Shown here one piece after another: positions 1 to 64,000 of a stretch of 64,000 bases of DNA. The position numbers and the translations under genes were made by a program. The stretch spans positions 9,829,001-9,893,000 of the forward strand of contig NZ_CP107902.1 of assembly GCF_036013935.1 (NCBI RefSeq). Direction: 5' to 3'. Source of the DNA: Streptomyces sp. NBC_00461 (GTDB lineage Bacteria > Actinomycetota > Actinomycetes > Streptomycetales > Streptomycetaceae). The notes beneath the pieces are model-generated. The model was given only the letters and a program-made list of their open reading frames with translations, ran no database searches and was not told the DNA's origin. The first letter of the stretch is position 1. Every line of letters starts with the position of its first letter.

Positions 1-74
1 GGCACCCCGTCCGCCGCGTCCGCCACCACCAGGCGGACGGTGTTCGACCCCACATCCAGCACACTGATTCGCAT
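1..74 (-). CDS. Ppx/GppA-family phosphatase, N-terminal fragment cut by the window edge
   Basis: Only the first 24 codons are present, starting at the ATG at 74. They read MRISVLDVGSNTVRLVV and onward, the typical opening of exopolyphosphatase/guanosine pentaphosphate phosphohydrolases, whose D-x-G-S-N-T/S-x-R/H-L phosphate-binding loop is visible. Such enzymes hydrolyse polyphosphate or pppGpp in the cytoplasm. The catalytic Glu and everything after it lie outside the window, so the exact subfamily cannot be judged. Confidence 0.75.
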   Translation of the reverse strand, partial: MRISVLDVGSNTVRLVVADAADGV

Positions 75-113
75 GGGCCGGACGTACCCAGTTTTCGACC
101 ACCCGAACGTTCG

Positions 114-608
114 TCAGTCGTCGCGCCAGGGCGTCAGCCGCGGCCGCCACCCCGGTACCCCCTGCCGGTAGCGCACATAGCCGGCGCCGAACCGGCGGGT
201 CAGCGCCGGTTCCTCGTACCCCTTCGCGAACGCCCACATGGCCACGCCGGCACAGGCTCCGTACGCGAACAGGACCGGCCGGGCGAGCAGCAGGCCCTGG
301 CCGGTGATCGCCGCGATCACGGCGACGTACATCGGATTGCGCAGGTAGCGGTACAGCCCGCCCACGACCAGATGCTCGGGGGGTGCGACCGGCGCCGGGG
401 TGCCCAGGCCCTCGACCACGAAGCGCACATAGGCGGACAGCAGGACGACCGCGCCCGCGATCAGCGGGACCAGGCCGGCCGCGCGAAGGGCAGGCCACCA
501 GTCGCCGGACCGCCATCCGGTCAGCCACCAGGGCAGCAGCACGACCACGGTGCCGGGCGCGACGAACAGGAAGACCGTGCTGCCGAGGGCCGCCACCTCT
601 TTGCGCAT
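114..608 (-). CDS. Isoprenylcysteine carboxyl methyltransferase-like membrane protein (164 aa)
   Basis: This small integral membrane protein has about four hydrophobic segments and the C-terminal signature of the phospholipid/isoprenylcysteine methyltransferase superfamily: GLYRYLRNPMYV, followed by an E-E-P motif and the RFG..Y..Y...VPGW tail. The family uses SAM to methylate lipid or protein carboxylates at the membrane; the substrate here is unknown. The ATG at 608 is chosen because the family core starts there and the reading frame further upstream is low-complexity Arg/Pro/Gly. It runs the same way as the preceding efflux gene, 83 bp downstream of it. Confidence 0.75.
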   Translation of the reverse strand: MRKEVAALGSTVFLFVAPGTVVVLLPWWLTGWRSGDWWPALRAAGLVPLIAGAVVLLSAYVRFVVEGLGTPAPVAPPEHLVVGGLYRYLRNPMYVAVIAAITGQGLLLARPVLFAYGACAGVAMWAFAKGYEEPALTRRFGAGYVRYRQGVPGWRPRLTPWRDD

Positions 609-691
609 ACGACCACCATGGCAGCGCGGAGGGGCCGCCGTCTCCCTGCGGACGGCGGCCCCTCGGACCTGTGCGGCTCGGACCGGAACGG

Positions 692-2194
692 TCACATGTG
701 GACGACCGGTGCGGCGTCCGCGTCCTGCTCGGGCACACCGCGCCGGAAGAGCAGGAAGGCGATCACGGCGCCGGCGGCGAACAGGCCCGCCGACCACCAG
801 AAGGCGGTGGTGTAGCTCTCGATCGTCGCCCGGGCCTGCACCAGCTTGCTCGTCGCGTCCTTGCCGGCCAGGTAGTCGGTCGCGGCGCTCGCCGCCAGGG
901 TGTTCAGCAGCGCTGTGCCGATCGAACCGCCGACCTGCTGCATCGCGTTGACCGTGGCGGAGGCGACGCCCGCGTCCTCGGCGGCCACCCCGCCCGTGGC
1001 CAGCTGCATCGCCGGCGGCATCACGAGGCCGAGGCCGAGACCGGTCACGATCAGCTGCGGCAGCACCGCGCTGACGTAGCCGGAGCCGACGCCGATCCCG
1101 GTCAGCCAGGCCATGCCGACCGCGGAGATCGCGAAGCCCAGCGGGACGACCACCTTCGGCCCGATCCGCGGCACCAGGAGCGTGGTGCCGAGCTGTGCCG
1201 CCACCATCAGCGCACCGACCATCGGCAGGAACGCCACGCCGGTCTTCGTCGGGCTGAAGCCCAGGTTCAGCTGCAGGTAGTAGGTGAGGAAGAGGAAGAC
1301 GCCGAACATGCCGCCGCCGGAGATCAGCACGGCCAGGAACGAGGCCGCGCGGTTGCGGTCCAGCAGGATGCGCAGCGGCAGCAGGGGGTGGGCGGTACGG
1401 GTCTGCCACCAGGCGAAGGCGGCCAGCAGCACACCACCGGCGATCAGGAAGCCCCAGGTCAGGGCCGAACCCCAGTCGTGCGTCTCGGCGTTGGAGAAGC
1501 CGTAGACGAGGGAGAACAGACCGGCGGCGACGAGCACCGTGCCGGGTACGTCCAGCTTCGAGTTCTCGGCGTCGCGGTGGTTGGTCAGCAGCAGCCAGCC
1601 GCCCGCGAAGGCGACGACGGCGATCGCCACGTTCACATACAGCGTCCAGCGCCAGTCGAACGCGTCGGTCAGCACACCGCCGAGCAGCAGGCCCACCGCA
1701 CCACCGGCGCCGGCGATGGCGCCGTAGACGCTGAACGCCCTGGCGCGCTCACGGGCGTCGGTGAAGGTGGTGTTGAGGAGGGAGAGCGCGGCCGGTGCCA
1801 GCAGCGCGCCGAAGGCACCCTGCAGGGCACGAGCGGTGACCAGCATGCCGAAGCCGTTCGCTGCACCGCCGAGCGCGGAGACCGCGGCGAAGCCGACCAC
1901 ACCGACCAGGAAGGCCGTCTTGCGGCCGAACAGGTCGGCTATACGGCCGCCGAGCAGAAGCAGGGAGGCGAACGCCAGCGCGTACGCGGTGACGATCCAC
2001 TGCCGGTTGCCGTCGGAGAATCCGAGGTCGGCCTGGGCCGAGGGCAGGGCGATGTTCACGATGGTGGCGTCCAGCACCACCATCAGCTGCGCGAGGGCGA
2101 CGACCGCGAGGATCCACCAGCGCTTGGCCGAGGCCGCGGGCTGCGCCTCGACGGCACCCGGGCGGGCGTCGTCGGTCAGAGTCTTCTGGGACAT
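692..2194 (-). CDS. MFS drug efflux transporter, DHA2 (14-helix) type (500 aa)
   Basis: A proton-driven multidrug exporter in the plasma membrane. The sequence shows fourteen hydrophobic segments, motif D1-like LVVLDATIVNIALP in helix 1, motif A GGRIADLFGRK after helix 2, and the antiporter motif C region (GAIAGAGGAVGLLLGGVLTD) in helix 5. Length fits EmrB/QacA relatives. The ATG at 2194 is preferred because the protein then opens with a short hydrophilic tail before helix 1 and has a GGAG ribosome site. The upstream region carries a promoter embedded between two perfect inverted repeats (2270-2282 and 2310-2327), so expression is probably under a repressor. No matching TetR gene is adjacent. 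Confidence 0.9.
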   Translation of the reverse strand: MSQKTLTDDARPGAVEAQPAASAKRWWILAVVALAQLMVVLDATIVNIALPSAQADLGFSDGNRQWIVTAYALAFASLLLLGGRIADLFGRKTAFLVGVVGFAAVSALGGAANGFGMLVTARALQGAFGALLAPAALSLLNTTFTDARERARAFSVYGAIAGAGGAVGLLLGGVLTDAFDWRWTLYVNVAIAVVAFAGGWLLLTNHRDAENSKLDVPGTVLVAAGLFSLVYGFSNAETHDWGSALTWGFLIAGGVLLAAFAWWQTRTAHPLLPLRILLDRNRAASFLAVLISGGGMFGVFLFLTYYLQLNLGFSPTKTGVAFLPMVGALMVAAQLGTTLLVPRIGPKVVVPLGFAISAVGMAWLTGIGVGSGYVSAVLPQLIVTGLGLGLVMPPAMQLATGGVAAEDAGVASATVNAMQQVGGSIGTALLNTLAASAATDYLAGKDATSKLVQARATIESYTTAFWWSAGLFAAGAVIAFLLFRRGVPEQDADAAPVVHM

Positions 2195-2269
2195 GGGAGA
2201 ACCACTCCAGGGAAGTCGTTCGGGTTCGTTGGAACACGTGGGAACAACGCGGGGTGAAGGAAACCTAAA

Positions 2270-2282
2270 CGAAACGGTTTCG
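2270..2282. promoter_or_regulatory. Inverted repeat, probable operator downstream of the efflux-gene promoter
   Basis: CGAAAC-G-GTTTCG is a perfect 6-bp dyad with a one-base centre. It lies just after the expected transcription start of the minus-strand efflux gene. It shares the half-site CGAAAC with the dyad at 2310-2327, so the same repressor probably binds both. Confidence 0.6.
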
Positions 2283-2291
2283 TACACCTAG

Positions 2292-2320
2292 AGGCTAGAC
2301 CACCGCGCGCGAAACGGCAA
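2292..2320 (-). promoter_or_regulatory. Promoter of the DHA2 efflux gene
   Basis: On the minus strand TTGCCG (2320-2315) and TAGCCT (2297-2292) are separated by 17 bp, a good vegetative-sigma match. The -35 box is inside the inverted repeat at 2310-2327 and the start site would fall next to the one at 2270-2282, which would allow a tight repressor block. Confidence 0.55.
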
Positions 2321-2327
2321 CGTTTCG
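2310..2327. promoter_or_regulatory. Inverted repeat, probable operator over the efflux-gene -35 box
   Basis: CGAAACG-GCAA-CGTTTCG is a perfect 7-bp dyad with a 4-base spacer, centred about 42 bp from the dyad at 2270-2282 (four helical turns). It overlaps the predicted -35 hexamer of the efflux gene. Confidence 0.6.
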
Positions 2328-2354
2328 CTGGGCTGTGATCGCCGTTGCGTCTTG

Positions 2355-2390
2355 TATTCCTTGACAGGAATATAACTGCCGAGGCATATT
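2355..2390 (+). promoter_or_regulatory. Promoter and autoregulatory operator of the ArsR gene (leaderless)
   Basis: TTGACA (2361-2366) and CATATT (2385-2390) are 18 bp apart and the ATG begins at 2397, where transcription should start, so the mRNA is probably leaderless. TATTCC (2355-2360) and GGAATA (2367-2372) form a perfect dyad around the -35 box, a natural site for ArsR self-repression. Confidence 0.65.
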
Positions 2391-2396
2391 GGGCTC

Positions 2397-2741
2397 ATGT
2401 CCGACGCCGCGCTCTGGACCGCGCTCGCCGATCCCCACCGGCGGGCCATCGTCGCCCTGCTCCTGGAGCGGCCGCGGCCCGTGGGCGAGATCGTGGAGGC
2501 ATGCGGCCTGAGTCAGCCGAGCACCTCCAAGCACCTCAAGGTGCTGCGGGAGGCGGGCCTGGTGCGGGTACGGCAGGACGCTCAGCGTCGCGTCTACGCC
2601 CTCGACCCGGCCCCGATCGCCGAGCTCGACACATGGCTGGCGCCGTACCGGGCGCTGTGGAACCGCAGCCTGGACCTGCTGGGCCGACGCCTCGACGAGA
2701 CGGCGACGGACGATCCCGAGGAAACCACCCCGAAGGACTGA
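2397..2741 (+). CDS. ArsR/SmtB-family winged-helix repressor (114 aa)
   Basis: A small DNA-binding repressor. Residues 1-85 form the ArsR fold: LADPHRRAIVALLLERPRPVGEI, then the recognition helix LSQPSTSKHLKVLREAGLV and the wing RVRQDAQRRVYAL. It has no Cys-based metal box, which fits the non-metal subgroup usually paired with SRPBCC proteins. The next gene (6 bp downstream) encodes such a protein, so the two form an operon. The start lacks a ribosome site because the transcript is probably leaderless, and a dyad covers the -35 box, suggesting autoregulation. Confidence 0.88.
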   Translation: MSDAALWTALADPHRRAIVALLLERPRPVGEIVEACGLSQPSTSKHLKVLREAGLVRVRQDAQRRVYALDPAPIAELDTWLAPYRALWNRSLDLLGRRLDETATDDPEETTPKD

Positions 2742-2747
2742 TCCACC

Positions 2748-3275
2748 ATGGCCGCTGAACCCACCGGCACGTACCTCACCCTGGACGACGGCCGTCCGGC
2801 CGTCCGCTTCAGCCGTATCTACGACCATCCGATCGAGCGCGTCTGGCAGTTCGTCACCGACGCGGAGGAACTCGCCCACTGGTTCCCGTCCCGAGCGGAG
2901 ATCGATCCGCGCCCCGGCGGCACGATCACCTTCAGTGGCGACCCGCACATGCCCGAGTCCACGGGCCGGGTCCTCGCCCTCGACGAGCCGCGCCACCTGT
3001 CCTTCGAGTGGGGCGGCGACGAACTGCGCTTCGACCTTGAGGCTCTGGACGACAAGCGCACCCGCTTCACTCTCACCAACGTCCTGCAGGCCGCCGACAC
3101 GGCCGCCCGCAACGGCGCCGGCTGGGAGGTGTGCCTGGCCGCCCTGGACGCGAAGGCGCGCGGTGAGCACGTCGGGGGGCCGCACGCCGGGGCGGGCGCC
3201 CCCTGGAAGGAGTTCTACGAGGAGTACGTCAGGACGGGTATGCCCTCCGGCGCCCCCGTCCCCGGCATGGACTGA
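2748..3275 (+). CDS. SRPBCC / AHSA1-like domain protein (175 aa)
   Basis: This has the START-like fold of the Aha1 C-terminal-domain superfamily. The family signature is visible as RIYDHPIERVWQFVTDAEELAHWFPS near the N-terminus, then the PGGTITF strand and a C-terminal helix with GWEVCLAALDAKARG. Such proteins bind hydrophobic ligands in a deep pocket. When paired with an ArsR repressor, as here, they are thought to bind or handle the signal molecule. The ligand is unknown. It ends 4 bp from the convergent ABC exporter gene. Confidence 0.85.
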   Translation: MAAEPTGTYLTLDDGRPAVRFSRIYDHPIERVWQFVTDAEELAHWFPSRAEIDPRPGGTITFSGDPHMPESTGRVLALDEPRHLSFEWGGDELRFDLEALDDKRTRFTLTNVLQAADTAARNGAGWEVCLAALDAKARGEHVGGPHAGAGAPWKEFYEEYVRTGMPSGAPVPGMD

Positions 3276-3279
3276 CGGC

Positions 3280-6096
3280 TCACGCCATCTGCCGGCGCAC
3301 CAGCTCGTGCAGCCGCCCGCTCGTGTCCGCCAGCAGCTGCGCGGGCGGGCCCTGCTGGGCGACCTTGCCGTCCTCCATGACGATCACGCGGTCCGCGTCC
3401 AGGACCGTGGACAGGCGGTGCGCGATGACGACGCGGGTGGCGTTGAGGGCCTTCGTGGACTCGATCACCATGCGCTGTGTCTCGTTGTCGAGGGCGCTGG
3501 TCGCCTCGTCGAAGAAGAGGATGCGGGGCCGGCGGATCAACGCCTGCGCGATCATGAGGCGTTGGCGCTGGCCACCGGAGACGGCACCGCTGCCCGACAC
3601 GATCGTGTGCAGGCCCATCGGCATCCGCTTGATGTCCTCGGCGAGTCCCGCCATCTCGGCCGCCGCCATCGCCTCCTCCGGCGTGTACGGCTCGGTGCCG
3701 CAGATGACGTCCAGGATGGAGCCGGTGAAGGGCTGCGCGTGCTGCAGGACCACGCCGCACTGGCGGCGGACGGCCGACTGGTCGAGCGCGCCCAGGTCCT
3801 GGCCGTCGTACAGCACACTGCCCGAGACCGGTCTGTCGAAGCCGATCAAGAGCCTCAGCAGCGTCGACTTGCCGCAGCCGCTGGGGCCGACGATCGCCAC
3901 GAACTCGCCCGGACGTATCGCGAACGACACGTCGTCCAGGACGAGCGGGCCGTCGTCCGAGTACCGGAACGACAGCCGCCGCGCCTCGATCGCGCCGGAC
4001 AGCGGGCCCGGCCGGGTGCTCGCCGTGCGTACCTCAGGCGTCGCCTCCAGCACCGGTTTGATCTCCTCGAACAGCGGCAGCGCGGCCACCGCCGACACGA
4101 ACGCGCCGGTCAGCTGGGTCACCGAGGTCAGCAGCATCGTCACCGAGGTGTTGAACGTGAGGAACGCGGCCGCCGACATCACCCCGCGCGCCGGGCCCGC
4201 CAGCAGCATGAACATCAGCAGGGTGCACAACGGCAGATACACCGCGCCCATCACCGTGGTGAGGTTCTTGATGCGGCCGACCTTCTGCTGCAGTTCACGG
4301 CTGCGGGCGAACTCCGAGGCCCAGGCCGCGTAGGCGTAGTTCTCGGCCGCCGCCACCCGCAGCTTCGGCAGCCCGCGCAGGGTCTGGAACGCCTGGTTGT
4401 TGAGCTTGTTGTTGAGCACCACCAGCTTGCGCTGCCAGCGCACCTGCCACAGGCCCAGGCCCAGGAAGGCACCCGCGATGACGACGAGCATGCCGATCGC
4501 CGCCAGCGCCATCATGGGGCTGTACCAGAACAGCAGCCCCAGGTTCATCGCGCCGACGGTCACCGACTGGGCGACCACGGGCCCGACTCCCGCCATCAGA
4601 CGGCGGATCGAGCTGATGCCCATCGCCGCGCTGGCCAGCTCGCCGGTCGAGCGCTCGGTGAAGAACTTCGTCGGGAGTCTCAGCAGCCGGTCCCAGACGG
4701 CCGGTTGGAGCGTGGCCTCGATACGGCCCTCCATGCGGAGGATGGTGAGGTTCTCCAGCAGCATGAAGGCCGCCGCCACGACGCTGGTGAGCATCACGGC
4801 CAGACAGACCTGGACGATCAGCCCCGTCTGTGCCCTCGGAACGAACTCGCCCAGCACCTTGCCGGTCGCGATGGGCACCAGCGCACCGATCGCCACCGTC
4901 ACCAGACCGCTGATCAGCAGGCTCGCCAGGTCGCCGCCGGTGCCGCGCATGCTGAACCGCAGCAGCCGCAGCGGGCTGAGGGTCCGTTCGGGCAGCGGAC
5001 GGTAGAACATCACCGCACGCGCCTCGAACTCCTCCGCGTTGGCCTTCTCGATCGGTGTCTCGCGGCCCGTCGACGGATGCACGGCCACATAACCGCCGCG
5101 CCGCCACAGCAGGGCCACCGGCGCACCCGACAGGGCCCGGTGGCCCACCAGCGGACCGACGTTGTCCCGCCACCAGCGGCCGTCCAGACGCACGGCCCGG
5201 GTGCGGACACGGGAGGCGATGGCCACGAGCTCCACCGGGTCGAGCCGTTCGCTCTCCGTCCCGCTCTGCGCGGGCTCGGCAAGCTGGATCCCGGCCGCCT
5301 CGGCGACCAGCTTGCACGCCGCGTACGAGGCGTCGGCGTCGGCGGCCGTGGCGCGCTTGCCCGAGGACTTGCCGATCGAGGCGAGCAGCGTCTGATCGGC
5401 CTGGGCGCGGACCGCCTCACCCGCCTTGATGCCGGCGGCCGTCCGTGTCTCGTGCGAGCGCTCCAGCTGCTCGATCCACCGGTCCAGGGTGGTCAGCAGC
5501 CGGTACTGCTGGTCGACCATGCTCTGCCAGACCGCCGGGTCCATCAGCAAGTCGGCGGCCGCCTCGGCGCCGTAGAGCGAGCCGTACTGCACGCTGCCCG
5601 GCGGCACCTGCATCCAGAAGACGTCGTCGTCGGTGACCTCGGCGGCCCGCTCGGTCGCCATCGGCGCCTGGAAGAGGACGGACAGGCTGCGGCCGACACC
5701 GAGGGCGAGGGCGTACTCCAGCGGGCTCGTCGTCGGCGGTACGTACTGGGGGTTGCCGTACTCGTCGTAGGACCAGGTCTGGGTGTCGGCCGTCTGGTAC
5801 AGCTCGCGCAGCCCGATGCGGTGCACCACGCAGTCGCGCAACGGGCGGGCGACCAGGGTGTGCTGCGGTCCCGGGACCGGGCCGAGGATCAGCGAGCCCG
5901 CCTCCAGGCGGCCGAGGTGGTGCCAGTGACCCTGCTGTCCGGCGTCCACCGCGAACAGGTCCAGGCTGCCGGCCGCGACCAGCCACAGCACCTGCGGGCC
6001 TTCGAGGTCGAGCCGGTTCAGGCCCGAGCAGTCGACCAGTGTGCCCATGGAGCCGAGGGCGCCGAGAACGAGGTCGCCCTCGTGTGCGGTCGTCAT
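3280..6096 (-). CDS. NHLM/NHLP-type bacteriocin export ABC transporter, permease/ATPase subunit 2 (938 aa)
   Basis: Second ABC subunit of a peptide-export system. The first roughly 380 residues are a non-catalytic N-terminal region unique to this family (no C39 protease motifs). A six-helix ABC membrane domain follows, then an ATPase with Walker A GPSGCGKST, signature VSGGQRQRL, Walker B ILFFDEATSALD and the H-loop IAHRL. The ATG at 6096 is chosen because it follows the TGA of the upstream subunit by one base and has GGGAGCG before it. Together with the C39 subunit and the HlyD-like adaptor it should move the leader-bearing peptide encoded at 9244-9459 out of the cell. Confidence 0.88.
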   Translation of the reverse strand: MTTAHEGDLVLGALGSMGTLVDCSGLNRLDLEGPQVLWLVAAGSLDLFAVDAGQQGHWHHLGRLEAGSLILGPVPGPQHTLVARPLRDCVVHRIGLRELYQTADTQTWSYDEYGNPQYVPPTTSPLEYALALGVGRSLSVLFQAPMATERAAEVTDDDVFWMQVPPGSVQYGSLYGAEAAADLLMDPAVWQSMVDQQYRLLTTLDRWIEQLERSHETRTAAGIKAGEAVRAQADQTLLASIGKSSGKRATAADADASYAACKLVAEAAGIQLAEPAQSGTESERLDPVELVAIASRVRTRAVRLDGRWWRDNVGPLVGHRALSGAPVALLWRRGGYVAVHPSTGRETPIEKANAEEFEARAVMFYRPLPERTLSPLRLLRFSMRGTGGDLASLLISGLVTVAIGALVPIATGKVLGEFVPRAQTGLIVQVCLAVMLTSVVAAAFMLLENLTILRMEGRIEATLQPAVWDRLLRLPTKFFTERSTGELASAAMGISSIRRLMAGVGPVVAQSVTVGAMNLGLLFWYSPMMALAAIGMLVVIAGAFLGLGLWQVRWQRKLVVLNNKLNNQAFQTLRGLPKLRVAAAENYAYAAWASEFARSRELQQKVGRIKNLTTVMGAVYLPLCTLLMFMLLAGPARGVMSAAAFLTFNTSVTMLLTSVTQLTGAFVSAVAALPLFEEIKPVLEATPEVRTASTRPGPLSGAIEARRLSFRYSDDGPLVLDDVSFAIRPGEFVAIVGPSGCGKSTLLRLLIGFDRPVSGSVLYDGQDLGALDQSAVRRQCGVVLQHAQPFTGSILDVICGTEPYTPEEAMAAAEMAGLAEDIKRMPMGLHTIVSGSGAVSGGQRQRLMIAQALIRRPRILFFDEATSALDNETQRMVIESTKALNATRVVIAHRLSTVLDADRVIVMEDGKVAQQGPPAQLLADTSGRLHELVRRQMA

Positions 6097-6097
6097 C

Positions 6098-8320
6098 TCA
6101 TCGCTCCCTGACCAGCGCCGCGTACGCGCCACCGCGCGTCACCAGCTCCTCGTGCCGTCCGCGTTCCACGATCGTGCCGTGCTGGAGCACCACGATCTCG
6201 TCGCTGTCGCGCACGGTGCTGAGCCGGTGCGCGATCACCACGCAGGCGCAGCCGCGCCGGCGCAGGTTGTCCATCACGACCTGTTCCGTCTCCGCGTCCA
6301 GGGCGCTCGTCACCTCGTCGAGCACCAGGATGCTGGGCCTGCGCACCAACGCCCTCGCGATCTCCAGGCGTTGACGCTGCCCGCCGGAGAAGTTGCGGCC
6401 GTCCTGCTCGACCTTGCTGTGGATGCCGCCGGGGCGGCGCGTCACGACGTCGTGGAGCGCCGCGTCCCGCAGCGCGTCCACGACGGCGTCGTCGGGAATC
6501 GAGGGATCCCACAGGGCGACGTTGTCGCGGACCGAGCCCTCGAACAGGAAGACCTCCTGGTCCACGAAGGAGACGGACGCCGCGAGCGCGCCGCGCGGGA
6601 TGTCGTCCAGGCGCCGGCCGTCGATGCGGATCACGCCTTCCCAGGGGGTGTACAGGCCCGATATCAGGCGGGAGACCGTGGACTTGCCGCTGCCGGATCC
6701 GCCCACGAGGGCGACCTGTTGGCCGGGGCCGACGGTCAGGTCGAAGCCGGTGAGCAGCGGCTTGTCGAGCGGGTTGTAGCCGAAGGTGATGTTCTGCAGT
6801 TCGACGTGACCGTGCAGGCGGCGCGTGGAGTCGCCGGCGCCGGGGCGGCCGTAGAGCGGGTCGGCCTGGAAGTTCTCGACGTCCTTCAGACGGGCCACGT
6901 CGGCGGCGAAGTCCTGGATGCGGCCCGCCACGCCGTTGAGCCGGGTGATCGGTGCGGTGAAGCGCGTGACCAGGGCCTGGAAGGCGACCAGCAGACCCAC
7001 CGAGATGCCGCCCTCCACCGCGCGCATGCCACCGATCCACAGGATCAGCGCGCTGTTCAGCGCGGCCAGCGTCGGCGCGACCACACCCAGCCAGGCGCTC
7101 GGCACACCGAGCCGCTGCTGCTCCTCCAGCGTGGTGGCATGCTGCCCCGCCCACTTCCGGAAGTAACCGTCCTCACCGCCGGTCGCCTTCATCGTCTCGA
7201 TCAACTGCAGCCCGGTGTAAGCGGTGTTGGTGAGCCGCGCGCTGTCCGCGCGCAGCTTCGCCGTCCGGGTCGCGCGCAGGCGGATGACGACGCGCATCGC
7301 GACGATGTTCAGCAGGGCCACGCCGATGCCGAGGAACGTGAGCTGCGGGTCGTAGGTGTAGAGGAGGACCGCGTAGAGAACGACGACCACCGCGTCGACG
7401 CCCGCCGCCGCCAGGTCGCGGGCCAGGGTCTCGGCCACGGCGTCGTTGGACTGCAGTCGCTGTACCAGGTCGGCCGGGCTGCGCTGGGAGAAGAACGTGA
7501 CGGGCAGCCGCAGCAGATGCCGCAGGAACCGGGCGCTGGAGAGGGTGGAGGAGATGATGCGGCCGCGCAGCAGATTCGCCTGCTGCAGCCAGGTCAGCAC
7601 GATCGTGAGCAGCACGGACGCGCCCATCGACGCGAACAGCACGCCGAGCAGCGAGGTCTGCCCGCCGATCAGGAACTCGTCGATGTAGGTCCGGCTGAGC
7701 GCCGGCACGGCCGCGCCGACCGCGACCAGCAGCAGGCTCGCCAGGACCGCGGCGGGCATCGTGCCCGCGGTGCCGCGCAGCCGGGCCGGCATCGCGCCGA
7801 GCACACCGGGCCTGCGGCCGCCCTTGGTGAAGCCCTCGCCCGGCTCCATCACCAGCACCACACCGGTGAAACTGCCGTCGAAGTCCTCCATGGGCACGAA
7901 ACGACGGCCCTTGCCGGGGTCGTTGATGTAGACCCCGCGGCGGCCGAAGCGGCGCCCCATGCCGTCGTAGACGACGTAGTGGTTGAACTCCCAGAACAGG
8001 ACGGCCGGCGTCTTCACCTCGGCGAGGGCGGCCGTGTCCATCTGCATGCCCTTGGCGGTGAGGCCGTAGCTGCGGGCCGCCTTCAGCAGGTTGCTGGCGC
8101 GCGAGCCGTCGCGGGAGACACCGCACGCGATGCGCAGCTCCTCCAGCGGGACGTGCTTGCCGTAGTGGCCGAGGACCATCGCGAGGGAGGCGGCGCCGCA
8201 CTCCACCGCCTCCATCTGGAGCACCGTGGGAGTGCGGACGGTCCTCGCCCTGCCCACGGGAACGGGACGCTTGGGCGGAGCGGCGCGCCGCCTGCTCCGC
8301 GTCTCCTGTGCGGTGCTCAC
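6098..8320 (-). CDS. NHLM/NHLP-type ABC transporter with C39 leader peptidase (740 aa)
   Basis: Processing exporter. The N-terminal C39 cysteine protease is intact: Cys41 in LQMEAVECGAASL, His114 in EFNHYVVYDG and Asp134 in INDPGKG. A six-helix exporter domain follows (about 170-460), then an ATPase with GGSGSGKST, FSGGQRQRL and ILVLDEVTSALD. This enzyme class cuts leader peptides after a double glycine while exporting the core. The GTG at 8320 overlaps the stop of the adaptor gene (GTGA), which indicates translational coupling. The obvious substrate is the GG-leader peptide two genes upstream. Confidence 0.92.
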   Translation of the reverse strand: MSTAQETRSRRRAAPPKRPVPVGRARTVRTPTVLQMEAVECGAASLAMVLGHYGKHVPLEELRIACGVSRDGSRASNLLKAARSYGLTAKGMQMDTAALAEVKTPAVLFWEFNHYVVYDGMGRRFGRRGVYINDPGKGRRFVPMEDFDGSFTGVVLVMEPGEGFTKGGRRPGVLGAMPARLRGTAGTMPAAVLASLLLVAVGAAVPALSRTYIDEFLIGGQTSLLGVLFASMGASVLLTIVLTWLQQANLLRGRIISSTLSSARFLRHLLRLPVTFFSQRSPADLVQRLQSNDAVAETLARDLAAAGVDAVVVVLYAVLLYTYDPQLTFLGIGVALLNIVAMRVVIRLRATRTAKLRADSARLTNTAYTGLQLIETMKATGGEDGYFRKWAGQHATTLEEQQRLGVPSAWLGVVAPTLAALNSALILWIGGMRAVEGGISVGLLVAFQALVTRFTAPITRLNGVAGRIQDFAADVARLKDVENFQADPLYGRPGAGDSTRRLHGHVELQNITFGYNPLDKPLLTGFDLTVGPGQQVALVGGSGSGKSTVSRLISGLYTPWEGVIRIDGRRLDDIPRGALAASVSFVDQEVFLFEGSVRDNVALWDPSIPDDAVVDALRDAALHDVVTRRPGGIHSKVEQDGRNFSGGQRQRLEIARALVRRPSILVLDEVTSALDAETEQVVMDNLRRRGCACVVIAHRLSTVRDSDEIVVLQHGTIVERGRHEELVTRGGAYAALVRER

Positions 8321-9123
8321 GGCAGCAGCCAATCGACGGGACGCTGATCGGCCAGCCGGATGGAACCCGAGGCCAGGGTCATGGAGGTGAGGTCGAACGG
8401 CGGCCCGTCCTTGGACGACCACCGGTAACCGCTCTTCGTCGCTGACGACTTGTCCAGGCGGACTAGTACGGCGACCGGGCGGCCCGACTTGGTGAACTGC
8501 TCGCCCAGCTGGCTGTCCCCGAGGAACGAGGCGATCTGCTGGGCCGACTGGGCCGAGCGGTCCACCGACTTCACATGGCCGCGCAGCACGCCGTACGTCT
8601 GCGTCGGCACCGACGAGACGGTCAGGTCCACGGCGGCGTTCGCGGGAATGGAGGCCGCGTTCTCGGCGGGGACGTAGACCGTGGCGTAGAGGGGATCGTC
8701 GGCCTTGGCGACCTTCTCCACCGCGGCGACGTTCGCGCCGGTCTGGATGATCTGGCCGATGGTGGCGGCGAGTCCCGTGATCCGGCCCGCCGCGACCGTG
8801 CGGACGACGGTGGCGCCCTGGCTCGTACGGACCTTGAGCACCGGGGAGTCGGCCGGCAGCCGCTCGCCCTGCCTGGCCAGCACGGCGGTCACCTGGCCCG
8901 CGACCGGGCTCTGCAGGATGTAACTGCCCTCACCGTGCGTGAGGATGGCGGGCGCGCCGACCGTGGAGGTCACCGAACCGGTCACCGCCCACACCGAGGC
9001 GGCCGCCATCGCGACCACCGTCACGGACAGCACGAGCCAGCCCTGGGGGCGGGCGAAACGCACCGGAAGGTCGAGCTCCTCCGGCGACTGGAGCTTGGCG
9101 AGGGCTTGCTGGCGGAACTGCAC
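8317..9123 (-). CDS. HlyD/NHLM-family secretion adaptor (268 aa)
   Basis: Membrane-fusion/adaptor protein of the peptide exporter. It has a short cytoplasmic N-terminus, one membrane helix (about residues 28-50, GWLVLSVTVVAMAAASVWAV), then an extracytoplasmic biotinyl-lipoyl-like half (LQSPVAGQVTAVLARQGERL) and a beta-barrel region. It is short compared with Gram-negative HlyD, as expected without an outer membrane. The GTG at 9123 is selected over the upstream ATG because it has GAGGGAAG five bases upstream and places the membrane helix normally. It follows the precursor gene after an intervening hairpin. Confidence 0.85.
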   Translation of the reverse strand: MQFRQQALAKLQSPEELDLPVRFARPQGWLVLSVTVVAMAAASVWAVTGSVTSTVGAPAILTHGEGSYILQSPVAGQVTAVLARQGERLPADSPVLKVRTSQGATVVRTVAAGRITGLAATIGQIIQTGANVAAVEKVAKADDPLYATVYVPAENAASIPANAAVDLTVSSVPTQTYGVLRGHVKSVDRSAQSAQQIASFLGDSQLGEQFTKSGRPVAVLVRLDKSSATKSGYRWSSKDGPPFDLTSMTLASGSIRLADQRPVDWLLP

Positions 9124-9194
9124 GGAACTTCCCTCACCTGAAAACGAGAGAGGACCGGCTCGCACGAGCCGGCTGGTTTGTGGCAACCGAAGGC

Positions 9195-9219
9195 CCCGGA
9201 GCCGTATGACGGCTCCGGG
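9195..9219 (-). terminator. Hairpin directly after the precursor peptide gene (attenuator/partial terminator)
   Basis: CCCGGAGCCGT and ACGGCTCCGGG form a perfect 11-bp stem with a 3-base loop, without a T-tract. Lying between the precursor gene (ends 9244) and the adaptor start (9123), it probably trims read-through so that the peptide is made in excess over its exporter. Confidence 0.65.
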
Positions 9220-9243
9220 ACGCGACGATCACAAAAGGTGCGA

Positions 9244-9459
9244 TCAGAGACCGGCGACCAGGCCCGTGACCGGGGCGGTGTTCAGGCCGGTGACACCCTC
9301 GATGGTGCCGACGGCCGTGTCGACCAGACCGGAAACGGGAGCAATGCCGTCCAGCGCACCGGTGGCGGTGTTGACCGCGTTCACCGAAAGACCGCCGGAG
9401 ACGTTGTCGAGCTCGGCGTCAGAGATCTCGACGGTCTCAACACGGGGGGTGGAGTTCAT
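9244..9459 (-). CDS. Double-glycine leader peptide precursor, cysteine-free core (71 aa)
   Basis: The N-terminal 23 residues look like a C39-processed leader: acidic, with EISDAELDNVSGG ending in a Gly-Gly site. Cleavage would release a 48-residue core (from Leu24) rich in Gly, Val, Thr, Ala and Leu. The core has no Cys, Lys or Arg, three acidic residues, and an imperfect internal repeat APV-S/T-GLV at 40-46 and 62-68. Lacking Cys, it cannot form lanthionine rings. It has a good AAGGGAAG ribosome site and is the first gene of the exporter operon. The product may be an unmodified bacteriocin-like or surface-active peptide, or may be altered by an enzyme encoded elsewhere. Relatives are, as I recall, sometimes annotated as type A2 lantipeptides, which the composition does not support. 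Confidence 0.8.
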   Translation of the reverse strand: MNSTPRVETVEISDAELDNVSGGLSVNAVNTATGALDGIAPVSGLVDTAVGTIEGVTGLNTAPVTGLVAGL

Positions 9460-9940
9460 GATGGAACTTCCCTTCGTATGGGTATTTCACAAGGGGGGAG
9501 CGGCCCCCCTCTGGGGACAGAGCGACGGCCGCGAACCGCGAGCGCCGGGCGCCCGTTTCCAGGAACCCTTCGCGGCCCCCGCGGTGCGATGGATCAAAGC
9601 ACGCGGCGGGCCCGCGCTTCCAATCAACCAGGCGTCTCACCAGGCAACTTGGATCTCAGGGGCACCGAACGGTGCAGGTGTGCGCACGGCACGGCGGCGA
9701 GTTCTTCACATGCGCCACCGCATTGGTCCGTCCATGGCCTTGCCGCGGTGTCGACGAATCCGACACTCCCGTCCCAATGACGTAGCGGGCGCCCTCGTGG
9801 TGTGCAGATCCTTCGCCCGCGGTGACTTGGTTGCGTATTGGATGTGCAGATTCACTGAAGCCGGGATTCCGATCGATGTTCTGAACAGACCGTTGCCGAT
9901 CGACTGCGGACCGTGTCAGCCCCGTAATGCCTGGGCCGTG
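9460..9940. other. 481-bp intergenic region upstream of the precursor gene
   Basis: No convincing gene is seen. Next to the precursor it holds a 7-bp stem (AGGGGGG/CCCCCCT, 9492-9510) in the presumed 5' leader. Further out it becomes less GC-rich around 9820-9900. It must contain the promoter of the exporter operon, but no clear -35/-10 pair could be assigned. Confidence 0.5.
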
Positions 9941-10354
9941 TCAGCCCAGAAGCGCGTAGACCGTGCTCGCGCGCGCCGCGAGTTCCCCCGATTCCGCGTC
10001 GGTCATCGTGATGTCCGCGAACGCCATACGGCGGCCCAGCTTGGTGAGCACCGCCTCGATCAGGACATCCGAACCCGTCACCGCGCGCTGGAACGACGTG
10101 GACTGCTGAACCGTCGTCATGAGGCCGTACGCCCCGCGTGCCGCCGACACCGCGATCACGGTGGCCGTGTCGGCGGCGGCCATCAGCGCCTGCCCCGACA
10201 GCCCCCCGCCCTCCCGCGACAGGCGGTGCGACCAGGGGAGTCGCAGCGTGGCCCGGTTGTCGGCCAACGACTCGACCGTCAGGCCCAGTTCGAGGACCCA
10301 GGGGGCGAAGTTGGCGGAAAGGATCTTGTCGGCTTCGGTGGTGGTCATCGTCAT
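9941..10354 (-). CDS. PaaI-like hotdog-fold thioesterase (137 aa)
   Basis: A single-domain hotdog protein of the acyl-CoA thioesterase/PaaI group. The signature is GGGLSGQALMAAADTATVIAVSA, with the catalytic-region Asp in the long helix, followed by TTVQQSTSFQRAV, typical of the 4HBT family. It probably hydrolyses acyl- or aryl-CoA thioesters in the cytoplasm; the substrate is unknown. The ATG at 10354 is taken, with one six bases downstream as an alternative. It is divergent from the protease gene and separated from the exporter operon by 481 bp. Confidence 0.8.
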   Translation of the reverse strand: MTMTTTEADKILSANFAPWVLELGLTVESLADNRATLRLPWSHRLSREGGGLSGQALMAAADTATVIAVSAARGAYGLMTTVQQSTSFQRAVTGSDVLIEAVLTKLGRRMAFADITMTDAESGELAARASTVYALLG

Positions 10355-10544
10355 ATGAGCGATTGTTCCCCGCGCCGATTCGTCAGGCACGGGTCATGGC
10401 CGATTCGGCATCGGGCAAAGCGAGTTGGCAAACGGAATTGAACGCACCGCGGGGCCCGTGCGTACCAACAGCCATCCAGGCGCCCGAACAGAACAGCTGC
10501 CGGACGGCGGCACAGACTCCGGTCCCCCCAGGAGGTCGAGAAGC

Positions 10545-12005
10545 TTGAGTCACAAGCGAATTCCGAAGCGCAAGGCCGCGATCGCGGCAGGCAGCGTCGT
10601 GGCGCTCGGCGCAGCCGCAATCCTGCTGCCGAACGCCAACGCGTCGCAGGACGGCTCGTCGGCCGACGCCGCCCCCAAGACCCTGAAGGCGACCGACGCA
10701 TCGGATCTCGCCTCGCAGCTTCAGGACATGCTCGGTCAGGCCTTCGCCGGGTCGTACTACGACTCCGACAAGCAGCAGCTGGTCGTCAACGTCATATCCG
10801 GCGACAAAAACGTTGTCGTCCAGGCGAAGAAGGCGGGCGCGAAGGTCCGCGAGGTCGGCAACAGCCTCGCCGCGCTGAAGGCGGGCGCACAGACCCTGAA
10901 GGCGAAGGCGACCATCCCGGGCACGGCCTGGGCGGTCGACCCGAAGACCAACAAGCTCGCGGTCACCGCCGACAGCAGCGTGACCGGCGCCAAGTGGGAC
11001 AGACTGACGTCGACGGTCAAGAGCCTCGGCTCCGAGATGGCGACCGTGAAGAAGTCCTCCGGCACCTTCAAGACGCTCGTGTCGGGCGGCGACGCCATCT
11101 TCGCGCAGGCGGAGGGCGGCACCGTGCGCTGCTCCCTCGGCTTCAACGTGACCGCCAGCGACGGCAGTCCGGCCTTCCTGACCGCAGGCCACTGCGGTGT
11201 GGCCGCCAAGCAGTGGTCCGACTCCGAGACCGGGCAGCCCATCGCCACCGTCGACCAGGCCACCTTCCCGGGCAACGGCGACTTCTCGCTGGTGAAGTAC
11301 GACGACGCGAACACCCAGGCGGCGAGCGAGGTCAACACCGGCGAGGGCCAGGCCGTCCAGATCACCCAGGCCGCGGAGGCCACCGTCGGCGAGCAGGTCT
11401 TCCGCATGGGCAGCACGACCGGCCTGCACGACGGCACGGTCACCGGTCTCGACGCCACGGTCAACTTCCAGAGCGAGACCGACCCGGGTGGTGTCGACAC
11501 GGTCACCGGTCTCATCCAGACGGACGTCTGCGCCGAGGCCGGCGACAGCGGTGGCTCCCTGTTCACGCAGGACGGCGGCGCGGTCGGTCTGACCTCCGGC
11601 GGCAGCGGTGACTGCACCAACGGTGGCGAGACCTTCTTCCAGCCGGTCACCGCCGCCCTCCAGGCCACGGGTGCGACGCTCGGCGGCGCGGGTGCGGGCG
11701 CCGGCGACCAGGCCGGCACCGCCGATCCGTCCGCCTCCGCGGGCGACCAGGCGGGCGGCGGCGACGCCGTCGGTGGCGGCGACCAGGCCGGCACGGCGGA
11801 CCCGTCCGCGACGGCCGGCGACCAGAACGGAGCCGGTGACCAGGCAGGGGCCGGTGACCAGTCCGGCGTCGGCGACCAGTCCGGCGCCGGTGCGGGTGAC
11901 CAGTCCGGTGCAGGTGCAGGTGCCGGTGACCAGTCCGGTGCTGGTGCGGGCGACCAGAGCGGTGCCGGCGTGGGCGACGGTTCGTCCCAGACCGAGACCC
12001 ACTGA
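10545..12005 (+). CDS. Secreted S1-family (streptogrisin/alpha-lytic-like) serine protease with C-terminal repeat tail (486 aa)
   Basis: A secreted endopeptidase. A TTG start at 10545, nine bases after AGGAGG, gives a Tat/Sec-like signal (KRIPKRK then a hydrophobic stretch) with a likely Ala-X-Ala cut after residue 33. A propeptide-like region of about 150 residues follows. The catalytic domain has His216 (LTAGHCG), Asp246 (NGDFSLV) and Ser335 (AGDSGGS), with Cys pairs around the His and Ser. From about residue 381 to the end, the protein is a low-complexity Gly/Ala/Asp/Gln tail of GDQ-S/A-GAG repeats, unusual for the family and perhaps a wall-spanning or carbohydrate-sticking linker. A strong terminator follows. 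Confidence 0.9.
   Translation: MSHKRIPKRKAAIAAGSVVALGAAAILLPNANASQDGSSADAAPKTLKATDASDLASQLQDMLGQAFAGSYYDSDKQQLVVNVISGDKNVVVQAKKAGAKVREVGNSLAALKAGAQTLKAKATIPGTAWAVDPKTNKLAVTADSSVTGAKWDRLTSTVKSLGSEMATVKKSSGTFKTLVSGGDAIFAQAEGGTVRCSLGFNVTASDGSPAFLTAGHCGVAAKQWSDSETGQPIATVDQATFPGNGDFSLVKYDDANTQAASEVNTGEGQAVQITQAAEATVGEQVFRMGSTTGLHDGTVTGLDATVNFQSETDPGGVDTVTGLIQTDVCAEAGDSGGSLFTQDGGAVGLTSGGSGDCTNGGETFFQPVTAALQATGATLGGAGAGAGDQAGTADPSASAGDQAGGGDAVGGGDQAGTADPSATAGDQNGAGDQAGAGDQSGVGDQSGAGAGDQSGAGAGAGDQSGAGAGDQSGAGVGDGSSQTETH
11685..11985 (+). repeat. Imperfect tandem repeats encoding GDQxGAG motifs
   Basis: The last 300 bases of the protease gene are built from degenerate short units around GGTGACCAGTCCGG, encoding (A)GDQ(S/A)GAG. 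The copies are imperfect and vary in spacing in multiples of three, so the frame is preserved. Such tracts often vary in length between strains. Confidence 0.75.
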
Positions 12006-12075
12006 TCGACCCGATCCGACCCGCCCCAACGCGACCCGACCCGACTCGCGGTTCCGGTCGACGGTGACGGTGGAC

Positions 12076-12105
12076 GGTCCGGCCCTCCGGCGGGAGGGCC
12101 GGACC
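12076..12105. terminator. Bidirectional terminator between protease and phosphatase genes
   Basis: A perfect 13-bp stem (GGTCCGGCCCTCC / GGAGGGCCGGACC) with a 4-base loop lies between two convergent genes. Confidence 0.85.
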
Positions 12106-12127
12106 GCGTCGTGTCCGGGCCTGTTCC

Positions 12128-14272
12128 TCAGGCCTGCGTACGGGCCCTGAGCAGCAGCAACGCCACGTCGTCGAGGCGTTCCCTGGCTGCCGCGCTGTGC
12201 TGTACGAGATAGTCGGCGAGCTCGTCCAGGGGCAGCTCCCCGGCTTCGGCGAGCCGCTGGCCGAGTCCGGCGAGCGCGTCCTCGATGTCGATGCCGGGTG
12301 ACTCGATCAGCCCGTCCGTGTAGAGGGCGAGCACGGAACCGGGCGCGAGGTCGACCTGCGTCGTCGGATAGACGGCCGAGGCGTCGATGCCGAGGAGCGG
12401 GCCACCGGCGAGATCGAGCACCCGCACCCGGCCGTCGGGACGGCGCAGCAGCGGCGGCGGATGACCCGCCCGGGCCATCACGGCCCGCCCGCGCGCGGGA
12501 TCGAGACGCAGGTACAGGCAGCTGGCGAACAGCTCGGCGCCGAGGTCGATGAGCAGCCGGTTCGTGCTGCGCATGACCTCCTCGGGCGCCTGTCCGACGG
12601 TCGTGTAGGCACGAACGGCGGTGCGGATCTGCCCCATCAGCCCGGCCGCGGTCACGTTGTGCCCCTGCACGTCCCCGATCACCGCCGCGGCCACGCCCTG
12701 TGTGGGGACCAGGTCGTAGAAGTCGCCGCCGATCTCCATGCCGTCGGTGGCGGGCAGATAGCGGGAGGCCGCGTCGATGCCGGGCAGCGTCGGCAGCGAG
12801 TGCGGCAGCAGAGCGGCCTGCAGCCCGTGGGCCAGCTGGTGCTTGGCGTCGTAGAGCAGAGCCCGCTCCAGCGCCTGCGCGATCAGACCGCCCAGGCTGG
12901 TCAGCACCGCCCGCTCGTCCGCGGGGAACGGGTGCGGTTCGGCGTAGGCGAGCACACACGTGCCCACCGGGCGGCCTGAGGCGATCAACGGCAGATAGGC
13001 CCAGGCCTCGAAGCCGTCCGGCGTGGCGAGCCTCGACCGGTACACACGCTCCAGCTGCTCCCGAGAGTCGAAGAACGCCGGAACCCCGGTGTTCAGGGCG
13101 TTCGTGCCCGGTGTCGGCTCCGACAGCGGAAGCCCGTCGAACCGCTCCACGACGCTCGCGTCCGGATACCCGTGGTGCCCCAGCACATGCAGCCGCCCCG
13201 CCCGCGAGCCGAGCACCACGAGAGCCTGGCTGCCCGCGGCCGGCGCGACCTCGTTCGCCACCAGCTGCACCACGTCCTGCACCCCCACCGCCTCGGTCAG
13301 CGCACCGGCCAGGGTCAGCACCTGCGAAATGGTGACCAGCCGGGCCGGGGCGTCGCCGGGCTGCGGACCGGCCCGGTTCATCTCCGCCACCGCCCGCGCC
13401 CGCGTGACCCGGACACTGAGCCCGGTCGTGCTGGGATACATCCGGAACGACAGCCAGTTCCCGGGCGGCCGCACCGCCACGAACGACGTGGTGTGCTGGC
13501 TGAGCAGCGCGGCCCGGTAGCGGTCCTCGTACACCGGGTCGTTGAGCCAGGGCACCGACGCCCACAGCTGGGTGCCCAGCAGTTTGCTGACCGGGAGCCC
13601 GATCAGCTCGGCCGCCGCCGCGTTGGCGAAACAGACCCGCCCGTGCAGATCGAGCGAGCACAGCCCGTACGGCAGCCGTGCCACCATCCGCGCCGCCTCC
13701 ACCGTGCCGAGCGTGCCGGCCGCGCCACCCACCGGCGGAACGCCGAGCAGATCGGGTTCGTGCAGCAGCGGAAGACTGTCCTCGAGGGCGCGCTCCAGCC
13801 GGATGGCGAGCCGGTCGCAGGCCGCGGTCAGATGATCCCGCTCCCGCTCGGACAGCTCGGGCGGATGTGCGCCTGGCCAGGTCACGAAGACCGCGCCGTA
13901 CGCCGTCGACTCCGTCGCCACCGGCAGGGCGGCAAGCGCGAAGGGGTACGGCAGCACGACGGCGATGCGCGGATAGCGGCGCGCCATCTCCTCCTCGCCG
14001 CCCACCCACACCAGCCGCCGCGTGCGCACCGCCTCGGCGACCGGGATCGGCGCGCTGAGCCCCACCCGCTCCCACGGCGCGGCGAAGGCCCGGGGCAGCC
14101 CCGCCATCACGGCCATCTCCAGGACCGGTTCGCGGGGCGCCAGCAGATACACCGCGCCGGAGTGCGCGTGGACGTCGTCCATCATCGACGCCAGAGCAAG
14201 GGACAGCAGCGGACGGCCCACACGCGTCCGCGCGGCCGCCGGAGCCTGTGCGGACGTCTGCGCGTCGGACAC
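12128..14272 (-). CDS. SpoIIE/RsbU-type PP2C serine phosphatase with GAF and PAS sensor regions (714 aa)
   Basis: A multi-domain signalling phosphatase. It has an N-terminal GAF-like region (about 15-165), a PAS-like segment (about 190-290, LPYGLCSLDLHGRVCFANAAAAELIG), a second GAF (about 320-480) and a C-terminal PP2C/SpoIIE domain (about 490-714) with MEIGGDFYDL, VIGDVQGHNVTAAGLMGQ, and ALYTDGLIESPG carrying the metal-binding Asp residues. Such enzymes dephosphorylate anti-sigma antagonists. No kinase domain is present, unlike the relative at 21640. The GTG at 14272 is eight bases after GAGG; the one nine bases upstream overlaps the ribosome site. It is divergent from ramR. Confidence 0.88.
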   Translation of the reverse strand: MSDAQTSAQAPAAARTRVGRPLLSLALASMMDDVHAHSGAVYLLAPREPVLEMAVMAGLPRAFAAPWERVGLSAPIPVAEAVRTRRLVWVGGEEEMARRYPRIAVVLPYPFALAALPVATESTAYGAVFVTWPGAHPPELSERERDHLTAACDRLAIRLERALEDSLPLLHEPDLLGVPPVGGAAGTLGTVEAARMVARLPYGLCSLDLHGRVCFANAAAAELIGLPVSKLLGTQLWASVPWLNDPVYEDRYRAALLSQHTTSFVAVRPPGNWLSFRMYPSTTGLSVRVTRARAVAEMNRAGPQPGDAPARLVTISQVLTLAGALTEAVGVQDVVQLVANEVAPAAGSQALVVLGSRAGRLHVLGHHGYPDASVVERFDGLPLSEPTPGTNALNTGVPAFFDSREQLERVYRSRLATPDGFEAWAYLPLIASGRPVGTCVLAYAEPHPFPADERAVLTSLGGLIAQALERALLYDAKHQLAHGLQAALLPHSLPTLPGIDAASRYLPATDGMEIGGDFYDLVPTQGVAAAVIGDVQGHNVTAAGLMGQIRTAVRAYTTVGQAPEEVMRSTNRLLIDLGAELFASCLYLRLDPARGRAVMARAGHPPPLLRRPDGRVRVLDLAGGPLLGIDASAVYPTTQVDLAPGSVLALYTDGLIESPGIDIEDALAGLGQRLAEAGELPLDELADYLVQHSAAARERLDDVALLLLRARTQA

Positions 14273-14608
14273 GCCGACCACCTCCTCGCACGGCCGGGTG
14301 ACGGGTTCCAGGGACTAAATCTGCCCCTTGGCGGCCCGTCGCGCACGGCGAGCGGTGAGGCGACGTCACACCCGGTACGCAGAACGGGCGCAGCACAGTA
14401 CCCGGCACGGTGAGAACCACCGCGTACCCCTTCGGCCGCGGACCATGCCCCCTCAGCCGATGCGCAGGGTGGTGCACGGGTTGCCGGGCGTGCGCCCCCA
14501 CGCACCGCATTGGCCGGATCTTCGCGCCCCAGCGCGGTCGCGGACGCGAAGAATGGGCACGCGTTCACCACCAATCAGACCGGCGGACGGAAAGCTGAGG
14601 GGCGGGCA
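14273..14608. other. 336-bp divergent regulatory region between the phosphatase gene and ramR
   Basis: No gene is seen. It must hold the promoters for both divergent genes. No -35/-10 pair stands out. A loose TTCGCG...CGCGAA dyad lies at about 14521-14550. Control sites for ramR would be expected here. Confidence 0.4.
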
Positions 14609-15217
14609 GTGATCCGGGTACTTCTGGTGCACGACGAGTGTCTGGTGCGATCGGTGCTGGCGCAGTGGCTGCGCGGTGAACCCGATCTCCGAGTGGAGGA
14701 CGCGCCTTGGCGCAGCGCGCCGGGCCGGGCGCGGTCCCTGTGGCCCGATGTGTGCGCCGTGGACCTGGAGTGCGCGGACGCGTACGGCATCGCACCGCTC
14801 GGCGACCTGTGCTCCCGGGGCCCGGACGCGGCCCCACCGAGACTTCTCGTGCTCGCCAGTGCGAACAGACCCGGCCTGCTGAAACGTGCCATCGAGGCGG
14901 GCGCGCTCGGCTACGTCGACAAGGAGGGGTCGCCGGATCATCTGGTGCGCGGAATCCGGCGGGTCGCCCAGGGGGAACGTTTCGTCGACGACTCCCTGGG
15001 CTTCGGTTTCCTCAAGGCCGCCGAGATGCCGCTGACCCGGCGGGAGCTGAGCGTGTTATCCCTCGCCGCCGAGGGGGCCTCCGTCGCGGAGATCGCCGGG
15101 AGCCTCCATCTGTCCCACGGGACGGTGCGCAACTACATGGCGGCCATCACCCGAAAGACCGGGGCCCGCAACCGCATCGACGCGATCCGCATCTCCCAGG
15201 GGGAGGGCTGGCTGTGA
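14609..15217 (+). CDS. ramR: RamR-type response regulator, activator of the ram cluster (202 aa)
   Basis: NarL/FixJ-type regulator. The receiver domain (1-120) has the acidic pair in VHDE (Asp9/Glu10), the phospho-acceptor Asp52 (AVDLE) and Lys105 (GYVDKEG). The LuxR-type HTH (about 138-200) reads LTRRELSVLSLAAEGASVAEIAGSL followed by SHGTVRNYMAAITRKTGARNR. The GTG at 14609 follows GAGGGG and gives the usual RamR/AmfR length. It sits convergent to ramCSAB as in other streptomycetes and should bind the ramC promoter. Codon 150 is TTA (15056-15058), so translation probably needs the bldA leucyl-tRNA. Its last 162 bp overlap the ramB reading frame on the other strand. Confidence 0.88.
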   Translation: MIRVLLVHDECLVRSVLAQWLRGEPDLRVEDAPWRSAPGRARSLWPDVCAVDLECADAYGIAPLGDLCSRGPDAAPPRLLVLASANRPGLLKRAIEAGALGYVDKEGSPDHLVRGIRRVAQGERFVDDSLGFGFLKAAEMPLTRRELSVLSLAAEGASVAEIAGSLHLSHGTVRNYMAAITRKTGARNRIDAIRISQGEGWL

Positions 15218-16927
15218 CGGCACGGGCGTCCAGCCGCCGACCAGCTCCCGGTACAGCGGCGAGGTCTCCAGCAACTCCCGGTGGGTTCCGCACGCCGTGC
15301 CCCGTCCGTCCATGACCAGCACCCGATCCGCGCGCCGGGCGGAGCTGATGCGGTGCGCCACGACGACGAGGGTGCCGCCCGGTCGCCGCGCGAAGGCCCG
15401 CTCGGCGCGTTCCTCCGCCTGCGGATCCAGATGACAGGTCGCCTCGTCGAGCAGGGCGAGCGGGGCGTGCGACAGATAGGCCCGGGTCAGCGCGATCAGC
15501 TGACGTTCGCCCGCTGAGAGCGCCGCCGGGTCGACTCGGGCGCCGGGTCCGCCGAGCGCGTCGAGCAGCGGGCCGAGCCCCACCGCGTCGGCCGCCGCGC
15601 GCAGCTCCGTCTCCGACACGGGGTCCTGCCGCAGATGGGTGAGGTTGTCCGCGACGGTGCCGGTGAAGACGTACGCCTCCTGGGGGATGAGCACCCGCTG
15701 CCGGGCCGCAGCGGCGGACGGCACCGCCTCCCCGCCCACCCGGATCGTGCCCCGACGCGGTTCCAGCAGCCCCGCGACGAGAGCGGCGAGCGTGGACTTG
15801 CCGATGCCGCTGGGGCCGACGACGGCCAGGTGGGAGCCGGGGGGAAGGGTGAGGCCGAGGTTGTCGATGACGGGGACGGCAGTGGGGCTGTAGGCGAAGG
15901 TCAGGGAGGTGAGGGAGAGGGCGGGGGTGCGGGCGATGCCGGGGGTGTGCGGGGTGGGGTGGTGGCGCTGAGCGGGAGGTCCCTGCTTGTCGCCGCCGGG
16001 TGCCGGGGGCGACGTCAGTCGACGTAGGACCACGGTCAGACGTGAGCCGCTCGTGCCCAGGCCGTGAACCAGGTTGCGGAGGGCCGGGAGGAGGGACTGG
16101 GTGAGGTAGGCGAGGGCGCCGACCACGGCGCCCGTGGTGACACCGCGGGCCAGCAGCCAGGGTGCGGCGGCGAGCAGCAGCACGATCGGGAACTGGCCGC
16201 CGATCGCGAGCGACGCCACGCGCAGCACGCCCCAGCGGGCAAGGGAACGGGCGGCCCGCAGTTCGGCGTCGATGTGTTCCCCCGCGTCGGCGGCGACGCG
16301 TTCCTCGGCGCCCGCGGCCGTGATGTCCCGCAGCCCCGGGCAGACGTCACCCAAGCGCCCGGCCAGCGCCTCGTCCGCGACGAGGAACGCCTCCTGCCTG
16401 CGGGCCAACGGCCGTAGCGACGCCGCGAACAGGGCCACCCCGGCCAGGAGCGGCGGCCCGACCACCAGCACGAGCGGCGGGGCGAGCGATAACAGCCCGA
16501 CCAGCGCCCCCACCGCGGTGAACACGAACGACCGCGACACCATCACGAGCCCCGCGAAGGTGTCGCGCGCGATCTCCACCTGCTGGGTGAGCGCCGACAG
16601 CACCCCGTCGTCGGCCTCCCGGACACCCCGCTCGACCACGCCCTCCACGAGGCGGTCCCGGAGGGGTTCGGCCAACGCGGCGACGCCGGCGTAGACCCGC
16701 CCGGTCCCCACCGCACCCACCACGACAGCGAGCCCGGCCACCGCGAGCCAGGCGAGCCCGACATCGGCGCGTCCCGCCAGGAACCCCGCGTCGAGGGCCC
16801 GCGCCGGGGCGTACCCGGTGACAAAGGTCTGCCCGGTCTCCAGCACGGACCAGCCCCCGAGTCGTACGACGACGCCCCGGCGCGCCCACAGGAACCGGGC
16901 ACCCCGCACCCGGATCCCCCCGCTCAC
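15056..16927 (-). CDS. ramB: RamB-type ABC exporter of the SapB-like lanthipeptide (623 aa)
   Basis: Half-transporter with a six-helix membrane domain (about 15-310) and an ATPase (about 360-570): Walker A GPSGIGKST, signature LSAGERQLIAL, Walker B LALLDEATCHLD and H-loop VAHRI. The GTG at 16927 overlaps the ramA stop (GTGA), so the two are translationally coupled and probably form a heterodimer. Codon 146 is TTA. After the normal end of the ATPase (ELVGGW) the frame continues about 56 residues antisense to ramR before its TAA stop, giving an unusual Gly/Asp/Pro-rich tail. No earlier in-frame stop exists. Confidence 0.85.
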   Translation of the reverse strand: MSGGIRVRGARFLWARRGVVVRLGGWSVLETGQTFVTGYAPARALDAGFLAGRADVGLAWLAVAGLAVVVGAVGTGRVYAGVAALAEPLRDRLVEGVVERGVREADDGVLSALTQQVEIARDTFAGLVMVSRSFVFTAVGALVGLLSLAPPLVLVVGPPLLAGVALFAASLRPLARRQEAFLVADEALAGRLGDVCPGLRDITAAGAEERVAADAGEHIDAELRAARSLARWGVLRVASLAIGGQFPIVLLLAAAPWLLARGVTTGAVVGALAYLTQSLLPALRNLVHGLGTSGSRLTVVLRRLTSPPAPGGDKQGPPAQRHHPTPHTPGIARTPALSLTSLTFAYSPTAVPVIDNLGLTLPPGSHLAVVGPSGIGKSTLAALVAGLLEPRRGTIRVGGEAVPSAAAARQRVLIPQEAYVFTGTVADNLTHLRQDPVSETELRAAADAVGLGPLLDALGGPGARVDPAALSAGERQLIALTRAYLSHAPLALLDEATCHLDPQAEERAERAFARRPGGTLVVVAHRISSARRADRVLVMDGRGTACGTHRELLETSPLYRELVGGWTPVPSQPALPLGDADRVDAVAGPGLSGDGRHVVAHRPVGQMEAPGDLRDGGPLGGEG

Positions 16928-18630
16928 GTCGGCCCCCCGTCCCCGAACGCCGCCCGGTACCCGGCGATCCGCAACAGCTCCGCATGCGTCCCCACCGCCC
17001 GCACCCTCCCCCCGTCCAGCCACGCCACCGCGTCCGCCCGGGCCGCCGTGGCCGCTCGATGGGCGATGAGGAGTCGGGTGCCGCCCGCGCCGTGGGCCAT
17101 CAGGGAGTCCGTGATCTGTGCTTCCGTCACCGTGTCGAGGCTGGAGAGGGCGTCGTCGAGAATGAGCAGGCGGCTGTCCTGGGCGAACGCCCTCGCCAGG
17201 CCAAGGCGTTGGGACTCGCCGCCGGAGCGCGGGGCGTCGGCGCAGCGGGTGGCGTAGCCGTGGGGAAGGCGGCGGATGAAGTCGTTCGCCCGTGCCGTGC
17301 GGGCCGCCTCGCGGATGCGTGCGGGGGAGGGATGCCGCACGCCGAGGCGCAGCGCGTCCTCGATGGTGGTGCCGAGGAGCGCGGGGCGTTCGAAGGCGTA
17401 ACTCACCGACCGGCGAAGGTCGTTGTGGGTCAGATGGGGGAGGGGGACGCCGTCCAGCAGGACCTCTCCGGCGTCCGGGTCGGCCAGCCGGCCGGCGATC
17501 GCGGCGAGAAGCGACTTGCCCGTGCCGGAACGGCCGACCACGGCGAGTGTCGTGCCGCCCGGGACGACGAGGTCGAGGCCGTCGAGGACGGTGCGCTCGC
17601 CGCGGCGGGCCGTCACGCCCCGCAGCTCCAGTCGGCCCGGACCGGGCGGCAGCCGGCGTGTACCGTGCGCGATGGCCGGCTGAGCGAGGACCTCGTCGAG
17701 GCGCCCGGCGGCCGCCCTGCCCCGGGCCAGGCTCGCGAACTGGCCGACCAGCACGCCGACGCCCGTCGCCAGGACCGCGTACCGCGAGGCCGCGAGGACG
17801 TCGCCGACCGACAGCCGATGCCGGGTGAGGAGAACTCCGGCCACGGCGACGACCCCCAGCTGCAGCAGTGGCGCCACGGCGCCCGCCAGGGCCGCGGCCC
17901 GTCCCTGGACCCGCCACATGAGGTGTCCCGCACGCGACAGCTCCGGCAGCGGCCGCAGAATCCGCGCCGCCTCCTTGTCCGCCGTGCCCGCCGCCTCGAT
18001 GGTGCGGCGGCCGGCGACCGCCTCCGCGAGCGCGCCCGCGATCCGCCCCTGGAGCCGCTGGTAGTCCGCCACGCACCGGGTCGTGTCGCGGGCGAAGGCG
18101 CGCAGCAGGAGGGTCAGGACCGGTGCTCCGGCCAGGAACACGGCCGCCAGCCACGGGTCGATCAGGCCGAGCGCCACGATGCCCCCCACAGGACCGGCGA
18201 GCGCGGCGAGCAGTGCGGCGCGGGCGGCCGGAGTGGTCCCCGCCTGAGCCGCGTTGCCGACGAGACGGGCGACGAGTTCGCCCGGGCCGAAGCGGGCGGC
18301 TGCGCGCGGCCCCACGGCCAGCACATGCCCTGTCAGGCGGCGCCGCAGCCACGCGGCCGTCCGGGCGTCGACGGTGCCGCCGAGCACGGTCTCGCAGGCG
18401 TCCAGCAGCGCCGGCAGCAGGACGATTCCCGCGCAGTACACCACCCAGCGGGTCGCCGGGGCGTGTGCCAGGAGGAGGTCGAGGGTGCGGCCGAGAGCGG
18501 CCGGCAGGAGGAGACCGGCACCGGTGGACGCCGTGCTCATGAGACAGAGGGCCACGCAGCGGGAAGTGCTGTGCCGGGTGGCCGAGTCGAGCAGGGCGGA
18601 GCGGCGTACGGGCTCTGCATGAGTCGTCAC
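16924..18630 (-). CDS. ramA: RamA-type ABC exporter of the SapB-like lanthipeptide (568 aa)
   Basis: Half-transporter: a six-helix membrane domain at about 10-290 and an ATPase at about 330-560 with Walker A GRSGTGKS, a slightly degenerate signature RSGGESQRL, Walker B LLILDDALSSLD and H-loop IAHR. In Walker B the usual catalytic Glu is replaced by Asp (LDDALS), hinting at an asymmetric pair in which RamB (LLDEATC) keeps the canonical site. The GTG at 18630 has GAGG eight bases upstream and starts the hydrophilic N-terminus expected for the family. It is downstream of ramS after a hairpin. Confidence 0.87.
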   Translation of the reverse strand: MTTHAEPVRRSALLDSATRHSTSRCVALCLMSTASTGAGLLLPAALGRTLDLLLAHAPATRWVVYCAGIVLLPALLDACETVLGGTVDARTAAWLRRRLTGHVLAVGPRAAARFGPGELVARLVGNAAQAGTTPAARAALLAALAGPVGGIVALGLIDPWLAAVFLAGAPVLTLLLRAFARDTTRCVADYQRLQGRIAGALAEAVAGRRTIEAAGTADKEAARILRPLPELSRAGHLMWRVQGRAAALAGAVAPLLQLGVVAVAGVLLTRHRLSVGDVLAASRYAVLATGVGVLVGQFASLARGRAAAGRLDEVLAQPAIAHGTRRLPPGPGRLELRGVTARRGERTVLDGLDLVVPGGTTLAVVGRSGTGKSLLAAIAGRLADPDAGEVLLDGVPLPHLTHNDLRRSVSYAFERPALLGTTIEDALRLGVRHPSPARIREAARTARANDFIRRLPHGYATRCADAPRSGGESQRLGLARAFAQDSRLLILDDALSSLDTVTEAQITDSLMAHGAGGTRLLIAHRAATAARADAVAWLDGGRVRAVGTHAELLRIAGYRAAFGDGGPT

Positions 18631-18674
18631 GGCTGCGGCCTCGCATCCGGATCGGTGGGACCGCGCCCAGGACC

Positions 18675-18711
18675 CCGGGCGGCCCCTCCCTCGCGGGAGC
18701 GGACCGCCCGG
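18675..18711 (-). terminator. Hairpin between ramS and ramA (attenuator/partial terminator)
   Basis: CCGGGCGG...CCGCCCGG outer arms of 8 bp, with an inner stem CTCCC/GGGAG, form one strong structure around a short GCGA loop. Located 23 bp after the ramS stop and 44 bp before ramA, it would make ramS mRNA more abundant than ramAB. Confidence 0.7.
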
Positions 18712-18733
18712 AGCCGTGAACGCACGATGCTCG

Positions 18734-18853
18734 TCAGAGACAGAGCAGAATGCTCGCCGCGCTGATGCAGGAGAGCAGGCTGACGGTGCTTGCGCCACCG
18801 CCGCCGCCGGTGTGTTCGTCGGACTCCATCGTCTGCAGGTCGAGCAGTGCCAT
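18734..18853 (-). CDS. ramS: SapB-like class III lanthipeptide precursor RamS (39 aa)
   Basis: Precursor of a morphogenetic lantibiotic-like peptide. The leader begins MALLDLQTMES, matching the L-x-D-L-Q recognition motif read by class III synthetases. The C-terminal part, ASTVSLLSCISAASILLCL, contains two S-x2-S-x3-C units (Ser22-Ser25-Cys29 and Ser31-Ser34-Cys38), the same spacing as in SapB, each able to form a labionin or lanthionine ring. A Gly5 stretch (16-20) precedes the core. The core is more hydrophobic than SapB as I know it. The ribosome site AAAGGA is six bases from the ATG. It lies between ramC and ramA as in other ram/amf clusters. Confidence 0.9.
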   Translation of the reverse strand: MALLDLQTMESDEHTGGGGGASTVSLLSCISAASILLCL

Positions 18854-18926
18854 CTCGTGTCCTTTCATCGATGTCCACCCGTGGGGACGGGGTTGCGTCA
18901 CGACTCCGTCAGGTTGCGGAGCCGCG

Positions 18927-21506
18927 TCATGAGGGCCGCCTCAGCGGCGGCAGGAAGGGCAGATGAGCGGTGGGCGGATGAGCGGTGGACCCGGCGTCCA
19001 GAGCCGCGCTCAGCGCGAGCAGGCACCCGGCCGTGCCGGTGCCCAGATCCATGGACAGCCGCATCATCTGGTGCCCGGGGAAGGCCAGTTGGCCCTGGAA
19101 GTCCATCGCGAACCAGCCCAGCGCGTCGATCTGTTCGGCCAGCCGGTCCGTGGCGCCCGTACGGGCGAGGTGCAGGATCATCCCGGAGCGGCCCTGGAAG
19201 AGGCCGGGCTGCGCGTAGAAGCGACAGGTGGCGGCGGTGAGAACCCCCTGGCGCACCAGCTCGAACTCCCCGGTCCCGGGGCCGACATGGGTCAGGTAGT
19301 CGTCGAGGACCATCCCCACTCCGGCGCTGCCGTCGCCGAGATACGGCAGCGTCCGCCACCCCTCGTCGACCTCCAGCGCCCCGCCCTCGCGCACCACACA
19401 GCACTCGAGGTCCCGGCGCAGTGCCGCACCGGCCGCCGCCGGCAGCTCCGGGTCGCCGGTCCACTCGTACTGCCGCAACAGGAACAGCGCGGGGCCGCTC
19501 GCTCCCCGCAGCAGCCCGGCCCGCCGCCGGGGCATGTCCGGCCGCGGCTCGGCGAGCCGTCGTACGAGGATCCGTGCGGCCTCCGCGGCACGCTCGCGCA
19601 GCTCCGACTCGCCCGTGGTGCGGGCCAGTTGACCGAGGACCAGTCCCAGGCCGGCCAGACCGCCGTGCAGGTCGGAGGAGAGGTTCTGCCACTTCTCGGC
19701 GAGGATGCCCTCGACCAGGTCCAGGGCCCGCTGCCGGTGGCCGAGCCGGTCCAGGACATGGGCGACGCCCGCGAGGCCGTCGTACAGACCGAGCGGTGTG
19801 CCGGCCGGCGCCGGGTCCGTGTGGTCGAGCAGCCAGCGCTCGCCCTCCTCGTACCGCGCGGCACCGGTCTCGGCCAGTGCGTACAGCACTCCGGCCGCGC
19901 CGTGGGCGAGCCCGAGCCCGCCGCCGTCGGAGAACTGGGCGATGTCACCGGGGAAGAGCCGGTCGTCGCGCTCCGGAGTGGCCGAGGCGAGGATCGCCTT
20001 GACCATCGAGTCGCGGCTGTGCGGCCGGTCCCCGGGCCGAACGAACACCGGGGCGCCCACGCCGGCGCCCCGCGTGATCTCCGCGACCGCCTCGTCCAGG
20101 AACTCCTTCGGCACGTCCGGGAACTGGTCCGCGATCACCTCGGCCAGGTGCGCCGCCTTGCCCCGGTCGACCACGAACAGGGTGGTGACGGGCAGGAACA
20201 GGGCCAGCCGTAAGCAGGCCAGCGCGTAGCGGTCGACGTCGAGGCCCGTCCGGTCGGGCGGGGCGAAGAAGCCTGGGTGGGCGACGACCTGACGGCCGTT
20301 CTCCGCCACCGGCGCCGCCGCCTCGAAGTCGAGCAGGAACACCGACTCCTCGTCCGGCGCGACCATGATGTTGAAGACGTGCAGATCGTTGAAGACGATC
20401 CCGCGCGCGTGCACCGCCTCCACCGCGCGCTCCACCGCCCCGTGGATGCGCACCGCCCACTTCGCGTAGGCGGCCACGGCCTGCGGGTCGGGGTCAGGCG
20501 TGAGCAGCGGATGCCGCTCGGCGAAGAAGGAGTTGAGCGGGCGTCCCTCCAGGAAGTCCATGACCAGGAACCGGTGGTCGCCCAGTGTGAACCAGTCCCG
20601 CACCCCCGGCACCACACCGGTCCCCGCCACCCGTTCCAGCGCCAGCTTCTCGCGCTCCAGCCGGGCGACCGCGTCCGCGCCGTCCGAGGCAAGACCCGCG
20701 TGCGGCCGCCCTTCCTTCAGGACGATCCGGCTCCCGTCCCGGGTGTCGGTGCCCGCGTACACCCCGCCGCCGTTGGAGAAGTGCAGCGCCTTCTCGATGC
20801 GGTACGGCAGTTCGCCCACCGTCGTGGTGTTGCGGGCCGCGAGATGCGGTTCGAGGAACGCGGGCAGTGTCACCCAGTCCGGCACCTGGAAGGACGGCGC
20901 CCGCCGGTCCGGCACCAGCGTGCCCGAGCCGTCCCGCACCGCCGGCACGAGCGAGCCCCGCTCGTCGACGACGAAGGTGCGCGCGAAAGCGCCGTAGCGC
21001 ACATAGAGCGGACCGTCGTACCAGCGCAGATCGGTGAGGATGTACGGCCCCTCGAAACCCTCCAGCAGCCGGCCCAGCTCGCGCAGCACCTGGTGGAGCT
21101 GCTCCTCGTCGGCCGGGTACACGGTGACGAACTTGCCGCTCGTGTCGCGGGCCGCGTACTTGGTGTTGCGCAGGTGCAGCAGATGCGGGCCCGGCACGAA
21201 CTTGAACGGGATCCGGCGCGGCACGCAGTAGTCCCACACGATCGCCGCGATGCGCTCCGCGTCGGCCCGCGTGGCGGAGGCGTGGATCTTCCAGCCCTGC
21301 GCCGGGCCGGGCAGCGGGCTTCCGCCCGTGTCGAGCGGCGTGAGCGTCAGCCAGTCGCCGATCCTCGCCGACCGCCAGCCCTCGGGCACCTCACGACGCG
21401 CGGTGTCGAACAACGGCGCGTCGTGCCGTCCCGGCGCTGAGAGCCGGTCCGGCGTCTCGTAGAAGTGTCTGTCCGCCAGCGCGTACACCTCGTACCGCTT
21501 GTCCAT
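18927..21506 (-). CDS. ramC: RamC-type class III lanthipeptide synthetase LanKC (859 aa)
   Basis: Makes the rings in RamS: the kinase domain phosphorylates Ser, the lyase domain eliminates phosphate, and the cyclase domain adds Cys. The lyase-like N-terminus is about 1-220. The kinase (about 235-430) shows a Gly-rich loop NGGGVYAG, Lys264, catalytic FNDLHVFNI (Asp374) and LLDFE (Asp393). A LanC-like domain (about 480-859) lacks the Cys/Cys-His zinc ligands, as usual for class III. Codon 432 is TTA (20211-20213), a likely bldA dependence. The ATG at 21506 has GGAGGGG upstream. First gene of ramCSAB. Confidence 0.92.
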   Translation of the reverse strand: MDKRYEVYALADRHFYETPDRLSAPGRHDAPLFDTARREVPEGWRSARIGDWLTLTPLDTGGSPLPGPAQGWKIHASATRADAERIAAIVWDYCVPRRIPFKFVPGPHLLHLRNTKYAARDTSGKFVTVYPADEEQLHQVLRELGRLLEGFEGPYILTDLRWYDGPLYVRYGAFARTFVVDERGSLVPAVRDGSGTLVPDRRAPSFQVPDWVTLPAFLEPHLAARNTTTVGELPYRIEKALHFSNGGGVYAGTDTRDGSRIVLKEGRPHAGLASDGADAVARLEREKLALERVAGTGVVPGVRDWFTLGDHRFLVMDFLEGRPLNSFFAERHPLLTPDPDPQAVAAYAKWAVRIHGAVERAVEAVHARGIVFNDLHVFNIMVAPDEESVFLLDFEAAAPVAENGRQVVAHPGFFAPPDRTGLDVDRYALACLRLALFLPVTTLFVVDRGKAAHLAEVIADQFPDVPKEFLDEAVAEITRGAGVGAPVFVRPGDRPHSRDSMVKAILASATPERDDRLFPGDIAQFSDGGGLGLAHGAAGVLYALAETGAARYEEGERWLLDHTDPAPAGTPLGLYDGLAGVAHVLDRLGHRQRALDLVEGILAEKWQNLSSDLHGGLAGLGLVLGQLARTTGESELRERAAEAARILVRRLAEPRPDMPRRRAGLLRGASGPALFLLRQYEWTGDPELPAAAGAALRRDLECCVVREGGALEVDEGWRTLPYLGDGSAGVGMVLDDYLTHVGPGTGEFELVRQGVLTAATCRFYAQPGLFQGRSGMILHLARTGATDRLAEQIDALGWFAMDFQGQLAFPGHQMMRLSMDLGTGTAGCLLALSAALDAGSTAHPPTAHLPFLPPLRRPS

Positions 21507-21639
21507 GCGTTCCCCTCCGTGGCCCGGCATCGACACTTCCAGTCGACCCGCGGTCGCGGACAGTCACGTCTGTCACGAGATCACCGTGCGGTACGCATGC
21601 GTAAAGACATGTTCGGCGAATTTCGAGTGGACCCGCACG
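21507..21639. promoter_or_regulatory. ramC / SpoIIE-phosphatase divergent control region
   Basis: This short shared region should hold the RamR-dependent ramC promoter. It contains a perfect 12-bp palindrome TACGCATGCGTA (21592-21603), a dyad GACAG-N6-CTGTC (21559-21574) and a direct repeat GTCACG at 21563 and 21572 (9-bp period). Which of these RamR or other developmental regulators use cannot be told from sequence. Confidence 0.5.
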
Positions 21640-24150
21640 ATGAGTTCCACGGAATGCTCACAGGGGCTGCGCGCGCGTCCTTTACGCGCTGTAATTGCGG
21701 ACGTGGTCAGTGAGGGCGCTGAGGGACGCAGAACGAGAACTCTGCGTGCCGAAGGTGCCCTGAAAGCGCTCACGTCCGGTCCGGCCTCGCCCGAACGGGT
21801 GCGTCGCGTCCTGGAGCAGGCACTCGTCTACGCAGGTGCGGCCTTCGCCGCCGTGTACACGCCGGGCGAGGACGGCGAACTGCTGTGCCTGGTCGAGTCG
21901 GCGGGCGTGCCGAGGACGCTGCTCGGCCTGCGCGACAGCTATCCACGGTCCGGGACCTCCCCGGTGGCCGACAGCCATCGCTCCGGGAGCCCGGTGTGGC
22001 TCGGCCCGGAGGAACTCGCCGAGTCCGGCGAGGCGCGGCGGACGCCGTGCCGGGACTTCTTCCTGGCCGTGCTGCCCGCGCGCGGCGACGACGGCGGTGG
22101 CTCGCTGCTGGCCGTCAGCCAGCGGCCCGACGGGTTCGACACAGAGGACCGCAAGTGCCTCGAACTGATCGCCGATGCCGTGGGCTGCCCCACCCCGGCC
22201 CCGGCCGTCGAGGGCGCCGAGCTGCCGTCCAACGCGTTCAGCCTCGCCATGGACAGCGGCCGGGTCGAGGTCGGCGACGACATCCTGGAGCTGTTCGCCC
22301 TCACCCGCGCCGACTTCGACGGCAAGGTCGAGACCCTGCTGGGCCTCACCGTGCCGGAGGACCTGCCCTCGCTGATGTCCGTGGTCGAGGCCGACCACAT
22401 GTCCATAGGCGACCGTGAGCTGGAGTTCCGGGTCCTGCAGCCCTCGGGCCCGCCGAAGTGGCTCAGGCTGCGCGGACGGCTGCAGGCCGGCGGCGAGGGA
22501 CAGCCCGCCAGGCTCGTGGGCACGGTCGGTGACGCCTCCAAACTGCGCTCCGACGTCACCGACGTGGCCCGCGTCCAGCGTCTCGCCGCCATGCTCGCCA
22601 CCGCGGGCACCGTCCGCGACGTCAGCCAGGCCGTCGTCGCCGCCCTGCGCAAACCGCTGGAGGCCGACCGGATCGCGCTCGCCGAGCTGGAGGGCGACCG
22701 GCTCGTCGTCACGGTCCTCGACCCGCCCGAACCGGAGTCCTGGCCCGAGCTGTGGCGCATGGAGTGGCGCAGCGAATGGCCCGACGCCCCGGTGCGCGCC
22801 ATGCCCACCCTCGCCGCCGCCCTGCGCGAGGGCCGCGCCCGCATCTGGCCCGCCGGCACGCCCCTTGAGCCCGCTCTCGCGGACGTCGGCCCCGGCGGAC
22901 TCGCCGTCCTGCCGCTGCCCGCCGGCAACCGCATGGCCGGCGCCTGTCTGATCGGCTGGGACACCCCGCACGACTTCGGCCCCGACGAACGCGCCCTGCT
23001 CACCGCCTCCGCCGGTCTCGCGGGCCAGGCCCTGATGCGCGCCCACGCCTTCGACGCCGAACACGAACTCGTCGGCATGCTCCAGCGCCAGCTGCTGCCC
23101 CGCCGACTGCCCAAGCTGCCCGGCGCGGTCGCCGTCGCCCGCTATCTGCCCACCACGGCCGGCCTGGAGGTGGGCGGCGACTGGTACGACGTGATCCCGC
23201 TGCCCGACAACCACGTCGCCCTCGTCATCGGCGACGTCCAGGGCCACAACGCGAGCGCCGCCACCCTGATGGGCCAGATGCGCACCGCGCTGCGCGCCTA
23301 CGCCGTGGAGGGACACCCGCCGGACGTGGTCGTCTCCCACGCCAACCGGCTCCTCATGGACCTGGAGACCGACCTCTTCGCCACCTGCTGCTATGTCGAC
23401 GTCGACATGGAGGAGGGCTCCGCCTGGTACGTCCGCGCCGGACATCTGCCGCCGGTGCTGCGCCACCCGGACGGCAGCACGGAGATGCCGGACGTGGAGG
23501 GCGGACCGCCGCTCGGCGTGGTCAGACAGGCCGACTTCCCGCTGAGCGTGCTCCGGCTGCAGCCCGGCACGGTGGTCGCGCTGACCACGGACGGCCTCGT
23601 CGAGTCCGCCGACGCCGACATCGACGTCGGCCTCGACCGCCTCGCCCACGAACTGTCCCTGTCCGACCCCGCCGACCTCGGCCTCGTCGCCGACGCCCTG
23701 CTCGGCAACGCCCGGCGCAGCGACGACGTCGCACTGCTCCTGCTGCGCTACGACGGCATGACGCTGCGCCCGCAACGCGAGAGCTGGACCGTGTGGCGTG
23801 TGCCCGAGGCCGTCGGACACACCCGCCGTTTCACCCGGCGCACCCTGCGCGCCTGGGGCGTGACCCCGGACGACATGGACTCCGTGCTTCTCGTGGTCTC
23901 CGAGCTGGTCACCAACGCCCTCGTGCACACCGACGGCCAGGTCCGCCTCGACCTCACCCTTCTGGAGAACAAGCTGCGTGTCTCGGTCGCCGACTCCTCG
24001 GCCCGCACCCCCGTGAAGCCGACCAGCATCGGCTGGGAGGCCACCGGTGGCCGCGGCATCCTCCTCGTCGAGGCCATGTCGGAGACATGGGGGACCGTGC
24101 CGGTCAGCGGCGGCAAGCAGGTGTGGGCCGAGCTCGCGGTCGGGCCGTGA
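21640..24150 (+). CDS. SpoIIE/RsbU-type phosphatase fused to an anti-sigma-type ATPase domain (about 836 aa)
   Basis: Bifunctional partner-switching protein. It has GAF-like and PAS-like N-terminal sensors (about 40-320), a second GAF (about 330-500), a PP2C/SpoIIE phosphatase (about 505-730; LEVGGDWYDVIPL, VIGDVQGHNASAATL, ALTTDGLVESAD) and a C-terminal HATPase_c domain (about 735-836) with the N-box SELVTNALVHTDG and GGRGILLVEA. The two catalytic halves could dephosphorylate and phosphorylate one antagonist protein. The start is uncertain: codons before about 21770 have poor GC3 and include a TTA at 21682, so the GTG at 21703 is a real alternative. Divergent from ramC. Confidence 0.85.
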   Translation: MSSTECSQGLRARPLRAVIADVVSEGAEGRRTRTLRAEGALKALTSGPASPERVRRVLEQALVYAGAAFAAVYTPGEDGELLCLVESAGVPRTLLGLRDSYPRSGTSPVADSHRSGSPVWLGPEELAESGEARRTPCRDFFLAVLPARGDDGGGSLLAVSQRPDGFDTEDRKCLELIADAVGCPTPAPAVEGAELPSNAFSLAMDSGRVEVGDDILELFALTRADFDGKVETLLGLTVPEDLPSLMSVVEADHMSIGDRELEFRVLQPSGPPKWLRLRGRLQAGGEGQPARLVGTVGDASKLRSDVTDVARVQRLAAMLATAGTVRDVSQAVVAALRKPLEADRIALAELEGDRLVVTVLDPPEPESWPELWRMEWRSEWPDAPVRAMPTLAAALREGRARIWPAGTPLEPALADVGPGGLAVLPLPAGNRMAGACLIGWDTPHDFGPDERALLTASAGLAGQALMRAHAFDAEHELVGMLQRQLLPRRLPKLPGAVAVARYLPTTAGLEVGGDWYDVIPLPDNHVALVIGDVQGHNASAATLMGQMRTALRAYAVEGHPPDVVVSHANRLLMDLETDLFATCCYVDVDMEEGSAWYVRAGHLPPVLRHPDGSTEMPDVEGGPPLGVVRQADFPLSVLRLQPGTVVALTTDGLVESADADIDVGLDRLAHELSLSDPADLGLVADALLGNARRSDDVALLLLRYDGMTLRPQRESWTVWRVPEAVGHTRRFTRRTLRAWGVTPDDMDSVLLVVSELVTNALVHTDGQVRLDLTLLENKLRVSVADSSARTPVKPTSIGWEATGGRGILLVEAMSETWGTVPVSGGKQVWAELAVGP

Positions 24151-24309
24151 CGTCGGCGGTGACCGTCCTGGTGACGGACCCCTGAGCCCCGAACGGGACA
24201 CTCCACGCGGCAGGTTCACGCACCCGTCGGCCCCGTACGCGGCCGTTTGGCCGGGCAGCTTCCGGGGACCCGTTCCGCGGGCACTGCCGAAGAAGGAAGA
24301 TGAGCCGCC

Positions 24310-24489
24310 GTGACGTCGCACACCAGTGAGAAGCTCGTGATCCGTCGACCGGAGACCGGCTGGTCGAAGGCCAGGCGTCTGCGCGGCAAGGGCGTCGTGC
24401 GCACCTGCGTTCCGGCCGTTCTCGACCAGGAGGTCACCCGGACGGACCAGCAGGGTCCGGAGGGGAACATCGTGCGGGGCGAGGACTGA
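24310..24489 (+). CDS. Small hypothetical basic protein (59 aa)
   Basis: Not recognised. A GTG start at 24310 with GAAGGAAG about ten bases upstream opens a reading frame with high GC3. The protein begins MTSHTSEKLVIRRPETGWSK and is rich in Arg/Lys in its first half and acidic at the end; it has no membrane segment and one Cys. It sits alone between the phosphatase and rmlA in the same direction. It could be real or chance. Confidence 0.4.
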   Translation: MTSHTSEKLVIRRPETGWSKARRLRGKGVVRTCVPAVLDQEVTRTDQQGPEGNIVRGED

Positions 24490-24607
24490 CCAGGCCCCTG
24501 ACCGCGAGCACGTGCTGCGTCGCCCGACCGGCGGCGCAGCACCGTCGTAACGAACCAGCCACACTGGTCGCAGCCCGTCTTCGGGGTCCGCGACTAAGGT
24601 GAAGCAG

Positions 24608-25675
24608 ATGAAGGCTCTCGTGCTGTCCGGTGGTGCCGGTACACGACTGAGGCCGATCACGCACACATCGGCCAAGCAGCTCGTGCCCGTGGCCAACAAG
24701 GCCGTGCTCTTCTACGGACTGGAATCCATCGCCGCCGCCGGCATCACGGAGGTCGGTGTCATCGTCGGAGACACCGCATCCGAGATCCAGGAAGCGGTCG
24801 GCGACGGATCCAAGTTCGGTCTGGAGATCACCTATATCCCCCAGGAGCGGCCCCTCGGGCTGGCCCACGCGGTGCTGATCGCGCGGGACTGGCTCGGCGA
24901 CGACGACTTCGTGATGTATCTGGGCGACAACTTCATCGTCGGCGGCATCAGCACCCTCGTGGACGAGTTCCGCGGCAACCGCCCCGACGCCCAGATCCTG
25001 CTCACCGAAGTGGCCGACCCCCGTTCCTTCGGCGTGGCCGAACTCGACTCCCTGGGCCAGGTCGTCGGCCTGGAGGAGAAACCCGAACACCCCAAGAGCA
25101 ACTTCGCCCTGGTGGGGGTCTACCTCTTCACGCCCCTCATCCACGAGGCCGTGCGCGCCATCCGGCCGTCCTGGCGTGGCGAACTGGAGATCACCCACGC
25201 CATCCAGCACCTGATCGACCGCCGCGCCGACGTGCGCTGCACCGTCATCAAGGGCTACTGGAAGGACACCGGGAACGTCGTCGACATGCTCGAAGTCAAC
25301 CGGACCGTCCTGGAAGGCCTGGACCGCCGCATCGACGGCGAGGTGGACGAGGGCTCCGAGACCATCGGGCGGGTGGTCGTGGAGGAGGGCGCCCGGGTCG
25401 TCAACTCCCGCATCGTCGGACCCGTCGTGATCGGCGCCGGCACCGTCGTCCAGGAGTCCTACGTCGGCCCCTTCACCTCCGTCGCCGAGAACTGCCGGAT
25501 CATCGACAGCGAACTGGAGTTCTCCATCGTGCTGCGCGACTCGTCGATCCTCGGAGTGGGCCGCATCGAGAACTCCCTGATCGGCCGCCATGTCGAGGTC
25601 ACTCCGGCGCCCAGTGTGCCCAGCGCACACCGTCTGGTCCTCGGAGACCACAGCAAGGTGCAGATCCACACATGA
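24608..25675 (+). CDS. rmlA: Glucose-1-phosphate thymidylyltransferase, long (StrD/RmlA2-like) form (355 aa)
   Basis: Makes dTDP-glucose from dTTP and glucose-1-phosphate, the first step to dTDP-deoxysugars. The N-terminal nucleotidyltransferase has LVLSGGAGTRLRPITHTSAKQLVP with the sugar-nucleotide loop, and YLGDNF supplies the metal-binding Asp. The C-terminal third (about 250-355) is a left-handed beta-helix of hexapeptide repeats (VGPVVIGAGTVV), typical of the 355-residue actinomycete form rather than the 290-residue RmlA. The ATG at 24608 is preferred over a GTG nine bases upstream. It overlaps rmlB by 4 bp. Confidence 0.93.
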   Translation: MKALVLSGGAGTRLRPITHTSAKQLVPVANKAVLFYGLESIAAAGITEVGVIVGDTASEIQEAVGDGSKFGLEITYIPQERPLGLAHAVLIARDWLGDDDFVMYLGDNFIVGGISTLVDEFRGNRPDAQILLTEVADPRSFGVAELDSLGQVVGLEEKPEHPKSNFALVGVYLFTPLIHEAVRAIRPSWRGELEITHAIQHLIDRRADVRCTVIKGYWKDTGNVVDMLEVNRTVLEGLDRRIDGEVDEGSETIGRVVVEEGARVVNSRIVGPVVIGAGTVVQESYVGPFTSVAENCRIIDSELEFSIVLRDSSILGVGRIENSLIGRHVEVTPAPSVPSAHRLVLGDHSKVQIHT

Positions 25676-26640
25676 ACCTCCTCGTCACCGGCGCCGCCGG
25701 CTTCATCGGCTCGTGTTACGTCCGCACCCTGCTCGCCGCCGACGGGCCCGAAGCGCCGCGGATCACCGTGCTGGACAAGCTGACCTACGCCGGCAACCTC
25801 GACAACCTCGATCTCGCCCATCCCCGGCTGGAGTTCGTCCAGGGCGACATCCGCGACGCCGAACTGGTCGACAAGCTCATGACCGACGCCGACCAGGTGG
25901 TGCACTTCGCCGCCGAGTCCCACGTCGACCGCTCGATCACCGGCGCGACCGACTTCGTCCTGACCAACGTGGTGGGCACCCAGACCCTCCTCGACGCGGC
26001 CCTGCGCCACCGCGTGGAACCCTTCGTGCACGTCTCCACCGACGAGGTCTACGGCTCCATCGAGTCCGGTTCCTGGCCGGAGGACCATCCGCTGAGCCCC
26101 AACTCCCCCTACTCCGCCTCCAAGGCCTCCTCCGACCTGCTCGCCCTCGCCTACCACCGCACCCACGGCCTGGACGTCCGCGTCACCCGCTGCTCCAACA
26201 ACTACGGCCCGCACCAGTTCCCCGAGAAGGTCATCCCGCTGTTCGTCACCAACCTCCTGGACGGCAGGACGGTCCCGCTCTACGGCGAGGGACTCAACGT
26301 CCGCGACTGGCTGCACGTGGAGGACCACTGCCAGGGTGTGGAGCTGGTGCGCACCCAGGGCCGGCCGGGGGAGGTGTACAACATCGGCGGCGGCACGGAG
26401 CTGAGCAACAGGGAACTCACCGGCCTGCTGCTGGACGCCTGCGGGGCCGGCTGGGACCGCGTGGAGTACGTGGAGGACCGCAAGGGCCACGACCTGCGCT
26501 ACTCCGTCGACTGGAGCAAGGCCCGCGACGAACTCGGCTACCGACCCCGCCACGACTTCGCCTCCGGTCTCGCCGCGACGGTCGTCTGGTACCGGGACAA
26601 CCGCGCCTGGTGGGAGCCCCTGAAACGGCGGTCGGGATGA
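25672..26640 (+). CDS. rmlB: dTDP-glucose 4,6-dehydratase (322 aa)
   Basis: Short-chain dehydrogenase-type enzyme that oxidises C4 and removes water at C5-C6 to give dTDP-4-keto-6-deoxyglucose, with bound NAD. The Rossmann motif TGAAGFIGS is at residues 6-14, the catalytic DEVYG block gives Asp-Glu for dehydration, and the Y-x3-K motif is YSASKASSD. RYGEGLNVRDW-like substrate-binding residues are present (YGEGLNVRDWLHVEDH). It is full length. The ATG overlaps the rmlA stop (ATGA), as does the rmlD start with its own stop. Confidence 0.94.
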   Translation: MNLLVTGAAGFIGSCYVRTLLAADGPEAPRITVLDKLTYAGNLDNLDLAHPRLEFVQGDIRDAELVDKLMTDADQVVHFAAESHVDRSITGATDFVLTNVVGTQTLLDAALRHRVEPFVHVSTDEVYGSIESGSWPEDHPLSPNSPYSASKASSDLLALAYHRTHGLDVRVTRCSNNYGPHQFPEKVIPLFVTNLLDGRTVPLYGEGLNVRDWLHVEDHCQGVELVRTQGRPGEVYNIGGGTELSNRELTGLLLDACGAGWDRVEYVEDRKGHDLRYSVDWSKARDELGYRPRHDFASGLAATVVWYRDNRAWWEPLKRRSG

Positions 26641-27518
26641 GGTGGCTGGTCACGGGCGCGGGCGGCATGCTCGGCCGGGACACGGTCGACGAGCTGACCC
26701 GGCGCGGCGAGGACGTCACAGGGCTAGATCACGCCGCCCTGGACATCACCCAACAGCAGGCGGTCGAGGGGGCGTTGGCCGACCACCGCCCTGATCTCGT
26801 CGTGAACTGCGCCGCGTACACGGCCGTCGACGACGCCGAGACCGACGAGGAGCGGGCCCTGCGGATCAACGGCGACGGGCCCCGCCACCTCGCCCGCGCC
26901 TGCGCCGCGCACGACGCACGCCTCATCCACGTCTCCACCGACTACGTCTTCGCAGGCGACGCCACGACTCCGTACCCGGAAGACCACCCCACCGCCCCGC
27001 GCACCGCCTACGGCCGCACCAAACTCGCCGGCGAGCGAGCCGTGGCCCAGGAACTCCCCACATATGGCGCAATCGTGCGAACCGCTTGGCTCTACGGCGT
27101 CCACGGGCGTAGTTTCGTCCGCACGATGATCGACCTGGAGTCCCGTCGCGACACCCTCGGTGTCGTCGACGACCAACGTGGGCAGCCCACGTGGAGCGCG
27201 GATGTAGCCGCACGCCTCGCCGACCTGGGCCCGCACCTGGGCCGCGGCGCGAGCGGTGTCTTCCATGCCACCAGCTCCGGCGAGGCCAGCTGGTACGAGC
27301 TGGCCCGCGAGGTCTTCCGGGGCCTCGGCGCCGACCCTGACCGGGTGCGGCCCGTCGGCAGCGAGGCCTTCCCACGGCCCGCTCCCCGCCCGGCGTACAG
27401 CGCCCTCGCCCACGGGCGCTGGCAGGAACTCGGCCTGTCGCCGCCGCGCGACTGGCGCGCCGTCCTGCACGAAGCACTTCCCCTGATCCGCAAGGAGTCC
27501 CTGCGTGAAACGCCATGA
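26637..27518 (+). CDS. rmlD: dTDP-4-dehydrorhamnose reductase (293 aa)
   Basis: Final step of dTDP-L-rhamnose synthesis: NAD(P)H reduction of the 4-keto group after epimerisation. The Rossmann motif is VTGAGGMLGRD, VNCAAYTAVDDAE is the family signature, and STDYVFAGD with the active-site Y-G-R-T-K (AYGRTKLAGE) is intact. Its product can only form if RmlC first epimerises C3 and C5, and the adjacent rmlC is broken, so either a second rmlC exists or this enzyme works on another keto sugar. It overlaps the next gene by 14 bp. Confidence 0.92.
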   Translation: MRWLVTGAGGMLGRDTVDELTRRGEDVTGLDHAALDITQQQAVEGALADHRPDLVVNCAAYTAVDDAETDEERALRINGDGPRHLARACAAHDARLIHVSTDYVFAGDATTPYPEDHPTAPRTAYGRTKLAGERAVAQELPTYGAIVRTAWLYGVHGRSFVRTMIDLESRRDTLGVVDDQRGQPTWSADVAARLADLGPHLGRGASGVFHATSSGEASWYELAREVFRGLGADPDRVRPVGSEAFPRPAPRPAYSALAHGRWQELGLSPPRDWRAVLHEALPLIRKESLRETP

Positions 27519-28308
27519 GTTCCTTCGGGAACTGCACAAGTCCAGCGCCAACCGCAACTACCTGGAGATCGGGGTCAACGACGGCCGCAGTCTCCAGCTG
27601 TCGCGCGTCCCCAGCGTCGCGATCGACCCCGCGTTCAAGGTGGTCACGGAGATCCGCTGCGACGTCCACCTGGTGAAGGCCACCAGCGACGACTTCTTCG
27701 CCCGCGACAACCCCCTCGCGCACCTGCGCGGCGGCCGGCACCCCGTGCGCAACCTGCGCCGGGGCCGCAAGCCCTTCGGGTACTGGCAGCGCACCACGCT
27801 CGACCTGGCGTTCATCGACGGCATGCACCTGTTCGAGTACGCGCTGCGGGACTTCATCAACGTCGAGAAGCACTCCGACTGGTCCAGCGTGATCGTCCTC
27901 GACGACATGCTGCCGCGCAGCATCGACGAGGCGGCCCGCGACCGGCACACCACCGCCTGGACCGGCGACGTCTACAAGATCATCGAGATCCTGGGCCGCT
28001 ACCGCCCCGACCTGGTGACCGTTCTCGTCGACACCCAGCCCACCGGCCAGCTGATCGTCTTCGGTGCCGACCCCAAGAACACGGTGCTGAAGGACAAGTA
28101 CGACGAGATCATCGCCGAGTTCGAGGTGCCCGACCCGCAGAAGGTGCCCGAGGCCGTCCTGGAGCGGGTCAAGGCGGTCAAGCCGGAGACTCTCGTGGGA
28201 GCCGACTTCTGGGGCCCGCTGGTCCGCGCCCGCAACCGCGGCCTGAGCCGCTCCCGCGGCTGGAAGGCACTGCAGTCGGCCCTGGAGCCGCTCGCCGTCA
28301 GTCGCTGA
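27505..28308 (+). CDS. Class I SAM-dependent methyltransferase-like protein (267 aa)
   Basis: It resembles the Methyltransf_24 / cephalosporin-hydroxylase-like group: the N-terminal YLEIGVNDGRSL is the SAM-binding glycine motif, DPAFKVVTEI provides the acidic residue after strand 2, and LAFIDGMHLFEYALRDF followed by VIVLDDMLPR matches the later strands with the usual Asp-Gly-Asp/His and Asp-Asp pattern. It is likely to modify a sugar or cell-surface glycan, judging from its position at the end of the rml operon. The GTG at 27505 has AAGGAG seven bases upstream. Its 3' end overlaps the convergent rmlC remnant by 11 bp. Confidence 0.75.
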   Translation: MKRHEFLRELHKSSANRNYLEIGVNDGRSLQLSRVPSVAIDPAFKVVTEIRCDVHLVKATSDDFFARDNPLAHLRGGRHPVRNLRRGRKPFGYWQRTTLDLAFIDGMHLFEYALRDFINVEKHSDWSSVIVLDDMLPRSIDEAARDRHTTAWTGDVYKIIEILGRYRPDLVTVLVDTQPTGQLIVFGADPKNTVLKDKYDEIIAEFEVPDPQKVPEAVLERVKAVKPETLVGADFWGPLVRARNRGLSRSRGWKALQSALEPLAVSR

Positions 28309-28714
28309 CCCCGCCGCGCAGCTTCTCGTAGTAGGCGGTGCAGGCCTCGTACGACGGAAGCAGCCCCGTCCGCTGAGCCTCGGCCGGCGACGGGGCCGCA
28401 GCGTCCTTCGGCGACAGCAGCGGGGGGCCCTCCGGCCGGACGATGCCCAGGTCCGGGTCCAGGGGGTGCACACCGTGCTCGCGCTCGGGCGCGTACCCGG
28501 TCGAGCACGGGTACACGACCGTGGCGTCGTCGGTCGGCGCCATGAAGGCGTGCCCGGGCCCCTCCGCGAGGAACAGCGCGTGCCGGCTGTCGTCGTCCAG
28601 GCGCGCCGCCTCCCACTGCGCGAAGGTGGGCGAGCCCACACGCAGATCGACCACCACGTCCAGGATCGCGCCGCGCACGCGGGTGACCTACTTGGCCTGC
28701 GCGAGGGAGATCTG
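28298..28714 (-). pseudogene. rmlC: Broken dTDP-4-dehydrorhamnose 3,5-epimerase (rmlC remnant)
   Basis: Only the C-terminal two-thirds of RmlC is recognisable. It begins directly after the stop codon of the upstream glycosyltransferase, reads QISLAQAK, then hits an in-frame TAG where the family has Tyr (AK-Y-V-T), and continues VTRVRGAILDVVVDLRVGSP to the normal end. The active-site Tyr region (YPCSTGYAPEREHG) survives, but the N-terminal half with the catalytic His is missing. From a GTG after the TAG only 126 residues could be made. It was probably inactivated by an upstream deletion plus a nonsense change. Confidence 0.8.
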
Positions 28715-30673
28715 TCACGCCTTTCGAGTGCCGGCCGACCGGGACGCCGTACGTCGGCCGAGGACCGCGGCGAGTGCCCGCCGCGCCCTGCGGGCCACCC
28801 GTCGCAGAGCCGAGGGCCTGCGAGTCCGTACCACCTTGACCGAGGTGGTGTCCGCACGCAGGGCGAGCGGCAGCGGGAGGAAGCGTGGCTCGTCGGCCTC
28901 CGGAGCCGCGCACAGGGCGGTCCGCCAGGTCGCGCCCCTGAGGTCGGAGACGGTCAGAGCGGCCTCCAGCACGGCCCCGTCACCGGCGGGGGAGAGTGTG
29001 CCCCGCGCGTCGATCGACCTGTTTGCCGAAGTGAGCCGCAGCAGCACCGCGGTGTCGGCCGGTACGTGCAGCGGCACCGGCGTACGCAGTCGGCCGCCCG
29101 CGGTGTCGACGGCCGCGGGGTCGAGGCGGTCGAGGCCCAGGCGCTTGCTCGCCCGGTCGACGTCCAGGGAGAGATTGCCGTGCTGGTCTGTCCAGTACGG
29201 CAGGACCACCCGCCCGCCCACGACGCCGCCTGACGAGGCGGCACGGGCCTTGCGCGGGCCGGGGCCGATGCGGGCCTCCTTGCTCCAACCGCCCAGCCTG
29301 ACACGGGCGTACGTGTCCCACAGCCCGGCGCGCAGCGGTGTGCCGTCCACCGCGCCCGCCGGGTCGACCGCGGCCGTCGCCCGCAGCACCAGCCGTACGC
29401 GCCCGCTGTCCTCGACCGGCACGATTTCCCGGGTGACCTCGACCGGCTGGAAGTACTGGGCGGCGCTGGCGCGTTCGCGCACCAGCAGGTCCAGGGTGCC
29501 CTGAGAGAACCGGGCCACGGTGTCGGCACCCACCCAGGCGATCGCGTCCGCGATGTTCTTCGGCGGACCGTCCAGCGGGGTCCGGACCCCGCCGCCGGGG
29601 AAAGTCAGCGGCGAGCCGCCCGTGGTGAACTCGGCGGTGAAGTCGAGGCGCAGCGCCCCGTCCCGCCACTCGACGGTGCCGGGGCAGGCCGACAGGCTGA
29701 GCCCGACCTCCCACTCGGCGAAGGCCACGACGTCGTCGTACCGTTCGGCGGCGATCAGCGCGGCCACGACCTGCTGCGTCGGCAGCAGCCCGGCGGCGAC
29801 ACCGGGGCCGAAGCGCTCGGCGACGACGTGGTGGATCTCCTCGAACTGCTTGCGCCGGTAGTCGTCCGGCTTGCTGAGGAGGCGCCGGCCGCGCATCCGC
29901 TCCACCATCTCGACGCGCAGCCATCGGCGGTAGAGGCTGTCGCGCACCGCGCCCGGCTCGGTGTACTGCTCGACGACGTCCAGCGCCTCCCGCAGGTTCT
30001 TGAAGTACCCGACGGGGTCGAAGCGTTGGAAGCCCGCGTTGGACGAGTCGTCCCGGCGGACGTGGTAGTAGCAGACGTAGTCGCCGATCACGGAGACGTT
30101 GGCCGCGCGCAGATACGCCTCCGTCACGAAGACGTGGTCCTCAAGACGCCGCCTGCCTTCGGGGAAGCGCAGGCCGATCTCGTCGAGGAAGGCCCGGCGG
30201 AACATCTTGTGCGGGGTGAGGCTGTCGATGAGCGGGGCGTCCGCCACGCTCGCGCGCGGCCGGTTGCGGCGGAACAGCTCCACCGGGACCGCGCGGCCCT
30301 GGCCGGCCATCTTGCCTACGACGACGTCCGCGCCGTTGGCCACGCCGTACTCGTACATCCGCTCCAGGGCCTCGACGCCGAGGTGGTCGTCGTTGTCGAC
30401 GAACATGACGTACTCGCCCCGGGAGGCGGCGATGCCGACGTTGCGGGGCTTGCCCGACCAGCCGGAGTTCTCCTGGTGGAAGACCCGGACCCGGGGCTCT
30501 TCTGTGGCGAGCGCGTCGAGCAGGGCCGGGGTCCGGTCGGTGGAACCGTCGTCGACGAAGATCACTTCGTATGCGTCGGGTGGCAGGGACTGCTTGAGCA
30601 ACGAGCTGATGCAGTCCTCGATGTAGGGCCCCGGGTTGTAGACGGGGACGATGACGCTGACCTTGACCGGCAT
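28715..30673 (-). CDS. Family 2 glycosyltransferase with large C-terminal extension (652 aa)
   Basis: The N-terminal GT-A domain (1-about 230) has VSVIVPVYNPGPYI, the FVDDGSTDRT loop, the metal-binding D-x-D-like FVDNDDHLG, and a catalytic-base region RRLEDHVFVTEAY. This is the TagF/TarS-like GT2 type acting on cell-surface polymers. The remaining 400 residues are not a known catalytic domain by eye and look beta-rich and repeated, perhaps a polymer-binding region. Length and layout suggest teichoic-acid or glycan decoration. The ATG at 30673 has GGAG four bases upstream. It is followed immediately by the broken rmlC. Confidence 0.85.
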   Translation of the reverse strand: MPVKVSVIVPVYNPGPYIEDCISSLLKQSLPPDAYEVIFVDDGSTDRTPALLDALATEEPRVRVFHQENSGWSGKPRNVGIAASRGEYVMFVDNDDHLGVEALERMYEYGVANGADVVVGKMAGQGRAVPVELFRRNRPRASVADAPLIDSLTPHKMFRRAFLDEIGLRFPEGRRRLEDHVFVTEAYLRAANVSVIGDYVCYYHVRRDDSSNAGFQRFDPVGYFKNLREALDVVEQYTEPGAVRDSLYRRWLRVEMVERMRGRRLLSKPDDYRRKQFEEIHHVVAERFGPGVAAGLLPTQQVVAALIAAERYDDVVAFAEWEVGLSLSACPGTVEWRDGALRLDFTAEFTTGGSPLTFPGGGVRTPLDGPPKNIADAIAWVGADTVARFSQGTLDLLVRERASAAQYFQPVEVTREIVPVEDSGRVRLVLRATAAVDPAGAVDGTPLRAGLWDTYARVRLGGWSKEARIGPGPRKARAASSGGVVGGRVVLPYWTDQHGNLSLDVDRASKRLGLDRLDPAAVDTAGGRLRTPVPLHVPADTAVLLRLTSANRSIDARGTLSPAGDGAVLEAALTVSDLRGATWRTALCAAPEADEPRFLPLPLALRADTTSVKVVRTRRPSALRRVARRARRALAAVLGRRTASRSAGTRKA

Positions 30674-30790
30674 CGGGCTCCGAGCCCCCTCGGGTCGCTC
30701 GCCGTATGGGTGGGTGCGGGTGGCCAGATGCTATCTCCGACGGGAGCTTCGTCCCACTCCGGGCGCCCTTTTGGGGTCCCCGCGACCGGA

Positions 30791-31375
30791 TCAGCCGTGC
30801 GTCTTGGTCAGCAGCTCCAGGATCTCGGCCGTGGTGCCCGGCTCGCCCAGACGAGGGAAGATCCGCTCGATGCTGTTGTCGTGGGCCTCGGAGCTCATGT
30901 CGCTCATGGCGTCGGTGGCGAGGGTGACGTGGTAGCCGTGCTCGTGGGCGGCGCGGGCGGTGGACTCCACGCCGATGCTGGTGGCGATGCCCGTCAGCAC
31001 GATCTGCGTGACACCGCGACGGCGCAGCCGGACGTCGAGGCCGGTGCCGTGGAAGGCGCCCCAGTTGCGCTTGGTGACCGTGATGTCGCCGGGGTGACCG
31101 GCCAGTTCGGGAACGATGACGTCCCAGCCCTCGGGCAGGGTGCCACCCCGGCCGGCGGCCTGGGTGCGGCCGGGGACGGCGTCGCTCCCGTCCGCGGCGA
31201 ACGAGACCCTGACCAGCACCACGGGCAGGCCACGGGCACGGAAGGCGTCGGCGAGTTCGGCCGTACGGGTGACGACCTCGGCGCCGGTGTACGGCTGGGT
31301 GGGCGCGCCGACTATGCCGGCCTGGAGGTCGATCACGACGAGGGCGGTGCGCGGGTCGAGTGCGGTGACGGTCAA
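30791..31375 (-). CDS. Isochorismatase-fold hydrolase with Gly at the catalytic Cys position (194 aa)
   Basis: Cysteine-hydrolase superfamily fold. Asp16 (VVIDLQAG) and Lys102 (VTKRNWGAFHGT) of the triad are present, but in the loop TGIATSIGVESTAR the usual nucleophilic Cys is Gly135. True isochorismatases also lack the Cys, so the protein may act without a covalent intermediate or on an unusual substrate. The start is a TTG at 31375 with AAAGG upstream. It is downstream of a MarR gene in the same direction, so it may belong to the MarR regulon. Confidence 0.85.
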   Translation of the reverse strand: MTVTALDPRTALVVIDLQAGIVGAPTQPYTGAEVVTRTAELADAFRARGLPVVLVRVSFAADGSDAVPGRTQAAGRGGTLPEGWDVIVPELAGHPGDITVTKRNWGAFHGTGLDVRLRRRGVTQIVLTGIATSIGVESTARAAHEHGYHVTLATDAMSDMSSEAHDNSIERIFPRLGEPGTTAEILELLTKTHG

Positions 31376-31402
31376 GGGTCAGGCCTTTCGGGAGCGTGCG
31401 AG

Positions 31403-31627
31403 TCAGCTCGGTTTCGGTGAGTGGTCGAGGAGGGCGGTCGCAAGGAGCGGCGCGGATCCGGCAGGCATGCGCGGGGCCGGATCGTGCCGACCTGCCGTGT
31501 CGGTGCGGTGGGCGAAGAACGTCGCGGCGGCGGCGGACGCGGTCGGCGTGTCGAGGAAGAGGGACATGAAGGTGCGCAGCCGTCCGGCGGGCGAGGCGAT
31601 ACGGGCCGGCTCGGCCGCCGCCTCCAC
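31403..31627 (-). CDS. Possible small hypothetical protein (74 aa)
   Basis: Uncertain. Between the MarR gene and the hydrolase gene about 300 bp remain. In this frame the predicted protein has a natural-looking composition (EAAAEPARIASPAGRLRTF and then SLFLDTPTASAAAATFF) with high GC3, while the other frames give Pro/Arg/Ser-rich noise. A GTG at 31627 is a workable start with AGGA about ten bases upstream. A TTG at 31708 would overlap marR. No family is recognised. It could also be a decayed gene. Confidence 0.3.
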   Translation of the reverse strand: MEAAAEPARIASPAGRLRTFMSLFLDTPTASAAAATFFAHRTDTAGRHDPAPRMPAGSAPLLATALLDHSPKPS

Positions 31628-31676
31628 GGCGAGGAGTTCCTGGCCGGGCGACGGGCGACGCCGGAGAGCTTCGGTG

Positions 31677-32138
31677 TCACTGCTGCGTGAGCCGTTCCAG
31701 CAGGGCAAGGCCGTCGAGAACCGTGCGGCGTTCGTCCTCCGTGTACCGGTCCTGCAGGGCCCGGGCCAGCCACTCCTCGCGTGCCTGGCGGTCGCCCTCG
31801 ACCCGTCGGCGGCCCGCGTCGGTCAGGGTGACGAGCTGGCGGCGGCCGTCGTCCGGGTCGGGGCTGCGCCGGATCATTCCCTGCCGGTCCAGGGCGGCGA
31901 GCGTGGTCGCCATCGACTGCGGCCGCACGCCCTCGGCCGTGGCCAGCGCACTGGCCGTGGCAGCCCCGTGCTTGGCGACCAGGGTGAGCGCGGAGACCTG
32001 CGGCGGCGTGAGCTCGTCGTCCTCCGCGACCTCCCTGATACGGCGCCGCAGTCTGCTGAACACGACCCGCAGGTCGCGCGCCGCACGCGCGGCGGAATCG
32101 CTGATGCCCCCGGGAGGGTCGGTGATCGGTCCGTCCAT
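31677..32138 (-). CDS. MarR-family regulator (153 aa)
   Basis: Winged-helix dimer. The recognition part reads LTPPQVSALTLVAKHGAATASALATAEGVRPQS and the wing SPDPDDGRRQLVTLTDAGRRR, with flanking dimerisation helices. It probably represses itself and the downstream hydrolase in response to a small aromatic ligand. Its upstream region, shared with a divergent phosphodiesterase gene, carries a perfect GTTCAG-C-CTGAAC dyad (32174-32186), the best candidate operator. Confidence 0.88.
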   Translation of the reverse strand: MDGPITDPPGGISDSAARAARDLRVVFSRLRRRIREVAEDDELTPPQVSALTLVAKHGAATASALATAEGVRPQSMATTLAALDRQGMIRRSPDPDDGRRQLVTLTDAGRRRVEGDRQAREEWLARALQDRYTEDERRTVLDGLALLERLTQQ

Positions 32139-32173
32139 ACCCTCACCGTAGAATCGTAAGCTGAAACTGTCCA

Positions 32174-32186
32174 GTTCAGCCTGAAC
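32174..32186. promoter_or_regulatory. Dyad in the marR/phosphodiesterase intergenic region, probable MarR operator
   Basis: GTTCAG-C-CTGAAC, with outer AACTG (32165-32169) and CAGTT (32185-32189) also complementary. Nearby TTTCTCTG occurs twice exactly 20 bp apart (32190 and 32210), two helical turns, on one face of the DNA. Confidence 0.5.
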
Positions 32187-32274
32187 AGTTTTCTCTGTAG
32201 ATCCTCAGCTTTCTCTGCAGCGCACCGGGCGGTCCGCTCACCCCTGGCACCGATGCGCTCTCTACGCTGCCCCT

Positions 32275-32793
32275 GTGCGCCTTCTCCTGACGACCGACAC
32301 CCACCTCCCCAAGCGCGCCAAGGAGCTGCCCGCCCCGCTCCTTGCCGAACTCCCGCGCGCCGACGTCGTGTTCCACGCCGGGGACTGGGTCGACACCGAC
32401 ACCCTCGACCTGCTGGAGGCCCGCTGTCGCCGACTCGTCGGTGTGTACGGCAACAACGACGGGCCCGAGCTGCGTGCGCGACTGCCCGAGGTGGCGTATG
32501 CGGACCTCGGTGGACTGCGCTTCGGGGTCGTGCACGAGACGGGCCCGGCACCGGGCCGGGAGACGCGCTGCGCCGCCCGGTTCCCGGACCTGGACGTGCT
32601 GGTCTTCGGCCACAGCCACATCCCGTGGGACACGACCGCCCCGGGGGGCCTGCGACTGCTCAACCCCGGTTCCCCGACCGACCGCCGCCGTCAGCCCCAC
32701 TGCACGTACATGACCGCCACCGTGGCCGACGGCCTGCTCACGGACGTACAGCTGCACCGCCTGCCACCGCGGCGGCCACCGGTTTCGGGGTAG
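32275..32793 (+). CDS. YfcE/MJ0936-type metallophosphodiesterase (172 aa)
   Basis: Calcineurin-like two-metal phosphoesterase. The motifs are Asp8-x-His10 (TTDTHL), HAGDW (Asp37), GNND (Asn60-Asp62), His87 in VVHETG, and GHSH (112-115), all intact. Such enzymes act on phosphodiesters in vitro; the physiological target is unknown. The GTG at 32275 has no ribosome site, but a TACGCT -10 box ends seven bases upstream (32263-32268), so the transcript should be leaderless. Confidence 0.87.
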   Translation: MRLLLTTDTHLPKRAKELPAPLLAELPRADVVFHAGDWVDTDTLDLLEARCRRLVGVYGNNDGPELRARLPEVAYADLGGLRFGVVHETGPAPGRETRCAARFPDLDVLVFGHSHIPWDTTAPGGLRLLNPGSPTDRRRQPHCTYMTATVADGLLTDVQLHRLPPRRPPVSG

Positions 32794-32877
32794 GGGGTCG
32801 GGGCACCCGGCAGCGGCGCCGCACGGCAGCACCTGGCACAGGGCGGCATTGTCAGTCCCCACTGGTACCAAGGAACC

Positions 32878-34329
32878 ATGACTGGAACACCGGCAACGCT
32901 TCTGCGTCGCGCGGTGAGTCCCGCACGGCACGCGGGCTCGCCGCGCACCGTCCTGCTCGTCATGTGCGCCGGGTACTTCCTGGTGCTGCTCGACGTCACC
33001 ATCGTCAATGTCGCGCTGCCCGCCATCGGTTCGGGCCTGGGCACCGACGTCGGCGGCCTCCAGTGGGTGGTGGACGGATACGCGCTGGCGCTCGCCGCCC
33101 TCATGCTGACCAGCGGGACGGCCGGAGACCTGCACGGACACCGGCGGGTGGTGCTGGCCGGACTCGTCGTCTTCGGCGTGGGCTCGCTGGCCTGCGGAGT
33201 CGCCCCGGACGTGCCCGTCCTGGTCGCCGCCAGGGTGCTCCAGGGCATGGGCGCGGCCCTGCTGCTGCCGGGCACCCTGGCCATCATCAGCCGCGCCTTC
33301 CCCGACAGAGCGGCACGCGCGCGGGCGATCGGCCTCTGGGCCGGCATCGGAAGCCTGGCCCTGCCCGCCGGCCCGCTGCTCGGCGGCGCACTCGTCGACG
33401 GCCTCGGCTGGCGGGCCATCTTCCTGCTGAACGTGCCGATCGTGCTGGTGGCCCTGGTGTGGGCCGCGGCGATTGTGCCGGAGAGCCGAGAGGCGCAGTC
33501 CCGGCGTCTGGACCTGCCCGGAGTGCTGCTCGGCAGCCTGCTGTTGCTGGCGACGACGTACGCCTTCATCGAGGGCGGACGCTCGGGCGCCGCCACACCG
33601 CAGGTGCTGACGGCCGTGATCCTCGCCGTCCTCGCCGTGCCGGCACTGGCCGTGGCGGAACTGCGTCGCGGGGACGACGCGATGCTGCCCGTCACACTGC
33701 TACGGCGACCGGCCTTCGACGCGGCCAACGTGGTGGCCGGGATCATGAACATGGGCACGCTCGGCACACTGTTCGTGCTGATGCTGTTCCTGCAGTCGGT
33801 CCAGGACCGCTCCGCGCTGCTCGCGGGCGCGGCGGTGATCCCGCTGTTCGCCCCGCTCGTGGTCATCGCGCCGTTCGGCGGGCGCATCACCAGCCGGATC
33901 GGGTCCCGCCTTCCGGCCGCCGCGGGTCTGCTCGTCGCCACGGCGGGGCTCGCGCTGTTGGTCCTGGCCGCGCCGCACTCCCCGTATCCGATCCTGCTGC
34001 CCGCGTTCCTGTTGTGGGGCACCGGCATGGGACTGCTGACCCCGGCGGTCGTAGCCGCAGCCATCGCGGCCGTCCCCGCCGAACGCTCAGGGCTGGCTTC
34101 CGCGATGAACAACACCGCACGTCAGACCGGCGGTGCGATAGGTATCGCGGTGGCGGGAGCGATCGCCGGACAGCCCACCGACGTGAAAAGTTTCGTACGG
34201 GGCTTCCACGCCGTCGCCCTCGGAGCCGCGGGCCTGTACGCGGCGGGCGCGGTGCTCGCACTGCTCCTGTTGCCGGGCGCCCTGCGTCCGGGTGACGGGA
34301 AGCGAAGGGAACGGCCGACGTCAGCGTGA
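32878..34329 (+). CDS. MFS drug efflux transporter, DHA2 type (483 aa)
   Basis: Fourteen-helix proton antiporter. Helix 1 contains LVLLDVTIVNVALP (motif D1), the loop after helix 2 has SGTAGDLHGHRR (motif A variant), and GIGSLALPAGPLLGGALVDG is motif C. It is about the same size and type as the pump at 692-2194 but clearly a different paralogue. The start has AAGGA directly upstream. A strong hairpin 50 bp after the stop ends the transcript. The exported substrate is unknown. Confidence 0.9.
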   Translation: MTGTPATLLRRAVSPARHAGSPRTVLLVMCAGYFLVLLDVTIVNVALPAIGSGLGTDVGGLQWVVDGYALALAALMLTSGTAGDLHGHRRVVLAGLVVFGVGSLACGVAPDVPVLVAARVLQGMGAALLLPGTLAIISRAFPDRAARARAIGLWAGIGSLALPAGPLLGGALVDGLGWRAIFLLNVPIVLVALVWAAAIVPESREAQSRRLDLPGVLLGSLLLLATTYAFIEGGRSGAATPQVLTAVILAVLAVPALAVAELRRGDDAMLPVTLLRRPAFDAANVVAGIMNMGTLGTLFVLMLFLQSVQDRSALLAGAAVIPLFAPLVVIAPFGGRITSRIGSRLPAAAGLLVATAGLALLVLAAPHSPYPILLPAFLLWGTGMGLLTPAVVAAAIAAVPAERSGLASAMNNTARQTGGAIGIAVAGAIAGQPTDVKSFVRGFHAVALGAAGLYAAGAVLALLLLPGALRPGDGKRRERPTSA

Positions 34330-34770
34330 AAGGCGCGGAAGGGACCGATCCGCGACATGCGTGACTCCATCGGATCCGGGCCGCTGCATGCAGCTGCGAG
34401 CGGCCCGGTCGCTGCGAGTGTGCGGTGTCACGGACCTCCTTCCCGCAGAGGTGCTGTCTTGCGGGGGCGTGCAATGCCTCCATTGCGCGGCGGCTACCCC
34501 TTCCGGGGCGCCCTCACACACGGAATTCCGGTCGACTCCGGGCCGACGGCCACGCTGAGAGGACGGGGTGCTGACACACGGCACTCCTGTACGCCGTCCT
34601 GTACGCCGTCTGCTCTCCGCCCGGTTCCCGCAATGGGCTCAGCTTCCCGTCAGTTCGGTGCCGCAGTCCGGCATGGACGACGTCACGAACCGGCACCCCG
34701 GGGCACGGCAGCCCTGAACCACCTGGAGGCGGCCCTCGCGGACCACCGGCGGTACGGCCCCTGAGGGAGA
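34330..34770. other. 441-bp region between two convergent genes
   Basis: No convincing gene. It holds the terminator at 34376-34408 and a 12-bp perfect tandem duplication CCTGTACGCCGT (34586-34597 and 34598-34609). The possible plus-strand frame 34357-34764 has a composition unlike a normal protein. Confidence 0.5.
34376..34408. terminator. Hairpin terminator after the MFS gene
   Basis: CCGGGCCGCT and AGCGGCCCGG form a perfect 10-bp stem around a 13-base loop which is itself partly palindromic (GCATGCAGCTGC). Confidence 0.65.
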
Positions 34771-35370
34771 TCAACCCCGCCGCGACCGCCGTACGCCCCT
34801 GAACACGACGGCCGCGAGGACGACCGCCGCGGCCACCACTCCCGCCCGTTTGGCCACCGGCACCCCGGCCGTGCGGAACAGGTCGAGGGGCTCGGCCGGC
34901 TCCGGCGGTTCCTCCACCGTCGCGACGGGCTCGACGATCCGCTCCGACAGGCAGTCGGCGAACTGGCCGACCAGCCGGTCGCCCACCTCCGCCATCACAC
35001 CGCGCCCGAACTGCGCCGGCCGCCCGGTCACCGTGAGGTCGGTGCGTACCGACACGGCCGTGCCGTCGTCGTGCCCGGTCAGGGTGCCGGTCACCGTGGC
35101 GCGTGCGGTGCCCTGGCCGCGGGTCTCCCGGCCGCTGGCGATCAGCACCATCCGGTGCGCCGTCTCGTCCTGTTCCTCGAAGACGGCGGTGCCCTTGTAG
35201 GTCACGGTGATCGGACCCACCTTGACCTTCACCGAGCCGGTGACGGTCTTTCCGTCGTACTCCTCCACGGTCGCCCCGGGCATGCACGGGGCGATCCGCT
35301 CGATGTCGAGGAGCGTCCGCCAGGCGTCGTCGACCGGAACCGGCACGGTGAACTCGTGATGCAGCTCCAT
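34771..35370 (-). CDS. CoxG-like SRPBCC protein with C-terminal membrane anchor (199 aa)
   Basis: CO-dehydrogenase subunit G family. An SRPBCC fold covers about residues 1-150 (FTVPVPVDDAWRTLLDIERIAPCMPGATVEE is the family signature), a Pro/Glu linker follows, and then a single helix (GVVAAAVVLAAVVFRGV) with a basic RRSRRG tail. In known systems CoxG anchors the hydroxylase to the membrane. It is the last gene of the molybdenum hydroxylase operon. The ATG at 35370 has AGGAGG upstream and follows the XdhC gene by 25 bp. Confidence 0.87.
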   Translation of the reverse strand: MELHHEFTVPVPVDDAWRTLLDIERIAPCMPGATVEEYDGKTVTGSVKVKVGPITVTYKGTAVFEEQDETAHRMVLIASGRETRGQGTARATVTGTLTGHDDGTAVSVRTDLTVTGRPAQFGRGVMAEVGDRLVGQFADCLSERIVEPVATVEEPPEPAEPLDLFRTAGVPVAKRAGVVAAAVVLAAVVFRGVRRSRRG

Positions 35371-35395
35371 CACGTCCTCCTGGGATGCGAGGGAC

Positions 35396-36517
35396 TCACA
35401 GGGATTCAAGGGGAAAGCCGGGCGGCGGATGGATCGCTCCGCCGGTCGCGGTCAGCGGGGTGCCGGTGCCGCCCCAGCGCAGGGCGACGATCTCGGCGGC
35501 GACGGACACAGCGACCTCCTCGGGCGTACGGGCGCCCAGGTCGAGGCCGACCGGTGAGCGCAGCCGGGCCAGTTCGGGCTCGGTGAGACCGGCCTCCAGC
35601 AGGCGCTTCATACGGTCGTCGTGCGTACGGCGGCTGCCCATCGCCCCGATGTACGCGGCCGGCCGCCGCAGCGCCTCCTCCAGCAACGGAACGTCGAACT
35701 TGGGGTCGTGGGTGAGGACGCAGATCACCGTGCGCTCGTCGGTATCGGTGCCCCGGAGGTAGCGGTGCGGCCAGTCGACGATCACCTCCACGGCTTCGGG
35801 GAAGCGCTTGGGCGTGGCGAACACCGGGCGGGCGTCGCACACGGTGACCCGGTAGCCGAGGAAGCTGCCGATGCGGGCCACGGCGGCCGCGTAGTCGATC
35901 GCGCCGAAGACCAGCATGCGCGGGGGCGGGGCGAAGGAGTGCAGGAACACGCTGACCGTGTCCTCGCGCCGCTCGCCGTGGGGGCCGTAGTGACGCAACC
36001 CCGTGGCGCCCAGGGCGAGTTCGCCGCGCGCGTCGGCGGTGACGGCCACGTCCAGGCCGGTCGCGCCCAGCGTGCCGGACACCTCGTCCGGCCAGACGGC
36101 GAGAGTGGCCCCGGTCTTCGCCGGCCCGTCCGTCACCGTCGCCACGGTCACCGGGCGGCCCGCGGCGACGGACTCCGCGACCGCCGCGAAGGCCGGGTCG
36201 GACTCCCTGGTGACCGGCCGGATCAGCAGGGTGATCTCGCCGCCGCAGGTCAGTCCGACCGCGAAGGCGTCCTCGTCGCTGTATCCGAAGGTCTCCAGCC
36301 GGGCCTCGCCGCTCTCCACGACCTCCTCGGCAAGTTCGAAGACGGCTCCCTCGACACAGCCGCCGGAGACACTCCCCACGACCTCCTGGCCCGGGCCCAC
36401 CGCCATGGCCGCGCCGGGATCGCGTGGTGCGCTGCGGCTCACGGAGACGACGGTCGCGAGGCCGAACGGGGCCCGAGCCGCATACCACTCGGTCAGCGTC
36501 GGGAGAATGTCACGCAC
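35396..36517 (-). CDS. XdhC/CoxI-family molybdenum cofactor maturation protein (373 aa)
   Basis: Delivers the sulfurated molybdenum cofactor to the hydroxylase. The N-terminal XdhC/CoxI domain has LATVVSVSRSAPRDPGAAMAV and GSVSGGCVEGAV. The C-terminal Rossmann half (about 190-373) has LVFGAIDYAAAVARIGSFLGYRVTVCDAR and then AAYIGAMGSRRTHDDR. Both are diagnostic. The GTG at 36517 has AAGGAG six bases upstream and overlaps the VWA gene by 8 bp. Such proteins bind Moco and protect or insert it. Confidence 0.9.
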   Translation of the reverse strand: MRDILPTLTEWYAARAPFGLATVVSVSRSAPRDPGAAMAVGPGQEVVGSVSGGCVEGAVFELAEEVVESGEARLETFGYSDEDAFAVGLTCGGEITLLIRPVTRESDPAFAAVAESVAAGRPVTVATVTDGPAKTGATLAVWPDEVSGTLGATGLDVAVTADARGELALGATGLRHYGPHGERREDTVSVFLHSFAPPPRMLVFGAIDYAAAVARIGSFLGYRVTVCDARPVFATPKRFPEAVEVIVDWPHRYLRGTDTDERTVICVLTHDPKFDVPLLEEALRRPAAYIGAMGSRRTHDDRMKRLLEAGLTEPELARLRSPVGLDLGARTPEEVAVSVAAEIVALRWGGTGTPLTATGGAIHPPPGFPLESL

Positions 36518-37961
36518 GATCCGCTCCTTCCATGCAGGCCGCGTCGGCCCCTCGCACCACCGCCGCCAGACGCTCCAGCGCGGCCAGGCTGTGCCCCTCG
36601 ACGAAAGCGTCCACGCTCGGCAGTGCCGCCGCCATCCCGGCGGCCAGGGGCGCGTAGCCGGGGCGTGCCTTGCGCGGATTGGCCCAGACAACCCGGTGCG
36701 CCAGCCGGTGCAGGCGGCGCATCTGGGCTCCGAGCAGCGCCGGATCGCCACGCTCCCACCCGTCGGACAGCAGCACCACCACAGCTCCGCGCGCCATGCC
36801 CCGCTGCCCCCATCGGTTCAGGAACTCGCGCAGCAGCTCCCCGAGCCGGGTGCCGCCGCGCCAGTCGGGCACGGCCGCGGCGAGTGCGGTCATCGCGAGG
36901 TCCGGGTCACGGTGCGAGAGTTCGCGGGTCACCCGGGTCAGCCGGGTGCCGATCGTGAACACCTCCGTACGGCCTCCGTGCGCGGCCGCGTGCGCGAACC
37001 GCAGCAGCGCGTCGGCGTACGGCGCCATCGAACCGCTGACGTCCACCAGCAGGACGACCCGACGCCGCCGGTCGGACCGGGTGTGCCGCCGCAGCCGCGC
37101 CGGTTCACCGCCGCGCCGCAGCAACTCCCGTACGGTGCGGTGCGGATCGACGTCCCCGCGCCGCGCCGGCCGACGCCGCGCGCTGCGCCGTACCTCGCCG
37201 CGCAGCGCGAACGCGGCCAGCAGGCGGCGCAGTTGCTCGCGCTCGGCGGAATCCAGCCCGGCGACGTCGCGATGGCGCAGGACTTCGGCGGAACTGGCGA
37301 GCGCGGCCGCGGGCGGCCCCGCGTCTCGCTGCTCGTCCGGGGCGCGTCCGCCGGGCACAGGACCTTCCCGTACGACCAGCCGCAGCCGCGGCGGGGGCGC
37401 CGCGGCCGGCACCCGCCTGCCGGCTGATCCACCTCCGAAATAGGCGGCGAACACCCTCTCGTACCGCTCCAGGTCGTCCCGCCCGCCGCACAGCGTCAAC
37501 CGCCCCGCCCAGTGCACGTCCGCCCGCACCCCGGGCTCCAACTCGTCCACCGCCCGCAGAAAGGCATGCACCCGCTCAGCACTCGCATCGCCCCCGGCCG
37601 CCCGCAGCGCCCGGGCGAAACCGAGGAGAACGGCATCGGCACGGGCGCCGGCGGGCTGGGCGGCCGGGCCTGGGGGACTGTCGGCCGCCGAGCCCACGGA
37701 GTCGTTGCCGCTGCCCAGTTCCGCCGCACCGCCGGCCCAGCTGCGCGGTTCAGCCCCATGGCCCTCGCCCTCGCCATTGCCTTCGCCATCGCCAAGGGCG
37801 TGCGCGTATGCCGGCCGTTCCGGTGGAGTGCGCCTGCCGGTCTGCTCGCGTCTCTGACCGGGAGTGTCGCCGGGCGGATGGTGCGCCGCTGCCGCGCCGA
37901 AGCGCCCGTCCTCCCACCCCGCACCGCCGCCCATGTCGCCTGTGCCGTTCACGCCGCCCAT
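36510..37961 (-). CDS. CoxE-like VWA-domain protein (483 aa)
   Basis: Von Willebrand A-type protein working with the MoxR-type ATPase encoded just before. The MIDAS motif is DVSGSMAPYADALLRF at about 315, with later TxGTR and SDGWERGD elements. The first about 120 residues are a Gly/Pro-rich low-complexity arm. In oligotrophic CO-type hydroxylase operons the pair CoxD-CoxE is needed to mature the Cu/Mo or Mo centre. The ATG at 37961 lies six bases after the CoxD stop; a TTG at 37970 overlapping that stop is possible. Confidence 0.85.
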   Translation of the reverse strand: MGGVNGTGDMGGGAGWEDGRFGAAAAHHPPGDTPGQRREQTGRRTPPERPAYAHALGDGEGNGEGEGHGAEPRSWAGGAAELGSGNDSVGSAADSPPGPAAQPAGARADAVLLGFARALRAAGGDASAERVHAFLRAVDELEPGVRADVHWAGRLTLCGGRDDLERYERVFAAYFGGGSAGRRVPAAAPPPRLRLVVREGPVPGGRAPDEQRDAGPPAAALASSAEVLRHRDVAGLDSAEREQLRRLLAAFALRGEVRRSARRRPARRGDVDPHRTVRELLRRGGEPARLRRHTRSDRRRRVVLLVDVSGSMAPYADALLRFAHAAAHGGRTEVFTIGTRLTRVTRELSHRDPDLAMTALAAAVPDWRGGTRLGELLREFLNRWGQRGMARGAVVVLLSDGWERGDPALLGAQMRRLHRLAHRVVWANPRKARPGYAPLAAGMAAALPSVDAFVEGHSLAALERLAAVVRGADAACMEGADRA

Positions 37962-37966
37962 ACCGC

Positions 37967-38893
37967 TCAAGCCCCCCGAGTCGCCAGTACCGCCGACAGG
38001 TCGAGGCCCCGGGCCCGTTCCGTGTCCTCGCGGTACTTCAGGACCGAGCCCAGGGTCGCGACCGCGAGTTCCGCGTCGACCTCGTCGGCGCCCAGTGCGT
38101 CCAGGGCCTCGGTCCAGTCGATCGTCTCGGCGACACCCGGCGGTTTGAGCAGGTCCTGGGACCGCAGGGCCTGCACGAGCGCGGTCACCTGTTCCGCCAG
38201 GCGTGCCGACACACCGGGCAACCGCCGCCGTACGATGGCCAGTTCGCGGGCGAAGCCGGGATGGTCGAACCAGTGGTACAGGCAGCGACGCTTCAGCGCG
38301 TCGTGCACCTCGCGGGTGCGGTTGGAGGTCAGGACCACCACCGGCGGCACCTCGGCACGCAGGGTGCCCAGCTCCGGGATCGTGACCGAGAACTCCGACA
38401 ACAGCTCCAGCAGGAAGGCCTCGAACTCGTCGTCGGCGCGGTCGATCTCGTCGACCAGCAGCACCGACGGCTGCGTCTCCAAGGCCTTGAGCAGCGGCCG
38501 GGCGACCAGGAAGCGCCGGTCGTACAGTTCGCCCTCAAGGCGGTCCGCGTCCTTGACTCCGGCCGCCTCCGCGGCCCGCAGGTGCAGCAGCTGACGGGGG
38601 AAGTCCCAGTCGTACAGCGCCTGCGAGGCGTCGATGCCCTCGTGGCACTGCAACCGGATCAGCGGCGCGTCGAGCGCCACGGCGAGGGCGGACGCCAGCG
38701 CGGTCTTGCCGACACCCGCGTCGCCCTCGCAGAAGATCGGCCGGTGCAGCCGCAGAGCCAGGAAGCAGGCGGTCGCCAGCCCGTCGTCGACGAGGTATCC
38801 CGTCTCCTCCAGGCGGGCCCGTACCTGCTCCGGGCCGTCGAGGTCCGCGGCCGGGCCCGGCCCGTCCGCGATCGGGTCGCGCGTGTGCGTGAT
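37967..38893 (-). CDS. CoxD/MoxR-type AAA+ ATPase without a canonical start codon (about 308 aa)
   Basis: AAA+ chaperone-like ATPase. Walker A is GDAGVGKT, Walker B LLVDEID, sensor-1 VVVLTSNRTREVHDALKRR and sensor-2 in the C-terminal lid. It is expected to remodel the hydroxylase with the VWA protein. Family similarity extends upstream of Walker A (EQVRARLEETGYLVDDGLAT), but between the preceding stop codon and Walker A the frame contains no ATG, GTG or TTG. The ATC at 38893, just after GGTGAGG, is the best positioned start, and a CTG at 38812 is the other option. The first GTG (38680) would delete Walker A. Confidence 0.8.
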   Translation of the reverse strand: MTHTRDPIADGPGPAADLDGPEQVRARLEETGYLVDDGLATACFLALRLHRPIFCEGDAGVGKTALASALAVALDAPLIRLQCHEGIDASQALYDWDFPRQLLHLRAAEAAGVKDADRLEGELYDRRFLVARPLLKALETQPSVLLVDEIDRADDEFEAFLLELLSEFSVTIPELGTLRAEVPPVVVLTSNRTREVHDALKRRCLYHWFDHPGFARELAIVRRRLPGVSARLAEQVTALVQALRSQDLLKPPGVAETIDWTEALDALGADEVDAELAVATLGSVLKYREDTERARGLDLSAVLATRGA

Positions 38894-38899
38894 CGGTCC

Positions 38900-39754
38900 T
38901 CACCCCATTCCGGCGGCGACCAGGACCGCCCGCCTGGTCAGCACCCGCGCCAGGTGTTCGCGGTACTCGGGGGAGGCCGAGGTGTCCTGCGACGGCCGCG
39001 TCCCCTCCGCCGCGGACTCGGCGGCCCGCGCCACGGCCTCCGCGTCCCCGGCGCCGGACAGGGCCTCCTCGGTCACCGAGGCGCGCAGCGGGGTCGAGCC
39101 CATGTTGCTCAGGCCGATCCGTGCCTCGGCGATGTGCCCGTCGTCGCGCCGCACCAGTGTGGCCACGCCGACGATCGCCCAGGACTGCGCCACCTGATGG
39201 AACTTCTCGTAGTGGAAGCCCCAGCCGTCCGTCTTCGGCACCCGGACCTCCGTCAGTAGTTCGTCGGGCGCCAGCGAGGACTGGAGATAGTCGACGAAGA
39301 AGTCGCGGGCCGGGATCGTGCGCCGTCCGCCCGGTCCCTGCGCCACCAGTTCACCGCCCAGCGCCAGCACCACCGCGGGCAGGTCCCCGGCCGGATCGGC
39401 GTGCGCGAGGGAGCCGCCCAGGGTGCCCCGATGCCGTATGGCGGGGTCCGCGACCGTGGCCGTCGCCGACGCCAGCAGGCCCGCGTGCCGACGGACCAGC
39501 GGATCGTGGATGACGTCGTGGTGCGTCGTCATCGCGCCGATGACGAGCGTGTCGCCGTCCTCGCGCACCCCGCGCAGCGCGGGGATGCGGCCGACGTCCA
39601 CGACCAGCTCGGGAAAGGCGAGCCGCATCCTCAGCAGCGGCAGCAGGCTCTGCCCGCCGGCCAGCACCTTCGCGTCCTCGCCGGCGTCGGCGAGCGCGCG
39701 TACCGCTTCGTCGACCGTGGCCGGCCGGGTGTAGTCGAATGCCGGAGGAATCAT
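38900..39754 (-). CDS. Molybdenum hydroxylase medium (FAD) subunit, CoxM-like (284 aa)
   Basis: FAD-binding subunit that passes electrons from the 2Fe-2S centres to the acceptor. The N-terminal PCMH-type FAD fold has AGGQSLLPLLRMRLAFPELVVDVG, then TVADPAIRHRGTLGGSLAHADPAGDLPA, which are the two FAD contact motifs of the family. The CO-dehydrogenase flavoprotein C-terminal domain follows. It overlaps the large subunit gene (ATGA at 39751-39754). Confidence 0.92.
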   Translation of the reverse strand: MIPPAFDYTRPATVDEAVRALADAGEDAKVLAGGQSLLPLLRMRLAFPELVVDVGRIPALRGVREDGDTLVIGAMTTHHDVIHDPLVRRHAGLLASATATVADPAIRHRGTLGGSLAHADPAGDLPAVVLALGGELVAQGPGGRRTIPARDFFVDYLQSSLAPDELLTEVRVPKTDGWGFHYEKFHQVAQSWAIVGVATLVRRDDGHIAEARIGLSNMGSTPLRASVTEEALSGAGDAEAVARAAESAAEGTRPSQDTSASPEYREHLARVLTRRAVLVAAGMG

Positions 39755-42114
39755 CGCCGGGCCTCCCTCACCGCTCGCCAGACCCGCTCGGGTGTACAGG
39801 GCATGCGTATGTCGTGCACGCCCAGGGGCCGCAGTGCGTCCATGACCGCGTTGACCACGGCGGGCGTGGACGCGATCGTGCCCGCCTCCCCGACTCCCTT
39901 GACGCCCAGGGGATTCGAGGTGGCCGGTGTCTCCGTCCGGTCCGTCACGAAGTCGGGCAGGTCGGGCGCCGCCGGTACGAGGTAGTCGGCCATCGTGCCG
40001 GTGACCAGGTTGCCGTCGTCGTCGTACACGGCCTCCTCGTAGAGCGCCTGCGCGATGCCCTGCGCGATGCCGCCGTGCACCTGTCCCTCGACGATCGTCG
40101 GGTTCACGACCCTGCCGACGTCGTCGACGCTGACGTAGGAGCGGATCCGCGTCTGCCCGGTCTCCGTGTCCACTTCGACCGCGCACAGGTGGGTGCCGTG
40201 CGGATAGGAGAAGTTGTCCGGGTCGGTCAGGTGCTCGGCGTTGATGGTGGGTTCCATGCCGTCGGGCAGATCGTGCGAGGAGAACGTCTCGAAGGCCACC
40301 TCCTGAATGGTCTTGCGGGCGTCCGGAGACCCCTTGACGGAGAACACGCCGTCGGTGAACTCCAGGTCGTTCTCGCTCGCTTCGAGCAGATGGGCGGCCA
40401 CCTTCCGCGCCTTCTCGACCACCTTCCGCGCGGCATGGTGGACGGCGGTTCCACCCACGACGAGCGACCGCGACCCGTAGGTGTCCATGCCCTGCGGGGC
40501 CGCCTTGGTGTCGCCGTGCACCACTTCGACGTCCTCGAACGGCACCCCCAGCACGTCGGCGGCGATCTGGCTCCAGCAGGTCACATGCCCCTGCCCGTGC
40601 GGGCTGGTGCCGGTGACCACCTCGACCTTGCCGGTCGGCAGCACCCGGATGCTCGCGGCCTCCCAACCGCCGGCCGCGTACCTGAGGTCCCGCAGCACCC
40701 GGCTCGGGGCGAGCCCGCACATCTCGGTGTACGTCGACACGCCGATGCCGAGCCGTACGGTGTCCCCCCGGTGATTGCGGTCCGCCTGCTCGGCCCGCAG
40801 CTTGTCGTAGTCGAACAGCGCCAGAGCCTTCTCGGTCGCGGCCTCGTAGTTGCCGCTGTCGTAGGTCAGCCCCGCGATGGTCGTGTACGGGAACTCCTCG
40901 TGTCCGATCCAGTTCCGGCGCCTCAACTCCACCGGATCCAGGCCGAGTTCGACGGCCAGCTCGTCCATGACCCGCTCGATGGCGAACGTCGCCTCCGGGC
41001 GCCCGGCGCCCCGGTAGGCGTCGGTGGGCGTCCGGGTCGTGAAGACACCGGTGCACGTGAAGTCGTAGGAGCCCATCTTGTAGATCGCCGGATACATGAA
41101 GGCGCCCAGGATCGGGATGCCCGGGGTGACGAGCATCAGGTACGCGCCCATGTCGGCCAGCAGGTCGACCTTGAGGCCGAGCAGCGTGCCGTCACGGTTC
41201 GCGGCGATCTCGACGTCCTGGATCATCCCGCGGCCGTGGTGCGTGGCCAGATAGCCCTCGGAGCGGGACTCGGTCCACTTCACGGGCCTGCCCAGCCTGC
41301 GGGCGACCGCGAGGGCGATGGCCTCCTCGCCGTACACCTGGAGCTTGGAGCCGAAGCCGCCGCCGACATCGGGGGCGATCACCCGCAGTTTGTGCTCCGG
41401 GATGCCGGTGACCACCGCCATCATGACGCGCACGATGTGCGGAATCTGGGTGGCCGAGTACAGCGTGTACTCGCCGGACGCGGCGAGCGGGGTGACGACG
41501 ACGGCGCGCGGTTCCATCGCGTTGGGGATGAGCCGCTGCTGGTGGTAGCGGCGCTTCAGCGTGACCTCGGCGCGCTGCCGTACGGAGTCGAAGTCCTCGC
41601 CCGTCTTCAGCGGCCAGACGTAGCAGCGGTTGGTGCCCTTGCCGGAGTGGACCAGCGGGGCGTCCTGACCGAGCGCGGCCTCCAGGTCCAGGACCGGGGG
41701 CAGCGGCTCGTAGTCGACCTCGATCGCCTCCAGGGCGTCCGCGGCCGCGTACCGGTCGCGGGCCACCACCACGGCCACCGGGTCGCCCGCGTACCGCACC
41801 TCGTCGACGGCGACCGCCGGGTGGTCCGGCAGCACGATGTCCTCGGTCACCGGCCAGGCGCACGGCAGCGAGCCCAGGACCTCCGCGAAGTCGCCGCCGC
41901 TGAACGCGGCGATGACGCCGGGACGATCGAGGGCCGGTGACACGTCGATCCGCTCGATGCGGGCGTGAGCCATCGGGCTGCGCAGGATCGCCATGTGCAG
42001 CAGTCCGTTGACGCTGATGTTGTCGGTCCAGTTGGTCTGCCCGGTGATCAGGCGGGCGTCCTCCTTGCGGGGCCGGGCACGCCCGACCTCGGGTTCCACG
42101 GCCTGGTCGGTCAT
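39751..42114 (-). CDS. Molybdenum hydroxylase large subunit, form II CoxL-like (787 aa)
   Basis: Carries the Mo-pterin site and substrate pocket. The active-site loop reads AYRGAGRPEA, the form II signature, and lacks the AYXCSFR motif of true CO dehydrogenases, so oxidation of CO is unlikely; purines, nicotinate-like heterocycles or aldehydes are better guesses. Other family parts are visible: PDVGGGFGSK and the Moco-contact GTSPHGQGH, and a C-terminal GVKGVGEAGTIA with the general-base Glu. The ATG overlaps the small-subunit stop (ATGA). Confidence 0.92.
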   Translation of the reverse strand: MTDQAVEPEVGRARPRKEDARLITGQTNWTDNISVNGLLHMAILRSPMAHARIERIDVSPALDRPGVIAAFSGGDFAEVLGSLPCAWPVTEDIVLPDHPAVAVDEVRYAGDPVAVVVARDRYAAADALEAIEVDYEPLPPVLDLEAALGQDAPLVHSGKGTNRCYVWPLKTGEDFDSVRQRAEVTLKRRYHQQRLIPNAMEPRAVVVTPLAASGEYTLYSATQIPHIVRVMMAVVTGIPEHKLRVIAPDVGGGFGSKLQVYGEEAIALAVARRLGRPVKWTESRSEGYLATHHGRGMIQDVEIAANRDGTLLGLKVDLLADMGAYLMLVTPGIPILGAFMYPAIYKMGSYDFTCTGVFTTRTPTDAYRGAGRPEATFAIERVMDELAVELGLDPVELRRRNWIGHEEFPYTTIAGLTYDSGNYEAATEKALALFDYDKLRAEQADRNHRGDTVRLGIGVSTYTEMCGLAPSRVLRDLRYAAGGWEAASIRVLPTGKVEVVTGTSPHGQGHVTCWSQIAADVLGVPFEDVEVVHGDTKAAPQGMDTYGSRSLVVGGTAVHHAARKVVEKARKVAAHLLEASENDLEFTDGVFSVKGSPDARKTIQEVAFETFSSHDLPDGMEPTINAEHLTDPDNFSYPHGTHLCAVEVDTETGQTRIRSYVSVDDVGRVVNPTIVEGQVHGGIAQGIAQALYEEAVYDDDGNLVTGTMADYLVPAAPDLPDFVTDRTETPATSNPLGVKGVGEAGTIASTPAVVNAVMDALRPLGVHDIRMPCTPERVWRAVREARR

Positions 42115-42581
42115 GCCGGGACCTCCTCTTCGGAGGCGGCCTGTACGGCCCGCACGATGTTCTGGTAGCCGGTGCAGCGGCAGAGATTGCCCTCCAGGGC
42201 GTGGCGGATCTCCTCCGAGGTGGGGTGCGGGTGCTCGCGCAGCAGATCGCGCGCGGCCATCAGCATCCCGGGCGTGCAGTAGCCGCACTGCAGGGCGTGC
42301 TTCTCGTGGAAGGCGCGCTGCAGAGCGGTCAGCTCCCCGTCATGGGCCAGCCCCTGCACGGTGGTCACCTCGCTTCCGTCGGCCTGGACGGCGAGCACGG
42401 AGCAGCTCTTGACGCTCGCGCCGTCCAGTTCGACCGTGCAGGCCCCGCAGTTCGAGGTGTCGCAGCCGATCGGGGTGCCGGTCAGACCGAGGCGGTCGCG
42501 GAGGTAGTGGACCAGGAGGAGACGGGGTTCCACGTCGTCCTCGTACGTCGTGCCGTCCACCTTCACCGAGATGTGGGTCAT
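42111..42581 (-). CDS. Molybdenum hydroxylase small (2x 2Fe-2S) subunit, CoxS-like (156 aa)
   Basis: Iron-sulfur electron-transfer subunit. The plant-ferredoxin type cluster is bound by IGCDTSNCGACTVELDG plus a later Cys (KSCSV), and the C-terminal four-helix cluster by CGYCTPGM and CRCTGYQNIV. All eight Cys are present. It is first in the operon S-L-M-D-E-XdhC-G. The ATG at 42581 has GGAGGG upstream. A dyad at 42605-42618 lies close to the start. Confidence 0.94.
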   Translation of the reverse strand: MTHISVKVDGTTYEDDVEPRLLLVHYLRDRLGLTGTPIGCDTSNCGACTVELDGASVKSCSVLAVQADGSEVTTVQGLAHDGELTALQRAFHEKHALQCGYCTPGMLMAARDLLREHPHPTSEEIRHALEGNLCRCTGYQNIVRAVQAASEEEVPA

Positions 42582-42604
42582 GTGCCCTCCCAGGATCACG
42601 GGAC

Positions 42605-42622
42605 GTGATGTACGTCACTCTA
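42605..42622 (-). promoter_or_regulatory. Promoter-proximal CRP-like dyad of the hydroxylase operon
   Basis: GTGATGTACGTCAC (42605-42618) fits the streptomycete CRP pattern GTG-N6-GNCAC. A TAGAGT -10-like box on the minus strand (42622-42617) adjoins it, but no good -35 is visible. If real, a protein bound at the start site would more likely repress than activate. Confidence 0.35.
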
Positions 42623-42744
42623 GGACTGCTTCTGGAAGGGTGCGAGAGCAGCGGAGTCATTGGTTGAGCGTTAATCCGTTGGCGTCTTGAGCACCGGCCT
42701 GCTGGACTTTCCGTGTCCTGTCACCGCACCGTCCGGGAGCAGCA

Positions 42745-42855
42745 ATGCGCGCACCGTTCATGTCCCGCCTGAAAGGAAACGCCCCCTCTTCGAAGGACAT
42801 GACGCTTCGTGCATGTGCTCAACCTCGGCATCCTCGCGCACGTCGACGCAGGTAA
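42745..42855 (+). CDS. Possible leader peptide overlapping the OtrA-like gene (36 aa)
   Basis: An ATG at 42745, five bases after GGGAG, opens a 36-codon frame ending at TAA 42853-42855, 47 bp inside the next gene. The peptide is basic and ends PRHPRARRRR, a run of Arg codons. For ribosome-protection genes, translation of a short upstream frame that overlaps the main start is a plausible attenuation device. No family is known and it could be a chance frame. Confidence 0.35.
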   Translation: MRAPFMSRLKGNAPSSKDMTLRACAQPRHPRARRRR

Positions 42856-44782
42856 GACCAGCCTGACCGAGCGGCTGCTGCACTCGGTCGGCGTGATCGA
42901 CGAGATCGGCCGTGTCGACGACGGGAACACCCGGACCGACACCCTCGCGCTGGAGCGGCAGCGCGGCATCACCATCAAGTCCGCCGTCGTCTCGTTCCCG
43001 ATCGACGACGTGACGGTCAACCTCATCGACACCCCCGGCCACCCGGACTTCATCGCGGAGGTGGAGCGGGTGCTCGGCGTGCTCGACGGCGCCGTGCTGG
43101 TCGTCTCGGCCGTCGAGGGTGTCCAGGCGCAGACGCGGGTCCTCATGCGGACCCTGCAGCGGCTGCGCATCCCGACCCTCCTCTTCGTCAACAAGATCGA
43201 CCGCCGCGGCGCCCGCCCCGACGGTGTCCTGCGCGCGATCTCCGAGCGGCTCACCCCGGCGGTCGTGCCGATGGGGACCACCGCGGGGCCGGGTACGCCC
43301 GACGCCCGCTTCACGCCGGGCCTCGCGCCGACGGCCCCCGACGTCCTGGCGGACCATGACGACGACCTGCTGGCCGCCTACGTGGAGGGCGGCGCCATTT
43401 CGCACGCCACCGTGCGTACGGCCCTGACCGCCCTGACTCGCCGGGCCCGGGTCCACCCCGTCTACTTCGGCTCGGCCATCACGGGCGCGGGCGTGGACGC
43501 GCTGGTGACCGGCATCAAGGAACTCCTGCCACCGGCCGCCGGCGACCCCGGCGGACCGGTCTCGGGCACCGTCTTCAAGGTCGACCGCGGTCCGGCGGGG
43601 GAGAAGGTGGCGTACGCCCGGATGTTCTCCGGCACCCTGCGCACCCGCGACCGGGTCCCCTTCGGCGAGGCCGGCCAGGAGGGCAGGGTCACCGCGATCG
43701 GCGTCTTCGACCACGGCGGCGACGTCCGGGCCGACGCGGTCCCCGCCGGCCGGATCGCCAGGCTCTGGGGCCTGACCGGCATCAGGATCGGCGACGCGAT
43801 CGGCGAACCCCGTGAGGCGTACGAGCGCTTCTTCGCCCCGCCGACGCTGGAGACGGTGGTCGTCCCGGGCCCGGGCGTGGACCGCGGGAAGCTGCATCTC
43901 GCGCTGACCCGGCTCGCCGAACAGGACCCGCTCATCGACCTGCGCCACGACGAGGTGCGCCAGGAGACCGCCGTGTCCCTGTACGGCGAGGTGCAGAAGG
44001 AGGTCGTCCAGGCGACGCTCGCCGAGGAGTTCGGGCTCGACGTCACCTTCCGGGAGACCACGACGATCTGTATCGAGCGCCCGTCCGGTTCGGGGGCGGC
44101 CGTCGAGTTCAACAAGAAGGACCCGAACCCGTTCCTCGCCACCGTCGGCCTGCGCGTCGACCCCGCGCCGACCGGCTCGGGCGTGGACTTCCGACTGGAG
44201 GTGGAACTCGGCTCGATGCCGTACGCCTTCTTCAAGGCCGTCGAGGACACCGTTCGCGAAACCCTTGGCCAGGGTCTGCACGGCTGGCAGGTCACCGACT
44301 GCGTCGTCACCATGACCCACTCCGGCTACTCGCCCCGGCAGAGCCACGCCCACCAGGGCTTCGACAAGAGCATGTCGAGCACCGGCGCCGACTTCCGCGG
44401 GGTGACGCCCCTGGTCCTGGCCGAGGCGCTGCGGCGGGCGGGCGTGCGGGTGTACGAGCCGATGCACCGCTTCCGGATCGAGGCCCCGGCCGACACCCTC
44501 GGCGCCCTGCTCCCGGTGCTGGCCGCGCTGCGGGCCGTACCGCAGACGACCAGGACGCGTGGTGCCGACTGCCTCCTGGAGGGTGCGGTCCCGGCGGGCC
44601 GGGTGCACGAGCTGGAGCAGCGGCTGCCCGGACTCACGGGCGGCGAAGGCGAGTTGGAGACGGCCTTCGACCACCACGCACCGATCGCCTACGGAACGGT
44701 TCCCGAACGTCCCCGCACCGACCACAACCCCCTCAATCGCAAGGAGTACCTGTTGAACGTGACGCGTCGAGTGGGGAGTTGA
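42809..44782 (+). CDS. EF-G-like ribosomal protection GTPase, OtrA/TetM type (657 aa)
   Basis: Translational GTPase. G1 is LAHVDAGKTSL, G2 RGITIKS, G3 DTPGHPDF, G4 NKIDR. Domain order then follows TetM/OtrA (EF-G without the G' insert): domain II, III, IV and V, ending in the LNRKEYLLNVTRR tail. Such proteins dislodge tetracycline from ribosomes or act on a similar antibiotic-stalled state; many streptomycetes carry several copies whose drug is unknown. The start is GTG 42809 with AAGGA eleven bases upstream, a weak arrangement that may depend on the leader frame described above. Confidence 0.88.
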   Translation: MHVLNLGILAHVDAGKTSLTERLLHSVGVIDEIGRVDDGNTRTDTLALERQRGITIKSAVVSFPIDDVTVNLIDTPGHPDFIAEVERVLGVLDGAVLVVSAVEGVQAQTRVLMRTLQRLRIPTLLFVNKIDRRGARPDGVLRAISERLTPAVVPMGTTAGPGTPDARFTPGLAPTAPDVLADHDDDLLAAYVEGGAISHATVRTALTALTRRARVHPVYFGSAITGAGVDALVTGIKELLPPAAGDPGGPVSGTVFKVDRGPAGEKVAYARMFSGTLRTRDRVPFGEAGQEGRVTAIGVFDHGGDVRADAVPAGRIARLWGLTGIRIGDAIGEPREAYERFFAPPTLETVVVPGPGVDRGKLHLALTRLAEQDPLIDLRHDEVRQETAVSLYGEVQKEVVQATLAEEFGLDVTFRETTTICIERPSGSGAAVEFNKKDPNPFLATVGLRVDPAPTGSGVDFRLEVELGSMPYAFFKAVEDTVRETLGQGLHGWQVTDCVVTMTHSGYSPRQSHAHQGFDKSMSSTGADFRGVTPLVLAEALRRAGVRVYEPMHRFRIEAPADTLGALLPVLAALRAVPQTTRTRGADCLLEGAVPAGRVHELEQRLPGLTGGEGELETAFDHHAPIAYGTVPERPRTDHNPLNRKEYLLNVTRRVGS

Positions 44783-44875
44783 GGCGGCAGGGACAGAACA
44801 TGCCCCGGAAACCTGAAACTTACTCAAGAGTCAGAAGTATTGACGTTGTCCGGAAATCACCGGACTGTAGTGGAC

Positions 44876-46732
44876 ATGCCGAATATCCGGGCACGTCTGC
44901 TCGTGGTTCTGGTTGTCCTCTTCGGATCCCTGACGGTGGCGGGCGTGCCGTCCGCCACCGCCGCGACCCTTCCCGACTCCCTCTGGTTCGACGAAACGCC
45001 GCTCACCGTGCGCAGCGGCCACTTCGTCGACGGCAACGGCCGCGAGGTCGTGCTGCGCGGGTACAACGTCTCCGGCGAGACCAAGCTGGAGGAGAACAGC
45101 GGCCTGCCGTTCGCCTCGGTGGCCGACGCGAAGAAGTCCGCGACCGCGCTGCGCGCCCTCGGTGGCGGCAACTCGGTCCGCTTCCTGCTGTCCTGGGCCC
45201 ACGCCGAACCCACCCGCGGCGCGGTCGACACGACCTACCTCGCCGCCGCCACCGCCCAGATGCGGGCCTTCCTCGACGCCGGTATCCGCGTCTACCCCGA
45301 CTTCCACCAGGATCTCTACTCCCGCTACCTCTTCAACTCCGGCAGCTGGTACACGGGCGACGGCGCCCCCACATGGGCGGTGAACCTGGGGGGTTACCCG
45401 CAGGAGTCCTGTGGGATCTGCCTCTTCTGGGGCCAGAACATCACCCAGAACCAGGCCGTGACCAAGGCGCAGCACGACTTCTGGCACAACGCCTACGGCC
45501 TTCAGGACTCCTTCCTCGACACCGCGCAGAAGACCATGGCGTACGTCGAACAGCACCTCAGCGACGCGGAGTTCGCCGGCGTGGTGGGCTTCGACCCGTA
45601 CAACGAGCCCCATGCGGGCAGCTACGACTCGGGCCAGACCAGCCGCACCTGGGAACAGAACGTGCTGTGGCCCTTCTACGTGAAGTTCCGGGCCCGGATG
45701 GACGCGGCGGGCTGGCAGGACAAGCCGGCCCTCGTCGAACCCAATCTCTTCTGGAACGCCAACATCGACTCCCAGAAGCAGCAGGGCGGTCTCCTGGACG
45801 CGGGCACGCTCGGTCCGCGATATGTCTTCAACACGCACTTCTACGACCAGAAGGCCATCTCCGGCATCTTCATGTGGGGCAAGGCGGCCGACGGCCAGTA
45901 CGCGACCGACTTCGGGACGATCCGCGACCGCGCCTCGGCCGCGGGAACGGCCGCCGTGGTCAGCGAGTTCGGCCACCCGCTGTCGGGAACGGTCTCGGAC
46001 AAGGCGCCGACCGTGCTCAAGGCCATGTACCAGGCCCTCGACTCCCGTGTGCCGGGCGCGAGCTGGTGGTCGAATCCGGCCGGCTCGGGCCCGGTGCTGT
46101 CCGGTTCGCAGTGGCAGTGGGACATCTACAGCGGGCGTCACCACGAGCTCATGAACGACAACCCCGACAAGGTCCGCACATCCGGTGACGCCTGGAACGA
46201 CGAGGACCTCTCGGCCGTGGGCCTCGACGACTCCGGCGCGGCGACGCTGCGCCAGGACGGCCGGCTCCTCGACCGCGTGTACCCGGGCGCCACCGCCGGT
46301 TCGACGCTCGCCTTCACCTATGAGGACCGCTCACGCGACGGCTCGACGACCCTGACCTGGAACCCGGTTCCGAGCTCGCTGCCGAACGTGGCGACGCTGG
46401 TGGGCTCGGGTCAGTACGGGCTGCTCGTATGGCGCTCGGGCAGCGGCTCGGCACCCACCGAACTGCACCTCCCGGCGTCCTTCCCGACCTCGTCGACCAC
46501 GGTGGTCTCCGACCTGGGCACCGCGTACGGCCCGCCGGCGTACACGACGTCGACCCCGATCGCCGCGGCTCCCGAACCGGGCGGCACCGGCAGCCGCCGA
46601 CTCCTGCTCACCGACACGGACTCGGGCGCCCTGCACTACGCACTGGTGACCAACGGCGCCACCTCACCCTCGGCGGGCCTGCTGACCGCGGCCAGGTCCG
46701 AACTGGCGGCGTGGGCCGGCGCGCACTTCTGA
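44876..46732 (+). CDS. Secreted glycoside hydrolase family 5, endoglycoceramidase-like (618 aa)
   Basis: Extracellular glycosidase. A signal peptide spans 1-29 (cut near SATA-A). The GH5 barrel covers about 40-440: GYNVSGETKLEENSGLPF, DFHQDLYSRYL, the acid/base Glu in GFDPYNEPH and the nucleophile Glu in VVSEFGHP. A C-terminal beta-sandwich domain (about 470-618) follows. Sequence features match the endoglycoceramidase/EGCase-like branch, which cuts glycolipids. A GTG six bases before the ATG is possible. A perfect terminator follows at once. A TCCGG-N6-CCGGA dyad precedes the start. Confidence 0.85.
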   Translation: MPNIRARLLVVLVVLFGSLTVAGVPSATAATLPDSLWFDETPLTVRSGHFVDGNGREVVLRGYNVSGETKLEENSGLPFASVADAKKSATALRALGGGNSVRFLLSWAHAEPTRGAVDTTYLAAATAQMRAFLDAGIRVYPDFHQDLYSRYLFNSGSWYTGDGAPTWAVNLGGYPQESCGICLFWGQNITQNQAVTKAQHDFWHNAYGLQDSFLDTAQKTMAYVEQHLSDAEFAGVVGFDPYNEPHAGSYDSGQTSRTWEQNVLWPFYVKFRARMDAAGWQDKPALVEPNLFWNANIDSQKQQGGLLDAGTLGPRYVFNTHFYDQKAISGIFMWGKAADGQYATDFGTIRDRASAAGTAAVVSEFGHPLSGTVSDKAPTVLKAMYQALDSRVPGASWWSNPAGSGPVLSGSQWQWDIYSGRHHELMNDNPDKVRTSGDAWNDEDLSAVGLDDSGAATLRQDGRLLDRVYPGATAGSTLAFTYEDRSRDGSTTLTWNPVPSSLPNVATLVGSGQYGLLVWRSGSGSAPTELHLPASFPTSSTTVVSDLGTAYGPPAYTTSTPIAAAPEPGGTGSRRLLLTDTDSGALHYALVTNGATSPSAGLLTAARSELAAWAGAHF

Positions 46733-46733
46733 C

Positions 46734-46766
46734 GAGGTGCCCCGGGCGGGCGGGCCGGGGCACCTC
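46734..46766. terminator. Terminator after the GH5 gene
   Basis: GAGGTGCCCCGG and CCGGGGCACCTC make a perfect 12-bp stem with a 9-base loop, starting one base after the stop codon and lying between convergent genes. Confidence 0.85.
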
Positions 46767-46915
46767 CCCGCCATGTCCGCCCGGGGATCTTCTCCGACCC
46801 CCTCGCCCGGGGCACGGTCGCGCCGGTGGTCCGGCTCCGCGGCGACGTGGGCCGGCTCCGCGGGCGAGGTGGACCGGCCTGGTTCTAGTGCCGCCCACCT
46901 CGCGTCTCGCGGGAG

Positions 46916-48175
46916 TCAGCTGCCGGAGGTGCCCGACCAGTTCGCCTCCACATGGCCCAGCCGCACCCGCTGCGGATGGTCACCGACGGAGACGGACGTG
47001 ACCTTCCGCCCGGTCGCGAAGTCGATCGCCGTGACCTGGTCGGCGCCGCTCTCGGAGATGATGCAGTCCTTGCCGTCGCCGCTGACCGTGGCCCAGTAGG
47101 GCTTCGAGGCGGACACCAGCGGACCCTCGTCGAGGGTGGCGCGGTCGACGACCGTCGCGTAGTCGTCCATCGTGCCCGCGACGCACAGCTTCGTGCCGTC
47201 CGGGTTCATCGAAATGCCGTGGTGGCGCGAGTCGTTGACCCAGGTGGTGCGGTCCTCGCTGGTCGCCGGGTTCTTCGGCAGCGTCTTCACCCGGGTGATC
47301 TTGTCGGTGGCGACGTCGTACTCCAGGAACCCGTTGAAGAAGGACACCTGGAAGTACAGCTTGGACTCGTCCGGCGAGAACACGGCCGGCCGCACCGCGT
47401 CCGAGAAGTCCTTCAGGCCGATCGCGTCGAGCCGGTCCCGCATGTCGATGACCTTGACCTGCTTGTACGTCGTCGCGTCCACGACGGTGATGTGCCGGTC
47501 GCCCTTGGTCCAGTCCCAACCCGGGGCGTCGAGGGACGTGTTGACGTCCCCGATGGCCATGTTCCAGATGTACTTGCCGTCCTTGGTGAAGATGTTCTCG
47601 TGCGGCTTGTCGCCCGTCGCGAACGAGCCCAGCTGCTTGCCGGTGTTGATGTCCAGCACGTGCACGGTGTTCGCGGTCGAGGCGGACACCGCCACCCGGG
47701 TGCCGTCGGGGGAGACCGCCATGTGGTCGGACCGGTAACCGGACACGGGGAAACGCCAGTTGATGCTGCCGGTGGCGAGGTCGATGGAGACGACGTCGGC
47801 GAAGCTCGGCCGGGAGACCACCACCGACCTGCCGTCGGGGGTGGAGTACATGTCGTCGACGAACTGGTCGTGGCCCTCGCCGACGCCGTTGCGGATCGCC
47901 ATGAAGTAGATCCACTTGATCGGATCGGCGTTGATCGCCGCCATCCGCTGGTCCTTGTCGGGGATGACGTTGATGCGGCCGACCTTCGCGAAGTCGCCGG
48001 TGGACCTGATGACGTCCGCGGTGCCGTCCCAGTTGTTGCCGACGAACATCACCTCGCGCAGGGCGGCTGCGGAGGAGGAGTCGGTGGCGGCGGAGACGGC
48101 GGTCGCGGGCGCGGCGACGGTCAGGACGAGGGCGGCGGCTACGGAGCAAAGGTGCCTGGTTCTGAAGGCAGGCAT
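46916..48175 (-). CDS. Secreted YncE-like seven-bladed beta-propeller protein (419 aa)
   Basis: Extracytoplasmic repeat protein. The signal peptide is about 1-29 (cleavage near VSA-A). The rest is YVTN-type propeller blades with recurring D-x-A-T-G-x and V-S-P-D-G-T motifs (HMAVSPDGTRVAVSAS, VLDINTGKQLGSF, VDATTYKQVKV, GISMNPDGTKLCVAG). No catalytic residues are apparent; such propellers bind partners or ligands. The start at 48175 has GGAGAG upstream. It is divergent from a TetR gene across a region with two perfect dyads, so it is probably that regulator's target. Confidence 0.8.
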   Translation of the reverse strand: MPAFRTRHLCSVAAALVLTVAAPATAVSAATDSSSAAALREVMFVGNNWDGTADVIRSTGDFAKVGRINVIPDKDQRMAAINADPIKWIYFMAIRNGVGEGHDQFVDDMYSTPDGRSVVVSRPSFADVVSIDLATGSINWRFPVSGYRSDHMAVSPDGTRVAVSASTANTVHVLDINTGKQLGSFATGDKPHENIFTKDGKYIWNMAIGDVNTSLDAPGWDWTKGDRHITVVDATTYKQVKVIDMRDRLDAIGLKDFSDAVRPAVFSPDESKLYFQVSFFNGFLEYDVATDKITRVKTLPKNPATSEDRTTWVNDSRHHGISMNPDGTKLCVAGTMDDYATVVDRATLDEGPLVSASKPYWATVSGDGKDCIISESGADQVTAIDFATGRKVTSVSVGDHPQRVRLGHVEANWSGTSGS

Positions 48176-48239
48176 GAGTGCTCTCTCCTCTGAGTGGCTG
48201 GAGTATGACGGGGGCATGCCAAACGGAATGGACACAGCC

Positions 48240-48267
48240 GAATCTGAAAACGGACGCCTTCAGATTC
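48240..48267. promoter_or_regulatory. Nine-bp inverted repeat upstream of the propeller gene
   Basis: GAATCTGAA and TTCAGATTC flank a 10-base spacer. It lies between the divergent propeller and TetR genes next to a second dyad at 48271-48286. It could be an operator or a transcript hairpin. Confidence 0.55.
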
Positions 48268-48270
48268 CTA

Positions 48271-48286
48271 CTTACTGGAAAGTAAG
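48271..48286. promoter_or_regulatory. Palindrome in propeller/TetR intergenic region, probable TetR operator
   Basis: CTTAC-TGGAAA-GTAAG is a perfect 5-bp dyad with the 16-bp size and AT-rich character typical of TetR-family operators. It is 72 bp before the TetR start. Confidence 0.6.
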
Positions 48287-48357
48287 GAAGATGCGCCCTT
48301 CTCCACAAGACCGCGGGCACGACAAAATTGCCGGAAGGGGCGGACGAGGGAGGTTCA

Positions 48358-49020
48358 GTGGCGGGCAGGCTCAGGGCGCCGACCGGACGGTACGGCGGCA
48401 AGACCGCCGTGGAACGGCAGGCCGAACGGCACAGGAGGTTCCTGGACGCCGCTCTCGAACTGTTCGGCGGCGAACCCGGCTACCGGGCCACCACGGTCTC
48501 GGCGCTGAGCGAGGCCGCAGGCCTGTCCACCCGGCAGTTCTACGAGGAGTTCCGCACCCTTGAGGACGTGCTGGCCGCTCTGCATCTCCAGGTCAACGAC
48601 TGGGCCGAGGAAGCCGTCGTGACCGCGCTCGCCGACGTACAGGGCCTGCCGCTCGCCGAGCGTGCCACCGGCATCTTTCGCTCCTACGCCGCCAACGTCA
48701 CCGGCGACCCGCGCCGGATACGGATCACCTTCGTCGAGATCATCGGTGTGAGCCCGCGCCTGGAGGAGCAGCGCCTCGCCCGTCGCTCCCGATGGGTGGA
48801 CCTCATCTGCGCCGAGGCGGAATCGGCCGCCGCGCGGGGAGAGGCGGCCCCGCGTGACTACCGCATCGCCGCAACCGCCTTCATCGGCAGCGTCAACGGC
48901 CTGCTTCACGACTGGAGCGCCGGGTGGGTCGACGCGACGCTGGACGAGGTGGTGGACGAACTGGTGCAGCAGTTGCTGGCGATTCTGCGTCCGCCGGGGT
49001 GGGCCGCGCCGGCGGACTGA
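48358..49020 (+). CDS. TetR/AcrR-family regulator (220 aa)
   Basis: The DNA-binding domain is residues about 18-65: RRFLDAALELFGGEPGYRATTVSALSEAAGLSTRQFYEEF, a clear TetR HTH. The C-terminal ligand domain resembles TetR_C-type helical domains (FIGSVNGLLHDW near the end). The GTG at 48358 follows AGGGAGG by four bases. The divergent neighbour and the dyads at 48240-48286 suggest that it controls the secreted propeller gene and itself. Confidence 0.88.
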   Translation: MAGRLRAPTGRYGGKTAVERQAERHRRFLDAALELFGGEPGYRATTVSALSEAAGLSTRQFYEEFRTLEDVLAALHLQVNDWAEEAVVTALADVQGLPLAERATGIFRSYAANVTGDPRRIRITFVEIIGVSPRLEEQRLARRSRWVDLICAEAESAAARGEAAPRDYRIAATAFIGSVNGLLHDWSAGWVDATLDEVVDELVQQLLAILRPPGWAAPAD

Positions 49021-49119
49021 CGGGTGCGGTGCGTCCCCTCGGGGGGTATTGCGTGCGCGTGGGCGGCAACCTCGGTGTGCTCGTCTCGGTCGGCGAGCGT
49101 GCGATCACCCCGGCTTTAG

Positions 49120-49244
49120 GACATCCGGAACGTTCACCGAGTCCGGCCCATTCCGCACGCCTGGTCCGTTCTCCGCGCCCAGTCCATTCACCACCCCAGG
49201 GCCTTGACCGCGCCCAGTCCCTACACCGCGCCGAGCCCGTTCAC
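49120..49244. repeat. Degenerate 18-bp tandem repeat (seven units)
   Basis: Seven consecutive units, mostly 18 bp (one 17 bp), of the type CGCGCCCAGTCCATTCAC on the plus strand cover 49120-49244. On the minus strand a unit encodes VNGLGA. The first unit is the end of the glycosyltransferase gene; the second holds its TAG stop and the 17-bp unit shifts the frame, so the rest is non-coding. It is a minisatellite, likely to vary between strains. Confidence 0.8.
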
Positions 49245-50459
49245 CGCGGCCAGCACCGGCGCCACGCCGTCCTCGTCCCGGATCCGCGCCCCCAGTCGCG
49301 CCGCGCGCCGCCCGAACGCCGGATCGCCGGTGGCCCGCAAAAGGGCCGCGGCCAGGGTGTCGGCGGTGAGGCGGCGCAGCGGCAGGGCGCGCGGGGCCAC
49401 TCCCAGGGCGACCAGACGGGCGGCCCAGAAGCCCTCGTCGAACTGGATCGGTACCGGCACGGCGGGTACGCCGGCGCGCAGACCCGCCGCCGTCGTGCCC
49501 GCGCCCGCGTGGTGGACCACGACGGCCATGCGGGGGAAGAGCGCGGAGTGCGGGACCTCGTCGACGCTCAGCATGTCGTCGCCGACAGCCCCGAGGCCGG
49601 CCCAGCCCCGCTGGATCACTCCCCGCAGCCCGGCCCTGCGCAGCGCGCGCACGATGGCGCCGCTGAGCCGCTCGGGGTCGGGCACGGTGGCGCTGCCCAG
49701 GCCGACGTACACGGGAGGTGGTCCCGCGTCGAGGAAGTCCCGCAGAAGGGGCGGGAGTTGGGAAACCGTGTCGTACGGCCACCAGTATCCGGTAACGGTG
49801 AGACCCGGCCGCCAGTCTCGCGGCCGCGGTACCACCAGGGGGCTGAAGCCGTGCAGCACCGGCCGCTCCCGGGCCCGCCGGGCCACGGCGGCACTCGCGC
49901 GGGGCAGTCCCAGCCGCTCCCGCACCGCGGGCAGCGCCCCGGCGAAGACCTGCTCGACGGCCAGACCCACCCCGTGCCCGGCGATCCGGTTGCCCACGGC
50001 CCCCAGTGAGCGGACGCCCAGCATCGGAGGCCCGAACTCCCTTGTGGGGGCCAGTGGTTGGAGCGGCACGTCCAGGTACGGCAGCGACAGTCCCTCGGCG
50101 ATGGTGTGCCCGAGCGGGCCGACCGAACCGGACAGCAGCAGGACGTCGCTCGACCGGGCGGCCGCCACGAGGTCGTCGGTCATCCGCCCGACCAGTGTGC
50201 GTGCCATCGCCACCACCCGCACCAGCTTCCCCACGCCGGTCCCGCTGCGGTGCAGACCACGCCCGCGTGAGGACTCCAGCTCGGCCCGCGGATCCACGGG
50301 CAGTGCATGGAAGTGGACCTTCGACCCCGCCACGAGCGGCTCGAAGCGGGCGTGGGTGACCAGGGTGACCTCGTGTCCGGCACGGGAGAGCCCGTGCCCG
50401 AGTCCGGTGTAGGGGGCGACGTCGCCCCGGGAACCCGCCGTCATGATCGCTACGCGCAC
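49221..50459 (-). CDS. UGT-type (GT1) glycosyltransferase (412 aa)
   Basis: GT-B fold transferase of the MGT/sterol-glucosyltransferase-like group. The N-terminal IMTAGSRGDVAPYTGLGHGLSRAGHEVTLVTH is the acceptor-domain opening. The C-terminal donor domain has VYVGLGSATVPDP and the VVVHHAGAGTTAAGLRAGVPAVPVPIQFDE signature with the catalytic-region His. It transfers a nucleotide sugar to a small lipophilic molecule, probably inactivating or tailoring an antibiotic; the acceptor is unknown. The GTG at 50459 is preferred over an ATG 30 bases upstream because the Rossmann strand begins at once. Its last six residues are the first unit of a tandem repeat. Confidence 0.85.
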   Translation of the reverse strand: MRVAIMTAGSRGDVAPYTGLGHGLSRAGHEVTLVTHARFEPLVAGSKVHFHALPVDPRAELESSRGRGLHRSGTGVGKLVRVVAMARTLVGRMTDDLVAAARSSDVLLLSGSVGPLGHTIAEGLSLPYLDVPLQPLAPTREFGPPMLGVRSLGAVGNRIAGHGVGLAVEQVFAGALPAVRERLGLPRASAAVARRARERPVLHGFSPLVVPRPRDWRPGLTVTGYWWPYDTVSQLPPLLRDFLDAGPPPVYVGLGSATVPDPERLSGAIVRALRRAGLRGVIQRGWAGLGAVGDDMLSVDEVPHSALFPRMAVVVHHAGAGTTAAGLRAGVPAVPVPIQFDEGFWAARLVALGVAPRALPLRRLTADTLAAALLRATGDPAFGRRAARLGARIRDEDGVAPVLAAVNGLGAV

Positions 50460-50539
50460 GACCGCCAGTATGGCGCCGCCGCACGCCACTCAGCCAGAAC
50501 AACCCGTGGAGAGCGGCCAGTTCAGGCCTGTCGCACCCG

Positions 50540-50568
50540 TTGACTTCCCTCTCTTCGGGGCCTTACTT
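50540..50568 (+). promoter_or_regulatory. Promoter of the alpha-galactosidase gene
   Basis: TTGACT (50540-50545) and TTACTT (50563-50568) are 17 bp apart. The expected start, near 50575, precedes the operators at 50586-50621. Confidence 0.5.
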
Positions 50569-50585
50569 TCGGCGCGCGACATGTT

Positions 50586-50621
50586 CGGTTAACCGATCCA
50601 TGTTCGATATATCGAATATGG
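50586..50621. promoter_or_regulatory. Palindromic operator pair upstream of the alpha-galactosidase gene
   Basis: CGGTTAACCG (50586-50595) and a 24-bp near-perfect palindrome at 50598-50621 whose core is TTCGATATATCGAA. The octamer CATGTTCG occurs at 50580 and 50599, 19 bp apart, suggesting two repressor sites. Their position just downstream of the promoter fits roadblock repression by a sugar-responsive repressor (GntR or LacI type) encoded elsewhere. Confidence 0.65.
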
Positions 50622-50691
50622 ATGGAGTGCGCCGCTCGAACGCGTTGTCGAATGCTTTCCCCCCTGGGGTCCCCCCTGTCGAAGGAGCCGC

Positions 50692-52659
50692 ATGTACCCC
50701 CCTCCGTGCTCGCCCCGAAGAGGTCTCGTGCACCGGTGCAGGGCCGCCGCTGTACGTCTCCTCGCCCTCGCCCTGACCGCGGCCGCCGCATTGCTGTTCG
50801 CGGTGCCGGGCCCGGCGCAGGCGGCGACGGCCCGTCAGATCGCCGTGCCCACCGCCCCCATGGGCTGGGCCTCCTGGAACAGTTTCGCCGCCAAGATCGA
50901 CTACAACGTGATCAAGAAGCAGGTCGACGCGTTCGTCGCGGCGGGGCTGCCGGCAGCCGGATACAAGTACATCAACATCGACGAGGGCTGGTGGCAGGGC
51001 ACCCGCGACAGCGGCGGCAACATCACCGTCGACACAGGTGAGTGGCCCGGCGGCATGAGCGCCATCGCCGACTACATCCACAGCAAGGGCCTCAAGGCCG
51101 GTATCTACACGGACGCCGGCAAGGACGGCTGCGGCTACTACTACCCGACCGGCCGCCCCGCCGCGCCGGGCAGCGGCAGCGAGGGCCACTACGACCAGGA
51201 CATGCTGCAGTTCTCGAAGTGGGGCTTCGACTTCGTCAAGGTCGACTGGTGCGGCGGCGACGTCGAAGGGCTCGACGCGGCGACGACGTACCGGTCGATC
51301 AGCGACGCGGTCACCAAGGCGTCGGCCGCCACCGGCCGTCCGCTGACCCTGTCGGTCTGCAACTGGGGCAAGCAGAACCCCTGGAACTGGGCGCCGGGCC
51401 AGGCCCCCATGTGGCGCACCAGCACGGACATCATCTTCTACGGCAACAAGCCGTCGATGACGAACCTGCTGTCCAACTTCGACCAGACCCTGCACCCCAC
51501 GGCCCAGCACACCGGCTACTACAACGACCCGGACATGCTGATGGTCGGCATGGACGGCTTCACCGCCGCCCAGAACCGCACCCATATGAACCTGTGGGCG
51601 ATCTCCGGCGCACCGCTCCTCGCCGGTAACGACCTCACCACCATGACCTCCGAGACCGCCTCGATACTGAAGAACCCCGAGGTCGTCGCCGTCGACCAGG
51701 ACCCGCGCGGCCTGCAGGGCGTCAAGGTCGCCGAGGACACGAGCGGACTGCAGGTGTACGGCAAGGCGCTGGCCGGCACCGGCAACCGCGCCGTCGTCCT
51801 CCTCAACCGCACCTCCGCCGCCCAGAACATCACCGTCCGCTGGTCCGACCTGGGCCTGACCGACGCGTCCGCGACCGTGCGTGACCTGTGGGCGCGCTCC
51901 AACGCCGGTAGCCACGGCACGAGTTACACGACCAGTGTCCCGGCGGGCGGCTCGGTCATGCTGACGGTCACCGGGGGGACCGAGGCGTCGAGCAGCACCT
52001 ACACCGGCACGTCGAGCTTCAGCGGCGTCGCCGCCGGGAGCACCGGGGTCAAGGTCGTCGACGTCTCGTACACGAACAACACCTCCGGTGCCCGCACCGG
52101 CACCCTCACGGTCAACGGCCAGCGCTCCACCGCGGTCTCCTTCCCGCCGACCGGAGCCGGCCCAGGCACGATCTCCGTCCAGGTCGGCCTGTCCAAGGGC
52201 GCCACCAACTCGCTCACCTTCTCGGGCGCCCCGACCCTCGACTCGATCACAGTCAGACCCCAGCCCGGGACCGACGGCACCCAGGTCGTCGGCAAGCAGT
52301 CCGGACGCTGCCTCGACATCTACGACCACACGATCACCAACGGCACCCAGGCCGAGCTGTGGGGCTGCAACGGCGGCCAGAACCAGGCCTGGACGTCCAC
52401 CTCCCGCAAGGAACTCGTGGTGTACGGCAACAAGTGCCTGGACGCCTACGACAGCGGCACGAGCAACGGCACCAAGGTCGTCATCTGGGACTGCAACGGC
52501 CAGAACAACCAGAAGTGGAACATCAACAGCGACGGCACGATCACCAACGTCAACGCGGGCCTCTGTCTGGACGCCTACAACAACGGCACGGCCAACGGCA
52601 CCTCCATGGTGCTGTGGACATGCGGTACGGGCGACAACCAGAGGTGGACGCTCAACTAG
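50692..52659 (+). CDS. Secreted GH27 alpha-galactosidase with C-terminal ricin-type carbohydrate-binding domain (655 aa)
   Basis: Extracellular enzyme removing alpha-galactosyl (or alpha-N-acetylgalactosaminyl/arabinopyranosyl) units. The signal peptide is 1-44 (cut after AQA). The GH27 barrel covers about 50-340: PMGWASWNSFA, INIDEGWW, the nucleophile Asp in FVKVDWCGGD and the acid/base in YYNDPDMLMVG. A beta-sandwich C-domain and a CBM35-like module (about 425-520) follow. The ricin-type beta-trefoil (about 530-655) shows repeated G-x-CLD-x-Y and Q-x-W units. GAAGGAG lies four bases before the ATG. It overlaps the convergent small membrane gene by 8 bp. Confidence 0.92.
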   Translation: MYPPPCSPRRGLVHRCRAAAVRLLALALTAAAALLFAVPGPAQAATARQIAVPTAPMGWASWNSFAAKIDYNVIKKQVDAFVAAGLPAAGYKYINIDEGWWQGTRDSGGNITVDTGEWPGGMSAIADYIHSKGLKAGIYTDAGKDGCGYYYPTGRPAAPGSGSEGHYDQDMLQFSKWGFDFVKVDWCGGDVEGLDAATTYRSISDAVTKASAATGRPLTLSVCNWGKQNPWNWAPGQAPMWRTSTDIIFYGNKPSMTNLLSNFDQTLHPTAQHTGYYNDPDMLMVGMDGFTAAQNRTHMNLWAISGAPLLAGNDLTTMTSETASILKNPEVVAVDQDPRGLQGVKVAEDTSGLQVYGKALAGTGNRAVVLLNRTSAAQNITVRWSDLGLTDASATVRDLWARSNAGSHGTSYTTSVPAGGSVMLTVTGGTEASSSTYTGTSSFSGVAAGSTGVKVVDVSYTNNTSGARTGTLTVNGQRSTAVSFPPTGAGPGTISVQVGLSKGATNSLTFSGAPTLDSITVRPQPGTDGTQVVGKQSGRCLDIYDHTITNGTQAELWGCNGGQNQAWTSTSRKELVVYGNKCLDAYDSGTSNGTKVVIWDCNGQNNQKWNINSDGTITNVNAGLCLDAYNNGTANGTSMVLWTCGTGDNQRWTLN

Positions 52660-53002
52660 CCCCGGCCCAGGCGCAGGAGAGCAGCACGACACCCGCGGAC
52701 ATGACCGCGGCGCACGCCAGCAGCCAGCCGGCCAGCAGGCGGCGCCGCAGGCCGCGGTAGGACTCCTCGTACTCGCCCCGCAACTGACGGGCACGCTCCG
52801 CCGTGCGCTGCCAGGAGGTGCGGGCGAGTGCCAGGTACTCCTCCTCGAACCGGCGCTCCACGTCCTCCCGTTGTGGGTCCGTGAGCCAGTCGAGCCGGGC
52901 ACCGAAGCGCGCGGCGGCCCGGCGGCCTTCCTCCCGGGCGGCGGACAGGAGCAGATGCCCCTCGATCTCGTTGAGGAGCACCTGGGTGTCCTTGCTGCTC
53001 AC
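52652..53002 (-). CDS. Small membrane protein coupled to ctaD (116 aa)
   Basis: Not a recognised family. A charged coiled-coil-like N-terminal part (about 1-88; [23 protein letters not shown] and then [26 protein letters not shown]) precedes one membrane helix ([20 protein letters not shown]). The GTG at 53002 overlaps the ctaD stop (GTGA), so translation is coupled to oxidase subunit I. It may be a small accessory or assembly subunit of this second oxidase. Confidence 0.7.
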
Positions 53003-54606
53003 GGTGCGACCACTTCCCTTTCCGGGGCCGGGGGCCGGACGTGGTGCAGGTCGAACGCCGGGGATTCGCTGCGGATGCGGGGAAGGGTGACGAAGTTGTG
53101 GCGCGGCGGCGGGCAGGAGGTCGCCCATTCCAGTGAACGGCCGTAGCCCCACGGGTCGTCGACGCCGACCGGCTTGCCGTACTTGGCCGTCTTCCACACG
53201 TTGTAGAAGAACGGGAGCATGGACGAGCCAAGGAGGAACGAGGAGATCGTCGAGACCGTGTTGAGCGTCGCGAACCCCTCCACCGCGAGGTAGTCGGGGA
53301 TACGGCGCTGCATGCCCTCGGCGCCCAGCCAGTGCTGGACCAGGAAGGTGCCGTGGAAGCCGATGAACAGCGTCCAGAACGTGATCTTGCCGAGCCGCTC
53401 GTCGAGCATCTTGCCGGTGAACTTCGGCCACCAGAAGTGGAAGCCGGAGAACATCGCGAAGACGACGGTGCCGAACACCACGTAGTGGAAGTGCGCCACC
53501 ACGAAGTAGCTGTCCGAGACATGGAAGTCGATGGGCGGCGAAGCGAGCATCACGCCGGTGAGGCCGCCGAAGGTGAAGGTGACCAGGAAGCCGGTGGCCC
53601 AGAGCATCGGGGTCTCGAAACTCAGGGACCCCTTCCACATCGTTCCGATCCAGTTGAAGAACTTCACGCCGGTAGGTACGGCGATGAGGAACGTCATGAA
53701 GGAGAAGAACGGCAGCAGCACACCGCCGGTGACGTACATGTGGTGGGCCCACACCGTCACGGACAGGCCGGCGATCGCGATGGTCGCGCCGATCAGGCCC
53801 ATGTAGCCGAACATCGGCTTGCGGGAGAAGACCGGGATGACCTCGGAGATGATGCCGAAGAACGGCAGCGCGATGATGTACACCTCTGGATGGCCGAAGA
53901 ACCAGAAGAGGTGTTGCCACAGCAGCGCGCCGCCGTTGGCCGCGTCGAAGACATGCGCCCCGAACTTCCGATCCGCCTCCAGCGCGAACAGCGCGGCGGC
54001 CAGGACGGGGAAAGCGAGCAGCACCAGCACCGCGGTCAGCAGCACGTTCCACACGAAGATCGGCATGCGGAACATGGTCATGCCGGGCGCGCGCATGCAG
54101 ATGATGGTGGTGATGAAGTTGACCGCACCGAGGATCGTGCCGAAACCGGAGAAGGCCAGACCCATGATCCACAGGTCGGCGCCGATGCCCGGGGAGCGCA
54201 CCGCGTCCGACAGCGGGGAGTAGGCGAACCAGCCGAAGTCGGCCGCGCCGGACGGGGTGAGGAAGCCGCCGACCGCGATGGTCGAGCCGAACAGGTACAG
54301 CCAGTAGGCGAACATGTTCAGCCGCGGGAACGCCACGTCGGGCGCGCCGATCTGCAGCGGCATGATCCAGTTGGTGAAGCCGGCGAACAGCGGCGTCGCG
54401 AACATCAGCAGCATGATCGTGCCGTGCATCGTGAACGCCTGGTTGAACTGCTCGTTCGACATGATCTGCAGACCCGGCCGGGCGAGCTCGGCGCGCATCA
54501 GCAGCGCCATGACGCCGCCCATCAGGAAGAACGCGAACGACGTGACGAGATAGAGCGTCCCGATCGTCTTGTGGTCAGTGGTCGTCAACCACTTGAGGTG
54601 CCTCAT
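52999..54606 (-). CDS. ctaD: Cytochrome c oxidase subunit I (aa3-type) (535 aa)
   Basis: Heme-copper oxidase catalytic subunit: 12 membrane helices. Conserved ligands are visible: heme a His in [12 protein letters not shown], CuB/Tyr site in [16 protein letters not shown], the His-His pair in [10 protein letters not shown], and the heme-ligand pair [10 protein letters not shown]. The K- and D-channel residues are typical for family A. It stands alone: subunits II and III and the bc1 genes usually clustered with the main ctaD are not in this window, so this is probably an additional paralogue. It is divergent from an ECF sigma gene that may control it. Confidence 0.92.
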
Positions 54607-54711
54607 ACCCCGCCTGTGTCCGGGCCCGGCACACCGGTCACACTCGGATGACGCGACGAGAATCACGGAAGCGGGTGTGACGATCCGGCCGGTGCCGGAC
54701 ACGAACGGAAC

Positions 54712-55260
54712 ATGAGCAACGACGAGATCTTCGCCGCTGCCTATCGCGAGCACTACTGGGCGGTCAGCCGCTATGTCGCGCGGCGACTGGACGGGCGGGC
54801 CGACGAGGTGGAGGAAGTGGTGGCGGAGGTGTTCACGGTCGCCTGGCGGCGCCGCTCGGACCTGCCCGGCTCCCCGCTGCCCTGGTTGTACGGCGTGGCA
54901 CGCAACTGCCTGGCGAACGCGGTACGCGGCTACGGCCGGCGCCGCCGGCTGGTCGACCGGCTGGGCAACGACGAGACCGCGCGCGGCAGGCAGATCGTGG
55001 ACAGTCCCGACGCGGAGACGGCGGGTTCCTGGGTGCATGACGCACTGGCCCGGCTCTCCGAGGCCGACCGGGAGGTGCTGCGCCTGACGGCGTGGGAGGA
55101 ACTGGGCATCGACGAGGTCGCCGTTGCCCTCGGCTGCGGCAGCCGGGCCGCGTCGATGCGGCTGCACCGCGCCCGGCACCGGCTCAGAACCGAGATAGAC
55201 CGCATGCGCCCCGCACCCACGGCCGGTCCGACAGCCGCGAAGGAGCACGACCATGGCTGA
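54712..55260 (+). CDS. ECF-type RNA polymerase sigma factor (182 aa)
   Basis: Short sigma-70 family protein with region 2 (about 10-75; [37 protein letters not shown]) and region 4 (about 125-172; [45 protein letters not shown]), with no region 3. The next gene overlaps its end by 8 bp and should encode a membrane partner that restrains or modulates it. Divergent to the ctaD gene. The 105-bp intergenic region carries TCACAC/GTGTGA and CACCGG/CCGGTG arms at about 54630-54695. Confidence 0.9.
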
Positions 55261-56230
55261 CGAACTCGAACTCCTGCGCCGCGCCAACCCGGCGCCGTCC
55301 GACGGCCCCCACTACGGCGACGGCCCCCTCGACCACCATGCCGAGCGCCGGCTCAACCAGTTGCTGCACGAACGGCCTCCAGGCCGCCGCCGCACCCGGC
55401 TCGTGTGGAGTCTCGCGGCCACCGCGGTCGTCGCCGCGACCGTGCTGACGCTGACGCTCGGCGGCCCGAGCACGGCCCCCGCGGTCGCCGCACCCCGCGC
55501 GCTCGTCGTCCAGGCCGACTCCACCCCCGTACCCCTGGATCAGCTCGCCGGCCGGGCACAGCAGCAGATCGCCGCGGACGGTGCGCCGAAGCTGCGCAAG
55601 GGCACGCACGTGCAGTCCTGGAGCATGGGCATGAGCGAGGACAAGCCCCCGATCACGCTGCCGGAGGAACGAATCGTGCGCTGGAAGGCCGACGGCAGCC
55701 ACACCGAGCTGGTGGTGGCGACCGACCCGCGACACCCCGGCCGGCCGGTCCTGCGCGACGAGGGCGGCGATCCGCACCTGGTCGAGGACGGCCATGTCAT
55801 CAGCAGCCAGACGTATCCGCCGAGTTGGAGCGACGCGCCGCCCGAGTCGCCCCCTCCGGCCGACCCGGCCCGGCTGCGGGCCTATCTGCAGGAAGCCGCG
55901 TACACCCACCACACTGGGCTGACGACTCCCGAACTCCTCGACGTCGTCGCCGAGTTGCTGGACCACTGGACCCTCGGCGCCCGGGAGTCCGCGACGCTTG
56001 CCCGGCTTCTGGCGGACGCCGAGGGGCTGCGCCCGGTCGGCCAGGTGACCGACCGGCTCGGGCGGCGCGGCCAGGCGTACGTGTACGACGCTCCCGGCAA
56101 CCGCCGGATGCTGATCATGGACCCGTCCACCGGCGCCGTGCTCGGCCTGGAGACCGTCCTGACCAAGGCCGAGCCCGAGTACGGCGTCAGGGCCGGCGAT
56201 GTCGAGTCGTACAGCGCCTGGATGCGCTGA
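55253..56230 (+). CDS. CU044_5270-family membrane protein, putative sigma-factor partner (325 aa)
   Basis: Belongs by composition and layout to the CU044_5270 group commonly encoded just after ECF sigma genes in streptomycetes. A cytoplasmic N-terminus (1-48) and one membrane helix (about 50-70; [20 protein letters not shown]) are followed by an extracytoplasmic domain (about 85-325) ending in the YSAWM sequence of such proteins. No ZAS zinc motif is seen, so if it is an anti-sigma it is of an atypical kind. GAAGGAG precedes the ATG; translation is coupled to the sigma gene. Confidence 0.75.
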
Positions 56231-57080
56231 TCACACTCCGAGCTGCCGGGCGGCGGCATCGACGGTCTGCTCCAGCAGCGTGGCGATCGTCATCGGACCG
56301 ACACCGCCCGGCACGGGAGTGATGAGACCGGCACGCTCCACGGCGGAGTCGAAGTCCACGTCGCCCACGTTGCCCGGGTTGTAGCCGGCATCGATCACGA
56401 CGGCGCCGGGCTTGACGTCCTCGCCCCGGATCAGCCGCGGCCGCCCCACGGCGGCCACCACGATGTCGGCCTCCCCGGACCACGGAGGACAGGTCCCGGG
56501 TGCGCGAGTGGCAGTACGTCACCGTCGCGTCGCGGGCGAGCAGCAGCATGCCGACCGGCTTGCCGAGGATGGCGCTGCGGCCCACGACGACGGCCCGCTT
56601 GCCGGACGGGTCGACGTCGTACGCGTCGAGCAGCCGCATGATGCCGCCCGGCGTGCACGACACGAAGCCCGGCAGGCCGAAACTCATCGTCGCGAAGGAG
56701 GCGAAGGTGACGCCGTCGACGTCCTTCTCGGGCGCGATCGCCTCGAACGCGGCCCGCTCGTCGATGTGTTCACCCATCGGGTGCTGCAGCAGGATGCCGT
56801 GCACGCCGGGATCGTCGGACAGTGAGCGCAGGGTGGCGACGAGTTCCTCGGTGGTCGTGGCCGCGGGCAGTTCCACGTGCCGGGATTCGATGCCGGCCTT
56901 GCGGCAGCGGTTCTGCTTCATGCGGACGTAGGTGACGGAGGCGGGGTCCTCGCCGACCAGCACCGTCGCCAGACAGGGCGCCGTGCCGGTGCGGTCGGTG
57001 AGGCCGGCCGCCCGCTCGGCGGTGTCCTCGACGATCCGCCGGGCGAGCGACGTGCCGTCCATGAGCCGGGCCTGGGACAT
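56231..57080 (-). pseudogene. folD: Frameshifted folD (methylenetetrahydrofolate dehydrogenase/cyclohydrolase)
   Basis: Residues 1-about 202 (MSQARLMDGTSLARRIVED, the YVRMKQNRCRKAGIESR site, the PLPxH-like VHGILLQHPMGEHIDERAAFE and the Rossmann VVVGRSAILGKPVGMLL) are in one frame and break after RTRDLSSVV. The C-terminal part ([10 protein letters not shown], the catalytic-family [10 protein letters not shown] and [19 protein letters not shown]) continues in the +1 frame to the stop at 56231. An extra C in the CCCC run at 56473-56476 explains the shift. This is either a real inactivation or an assembly/sequencing error. It abuts the convergent gene end exactly. Confidence 0.85.
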
Positions 57081-57191
57081 GATCCACTCCTGGGCTGGTG
57101 TGACCTGATCGCCCAGGCGCACGGCATCGACTCCGCGTGGCCGCTCCCCGGTGGTACTCCACCTCAGCGCCAGTCACGGCCCGCCATGACC

Positions 57192-57366
57192 CTAACCGAT
57201 GTCCTCGCTGTGCTGCGGCGGGGCCGTCGGATCGACCCCGGCGAGGAAACCGGTCGCCTGGGCCTCGATGCGAACGGCACCGATGACCCCGGCCCAGCGG
57301 GCGACCTCGGTCGCGAGCGCCCTGGCCCCCGCCTCGTCGCCGGTGTCACGGGCCTGGCTGATCACC
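57192..57366 (-). pseudogene. C-terminal fragment of an unrecognised protein
   Basis: On the minus strand, ending at TAG 57192-57194, a protein-like stretch reads ISQARDTGDEAGARALATEV then RWAGVIGAVRIEAQATGFLAGVDP with normal composition and GC3. It loses protein character at about 57370, exactly where a plus-strand MarR fragment begins. No family is recognised. Probably the 3' remnant of a gene whose 5' part was lost in a deletion. Confidence 0.45.
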
Positions 57367-57369
57367 CGC

Positions 57370-57615
57370 ACGCACGAGACGGCCGACCGCCGGCGCGTAC
57401 GGGTCCGGCTCACCGATGCGGGAAACGCCGCCTTCGAGCAGCATGCGGCGACGGAGGAAGCGGGCGAGATCGCGCTGCTCTCAGCACTGAGCGCAGTAGA
57501 GCAACGGACACTGGCCGAACTACTGCGGAATTTGGCAGTGGCCGCCGAGGCCGGGCAGGACGTACCCGCCCCAGCGCCGCACGGGCCGAGAAGGTCCAGG
57601 TCAACCGGGTGCTGA
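57370..57615 (+). pseudogene. C-terminal fragment of a MarR-family regulator
   Basis: From about 57370 the plus strand reads ETADRRRVRVRLTDAGNAAF, the end of a MarR wing, then a dimerisation helix EEAGEIALLSALSAVEQRTL and LAELLRNLAVAAEAG. The recognition helix and everything before it are missing; upstream the frame runs antisense through the other fragment. It is a truncated gene with no plausible start. Confidence 0.6.
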
Positions 57616-57639
57616 CCTGGACCCTCGCGGTTCTGCCTC

Positions 57640-58005
57640 CTACTCGTCCCATGCCTGGATCAGGATTTCTTCGGTGATCTTTCCGTCGCGCAACGTGATC
57701 ATCGACTCGGCCAGGACGCGCGTACCGTCCGAGTACTCGCAGGACTGGCTGTAGGCGGCATGGTCGCCCTCGATGATGCAGTGATCCACCTTGTGCGTCA
57801 TGTCACGGCTGTAGATGTCCTCGAACAGCGCGCCGATCTCGTCGCGACCGTGCAGGACCTTGGGCTTGCTGGGTTGGGTGTTGCGGTCCACGATGCGCAC
57901 TTGCGCGTCGTCCGCATAGAGCGACAGAAGGTCTGTCGCCGTGTGTCCCTCGACGCCCCGGCGCAGGGTGTCGGCGTTGAAGGCAGGGGTTGCCGCGGTG
58001 CCCAT
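57640..58005 (-). CDS. SnoaL-like / nuclear transport factor 2-fold protein (121 aa)
   Basis: Small cone-shaped alpha+beta fold of the SnoaL-like group: LRRGVEGHTATDLLSLYADDAQVRIVD at the N-terminus, a GRDEIGALFEDIYSRDMTHKVDH middle and TLRDGKITEEILIQAWDE at the end. The Asp/His pattern of a catalytic pocket is plausible. Members hydrolyse, isomerise or only bind small molecules. AAGGAGG is five bases from the ATG. Transcribed alone. Confidence 0.8.
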   Translation of the reverse strand: MGTAATPAFNADTLRRGVEGHTATDLLSLYADDAQVRIVDRNTQPSKPKVLHGRDEIGALFEDIYSRDMTHKVDHCIIEGDHAAYSQSCEYSDGTRVLAESMITLRDGKITEEILIQAWDE

Positions 58006-58168
58006 GATGACCTCCTTCGAGGGCCGCGACCCGACGAGGAGCGGGCCGCGGAGGGCCTCTCATCCGAGACTCCTCCGCCAGGGCGGCCTCGGCAAGCGCA
58101 GCCGGAGCGCTGCCCCTGATGGGTGAGCGCAGCGATGTGCCCGTGTCCGCCGGAGGCCCGGTGACGTT

Positions 58169-58474
58169 GTGAAAAGCATGATCTCAACACGACGTATCGT
58201 TGCCGCGGTTGGTCTCGCCGCCGGCATCACCGCCCTTGCGGCGCCCCTTGCCAGCGCGTCCGACTCGACCATCCAGAACCGGGACGGGAGCGAGCTCAAC
58301 CCGATCAGCACGATTGACTCCCTCGCCGCGACCGGCATCCCGGCGGACCGCAGGGCCGAGGTGCCGCGCCCCTCCGAGCAGCTGCAGCAGCTGAACCGGC
58401 TCAACAACCTCGGGCAGCTGGACCGGGTCGCCCACATGGGAGCCGCGGGGACCGGGCTGCCCGAGGCCCTCTAG
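58169..58474 (+). CDS. Small secreted protein (101 aa)
   Basis: No family recognised with confidence. An N-terminal signal (RRIVAAVGLAAGITALAAPLASA, cleavage after ASA near residue 31) is followed by about 70 polar residues containing a repeated Leu pattern (QLQQLNRLNNLGQLDRV), perhaps one amphipathic helix. No Cys. Small exported proteins of this type are common in streptomycete development. The GTG at 58169 has GGAGG upstream; the ATG nine bases downstream is possible. A perfect terminator follows. Confidence 0.7.
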   Translation: MKSMISTRRIVAAVGLAAGITALAAPLASASDSTIQNRDGSELNPISTIDSLAATGIPADRRAEVPRPSEQLQQLNRLNNLGQLDRVAHMGAAGTGLPEAL

Positions 58475-58501
58475 CAGACCGACGCCGCATCGCACGCACC
58501 T

Positions 58502-58537
58502 GTCAAGGGCCGCCCGGAACACCGGGCGGCCCTTGAC
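58502..58537. terminator. Very strong bidirectional terminator
   Basis: GTCAAGGGCCGCCCGG and CCGGGCGGCCCTTGAC form a perfect 16-bp stem with a 4-base loop between the secreted-protein gene (plus) and the siderophore operon (minus). A short TTT follows on the plus strand. Confidence 0.92.
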
Positions 58538-58641
58538 TTTGCCGCAGGCTGGTCGCGTCCCGCCGAGGATCGTGAATCAAATGTCACGTGGCGAACACAT
58601 GCATCCTCGGCAGCGGCGTGCCCGCCGCCGACGGACCGCTG

Positions 58642-59859
58642 TCACGCCGCCGTGGGAGCGGCGGATCCGGCGTCGAGGAAGTGGAATCCGGGCCCGGGGT
58701 GCATCAGGAAGTCGTGGTGGGAGATGTTCCACGCGTAGGCGCCCGCCAGTGAGAACACCACCCGGTCGCCGGCCCTGAGTCCGGGTGCGGGCACCCGGCG
58801 TGCCAGTACGTCCTTGGGCGTGCACAGCTGCCCCGCCACGGTGACCCGGTCGCTCCCGGCGGCCGGACGCGGCCACGGATGCGGCCAGTCCTCCGACTTC
58901 AGCACGGTGCAGGGCTGATCGTGGCCCTTGGTCGCCGGGGTCCGCAGATGGTGGGTGCCACCCCGGACGACGGCGAAGTCCTCGCCGTGACTGCGCTTCA
59001 CGTCCAGCACCTCGGTGGCGTACCAGCCGCAGTACGCCGTCAACGCCCGCCCCGGCTCGATGCGCAGGGTCAGCCCGGGGTGTGCCTCGGTGAGCCGGGC
59101 CAGCCCGCTGCCGTACGCGGTCCAGTCGAAGCGGCGCTCCGGCTCGGTGTAGTCGACGGTCATACCGCCGCCGACGTTCACCTCGGCGAGCGGAACACCG
59201 AGACCCATGGCCCAGTCCACGACCGACTCGGCCACCACCAGCTGCTCGGCCGCCTCCAGCCCACTGGCCAAGTGGGCGTGAACGCCCCGCAGTTCGAGGT
59301 GCGGATACGTGCCGTCGGTCAGCGCCCGGACGACCTCCACGGCCCGCTCCGGATCCAGCCCGAACGGCGTCGGACGACCTCCCATCGCCAGCGAACTCCC
59401 CGCCAGCGACCCGTCCGGCACCGGCAGGTTGACCCGGGGCAGCACCGCCACCCGCCGCCCCGGCGCACACCTCCGGGCCAACTCGCCCAGCATGCGGAGC
59501 TCGTACTCGCTCTCCACATGGAAACGGCCCACGCCCAGCTCCAGAGCGGCCGTCACCTCGGCCGGCGTCTTGCCGGGACCGCCGAAGGCAAGAGCGCGGC
59601 CCGGCACCGCCTTGGCCACGTGGGCGAGCTCACCGCCCGAGGAGACCTCGTAGCCGTCGACGTACGGGCCCAGCGTGCCCAGGATCTCCGGCTCCGGGTT
59701 GGCCTTGGCGGCGTAGTACACCTCGACCCGCTCGGGAAGTGCGGCCCGGACGGTGGCGGCATGCGTGCGCAGCGCCGCCAAGTCATAGACGTATGCGGGC
59801 AGTTCGGCCGAGGAGAGAGACCGGACGCGGTCGTGGACCGCGGGGGTCGGGTCGGTCAT
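58642..59859 (-). CDS. PLP-dependent type III decarboxylase of siderophore synthesis (405 aa)
   Basis: Alanine-racemase-fold decarboxylase, like diaminopimelate/ornithine decarboxylases and SbnH. The PLP lysine is Lys52 in VYYAAKANPEP, the phosphate-binding region NVGGGMTVDY is intact, and substrate-pocket Cys-x-x-D-like AGQLCTPKDVLA and GAYAWNISHHDFL end the barrel/sandwich. In NIS clusters it decarboxylates the amino-acid unit, or the citryl-amino acid intermediate as in staphyloferrin B. The ATG overlaps the upstream synthetase stop (ATGA). Last gene of the operon. Confidence 0.88.
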   Translation of the reverse strand: MTDPTPAVHDRVRSLSSAELPAYVYDLAALRTHAATVRAALPERVEVYYAAKANPEPEILGTLGPYVDGYEVSSGGELAHVAKAVPGRALAFGGPGKTPAEVTAALELGVGRFHVESEYELRMLGELARRCAPGRRVAVLPRVNLPVPDGSLAGSSLAMGGRPTPFGLDPERAVEVVRALTDGTYPHLELRGVHAHLASGLEAAEQLVVAESVVDWAMGLGVPLAEVNVGGGMTVDYTEPERRFDWTAYGSGLARLTEAHPGLTLRIEPGRALTAYCGWYATEVLDVKRSHGEDFAVVRGGTHHLRTPATKGHDQPCTVLKSEDWPHPWPRPAAGSDRVTVAGQLCTPKDVLARRVPAPGLRAGDRVVFSLAGAYAWNISHHDFLMHPGPGFHFLDAGSAAPTAA

Positions 59860-61634
59860 CGGGTGCTCCCGGTCGTGTCGCGCAGGACGTCCTCGGCGAG
59901 CGGGGAGGGCAGCCGGACATAGCCGGCGTCCCGGTCCGCCTTGCGTTCCCATCGGGTGAGCAGGTTGGCCTTGGCGGGCAGGGGCACCCCGGCGAGCAGG
60001 GCGGCGAGGCGGGGCGGGCAGCCGTAGCGGTCGGAGTACGTCCGGAGCGTGGCGCGCACCCGGGCCCACAGGGCCGCCTCGGCCTGCGGGTGCAGGTCGG
60101 CGAGGGCGGCGAGCAGCTCGGCGACGTGGTTGACGAGCAGGCAGTACACGACCCGGTCCCAGCCGCGTTGTGCGTCGTACGTCATCGGGCCCGCGACCTC
60201 GGGCGGCAGCGCGGCCAGCGTGTCGGCGTGGTGTTCGGGGACCAGCTTGGTGCCCTCGAGGTCGCGGAAGAGGACCTGGGCGGGCATCCCGTCGGCGCCG
60301 ACGCAGATCAGGACGTTCTGCAGATGGGGCTCGAAGACCACGCCGTGGTCGAAGTAGGCGGCCAGGACGGGCGGGACGAGCAGGTCGAGGTAGGCCGACC
60401 ACCAGGCCAGGGTGGTTCGTACGTCCGCCCCGTCGAGCAGGCGGGAGACGTGCGCGGCGCCGGTCGGGTACTCATCGGCGACGGCCGCCGCGAGCAGGGG
60501 GACCGTGCCCGGCGCGAGACGGCGCGGCAGGCCCTCGCGGACGATGACGCCGAAGCCCTCGAACAGCTCGCGGTCGACAGAGCCGTCCGGGCCGGGCAGG
60601 GCGAGCGTGCGGTAGGCCGGCTCGCGGAGCACGGCGCTGCCCGGGAAACGGTCGGCCAGATCGGCGAGTGCCGGGGCCAGGGCACGGGTCAGGGCGACGG
60701 CGCCGGCCAGCTCGTAACTGCTGTTCTTGCGCAGGCAGTTGGTGATCCGGACGTTCAGGCTGAACTTGAGGAAGGTCTCCCCGTCGTACAGGGTCCGCAC
60801 CGACGCGGTGGCGGCGAAGGGGCGTCCGCCCGGGCCCAGGTCGAGGATGTCGCCGCGGTCGAGCGCGGCACCCAGAGCCGGATGCGCCCGGAGCGTCTCG
60901 TACTGCCAGGGGTGGGCGGGCAGCAGCCGGTACCCCTGCGGCACGTCCGCGCGCAGCCCGTCCAGGAGGGCGGTCGCCGACGGGTCCGCGAACTCCTCGG
61001 CGATCAGGTGGGCGCGGACGGCGAGGTGCCGTAGTGGGAAGGAGGCGCCGACCTCCGGCGCGTACGCGGCCCAGGCGCGCGGGTCGCCGGTGCGGGCCTT
61101 GGGCGTCGGGTGGAAGCGGTGCCCGAACAGCAGCGACCGCTCGGAGGACAGATAGGCCGAGAGACGGTCCTGCGGGAGACGGTCGTCCGGGAGGCGGGCG
61201 GAGTGCGGGGCGGCGAGCGTCGTGGAGACGGCGCCGTGGCTGGAGGCGATCTGGTCGAGGAACTCCTCGTTGCGCACGCCCGTGCGCAGCGACAGCTCGT
61301 CGTGCGTGTACTCGGCCAGGCGCCGCCAGTCCACCTCCGACCAGCCGCCGTCGCCCTGCTCACTCACGGGGCCGGTGAACCGGTGTGCGCCGAGCAGCGA
61401 GGTGCGGCGCAGGGCGATGCGCAGCAGCACTCCGCGGCGCGGCAGCCGCAGCAGGAGGTGGCCGTCGGCGACGACCGACTGGTGCTCGGGTCCGGAGACC
61501 TCGCGCAGCAGGCAGTTGAGGAGCGTGTGGGCCACGGCGTCGTCGGCGGAGGGGAGTACGGCCGCGTTGCCGGGCGGGCGAAGCGAGATGGGGGTCCCCC
61601 CGGACGAGGTCTGGGGGAGGCTCAGCGAGGGCAT
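59856..61634 (-). CDS. IucA/IucC-family NIS siderophore synthetase (592 aa)
   Basis: ATP-dependent synthetase that adenylates a citrate or alpha-ketoglutarate carboxylate and couples it to an amine or alcohol. Typical motifs are GHRFHPTPKAR, LLPAHPWQYE, KFSLNVRITNCLRKNS and, in the FhuF-like C-terminal part, VVFEPHLQNVLI and LFRDLEGTK. Full length for the family. The ATG at 61634 shares a base with the exporter stop (TGATG). The first about 40 residues are Ser/Pro-rich. It works with the second synthetase at the right edge. Confidence 0.93.
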   Translation of the reverse strand: MPSLSLPQTSSGGTPISLRPPGNAAVLPSADDAVAHTLLNCLLREVSGPEHQSVVADGHLLLRLPRRGVLLRIALRRTSLLGAHRFTGPVSEQGDGGWSEVDWRRLAEYTHDELSLRTGVRNEEFLDQIASSHGAVSTTLAAPHSARLPDDRLPQDRLSAYLSSERSLLFGHRFHPTPKARTGDPRAWAAYAPEVGASFPLRHLAVRAHLIAEEFADPSATALLDGLRADVPQGYRLLPAHPWQYETLRAHPALGAALDRGDILDLGPGGRPFAATASVRTLYDGETFLKFSLNVRITNCLRKNSSYELAGAVALTRALAPALADLADRFPGSAVLREPAYRTLALPGPDGSVDRELFEGFGVIVREGLPRRLAPGTVPLLAAAVADEYPTGAAHVSRLLDGADVRTTLAWWSAYLDLLVPPVLAAYFDHGVVFEPHLQNVLICVGADGMPAQVLFRDLEGTKLVPEHHADTLAALPPEVAGPMTYDAQRGWDRVVYCLLVNHVAELLAALADLHPQAEAALWARVRATLRTYSDRYGCPPRLAALLAGVPLPAKANLLTRWERKADRDAGYVRLPSPLAEDVLRDTTGSTR

Positions 61635-62848
61635 CAGCGGCTCCTGCGGGTGCGGTCGTTCAGCGGGGGGAAGGACGAGGTCACCACGGTGGCGACGACG
61701 GTGACGGCGGCGGCCGCGCTGCCCGTCAGCACGGGTGCGGCCGGGCCGAAGCGGGCGCTGCCCGCCGCGGCGGCCAGACCGGCGGCGACCGCGCCGGCCT
61801 TGGAGAAGAACTCCAGTGAGCCGAACATCCCGCCCGGCGACCGTCCTTTGGCGCAGTCGGCGGCCAGGACCGACAGACACACCAGGCCGAGGGTGAGGCC
61901 CGCGCCCAGCAGCAGCCGGACGGCGATCAGCGTCGTCAGGGAACCGGCGATCCCGTGCCCCGCGAGACCGAGCGCGATGCAGGTGAACCCGAGCGCGATC
62001 CCGGCCCGGGGCCGGTCGCGGAACGCGGAGTGCACGGCCAGCGCCGACACCAGGTAGCACAGGTGAGGGAGGGCGAACAGCACGCCGGAGAGGGTGGCGG
62101 AGGTGCCCGGGAGACGGTCGTCGACCAGGGCGATCAGATAGGGGAAGGAGATGACGGTGGAGAAGACGAAGGCGAACTCCAAGGCGTACAGGGCCTTGAG
62201 GGAGATCACCGGCGTCCCGTCCGCGCAGGTCGTCTCGACGGGCCGCGCCGGCTCCGGTGCGGCCCGCTCCGGTTCGGGCAGGGCCGCCAGCAACAGGGCG
62301 GCCGTCAGCGGCAGTACGGCGAGCAGGGCGTACTGGCGGTGAGGCGACAGCCAGCCCGACAGCGAGCCGATCACGATCGGCGCCACGACCAGGGCGGCTC
62401 GGGCGCTGCCCTGCATCAGGGTCAGCGCCCTGGACAGGGCGGGACCCTCCAGGGCGGCGCCCAGGTACCCGTTGGACGCGGCGAAGGTGCCGCCCAGGAT
62501 GCCCTGCAGTACGAGCGCGACGGTGAACGTGGCCAGGGAGTCCGACCAGCCCGCGAGGAGAAAGGCCACGGCGAGGCCCAACTGGGCGCGCAGCAGCAGC
62601 CGCTTCCGGCCGTGACGGTCGGCGAGCCGCCCCCACAGCGGGGCGCCGAGCGCACCGAACACGGTCGGGACGACGTACAGCACCCCCGCCCAGCGGGCCC
62701 CGTGGTCGCCCAACTCCGGCAGGATCTCGGTGAGGTACGGCGGCAGCCCGAGCGCCGCGAAGGATGCCACGAAGTAGCAGCCCGCCACCGCGTGCACATG
62801 CCCGCGGGTGAACGCCCGTTCCGGCATGCGCAGGACTTCGGCGCTCAT
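61634..62848 (-). CDS. MFS siderophore exporter (404 aa)
   Basis: Twelve-helix MFS protein. YFVASFAALGLPPYLTEILPELG starts helix 1, and the loop 2-3 motif A appears as PLWGRLADRHGRKRLLL. It is placed between two NIS synthetases with 4-bp/1-bp overlaps, the position of SbnD/SfaA-like exporters. It should export the finished siderophore. The ATG overlaps the stop of the upstream synthetase (ATGA at 62845-62848). Confidence 0.9.
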   Translation of the reverse strand: MSAEVLRMPERAFTRGHVHAVAGCYFVASFAALGLPPYLTEILPELGDHGARWAGVLYVVPTVFGALGAPLWGRLADRHGRKRLLLRAQLGLAVAFLLAGWSDSLATFTVALVLQGILGGTFAASNGYLGAALEGPALSRALTLMQGSARAALVVAPIVIGSLSGWLSPHRQYALLAVLPLTAALLLAALPEPERAAPEPARPVETTCADGTPVISLKALYALEFAFVFSTVISFPYLIALVDDRLPGTSATLSGVLFALPHLCYLVSALAVHSAFRDRPRAGIALGFTCIALGLAGHGIAGSLTTLIAVRLLLGAGLTLGLVCLSVLAADCAKGRSPGGMFGSLEFFSKAGAVAAGLAAAAGSARFGPAAPVLTGSAAAAVTVVATVVTSSFPPLNDRTRRSR

Positions 62849-64000
62849 GCCGTGCCCCCGGTGGGCAGCAGGTAGTTGGGGCCGGTCGTGTAGTGCTTGT
62901 TGACGTCCGCGGCGCCCGAACGCTCCTTGGAGAGCAGCGTCCCGGCCGTGACCATCGCCTTGACCGGCAACCGCGGTGCATCGAGGACCCGCTCGCGCAG
63001 GACCGCACCGGCGTCACCGCCCAGCCGGTCGACGGCCCGGGTGAGCCGGTCGCGTACCAGACCCAGCAGCTCGTCCCGGTGCCGAGCGAGCCCGAACGCG
63101 TAGGCCCCCGCGCACAGATGGACCGTGATGGTGGCGAACAGGTCCGCGACGGGTCCGTCCCCGGCGCTGTACGTCCGCGGATCGTCGAAGCCCCACGGCC
63201 CTGGCAGCCTGGCGGCCAGCCGCGAGGCGTTCACGCGGGGCCCGTCGTTGTCCTTGAACAGCAACCGCAGGGTGCCCGGCCCCAGCACCAGCGAGACGTT
63301 CTGCTGATGCGACTCCAGCGCGATGCCGTAGCCGAACAGGGTCGTCTGCCAGTCGAACAGCAGCGTCAGGAAGGCGTCCAGCAGGGCCAGTGGGTCGCCG
63401 CCGTGGAAGCGGTCGGCCAGCAGGTCGAGGACCAGCCGCCCGCTCGGCGCCTCGGCGAGGAGCGCGGCCAGCGGGACGACGACGGAGTCCTCGCGTGCGG
63501 CCGGGTGGCGACGGCACAGCACGGCCAGCAGCTCGTGCCCGGCGTGTGCGTACGTGGCCTCGTCGGCGTGCAGGACCGTGTCCCGGAAGCGGGGCTCACG
63601 CGCGATCACCGCCTCCAGCAACCGCTGCCCCGCCGCGCCGTCGACGAGGGTGCCCGGCTTGATGGAGCGCTTGTTGCGCAGACCCAACGTGGCGGTGGCC
63701 AGAGGGAGTTTGAGGTGCAGGGAAGGATCCGCGGCCACCGCCACCGTGCGCATCGACAGCGTGGGCACGACTTCGAGATGGGCGCGCTCGGCGAGCAGCG
63801 CGCTGCCCGCGAGGCCCGTGGTCCGCAGGGCCTCGTCCAGCGGCGCTCCCACGGTCAACGGGTGCACGGGCAAGGCCACGTGGGTGTGCTCGACCTCGGG
63901 CAGGCCCAGCAGCGCGGGCGTGGGCCACAGCTCGGGGAGCGGGCCGGTCACGGTCACCGCGGCACGCGGCACGGCCAGCCAGCGCAGTGCGAAGCGGGGA
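62845..64000 (-). CDS. IucA/IucC-family NIS siderophore synthetase, 5' end outside the window
   Basis: The C-terminal about 385 residues are present and the frame is open to the edge (RFALRWLAVPRAAVTV reads through). Family motifs: HVALPVHPLTVG (the A-H-P-W-Q-like site), SLHLKLPLATATLGLRNKRSIKPG, IALESHQQNVSLVL and LLFKDNDGPRVN. It differs clearly from the synthetase at 59856-61634, so the cluster uses two successive condensations. It is the most upstream gene visible in the operon; the promoter lies beyond the window. Confidence 0.92.
   Translation of the reverse strand, partial: PRFALRWLAVPRAAVTVTGPLPELWPTPALLGLPEVEHTHVALPVHPLTVGAPLDEALRTTGLAGSALLAERAHLEVVPTLSMRTVAVAADPSLHLKLPLATATLGLRNKRSIKPGTLVDGAAGQRLLEAVIAREPRFRDTVLHADEATYAHAGHELLAVLCRRHPAAREDSVVVPLAALLAEAPSGRLVLDLLADRFHGGDPLALLDAFLTLLFDWQTTLFGYGIALESHQQNVSLVLGPGTLRLLFKDNDGPRVNASRLAARLPGPWGFDDPRTYSAGDGPVADLFATITVHLCAGAYAFGLARHRDELLGLVRDRLTRAVDRLGGDAGAVLRERVLDAPRLPVKAMVTAGTLLSKERSGAADVNKHYTTGPNYLLPTGGTA

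Follow-up and report, generated by a model that had tools for sequence, protein, structure and literature searches.

Class II bacteriocin exporters combine a C39 ABC transporter with an accessory protein, and the C39 domain cleaves a GG leader. Streptomyces also export SapB, a small hydrophobic peptide whose precursor RamS contains cysteine and is associated with the RamC synthetase. The export cassette described for NHLP/Nif11 precursors consists of families TIGR03794, TIGR03796 and TIGR03797; in the available part of that report, NHLP occurs in one to 12 copies per genome and the three-gene cassette is the sole other high-scoring family in the profile search (PMC2887384). Closest to the locus presented here is S. 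coelicolor SCO0753-0756, in which SCO0753 encodes a cysteine-free hydrophobic peptide within a conserved gene order (PMC6629963). The accessible text of that paper describes SCO0753 as the most overexpressed gene in a strain growing dispersed, not clumped, and as rising more than 60-fold in expression with an activated kinase; it also compares the system with SapB and proposes a SapB-like surface role for SCO0753-0756 (PMC6629963). As far as this text goes, the account covers one peptide and includes neither orphans sharing its leader nor a shared promoter element.

We analysed a window of 64,000 nucleotides from Streptomyces sp. NBC_00461 (NZ_CP107902.1, positions 9,829,001 to 9,893,000). It contains an operon that is already known in that it corresponds to SCO0753-0756 by gene order and published description, SCO0753 being unaligned: in both, as far as described, a cysteine-free hydrophobic peptide of 70-odd residues is followed by an HlyD gene and two ABC genes (PMC6629963). 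What is new is a leader common to unlinked orphan precursors with differing cores, and evidence that one exporter may, in addition, handle similar peptide genes dispersed across the genome that have a promoter element in common. We regard it as probable that a single NHLM-type C39 exporter handles a dispersed, co-regulated and likely unmodified set of peptides.

Organization of the export operon

The genes coding for the precursor, a short HlyD-like protein, an NHLM-type C39 exporter and a second NHLM ABC subunit all lie closely packed on the minus strand (Table 1), with start codons as assigned in the present analysis. The HlyD and C39 genes overlap by 4 nt and the two ABC genes are spaced by 1 nt. 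The exporter matches TIGR03796 (1024 bits, above the cut-off of 853) and Peptidase_C39 (E 4e-35) and keeps Gln35/Cys41/His114/Asp134, and the second subunit matches TIGR03797 (896 bits, above 709). The best family for the HlyD-like protein was TIGR03794, at 142.5 bits under a cut-off of 156.2 (268 aa against a 421-position model). Gene order was identical in 101/101 loci compared, a sample picked for closeness or for having the precursor. The initial annotation, which listed these co-directional, close-set genes with a hairpin and an intact Cys41/His114/Asp134 and proposed a gene-order search in relatives, is borne out.

Table 1. Features of the operon and its surroundings (positions in the window).
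Feature	Position	Strand	Basis
Second NHLM ABC permease/ATPase subunit, 938 aa	3280..6096	-	Walker A and signature motifs found
NHLM-type C39 peptidase/permease/ATPase exporter, 740 aa	6098..8320	-	profile match, catalytic residues
HlyD-like adaptor, short, 268 aa	8317..9123	-	profile match
Hairpin 2; missing in some relatives inspected	9154..9173	-	folding
Hairpin 1, 13-bp stem	9193..9221	-	paired changes in many relatives
Precursor peptide, 71 aa; leader MNSTPRVETVEISDAELDNVSGG; 48-aa hydrophobic anionic core	9244..9459	-	translation, homologues
Ribosome-binding region GAAGGGAAG, conserved	9467..9475	-	upstream comparison
Shared element GTGCTTTGATC, 132 nt upstream of precursor start	9592..9602	-	found before operon and orphans
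Divergent serine protease, alpha-lytic prodomain and trypsin domain	10425..12005	+	homologue upstream in 83/101 exporter loci
LuxR-type regulator, ram cluster	14510-15217		
RamS-like ORF, ram cluster	starts 18853		
RamC (class III synthetase), 9.5 kb from operon	18927-21536		RamC_N match

The leader of the precursor ends in VSGG at residue 23. Its core is devoid of Cys, Lys and Arg, includes 7 Thr and 2 Ser, and has a GRAVY of +0.92, a calculated pI of 4.05 and, unmodified, a calculated average mass of 4448 Da. With 631 homologues at E<=1e-3, the precursor is more than a chance ORF, and its 71-aa start is favoured by the conserved GAAGGGAAG. Exporter-linked precursors of the 101 relatives span 71-75 aa, against a printed length of 77 aa for SCO0753 in the available text (PMC6629963). 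Leader residues G22, G23, E11 and D14 are invariant across 23 aligned rows, chosen for carrying the leader. The dN/dS over 82 precursors (leader 0.42, core 0.59, values probably distorted by codon bias) reflects mild constraint only. The double-glycine leader family TIGR01847 gave 13.2 bits, below its cut-off of 15.7, and no NHLP or Nif11-derived leader in NCBIfam or Pfam matched the precursor at E<=1. Pheromone and FapA matches (E 0.002-0.004) fell far under their cut-offs and were treated as noise. The predicted structure of the precursor has a mean pLDDT of 57 and a pTM of 0.24.

The gap between the precursor and HlyD genes (9124-9243) contains two hairpins, and its segment 9138-9243 folds at -50.8 kcal/mol (z -5.3). 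Pairing in the main stem is preserved by paired changes (GGAGCC/GGCTCC, GGAACC/GGTTCC, GGAGTC/GACTCC; 40 hairpins compared by eye, unscored). Hairpin 1 may be a partial terminator or an RNA stabiliser.

The operon resembles the NHLP/Nif11 cassette in its exporter families but departs from it, as far as that cassette is described, by lacking an NHLP/Nif11 leader match, a Cys-rich core and an in-operon modification enzyme, and by its short HlyD protein (PMC2887384). It shares a GG leader, presumed C39 cleavage and an expected unmodified product with class II bacteriocin exporters, unlike which it has two ABC genes, an anionic core, scattered precursors sharing an element and broad conservation within one genus. 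The precursor, like that of SapB, is small, hydrophobic, predicted to be exported and close to ram genes, but unlike RamS it contains no Cys.

Co-occurrence of exporter and leader

Among 199 Streptomyces genomes, the exporter (E<=1e-100; split or shifted frames included, as in G119 and G180) was found in 149 and the leader in 144, at a profile cut-off of E<=0.01 that may let in chance matches. Both were found in 143 genomes, the exporter alone in 6, the leader alone in 1 and neither in 49 (Fisher p about 1e-38, counts uncorrected for shared ancestry); the single leader-only genome, G001, is 79% complete. At least two leader matches were detected in 64 of the 199 genomes. A set of 150 Streptomycetaceae genomes, partly overlapping with the 199, yielded the leader in 70/71 genomes with a close exporter, and none of its 74 leader-positive genomes was without any exporter match. 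Leader-positive genomes represented 9 of the 17 genera in this family sample. At class level, 22 of 296 genomes were leader-positive, all from one genus, on the basis of a small number of candidates scored in each genome.

Orphan precursors and a shared upstream element

Orphan precursors remote from the exporter carry a common leader, while their cores differ yet are equally hydrophobic and anionic: 34/34 are 42-56 aa long, with a GRAVY of +0.3 to +1.3 and a net charge of -2 to -4, and 3/34 contain Cys. No exporter gene was found in 38 fetched orphan stretches of 4-18 kb each. Beyond the peptide itself, no family recurs in more than 7/38 orphan loci, and a modification gene beside the orphans was rejected on this basis. 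The commonest neighbours are DUF397, a DUF5753/helix-turn-helix regulator, an FAD/NAD oxidoreductase, a histidine phosphatase, MFS and cellulase proteins.

The host genome encodes two leader ORFs (E<=0.01) 592 kb apart, each preceded by the upstream element, against one Peptidase_C39 match, the operon exporter. The operon had been regarded as self-contained, its product released by one dedicated machine; with this second precursor and a single C39 match, both descriptions are too narrow. The rest of that prediction is supported as an expectation: cleavage by the exporter should fall behind Gly23, and the peptide set free should be anionic and rich in Gly and Val.

The host genome has three exact copies of GTGCTTTGATC, two of which precede its leader-bearing precursors; no leader ORF lies downstream of the third. 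With at most one mismatch, the element lies upstream of 25/34 orphans and of 0/173 other genes of the same loci (simple in-house gene calls), although the 11 bases were selected after viewing the linked and orphan regions, which makes the whole-genome scan the sole partly independent test. In five class B orphans, only versions with 2-3 mismatches were found. Among 150 exact genomic sites listed, 76 fall 42-142 bp upstream of a listed leader ORF; of 20 additional sites inspected, 6 lie ahead of leader ORFs outside that list. The scan found no exact copy in 35/144 leader-bearing genomes and at least one in 18/55 leader-less genomes (21 copies). We propose that GTGCTTTGATC acts as a promoter element co-regulating the operon and the orphans.

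Modification, bacteriocin and signalling hypotheses

Close homologues of the precursor bear the product name "type A2 lantipeptide", SCO0753 is cited as a predicted lanthipeptide in the available text of PMC6629963, and the precursor weakly matches the type A lantibiotic leader family PF04604 (13.5 bits, cut-off 21.7). The peptide might then be modified before export, either by an unlinked LanM or, at its Thr and Ser residues, by the nearby RamC. However, none of 83 distinct exporter-linked precursors contains Cys, and the LanM domain (DUF4135) has no match in the host genome at E<=0.001 and is absent from 109/143 Streptomyces genomes having exporter and leader, with no positive association (odds ratio 0.52, p 0.08). 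The ram cluster, about 5 kb from the operon and also holding ABC-transporter ORFs, was correctly noted in the initial annotation, but its linkage is not general since ramA/C-like genes occur in 33/70 loci with sufficient flank and the SapB genes of S. coelicolor are numbered SCO6682-85 in the text available (PMC5733086). No known peptide-modification family was found among neighbour families identified at the 101 loci, where clusters with at least 35 members are serine protease (83), SpoIIE/PAS/GAF phosphatase (65), subtilisin inhibitor (51), Ppx/GppA, haem-oxygenase-like and methyltransferase (44 each), MFS (39) and AHSA1 (35), so that the idea of an overlooked modification gene next to the operon was rejected. 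Methyltransferase and haem-oxygenase-like neighbours sit outside the operon, and no gene of this window belongs to either cluster; rarer clusters include a CDGSH iron-binding protein (33) and one of 31 without Pfam match. Far from being unusual as first thought, the lack of an adjacent modification gene is what generally applies across this clade of Streptomyces. A class II lanthipeptide was rejected on the Cys, LanM and neighbourhood tests, the NCBI name is not supported, and modification by either route, of which that through RamC is still conceivable, seems highly improbable.

The exporter architecture, as well as the term bacteriocin-like applied by some sources to relatives of an orphan, would also suit an ordinary unmodified class II bacteriocin whose core inhibits competitors, with orphans as independent relics or duplicates. 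Yet the core is anionic and without Lys or Arg, the whole precursor occurs in 126/199 Streptomyces genomes, no immunity-like gene appears among the identified recurring neighbour families at 101 loci, and the orphans, in contrast to relics, retain the leader and the element although their neighbours and cores vary; we consider this quite unlikely. A signal sensed by its producer is unlikely too, if less so. The core is conserved, a two-component system controls SCO0753 in S. coelicolor according to the accessible text (PMC6629963), and the serine protease gene found upstream in 83/101 loci might trim the core. This protease is a possible processing partner, but its tie to the peptide is that of a candidate only; no receptor kinase occurs among the identified recurring neighbours at the 101 loci, and hydrophobic cores of 42-56 residues are long for pheromones.

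A probable shared exporter for dispersed peptides

Under the favoured reading of one exporter for a dispersed set, the NHLM-type C39 machine would cut and export short, hydrophobic, negatively charged and probably unmodified peptides, namely its own precursor and one or few orphans encoded elsewhere in the genome. These would be made at the same time because they share the promoter element. The C39 domain would remove the leader after Gly-Gly, with both ABC subunits and the short HlyD-like adaptor then carrying the core out. From the published SCO0753 expression data alone, we would guess that the cores work outside the cell, most likely at the hyphal surface or in the matrix. A bolder view, which we hold only tentatively and at somewhat under even chances, is that of a Streptomycetaceae-wide regulon in which a single C39/NHLM exporter is the obligate gateway for one linked and several unlinked precursors of unmodified anionic hydrophobic surface peptides, all turned on through one promoter element, producing a species-specific coat or matrix mixture beside SapB and chaplins.

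These findings speak against the automatic "type A2 lantipeptide" name on many Streptomyces proteins and suggest the leader and promoter element as a way to find small orphan ORFs annotated as hypothetical. If one exporter serves a scattered, co-regulated set, deletion of a single exporter gene would remove all the peptides together, and their roles in hyphal aggregation, aerial growth and signalling would therefore be directly testable.

Anatomy and conservation of the operon

Genes, spacing and catalytic residues were rechecked and agree with the initial annotation, which had proposed a peptide export operon with its own precursor. The window spans G000:C1:9829001-9893000 in a 10.37-Mb, single-contig genome (G000) whose relatives place it in Streptomyces. 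The HlyD and C39 genes overlap by 4 nt, 1 nt separates the C39 gene from the second ABC gene, and the exporter retains Gln35, Cys41, His114, Asp134 and the ATPase motifs. The ram cluster, reported about 5 kb upstream, was found there as well.

Features of the operon, its surroundings and related sites (window positions, or contig coordinates where prefixed G000:C1; L-numbers are fetched loci)
Feature	Position	Strand	Remarks
Second NHLM ABC subunit	3280-6096	-	last in transcription order
NHLM C39 exporter	6098-8320	-	after HlyD
Short HlyD	8317-9123	-	after hairpins
Precursor	9244-9459	-	first in transcription order; then two hairpins
Serine protease, alpha-lytic prodomain	10425-12005	+	divergent from precursor
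PAS/GAF/SpoIIE phosphatase	12128-14281	-	adjoins protease
ram cluster	14510-21536		LuxR-type regulator, ABC-transporter ORFs, RamS-like ORF, RamC
RamS-like ORF, 39 aa	start 18853	-	
Orphan 76-aa GG-leader precursor, MNLASQVETTEMSDAEMENVSGG followed by LGLGDL...	G000:C1:9245864-9246094 (L048:8865-9095)	+	shared element present
Third exact GTGCTTTGATC site	G000:C1:5764124-5764134 (L273)		no leader ORF; surroundings much the same in L254, L265

In its main features, this operon has been described before. Passages of PMC6629963 describe SCO0753, a 77-aa hydrophobic peptide without Cys, upstream of an HlyD/ABC/ABC secretion operon of conserved gene order, and list an exopolyphosphatase-type gene as SCO0757; such a gene lies downstream of the operon in 44 of 101 relatives (neighbour clustering). 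We take the window operon to be the counterpart of SCO0753-0756 from gene order, description and this downstream gene rather than from an alignment. According to the same passages, SCO0753 is the single most overexpressed gene upon activation of the Sco5282 kinase, and it and its transport genes are almost silent in the null mutant. The genes beyond the precursor may be expressed less because of the hairpin that follows it, which fits the larger induction of SCO0753 (log2 6.3) than of SCO0754-0756 (4.25-4.4) in these passages. Part of PMC5733086 reports that loss of aor1 raises SCO0753 along with two genes of the SapB cluster.

A protein search returned 631 precursor homologues (E<=1e-3). Among the best 120 of these, 118 have a 48-residue core, and the one Cys-containing homologue carries its Cys in a long C-terminal extension. 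We compared 101 exporter loci (the 80 named contigs closest to the window exporter, 20 picked for carrying a precursor, and the window). Gene order was identical in all 101, a sample biased by choice for which co-occurrence is the better test. None of the 83 distinct precursors in this biased sample contains Cys, and only one has Lys or Arg in its core. Clustered homologues of the serine protease and of the phosphatase occur in 83 and 65 of the 101 loci, respectively, and ramA/C-like genes in 33 of the 70 with enough upstream flank.

Co-occurrence of exporter and leader

A leader profile (23-row alignment A1, E<=0.01) gave 224 matches in 144 of 199 Streptomyces genomes (one match in 80, two to five in 64), and the exporter (E<=1e-100) was present in 149. 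Both occurred in 143 genomes, the leader only in 1, the exporter only in 6 and neither in 49 (Fisher p ~1e-38, shared ancestry uncorrected). The leader-only genome, G001, is 79% complete in 630 contigs. Exporters of exporter-only genomes are 49-57% identical (G028, G038, G188), score weakly (G058, G100) or, in G120, are represented by a 76% identical copy with an internal stop; the frame is broken or shifted in G119 and G180, both counted exporter-positive. In a second, partly overlapping sample of 150 family-level genomes, 70 of the 71 with a close exporter carry the leader (exception, G275), the exporter of four leader-positive genomes is 59-60% identical, none of the 74 leader-positive genomes lacks an exporter, and the leader is absent from 29 genomes with distant exporters. 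In four genomes of genus g5 (G202, G217, G227, G233), two weak matches to the leader sit within a few hundred bases of each other, perhaps a tandem-precursor variant; the distance to an exporter of 59% identity is about 5-6 kb in the first three, and in G233 matches and exporter are on different contigs.

Orphan precursors and a shared upstream element

A whole-precursor search revealed a second leader-type ORF in G000 (E 6e-4), 592 kb from the operon. It has few relatives (13 proteins at E<=1e-3); of those with names, one is called a lipoprotein and the rest are labelled hypothetical or bacteriocin-like. Transglutaminase-like and protein-kinase genes are among its neighbours. None of the exporter genes lies in the 38 orphan stretches fetched (4-18 kb each), where just two short similarities to ATPase domains occur, and no neighbourhood is conserved among them. 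Peptides were recovered by pattern from 34 and none from L127, L132, L133 and L135, although L133 and L135 cluster with class A peptides. The 34 cores (class A, 15; class B, 5; others, 14) are hydrophobic, 42-56 aa long, with a net charge of -2 to -4; three contain Cys.

Aligned upstream regions of linked precursors (98 distinct regions) contain the block GCGTGCTTTGATCCaTCGCACCGC. Its 11-base form, GTGCTTTGATC, precedes orphans exactly in 16 of 34 cases, with <=1 mismatch in 25 and with <=2 in 33; at other genes of the same loci (simple gene calls) the last two counts are 0 and 2 of 173. Class A orphans have further upstream DNA in common and may be duplicates, but for 12 of the 14 in the "other" group the upstream DNA differs apart from an exact copy of the element.

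This form was picked after both sets of regions had been inspected, and a whole-genome scan provides a partly independent check. It yielded 216 exact sites in 127 of 199 genomes: 195 in leader-bearing genomes (at least one in 109 of 144, none in 35) and 21 in leader-less ones (at least one in 18 of 55). The reversed pattern, a poor control with CTAG within, is even rarer. At least 76 of the 150 exact sites listed (of 216) sit 42-142 bp before a same-strand leader ORF, counting ORFs among the leader matches listed and a few from the whole-precursor search. Among 20 of the remaining 74 that were checked, 6 (L257, L258, L259, L263, L267, L268) precede further leader ORFs, including a class MAFTPQIQTA... 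missing from the 34 orphans, and 14 do not. G000 has three exact sites, one before the operon, one before the orphan and the third elsewhere.

Modification and proposed mechanism

Many of the best 120 homologues are named "type A2 lantipeptide", and part of PMC13047742 uses the same name for a protein whose region includes a Peptidase_C39 gene. For the operon precursor this label is unsupported. That the precursor is a lanthipeptide modified by an unlinked LanM or the nearby RamC seems very improbable to us. RamC lies 9.5 kb upstream of the operon, which slightly raises our confidence in this alternative and slightly lowers that in a shared exporter of probably unmodified peptides. A genome search found no DUF4135 (LanM) match in G000; the domain occurs in 55 of 199 Streptomyces genomes and, of the 143 that have both exporter and leader, in 34. 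The recurring neighbours that could be assigned to a family at the 101 exporter and 38 orphan loci include none known to modify peptides.

We consider it fairly likely that one exporter serves linked and dispersed, co-regulated, probably unmodified precursors. Beyond the observed anatomy, catalytic residues, linkage, co-occurrence and shared element, the operon and orphans would be expressed jointly, the C39 domain would cleave the precursor after Gly23, and the same machine would export linked and orphan cores, which would act outside the cell and might, as a guess, alter the hyphal surface or matrix.

We did not find dispersed, co-regulated precursors with one exporter described for Streptomyces in our searches of open-licence papers. 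The one-exporter, many-precursors principle has precedent in part of PMC2887384, where up to 12 NHLP copies per genome are tied by profile to one exporter cassette. The cores here are predicted to be unmodified and dispersed precursors have an upstream element in common, and it is these two features that would be new.
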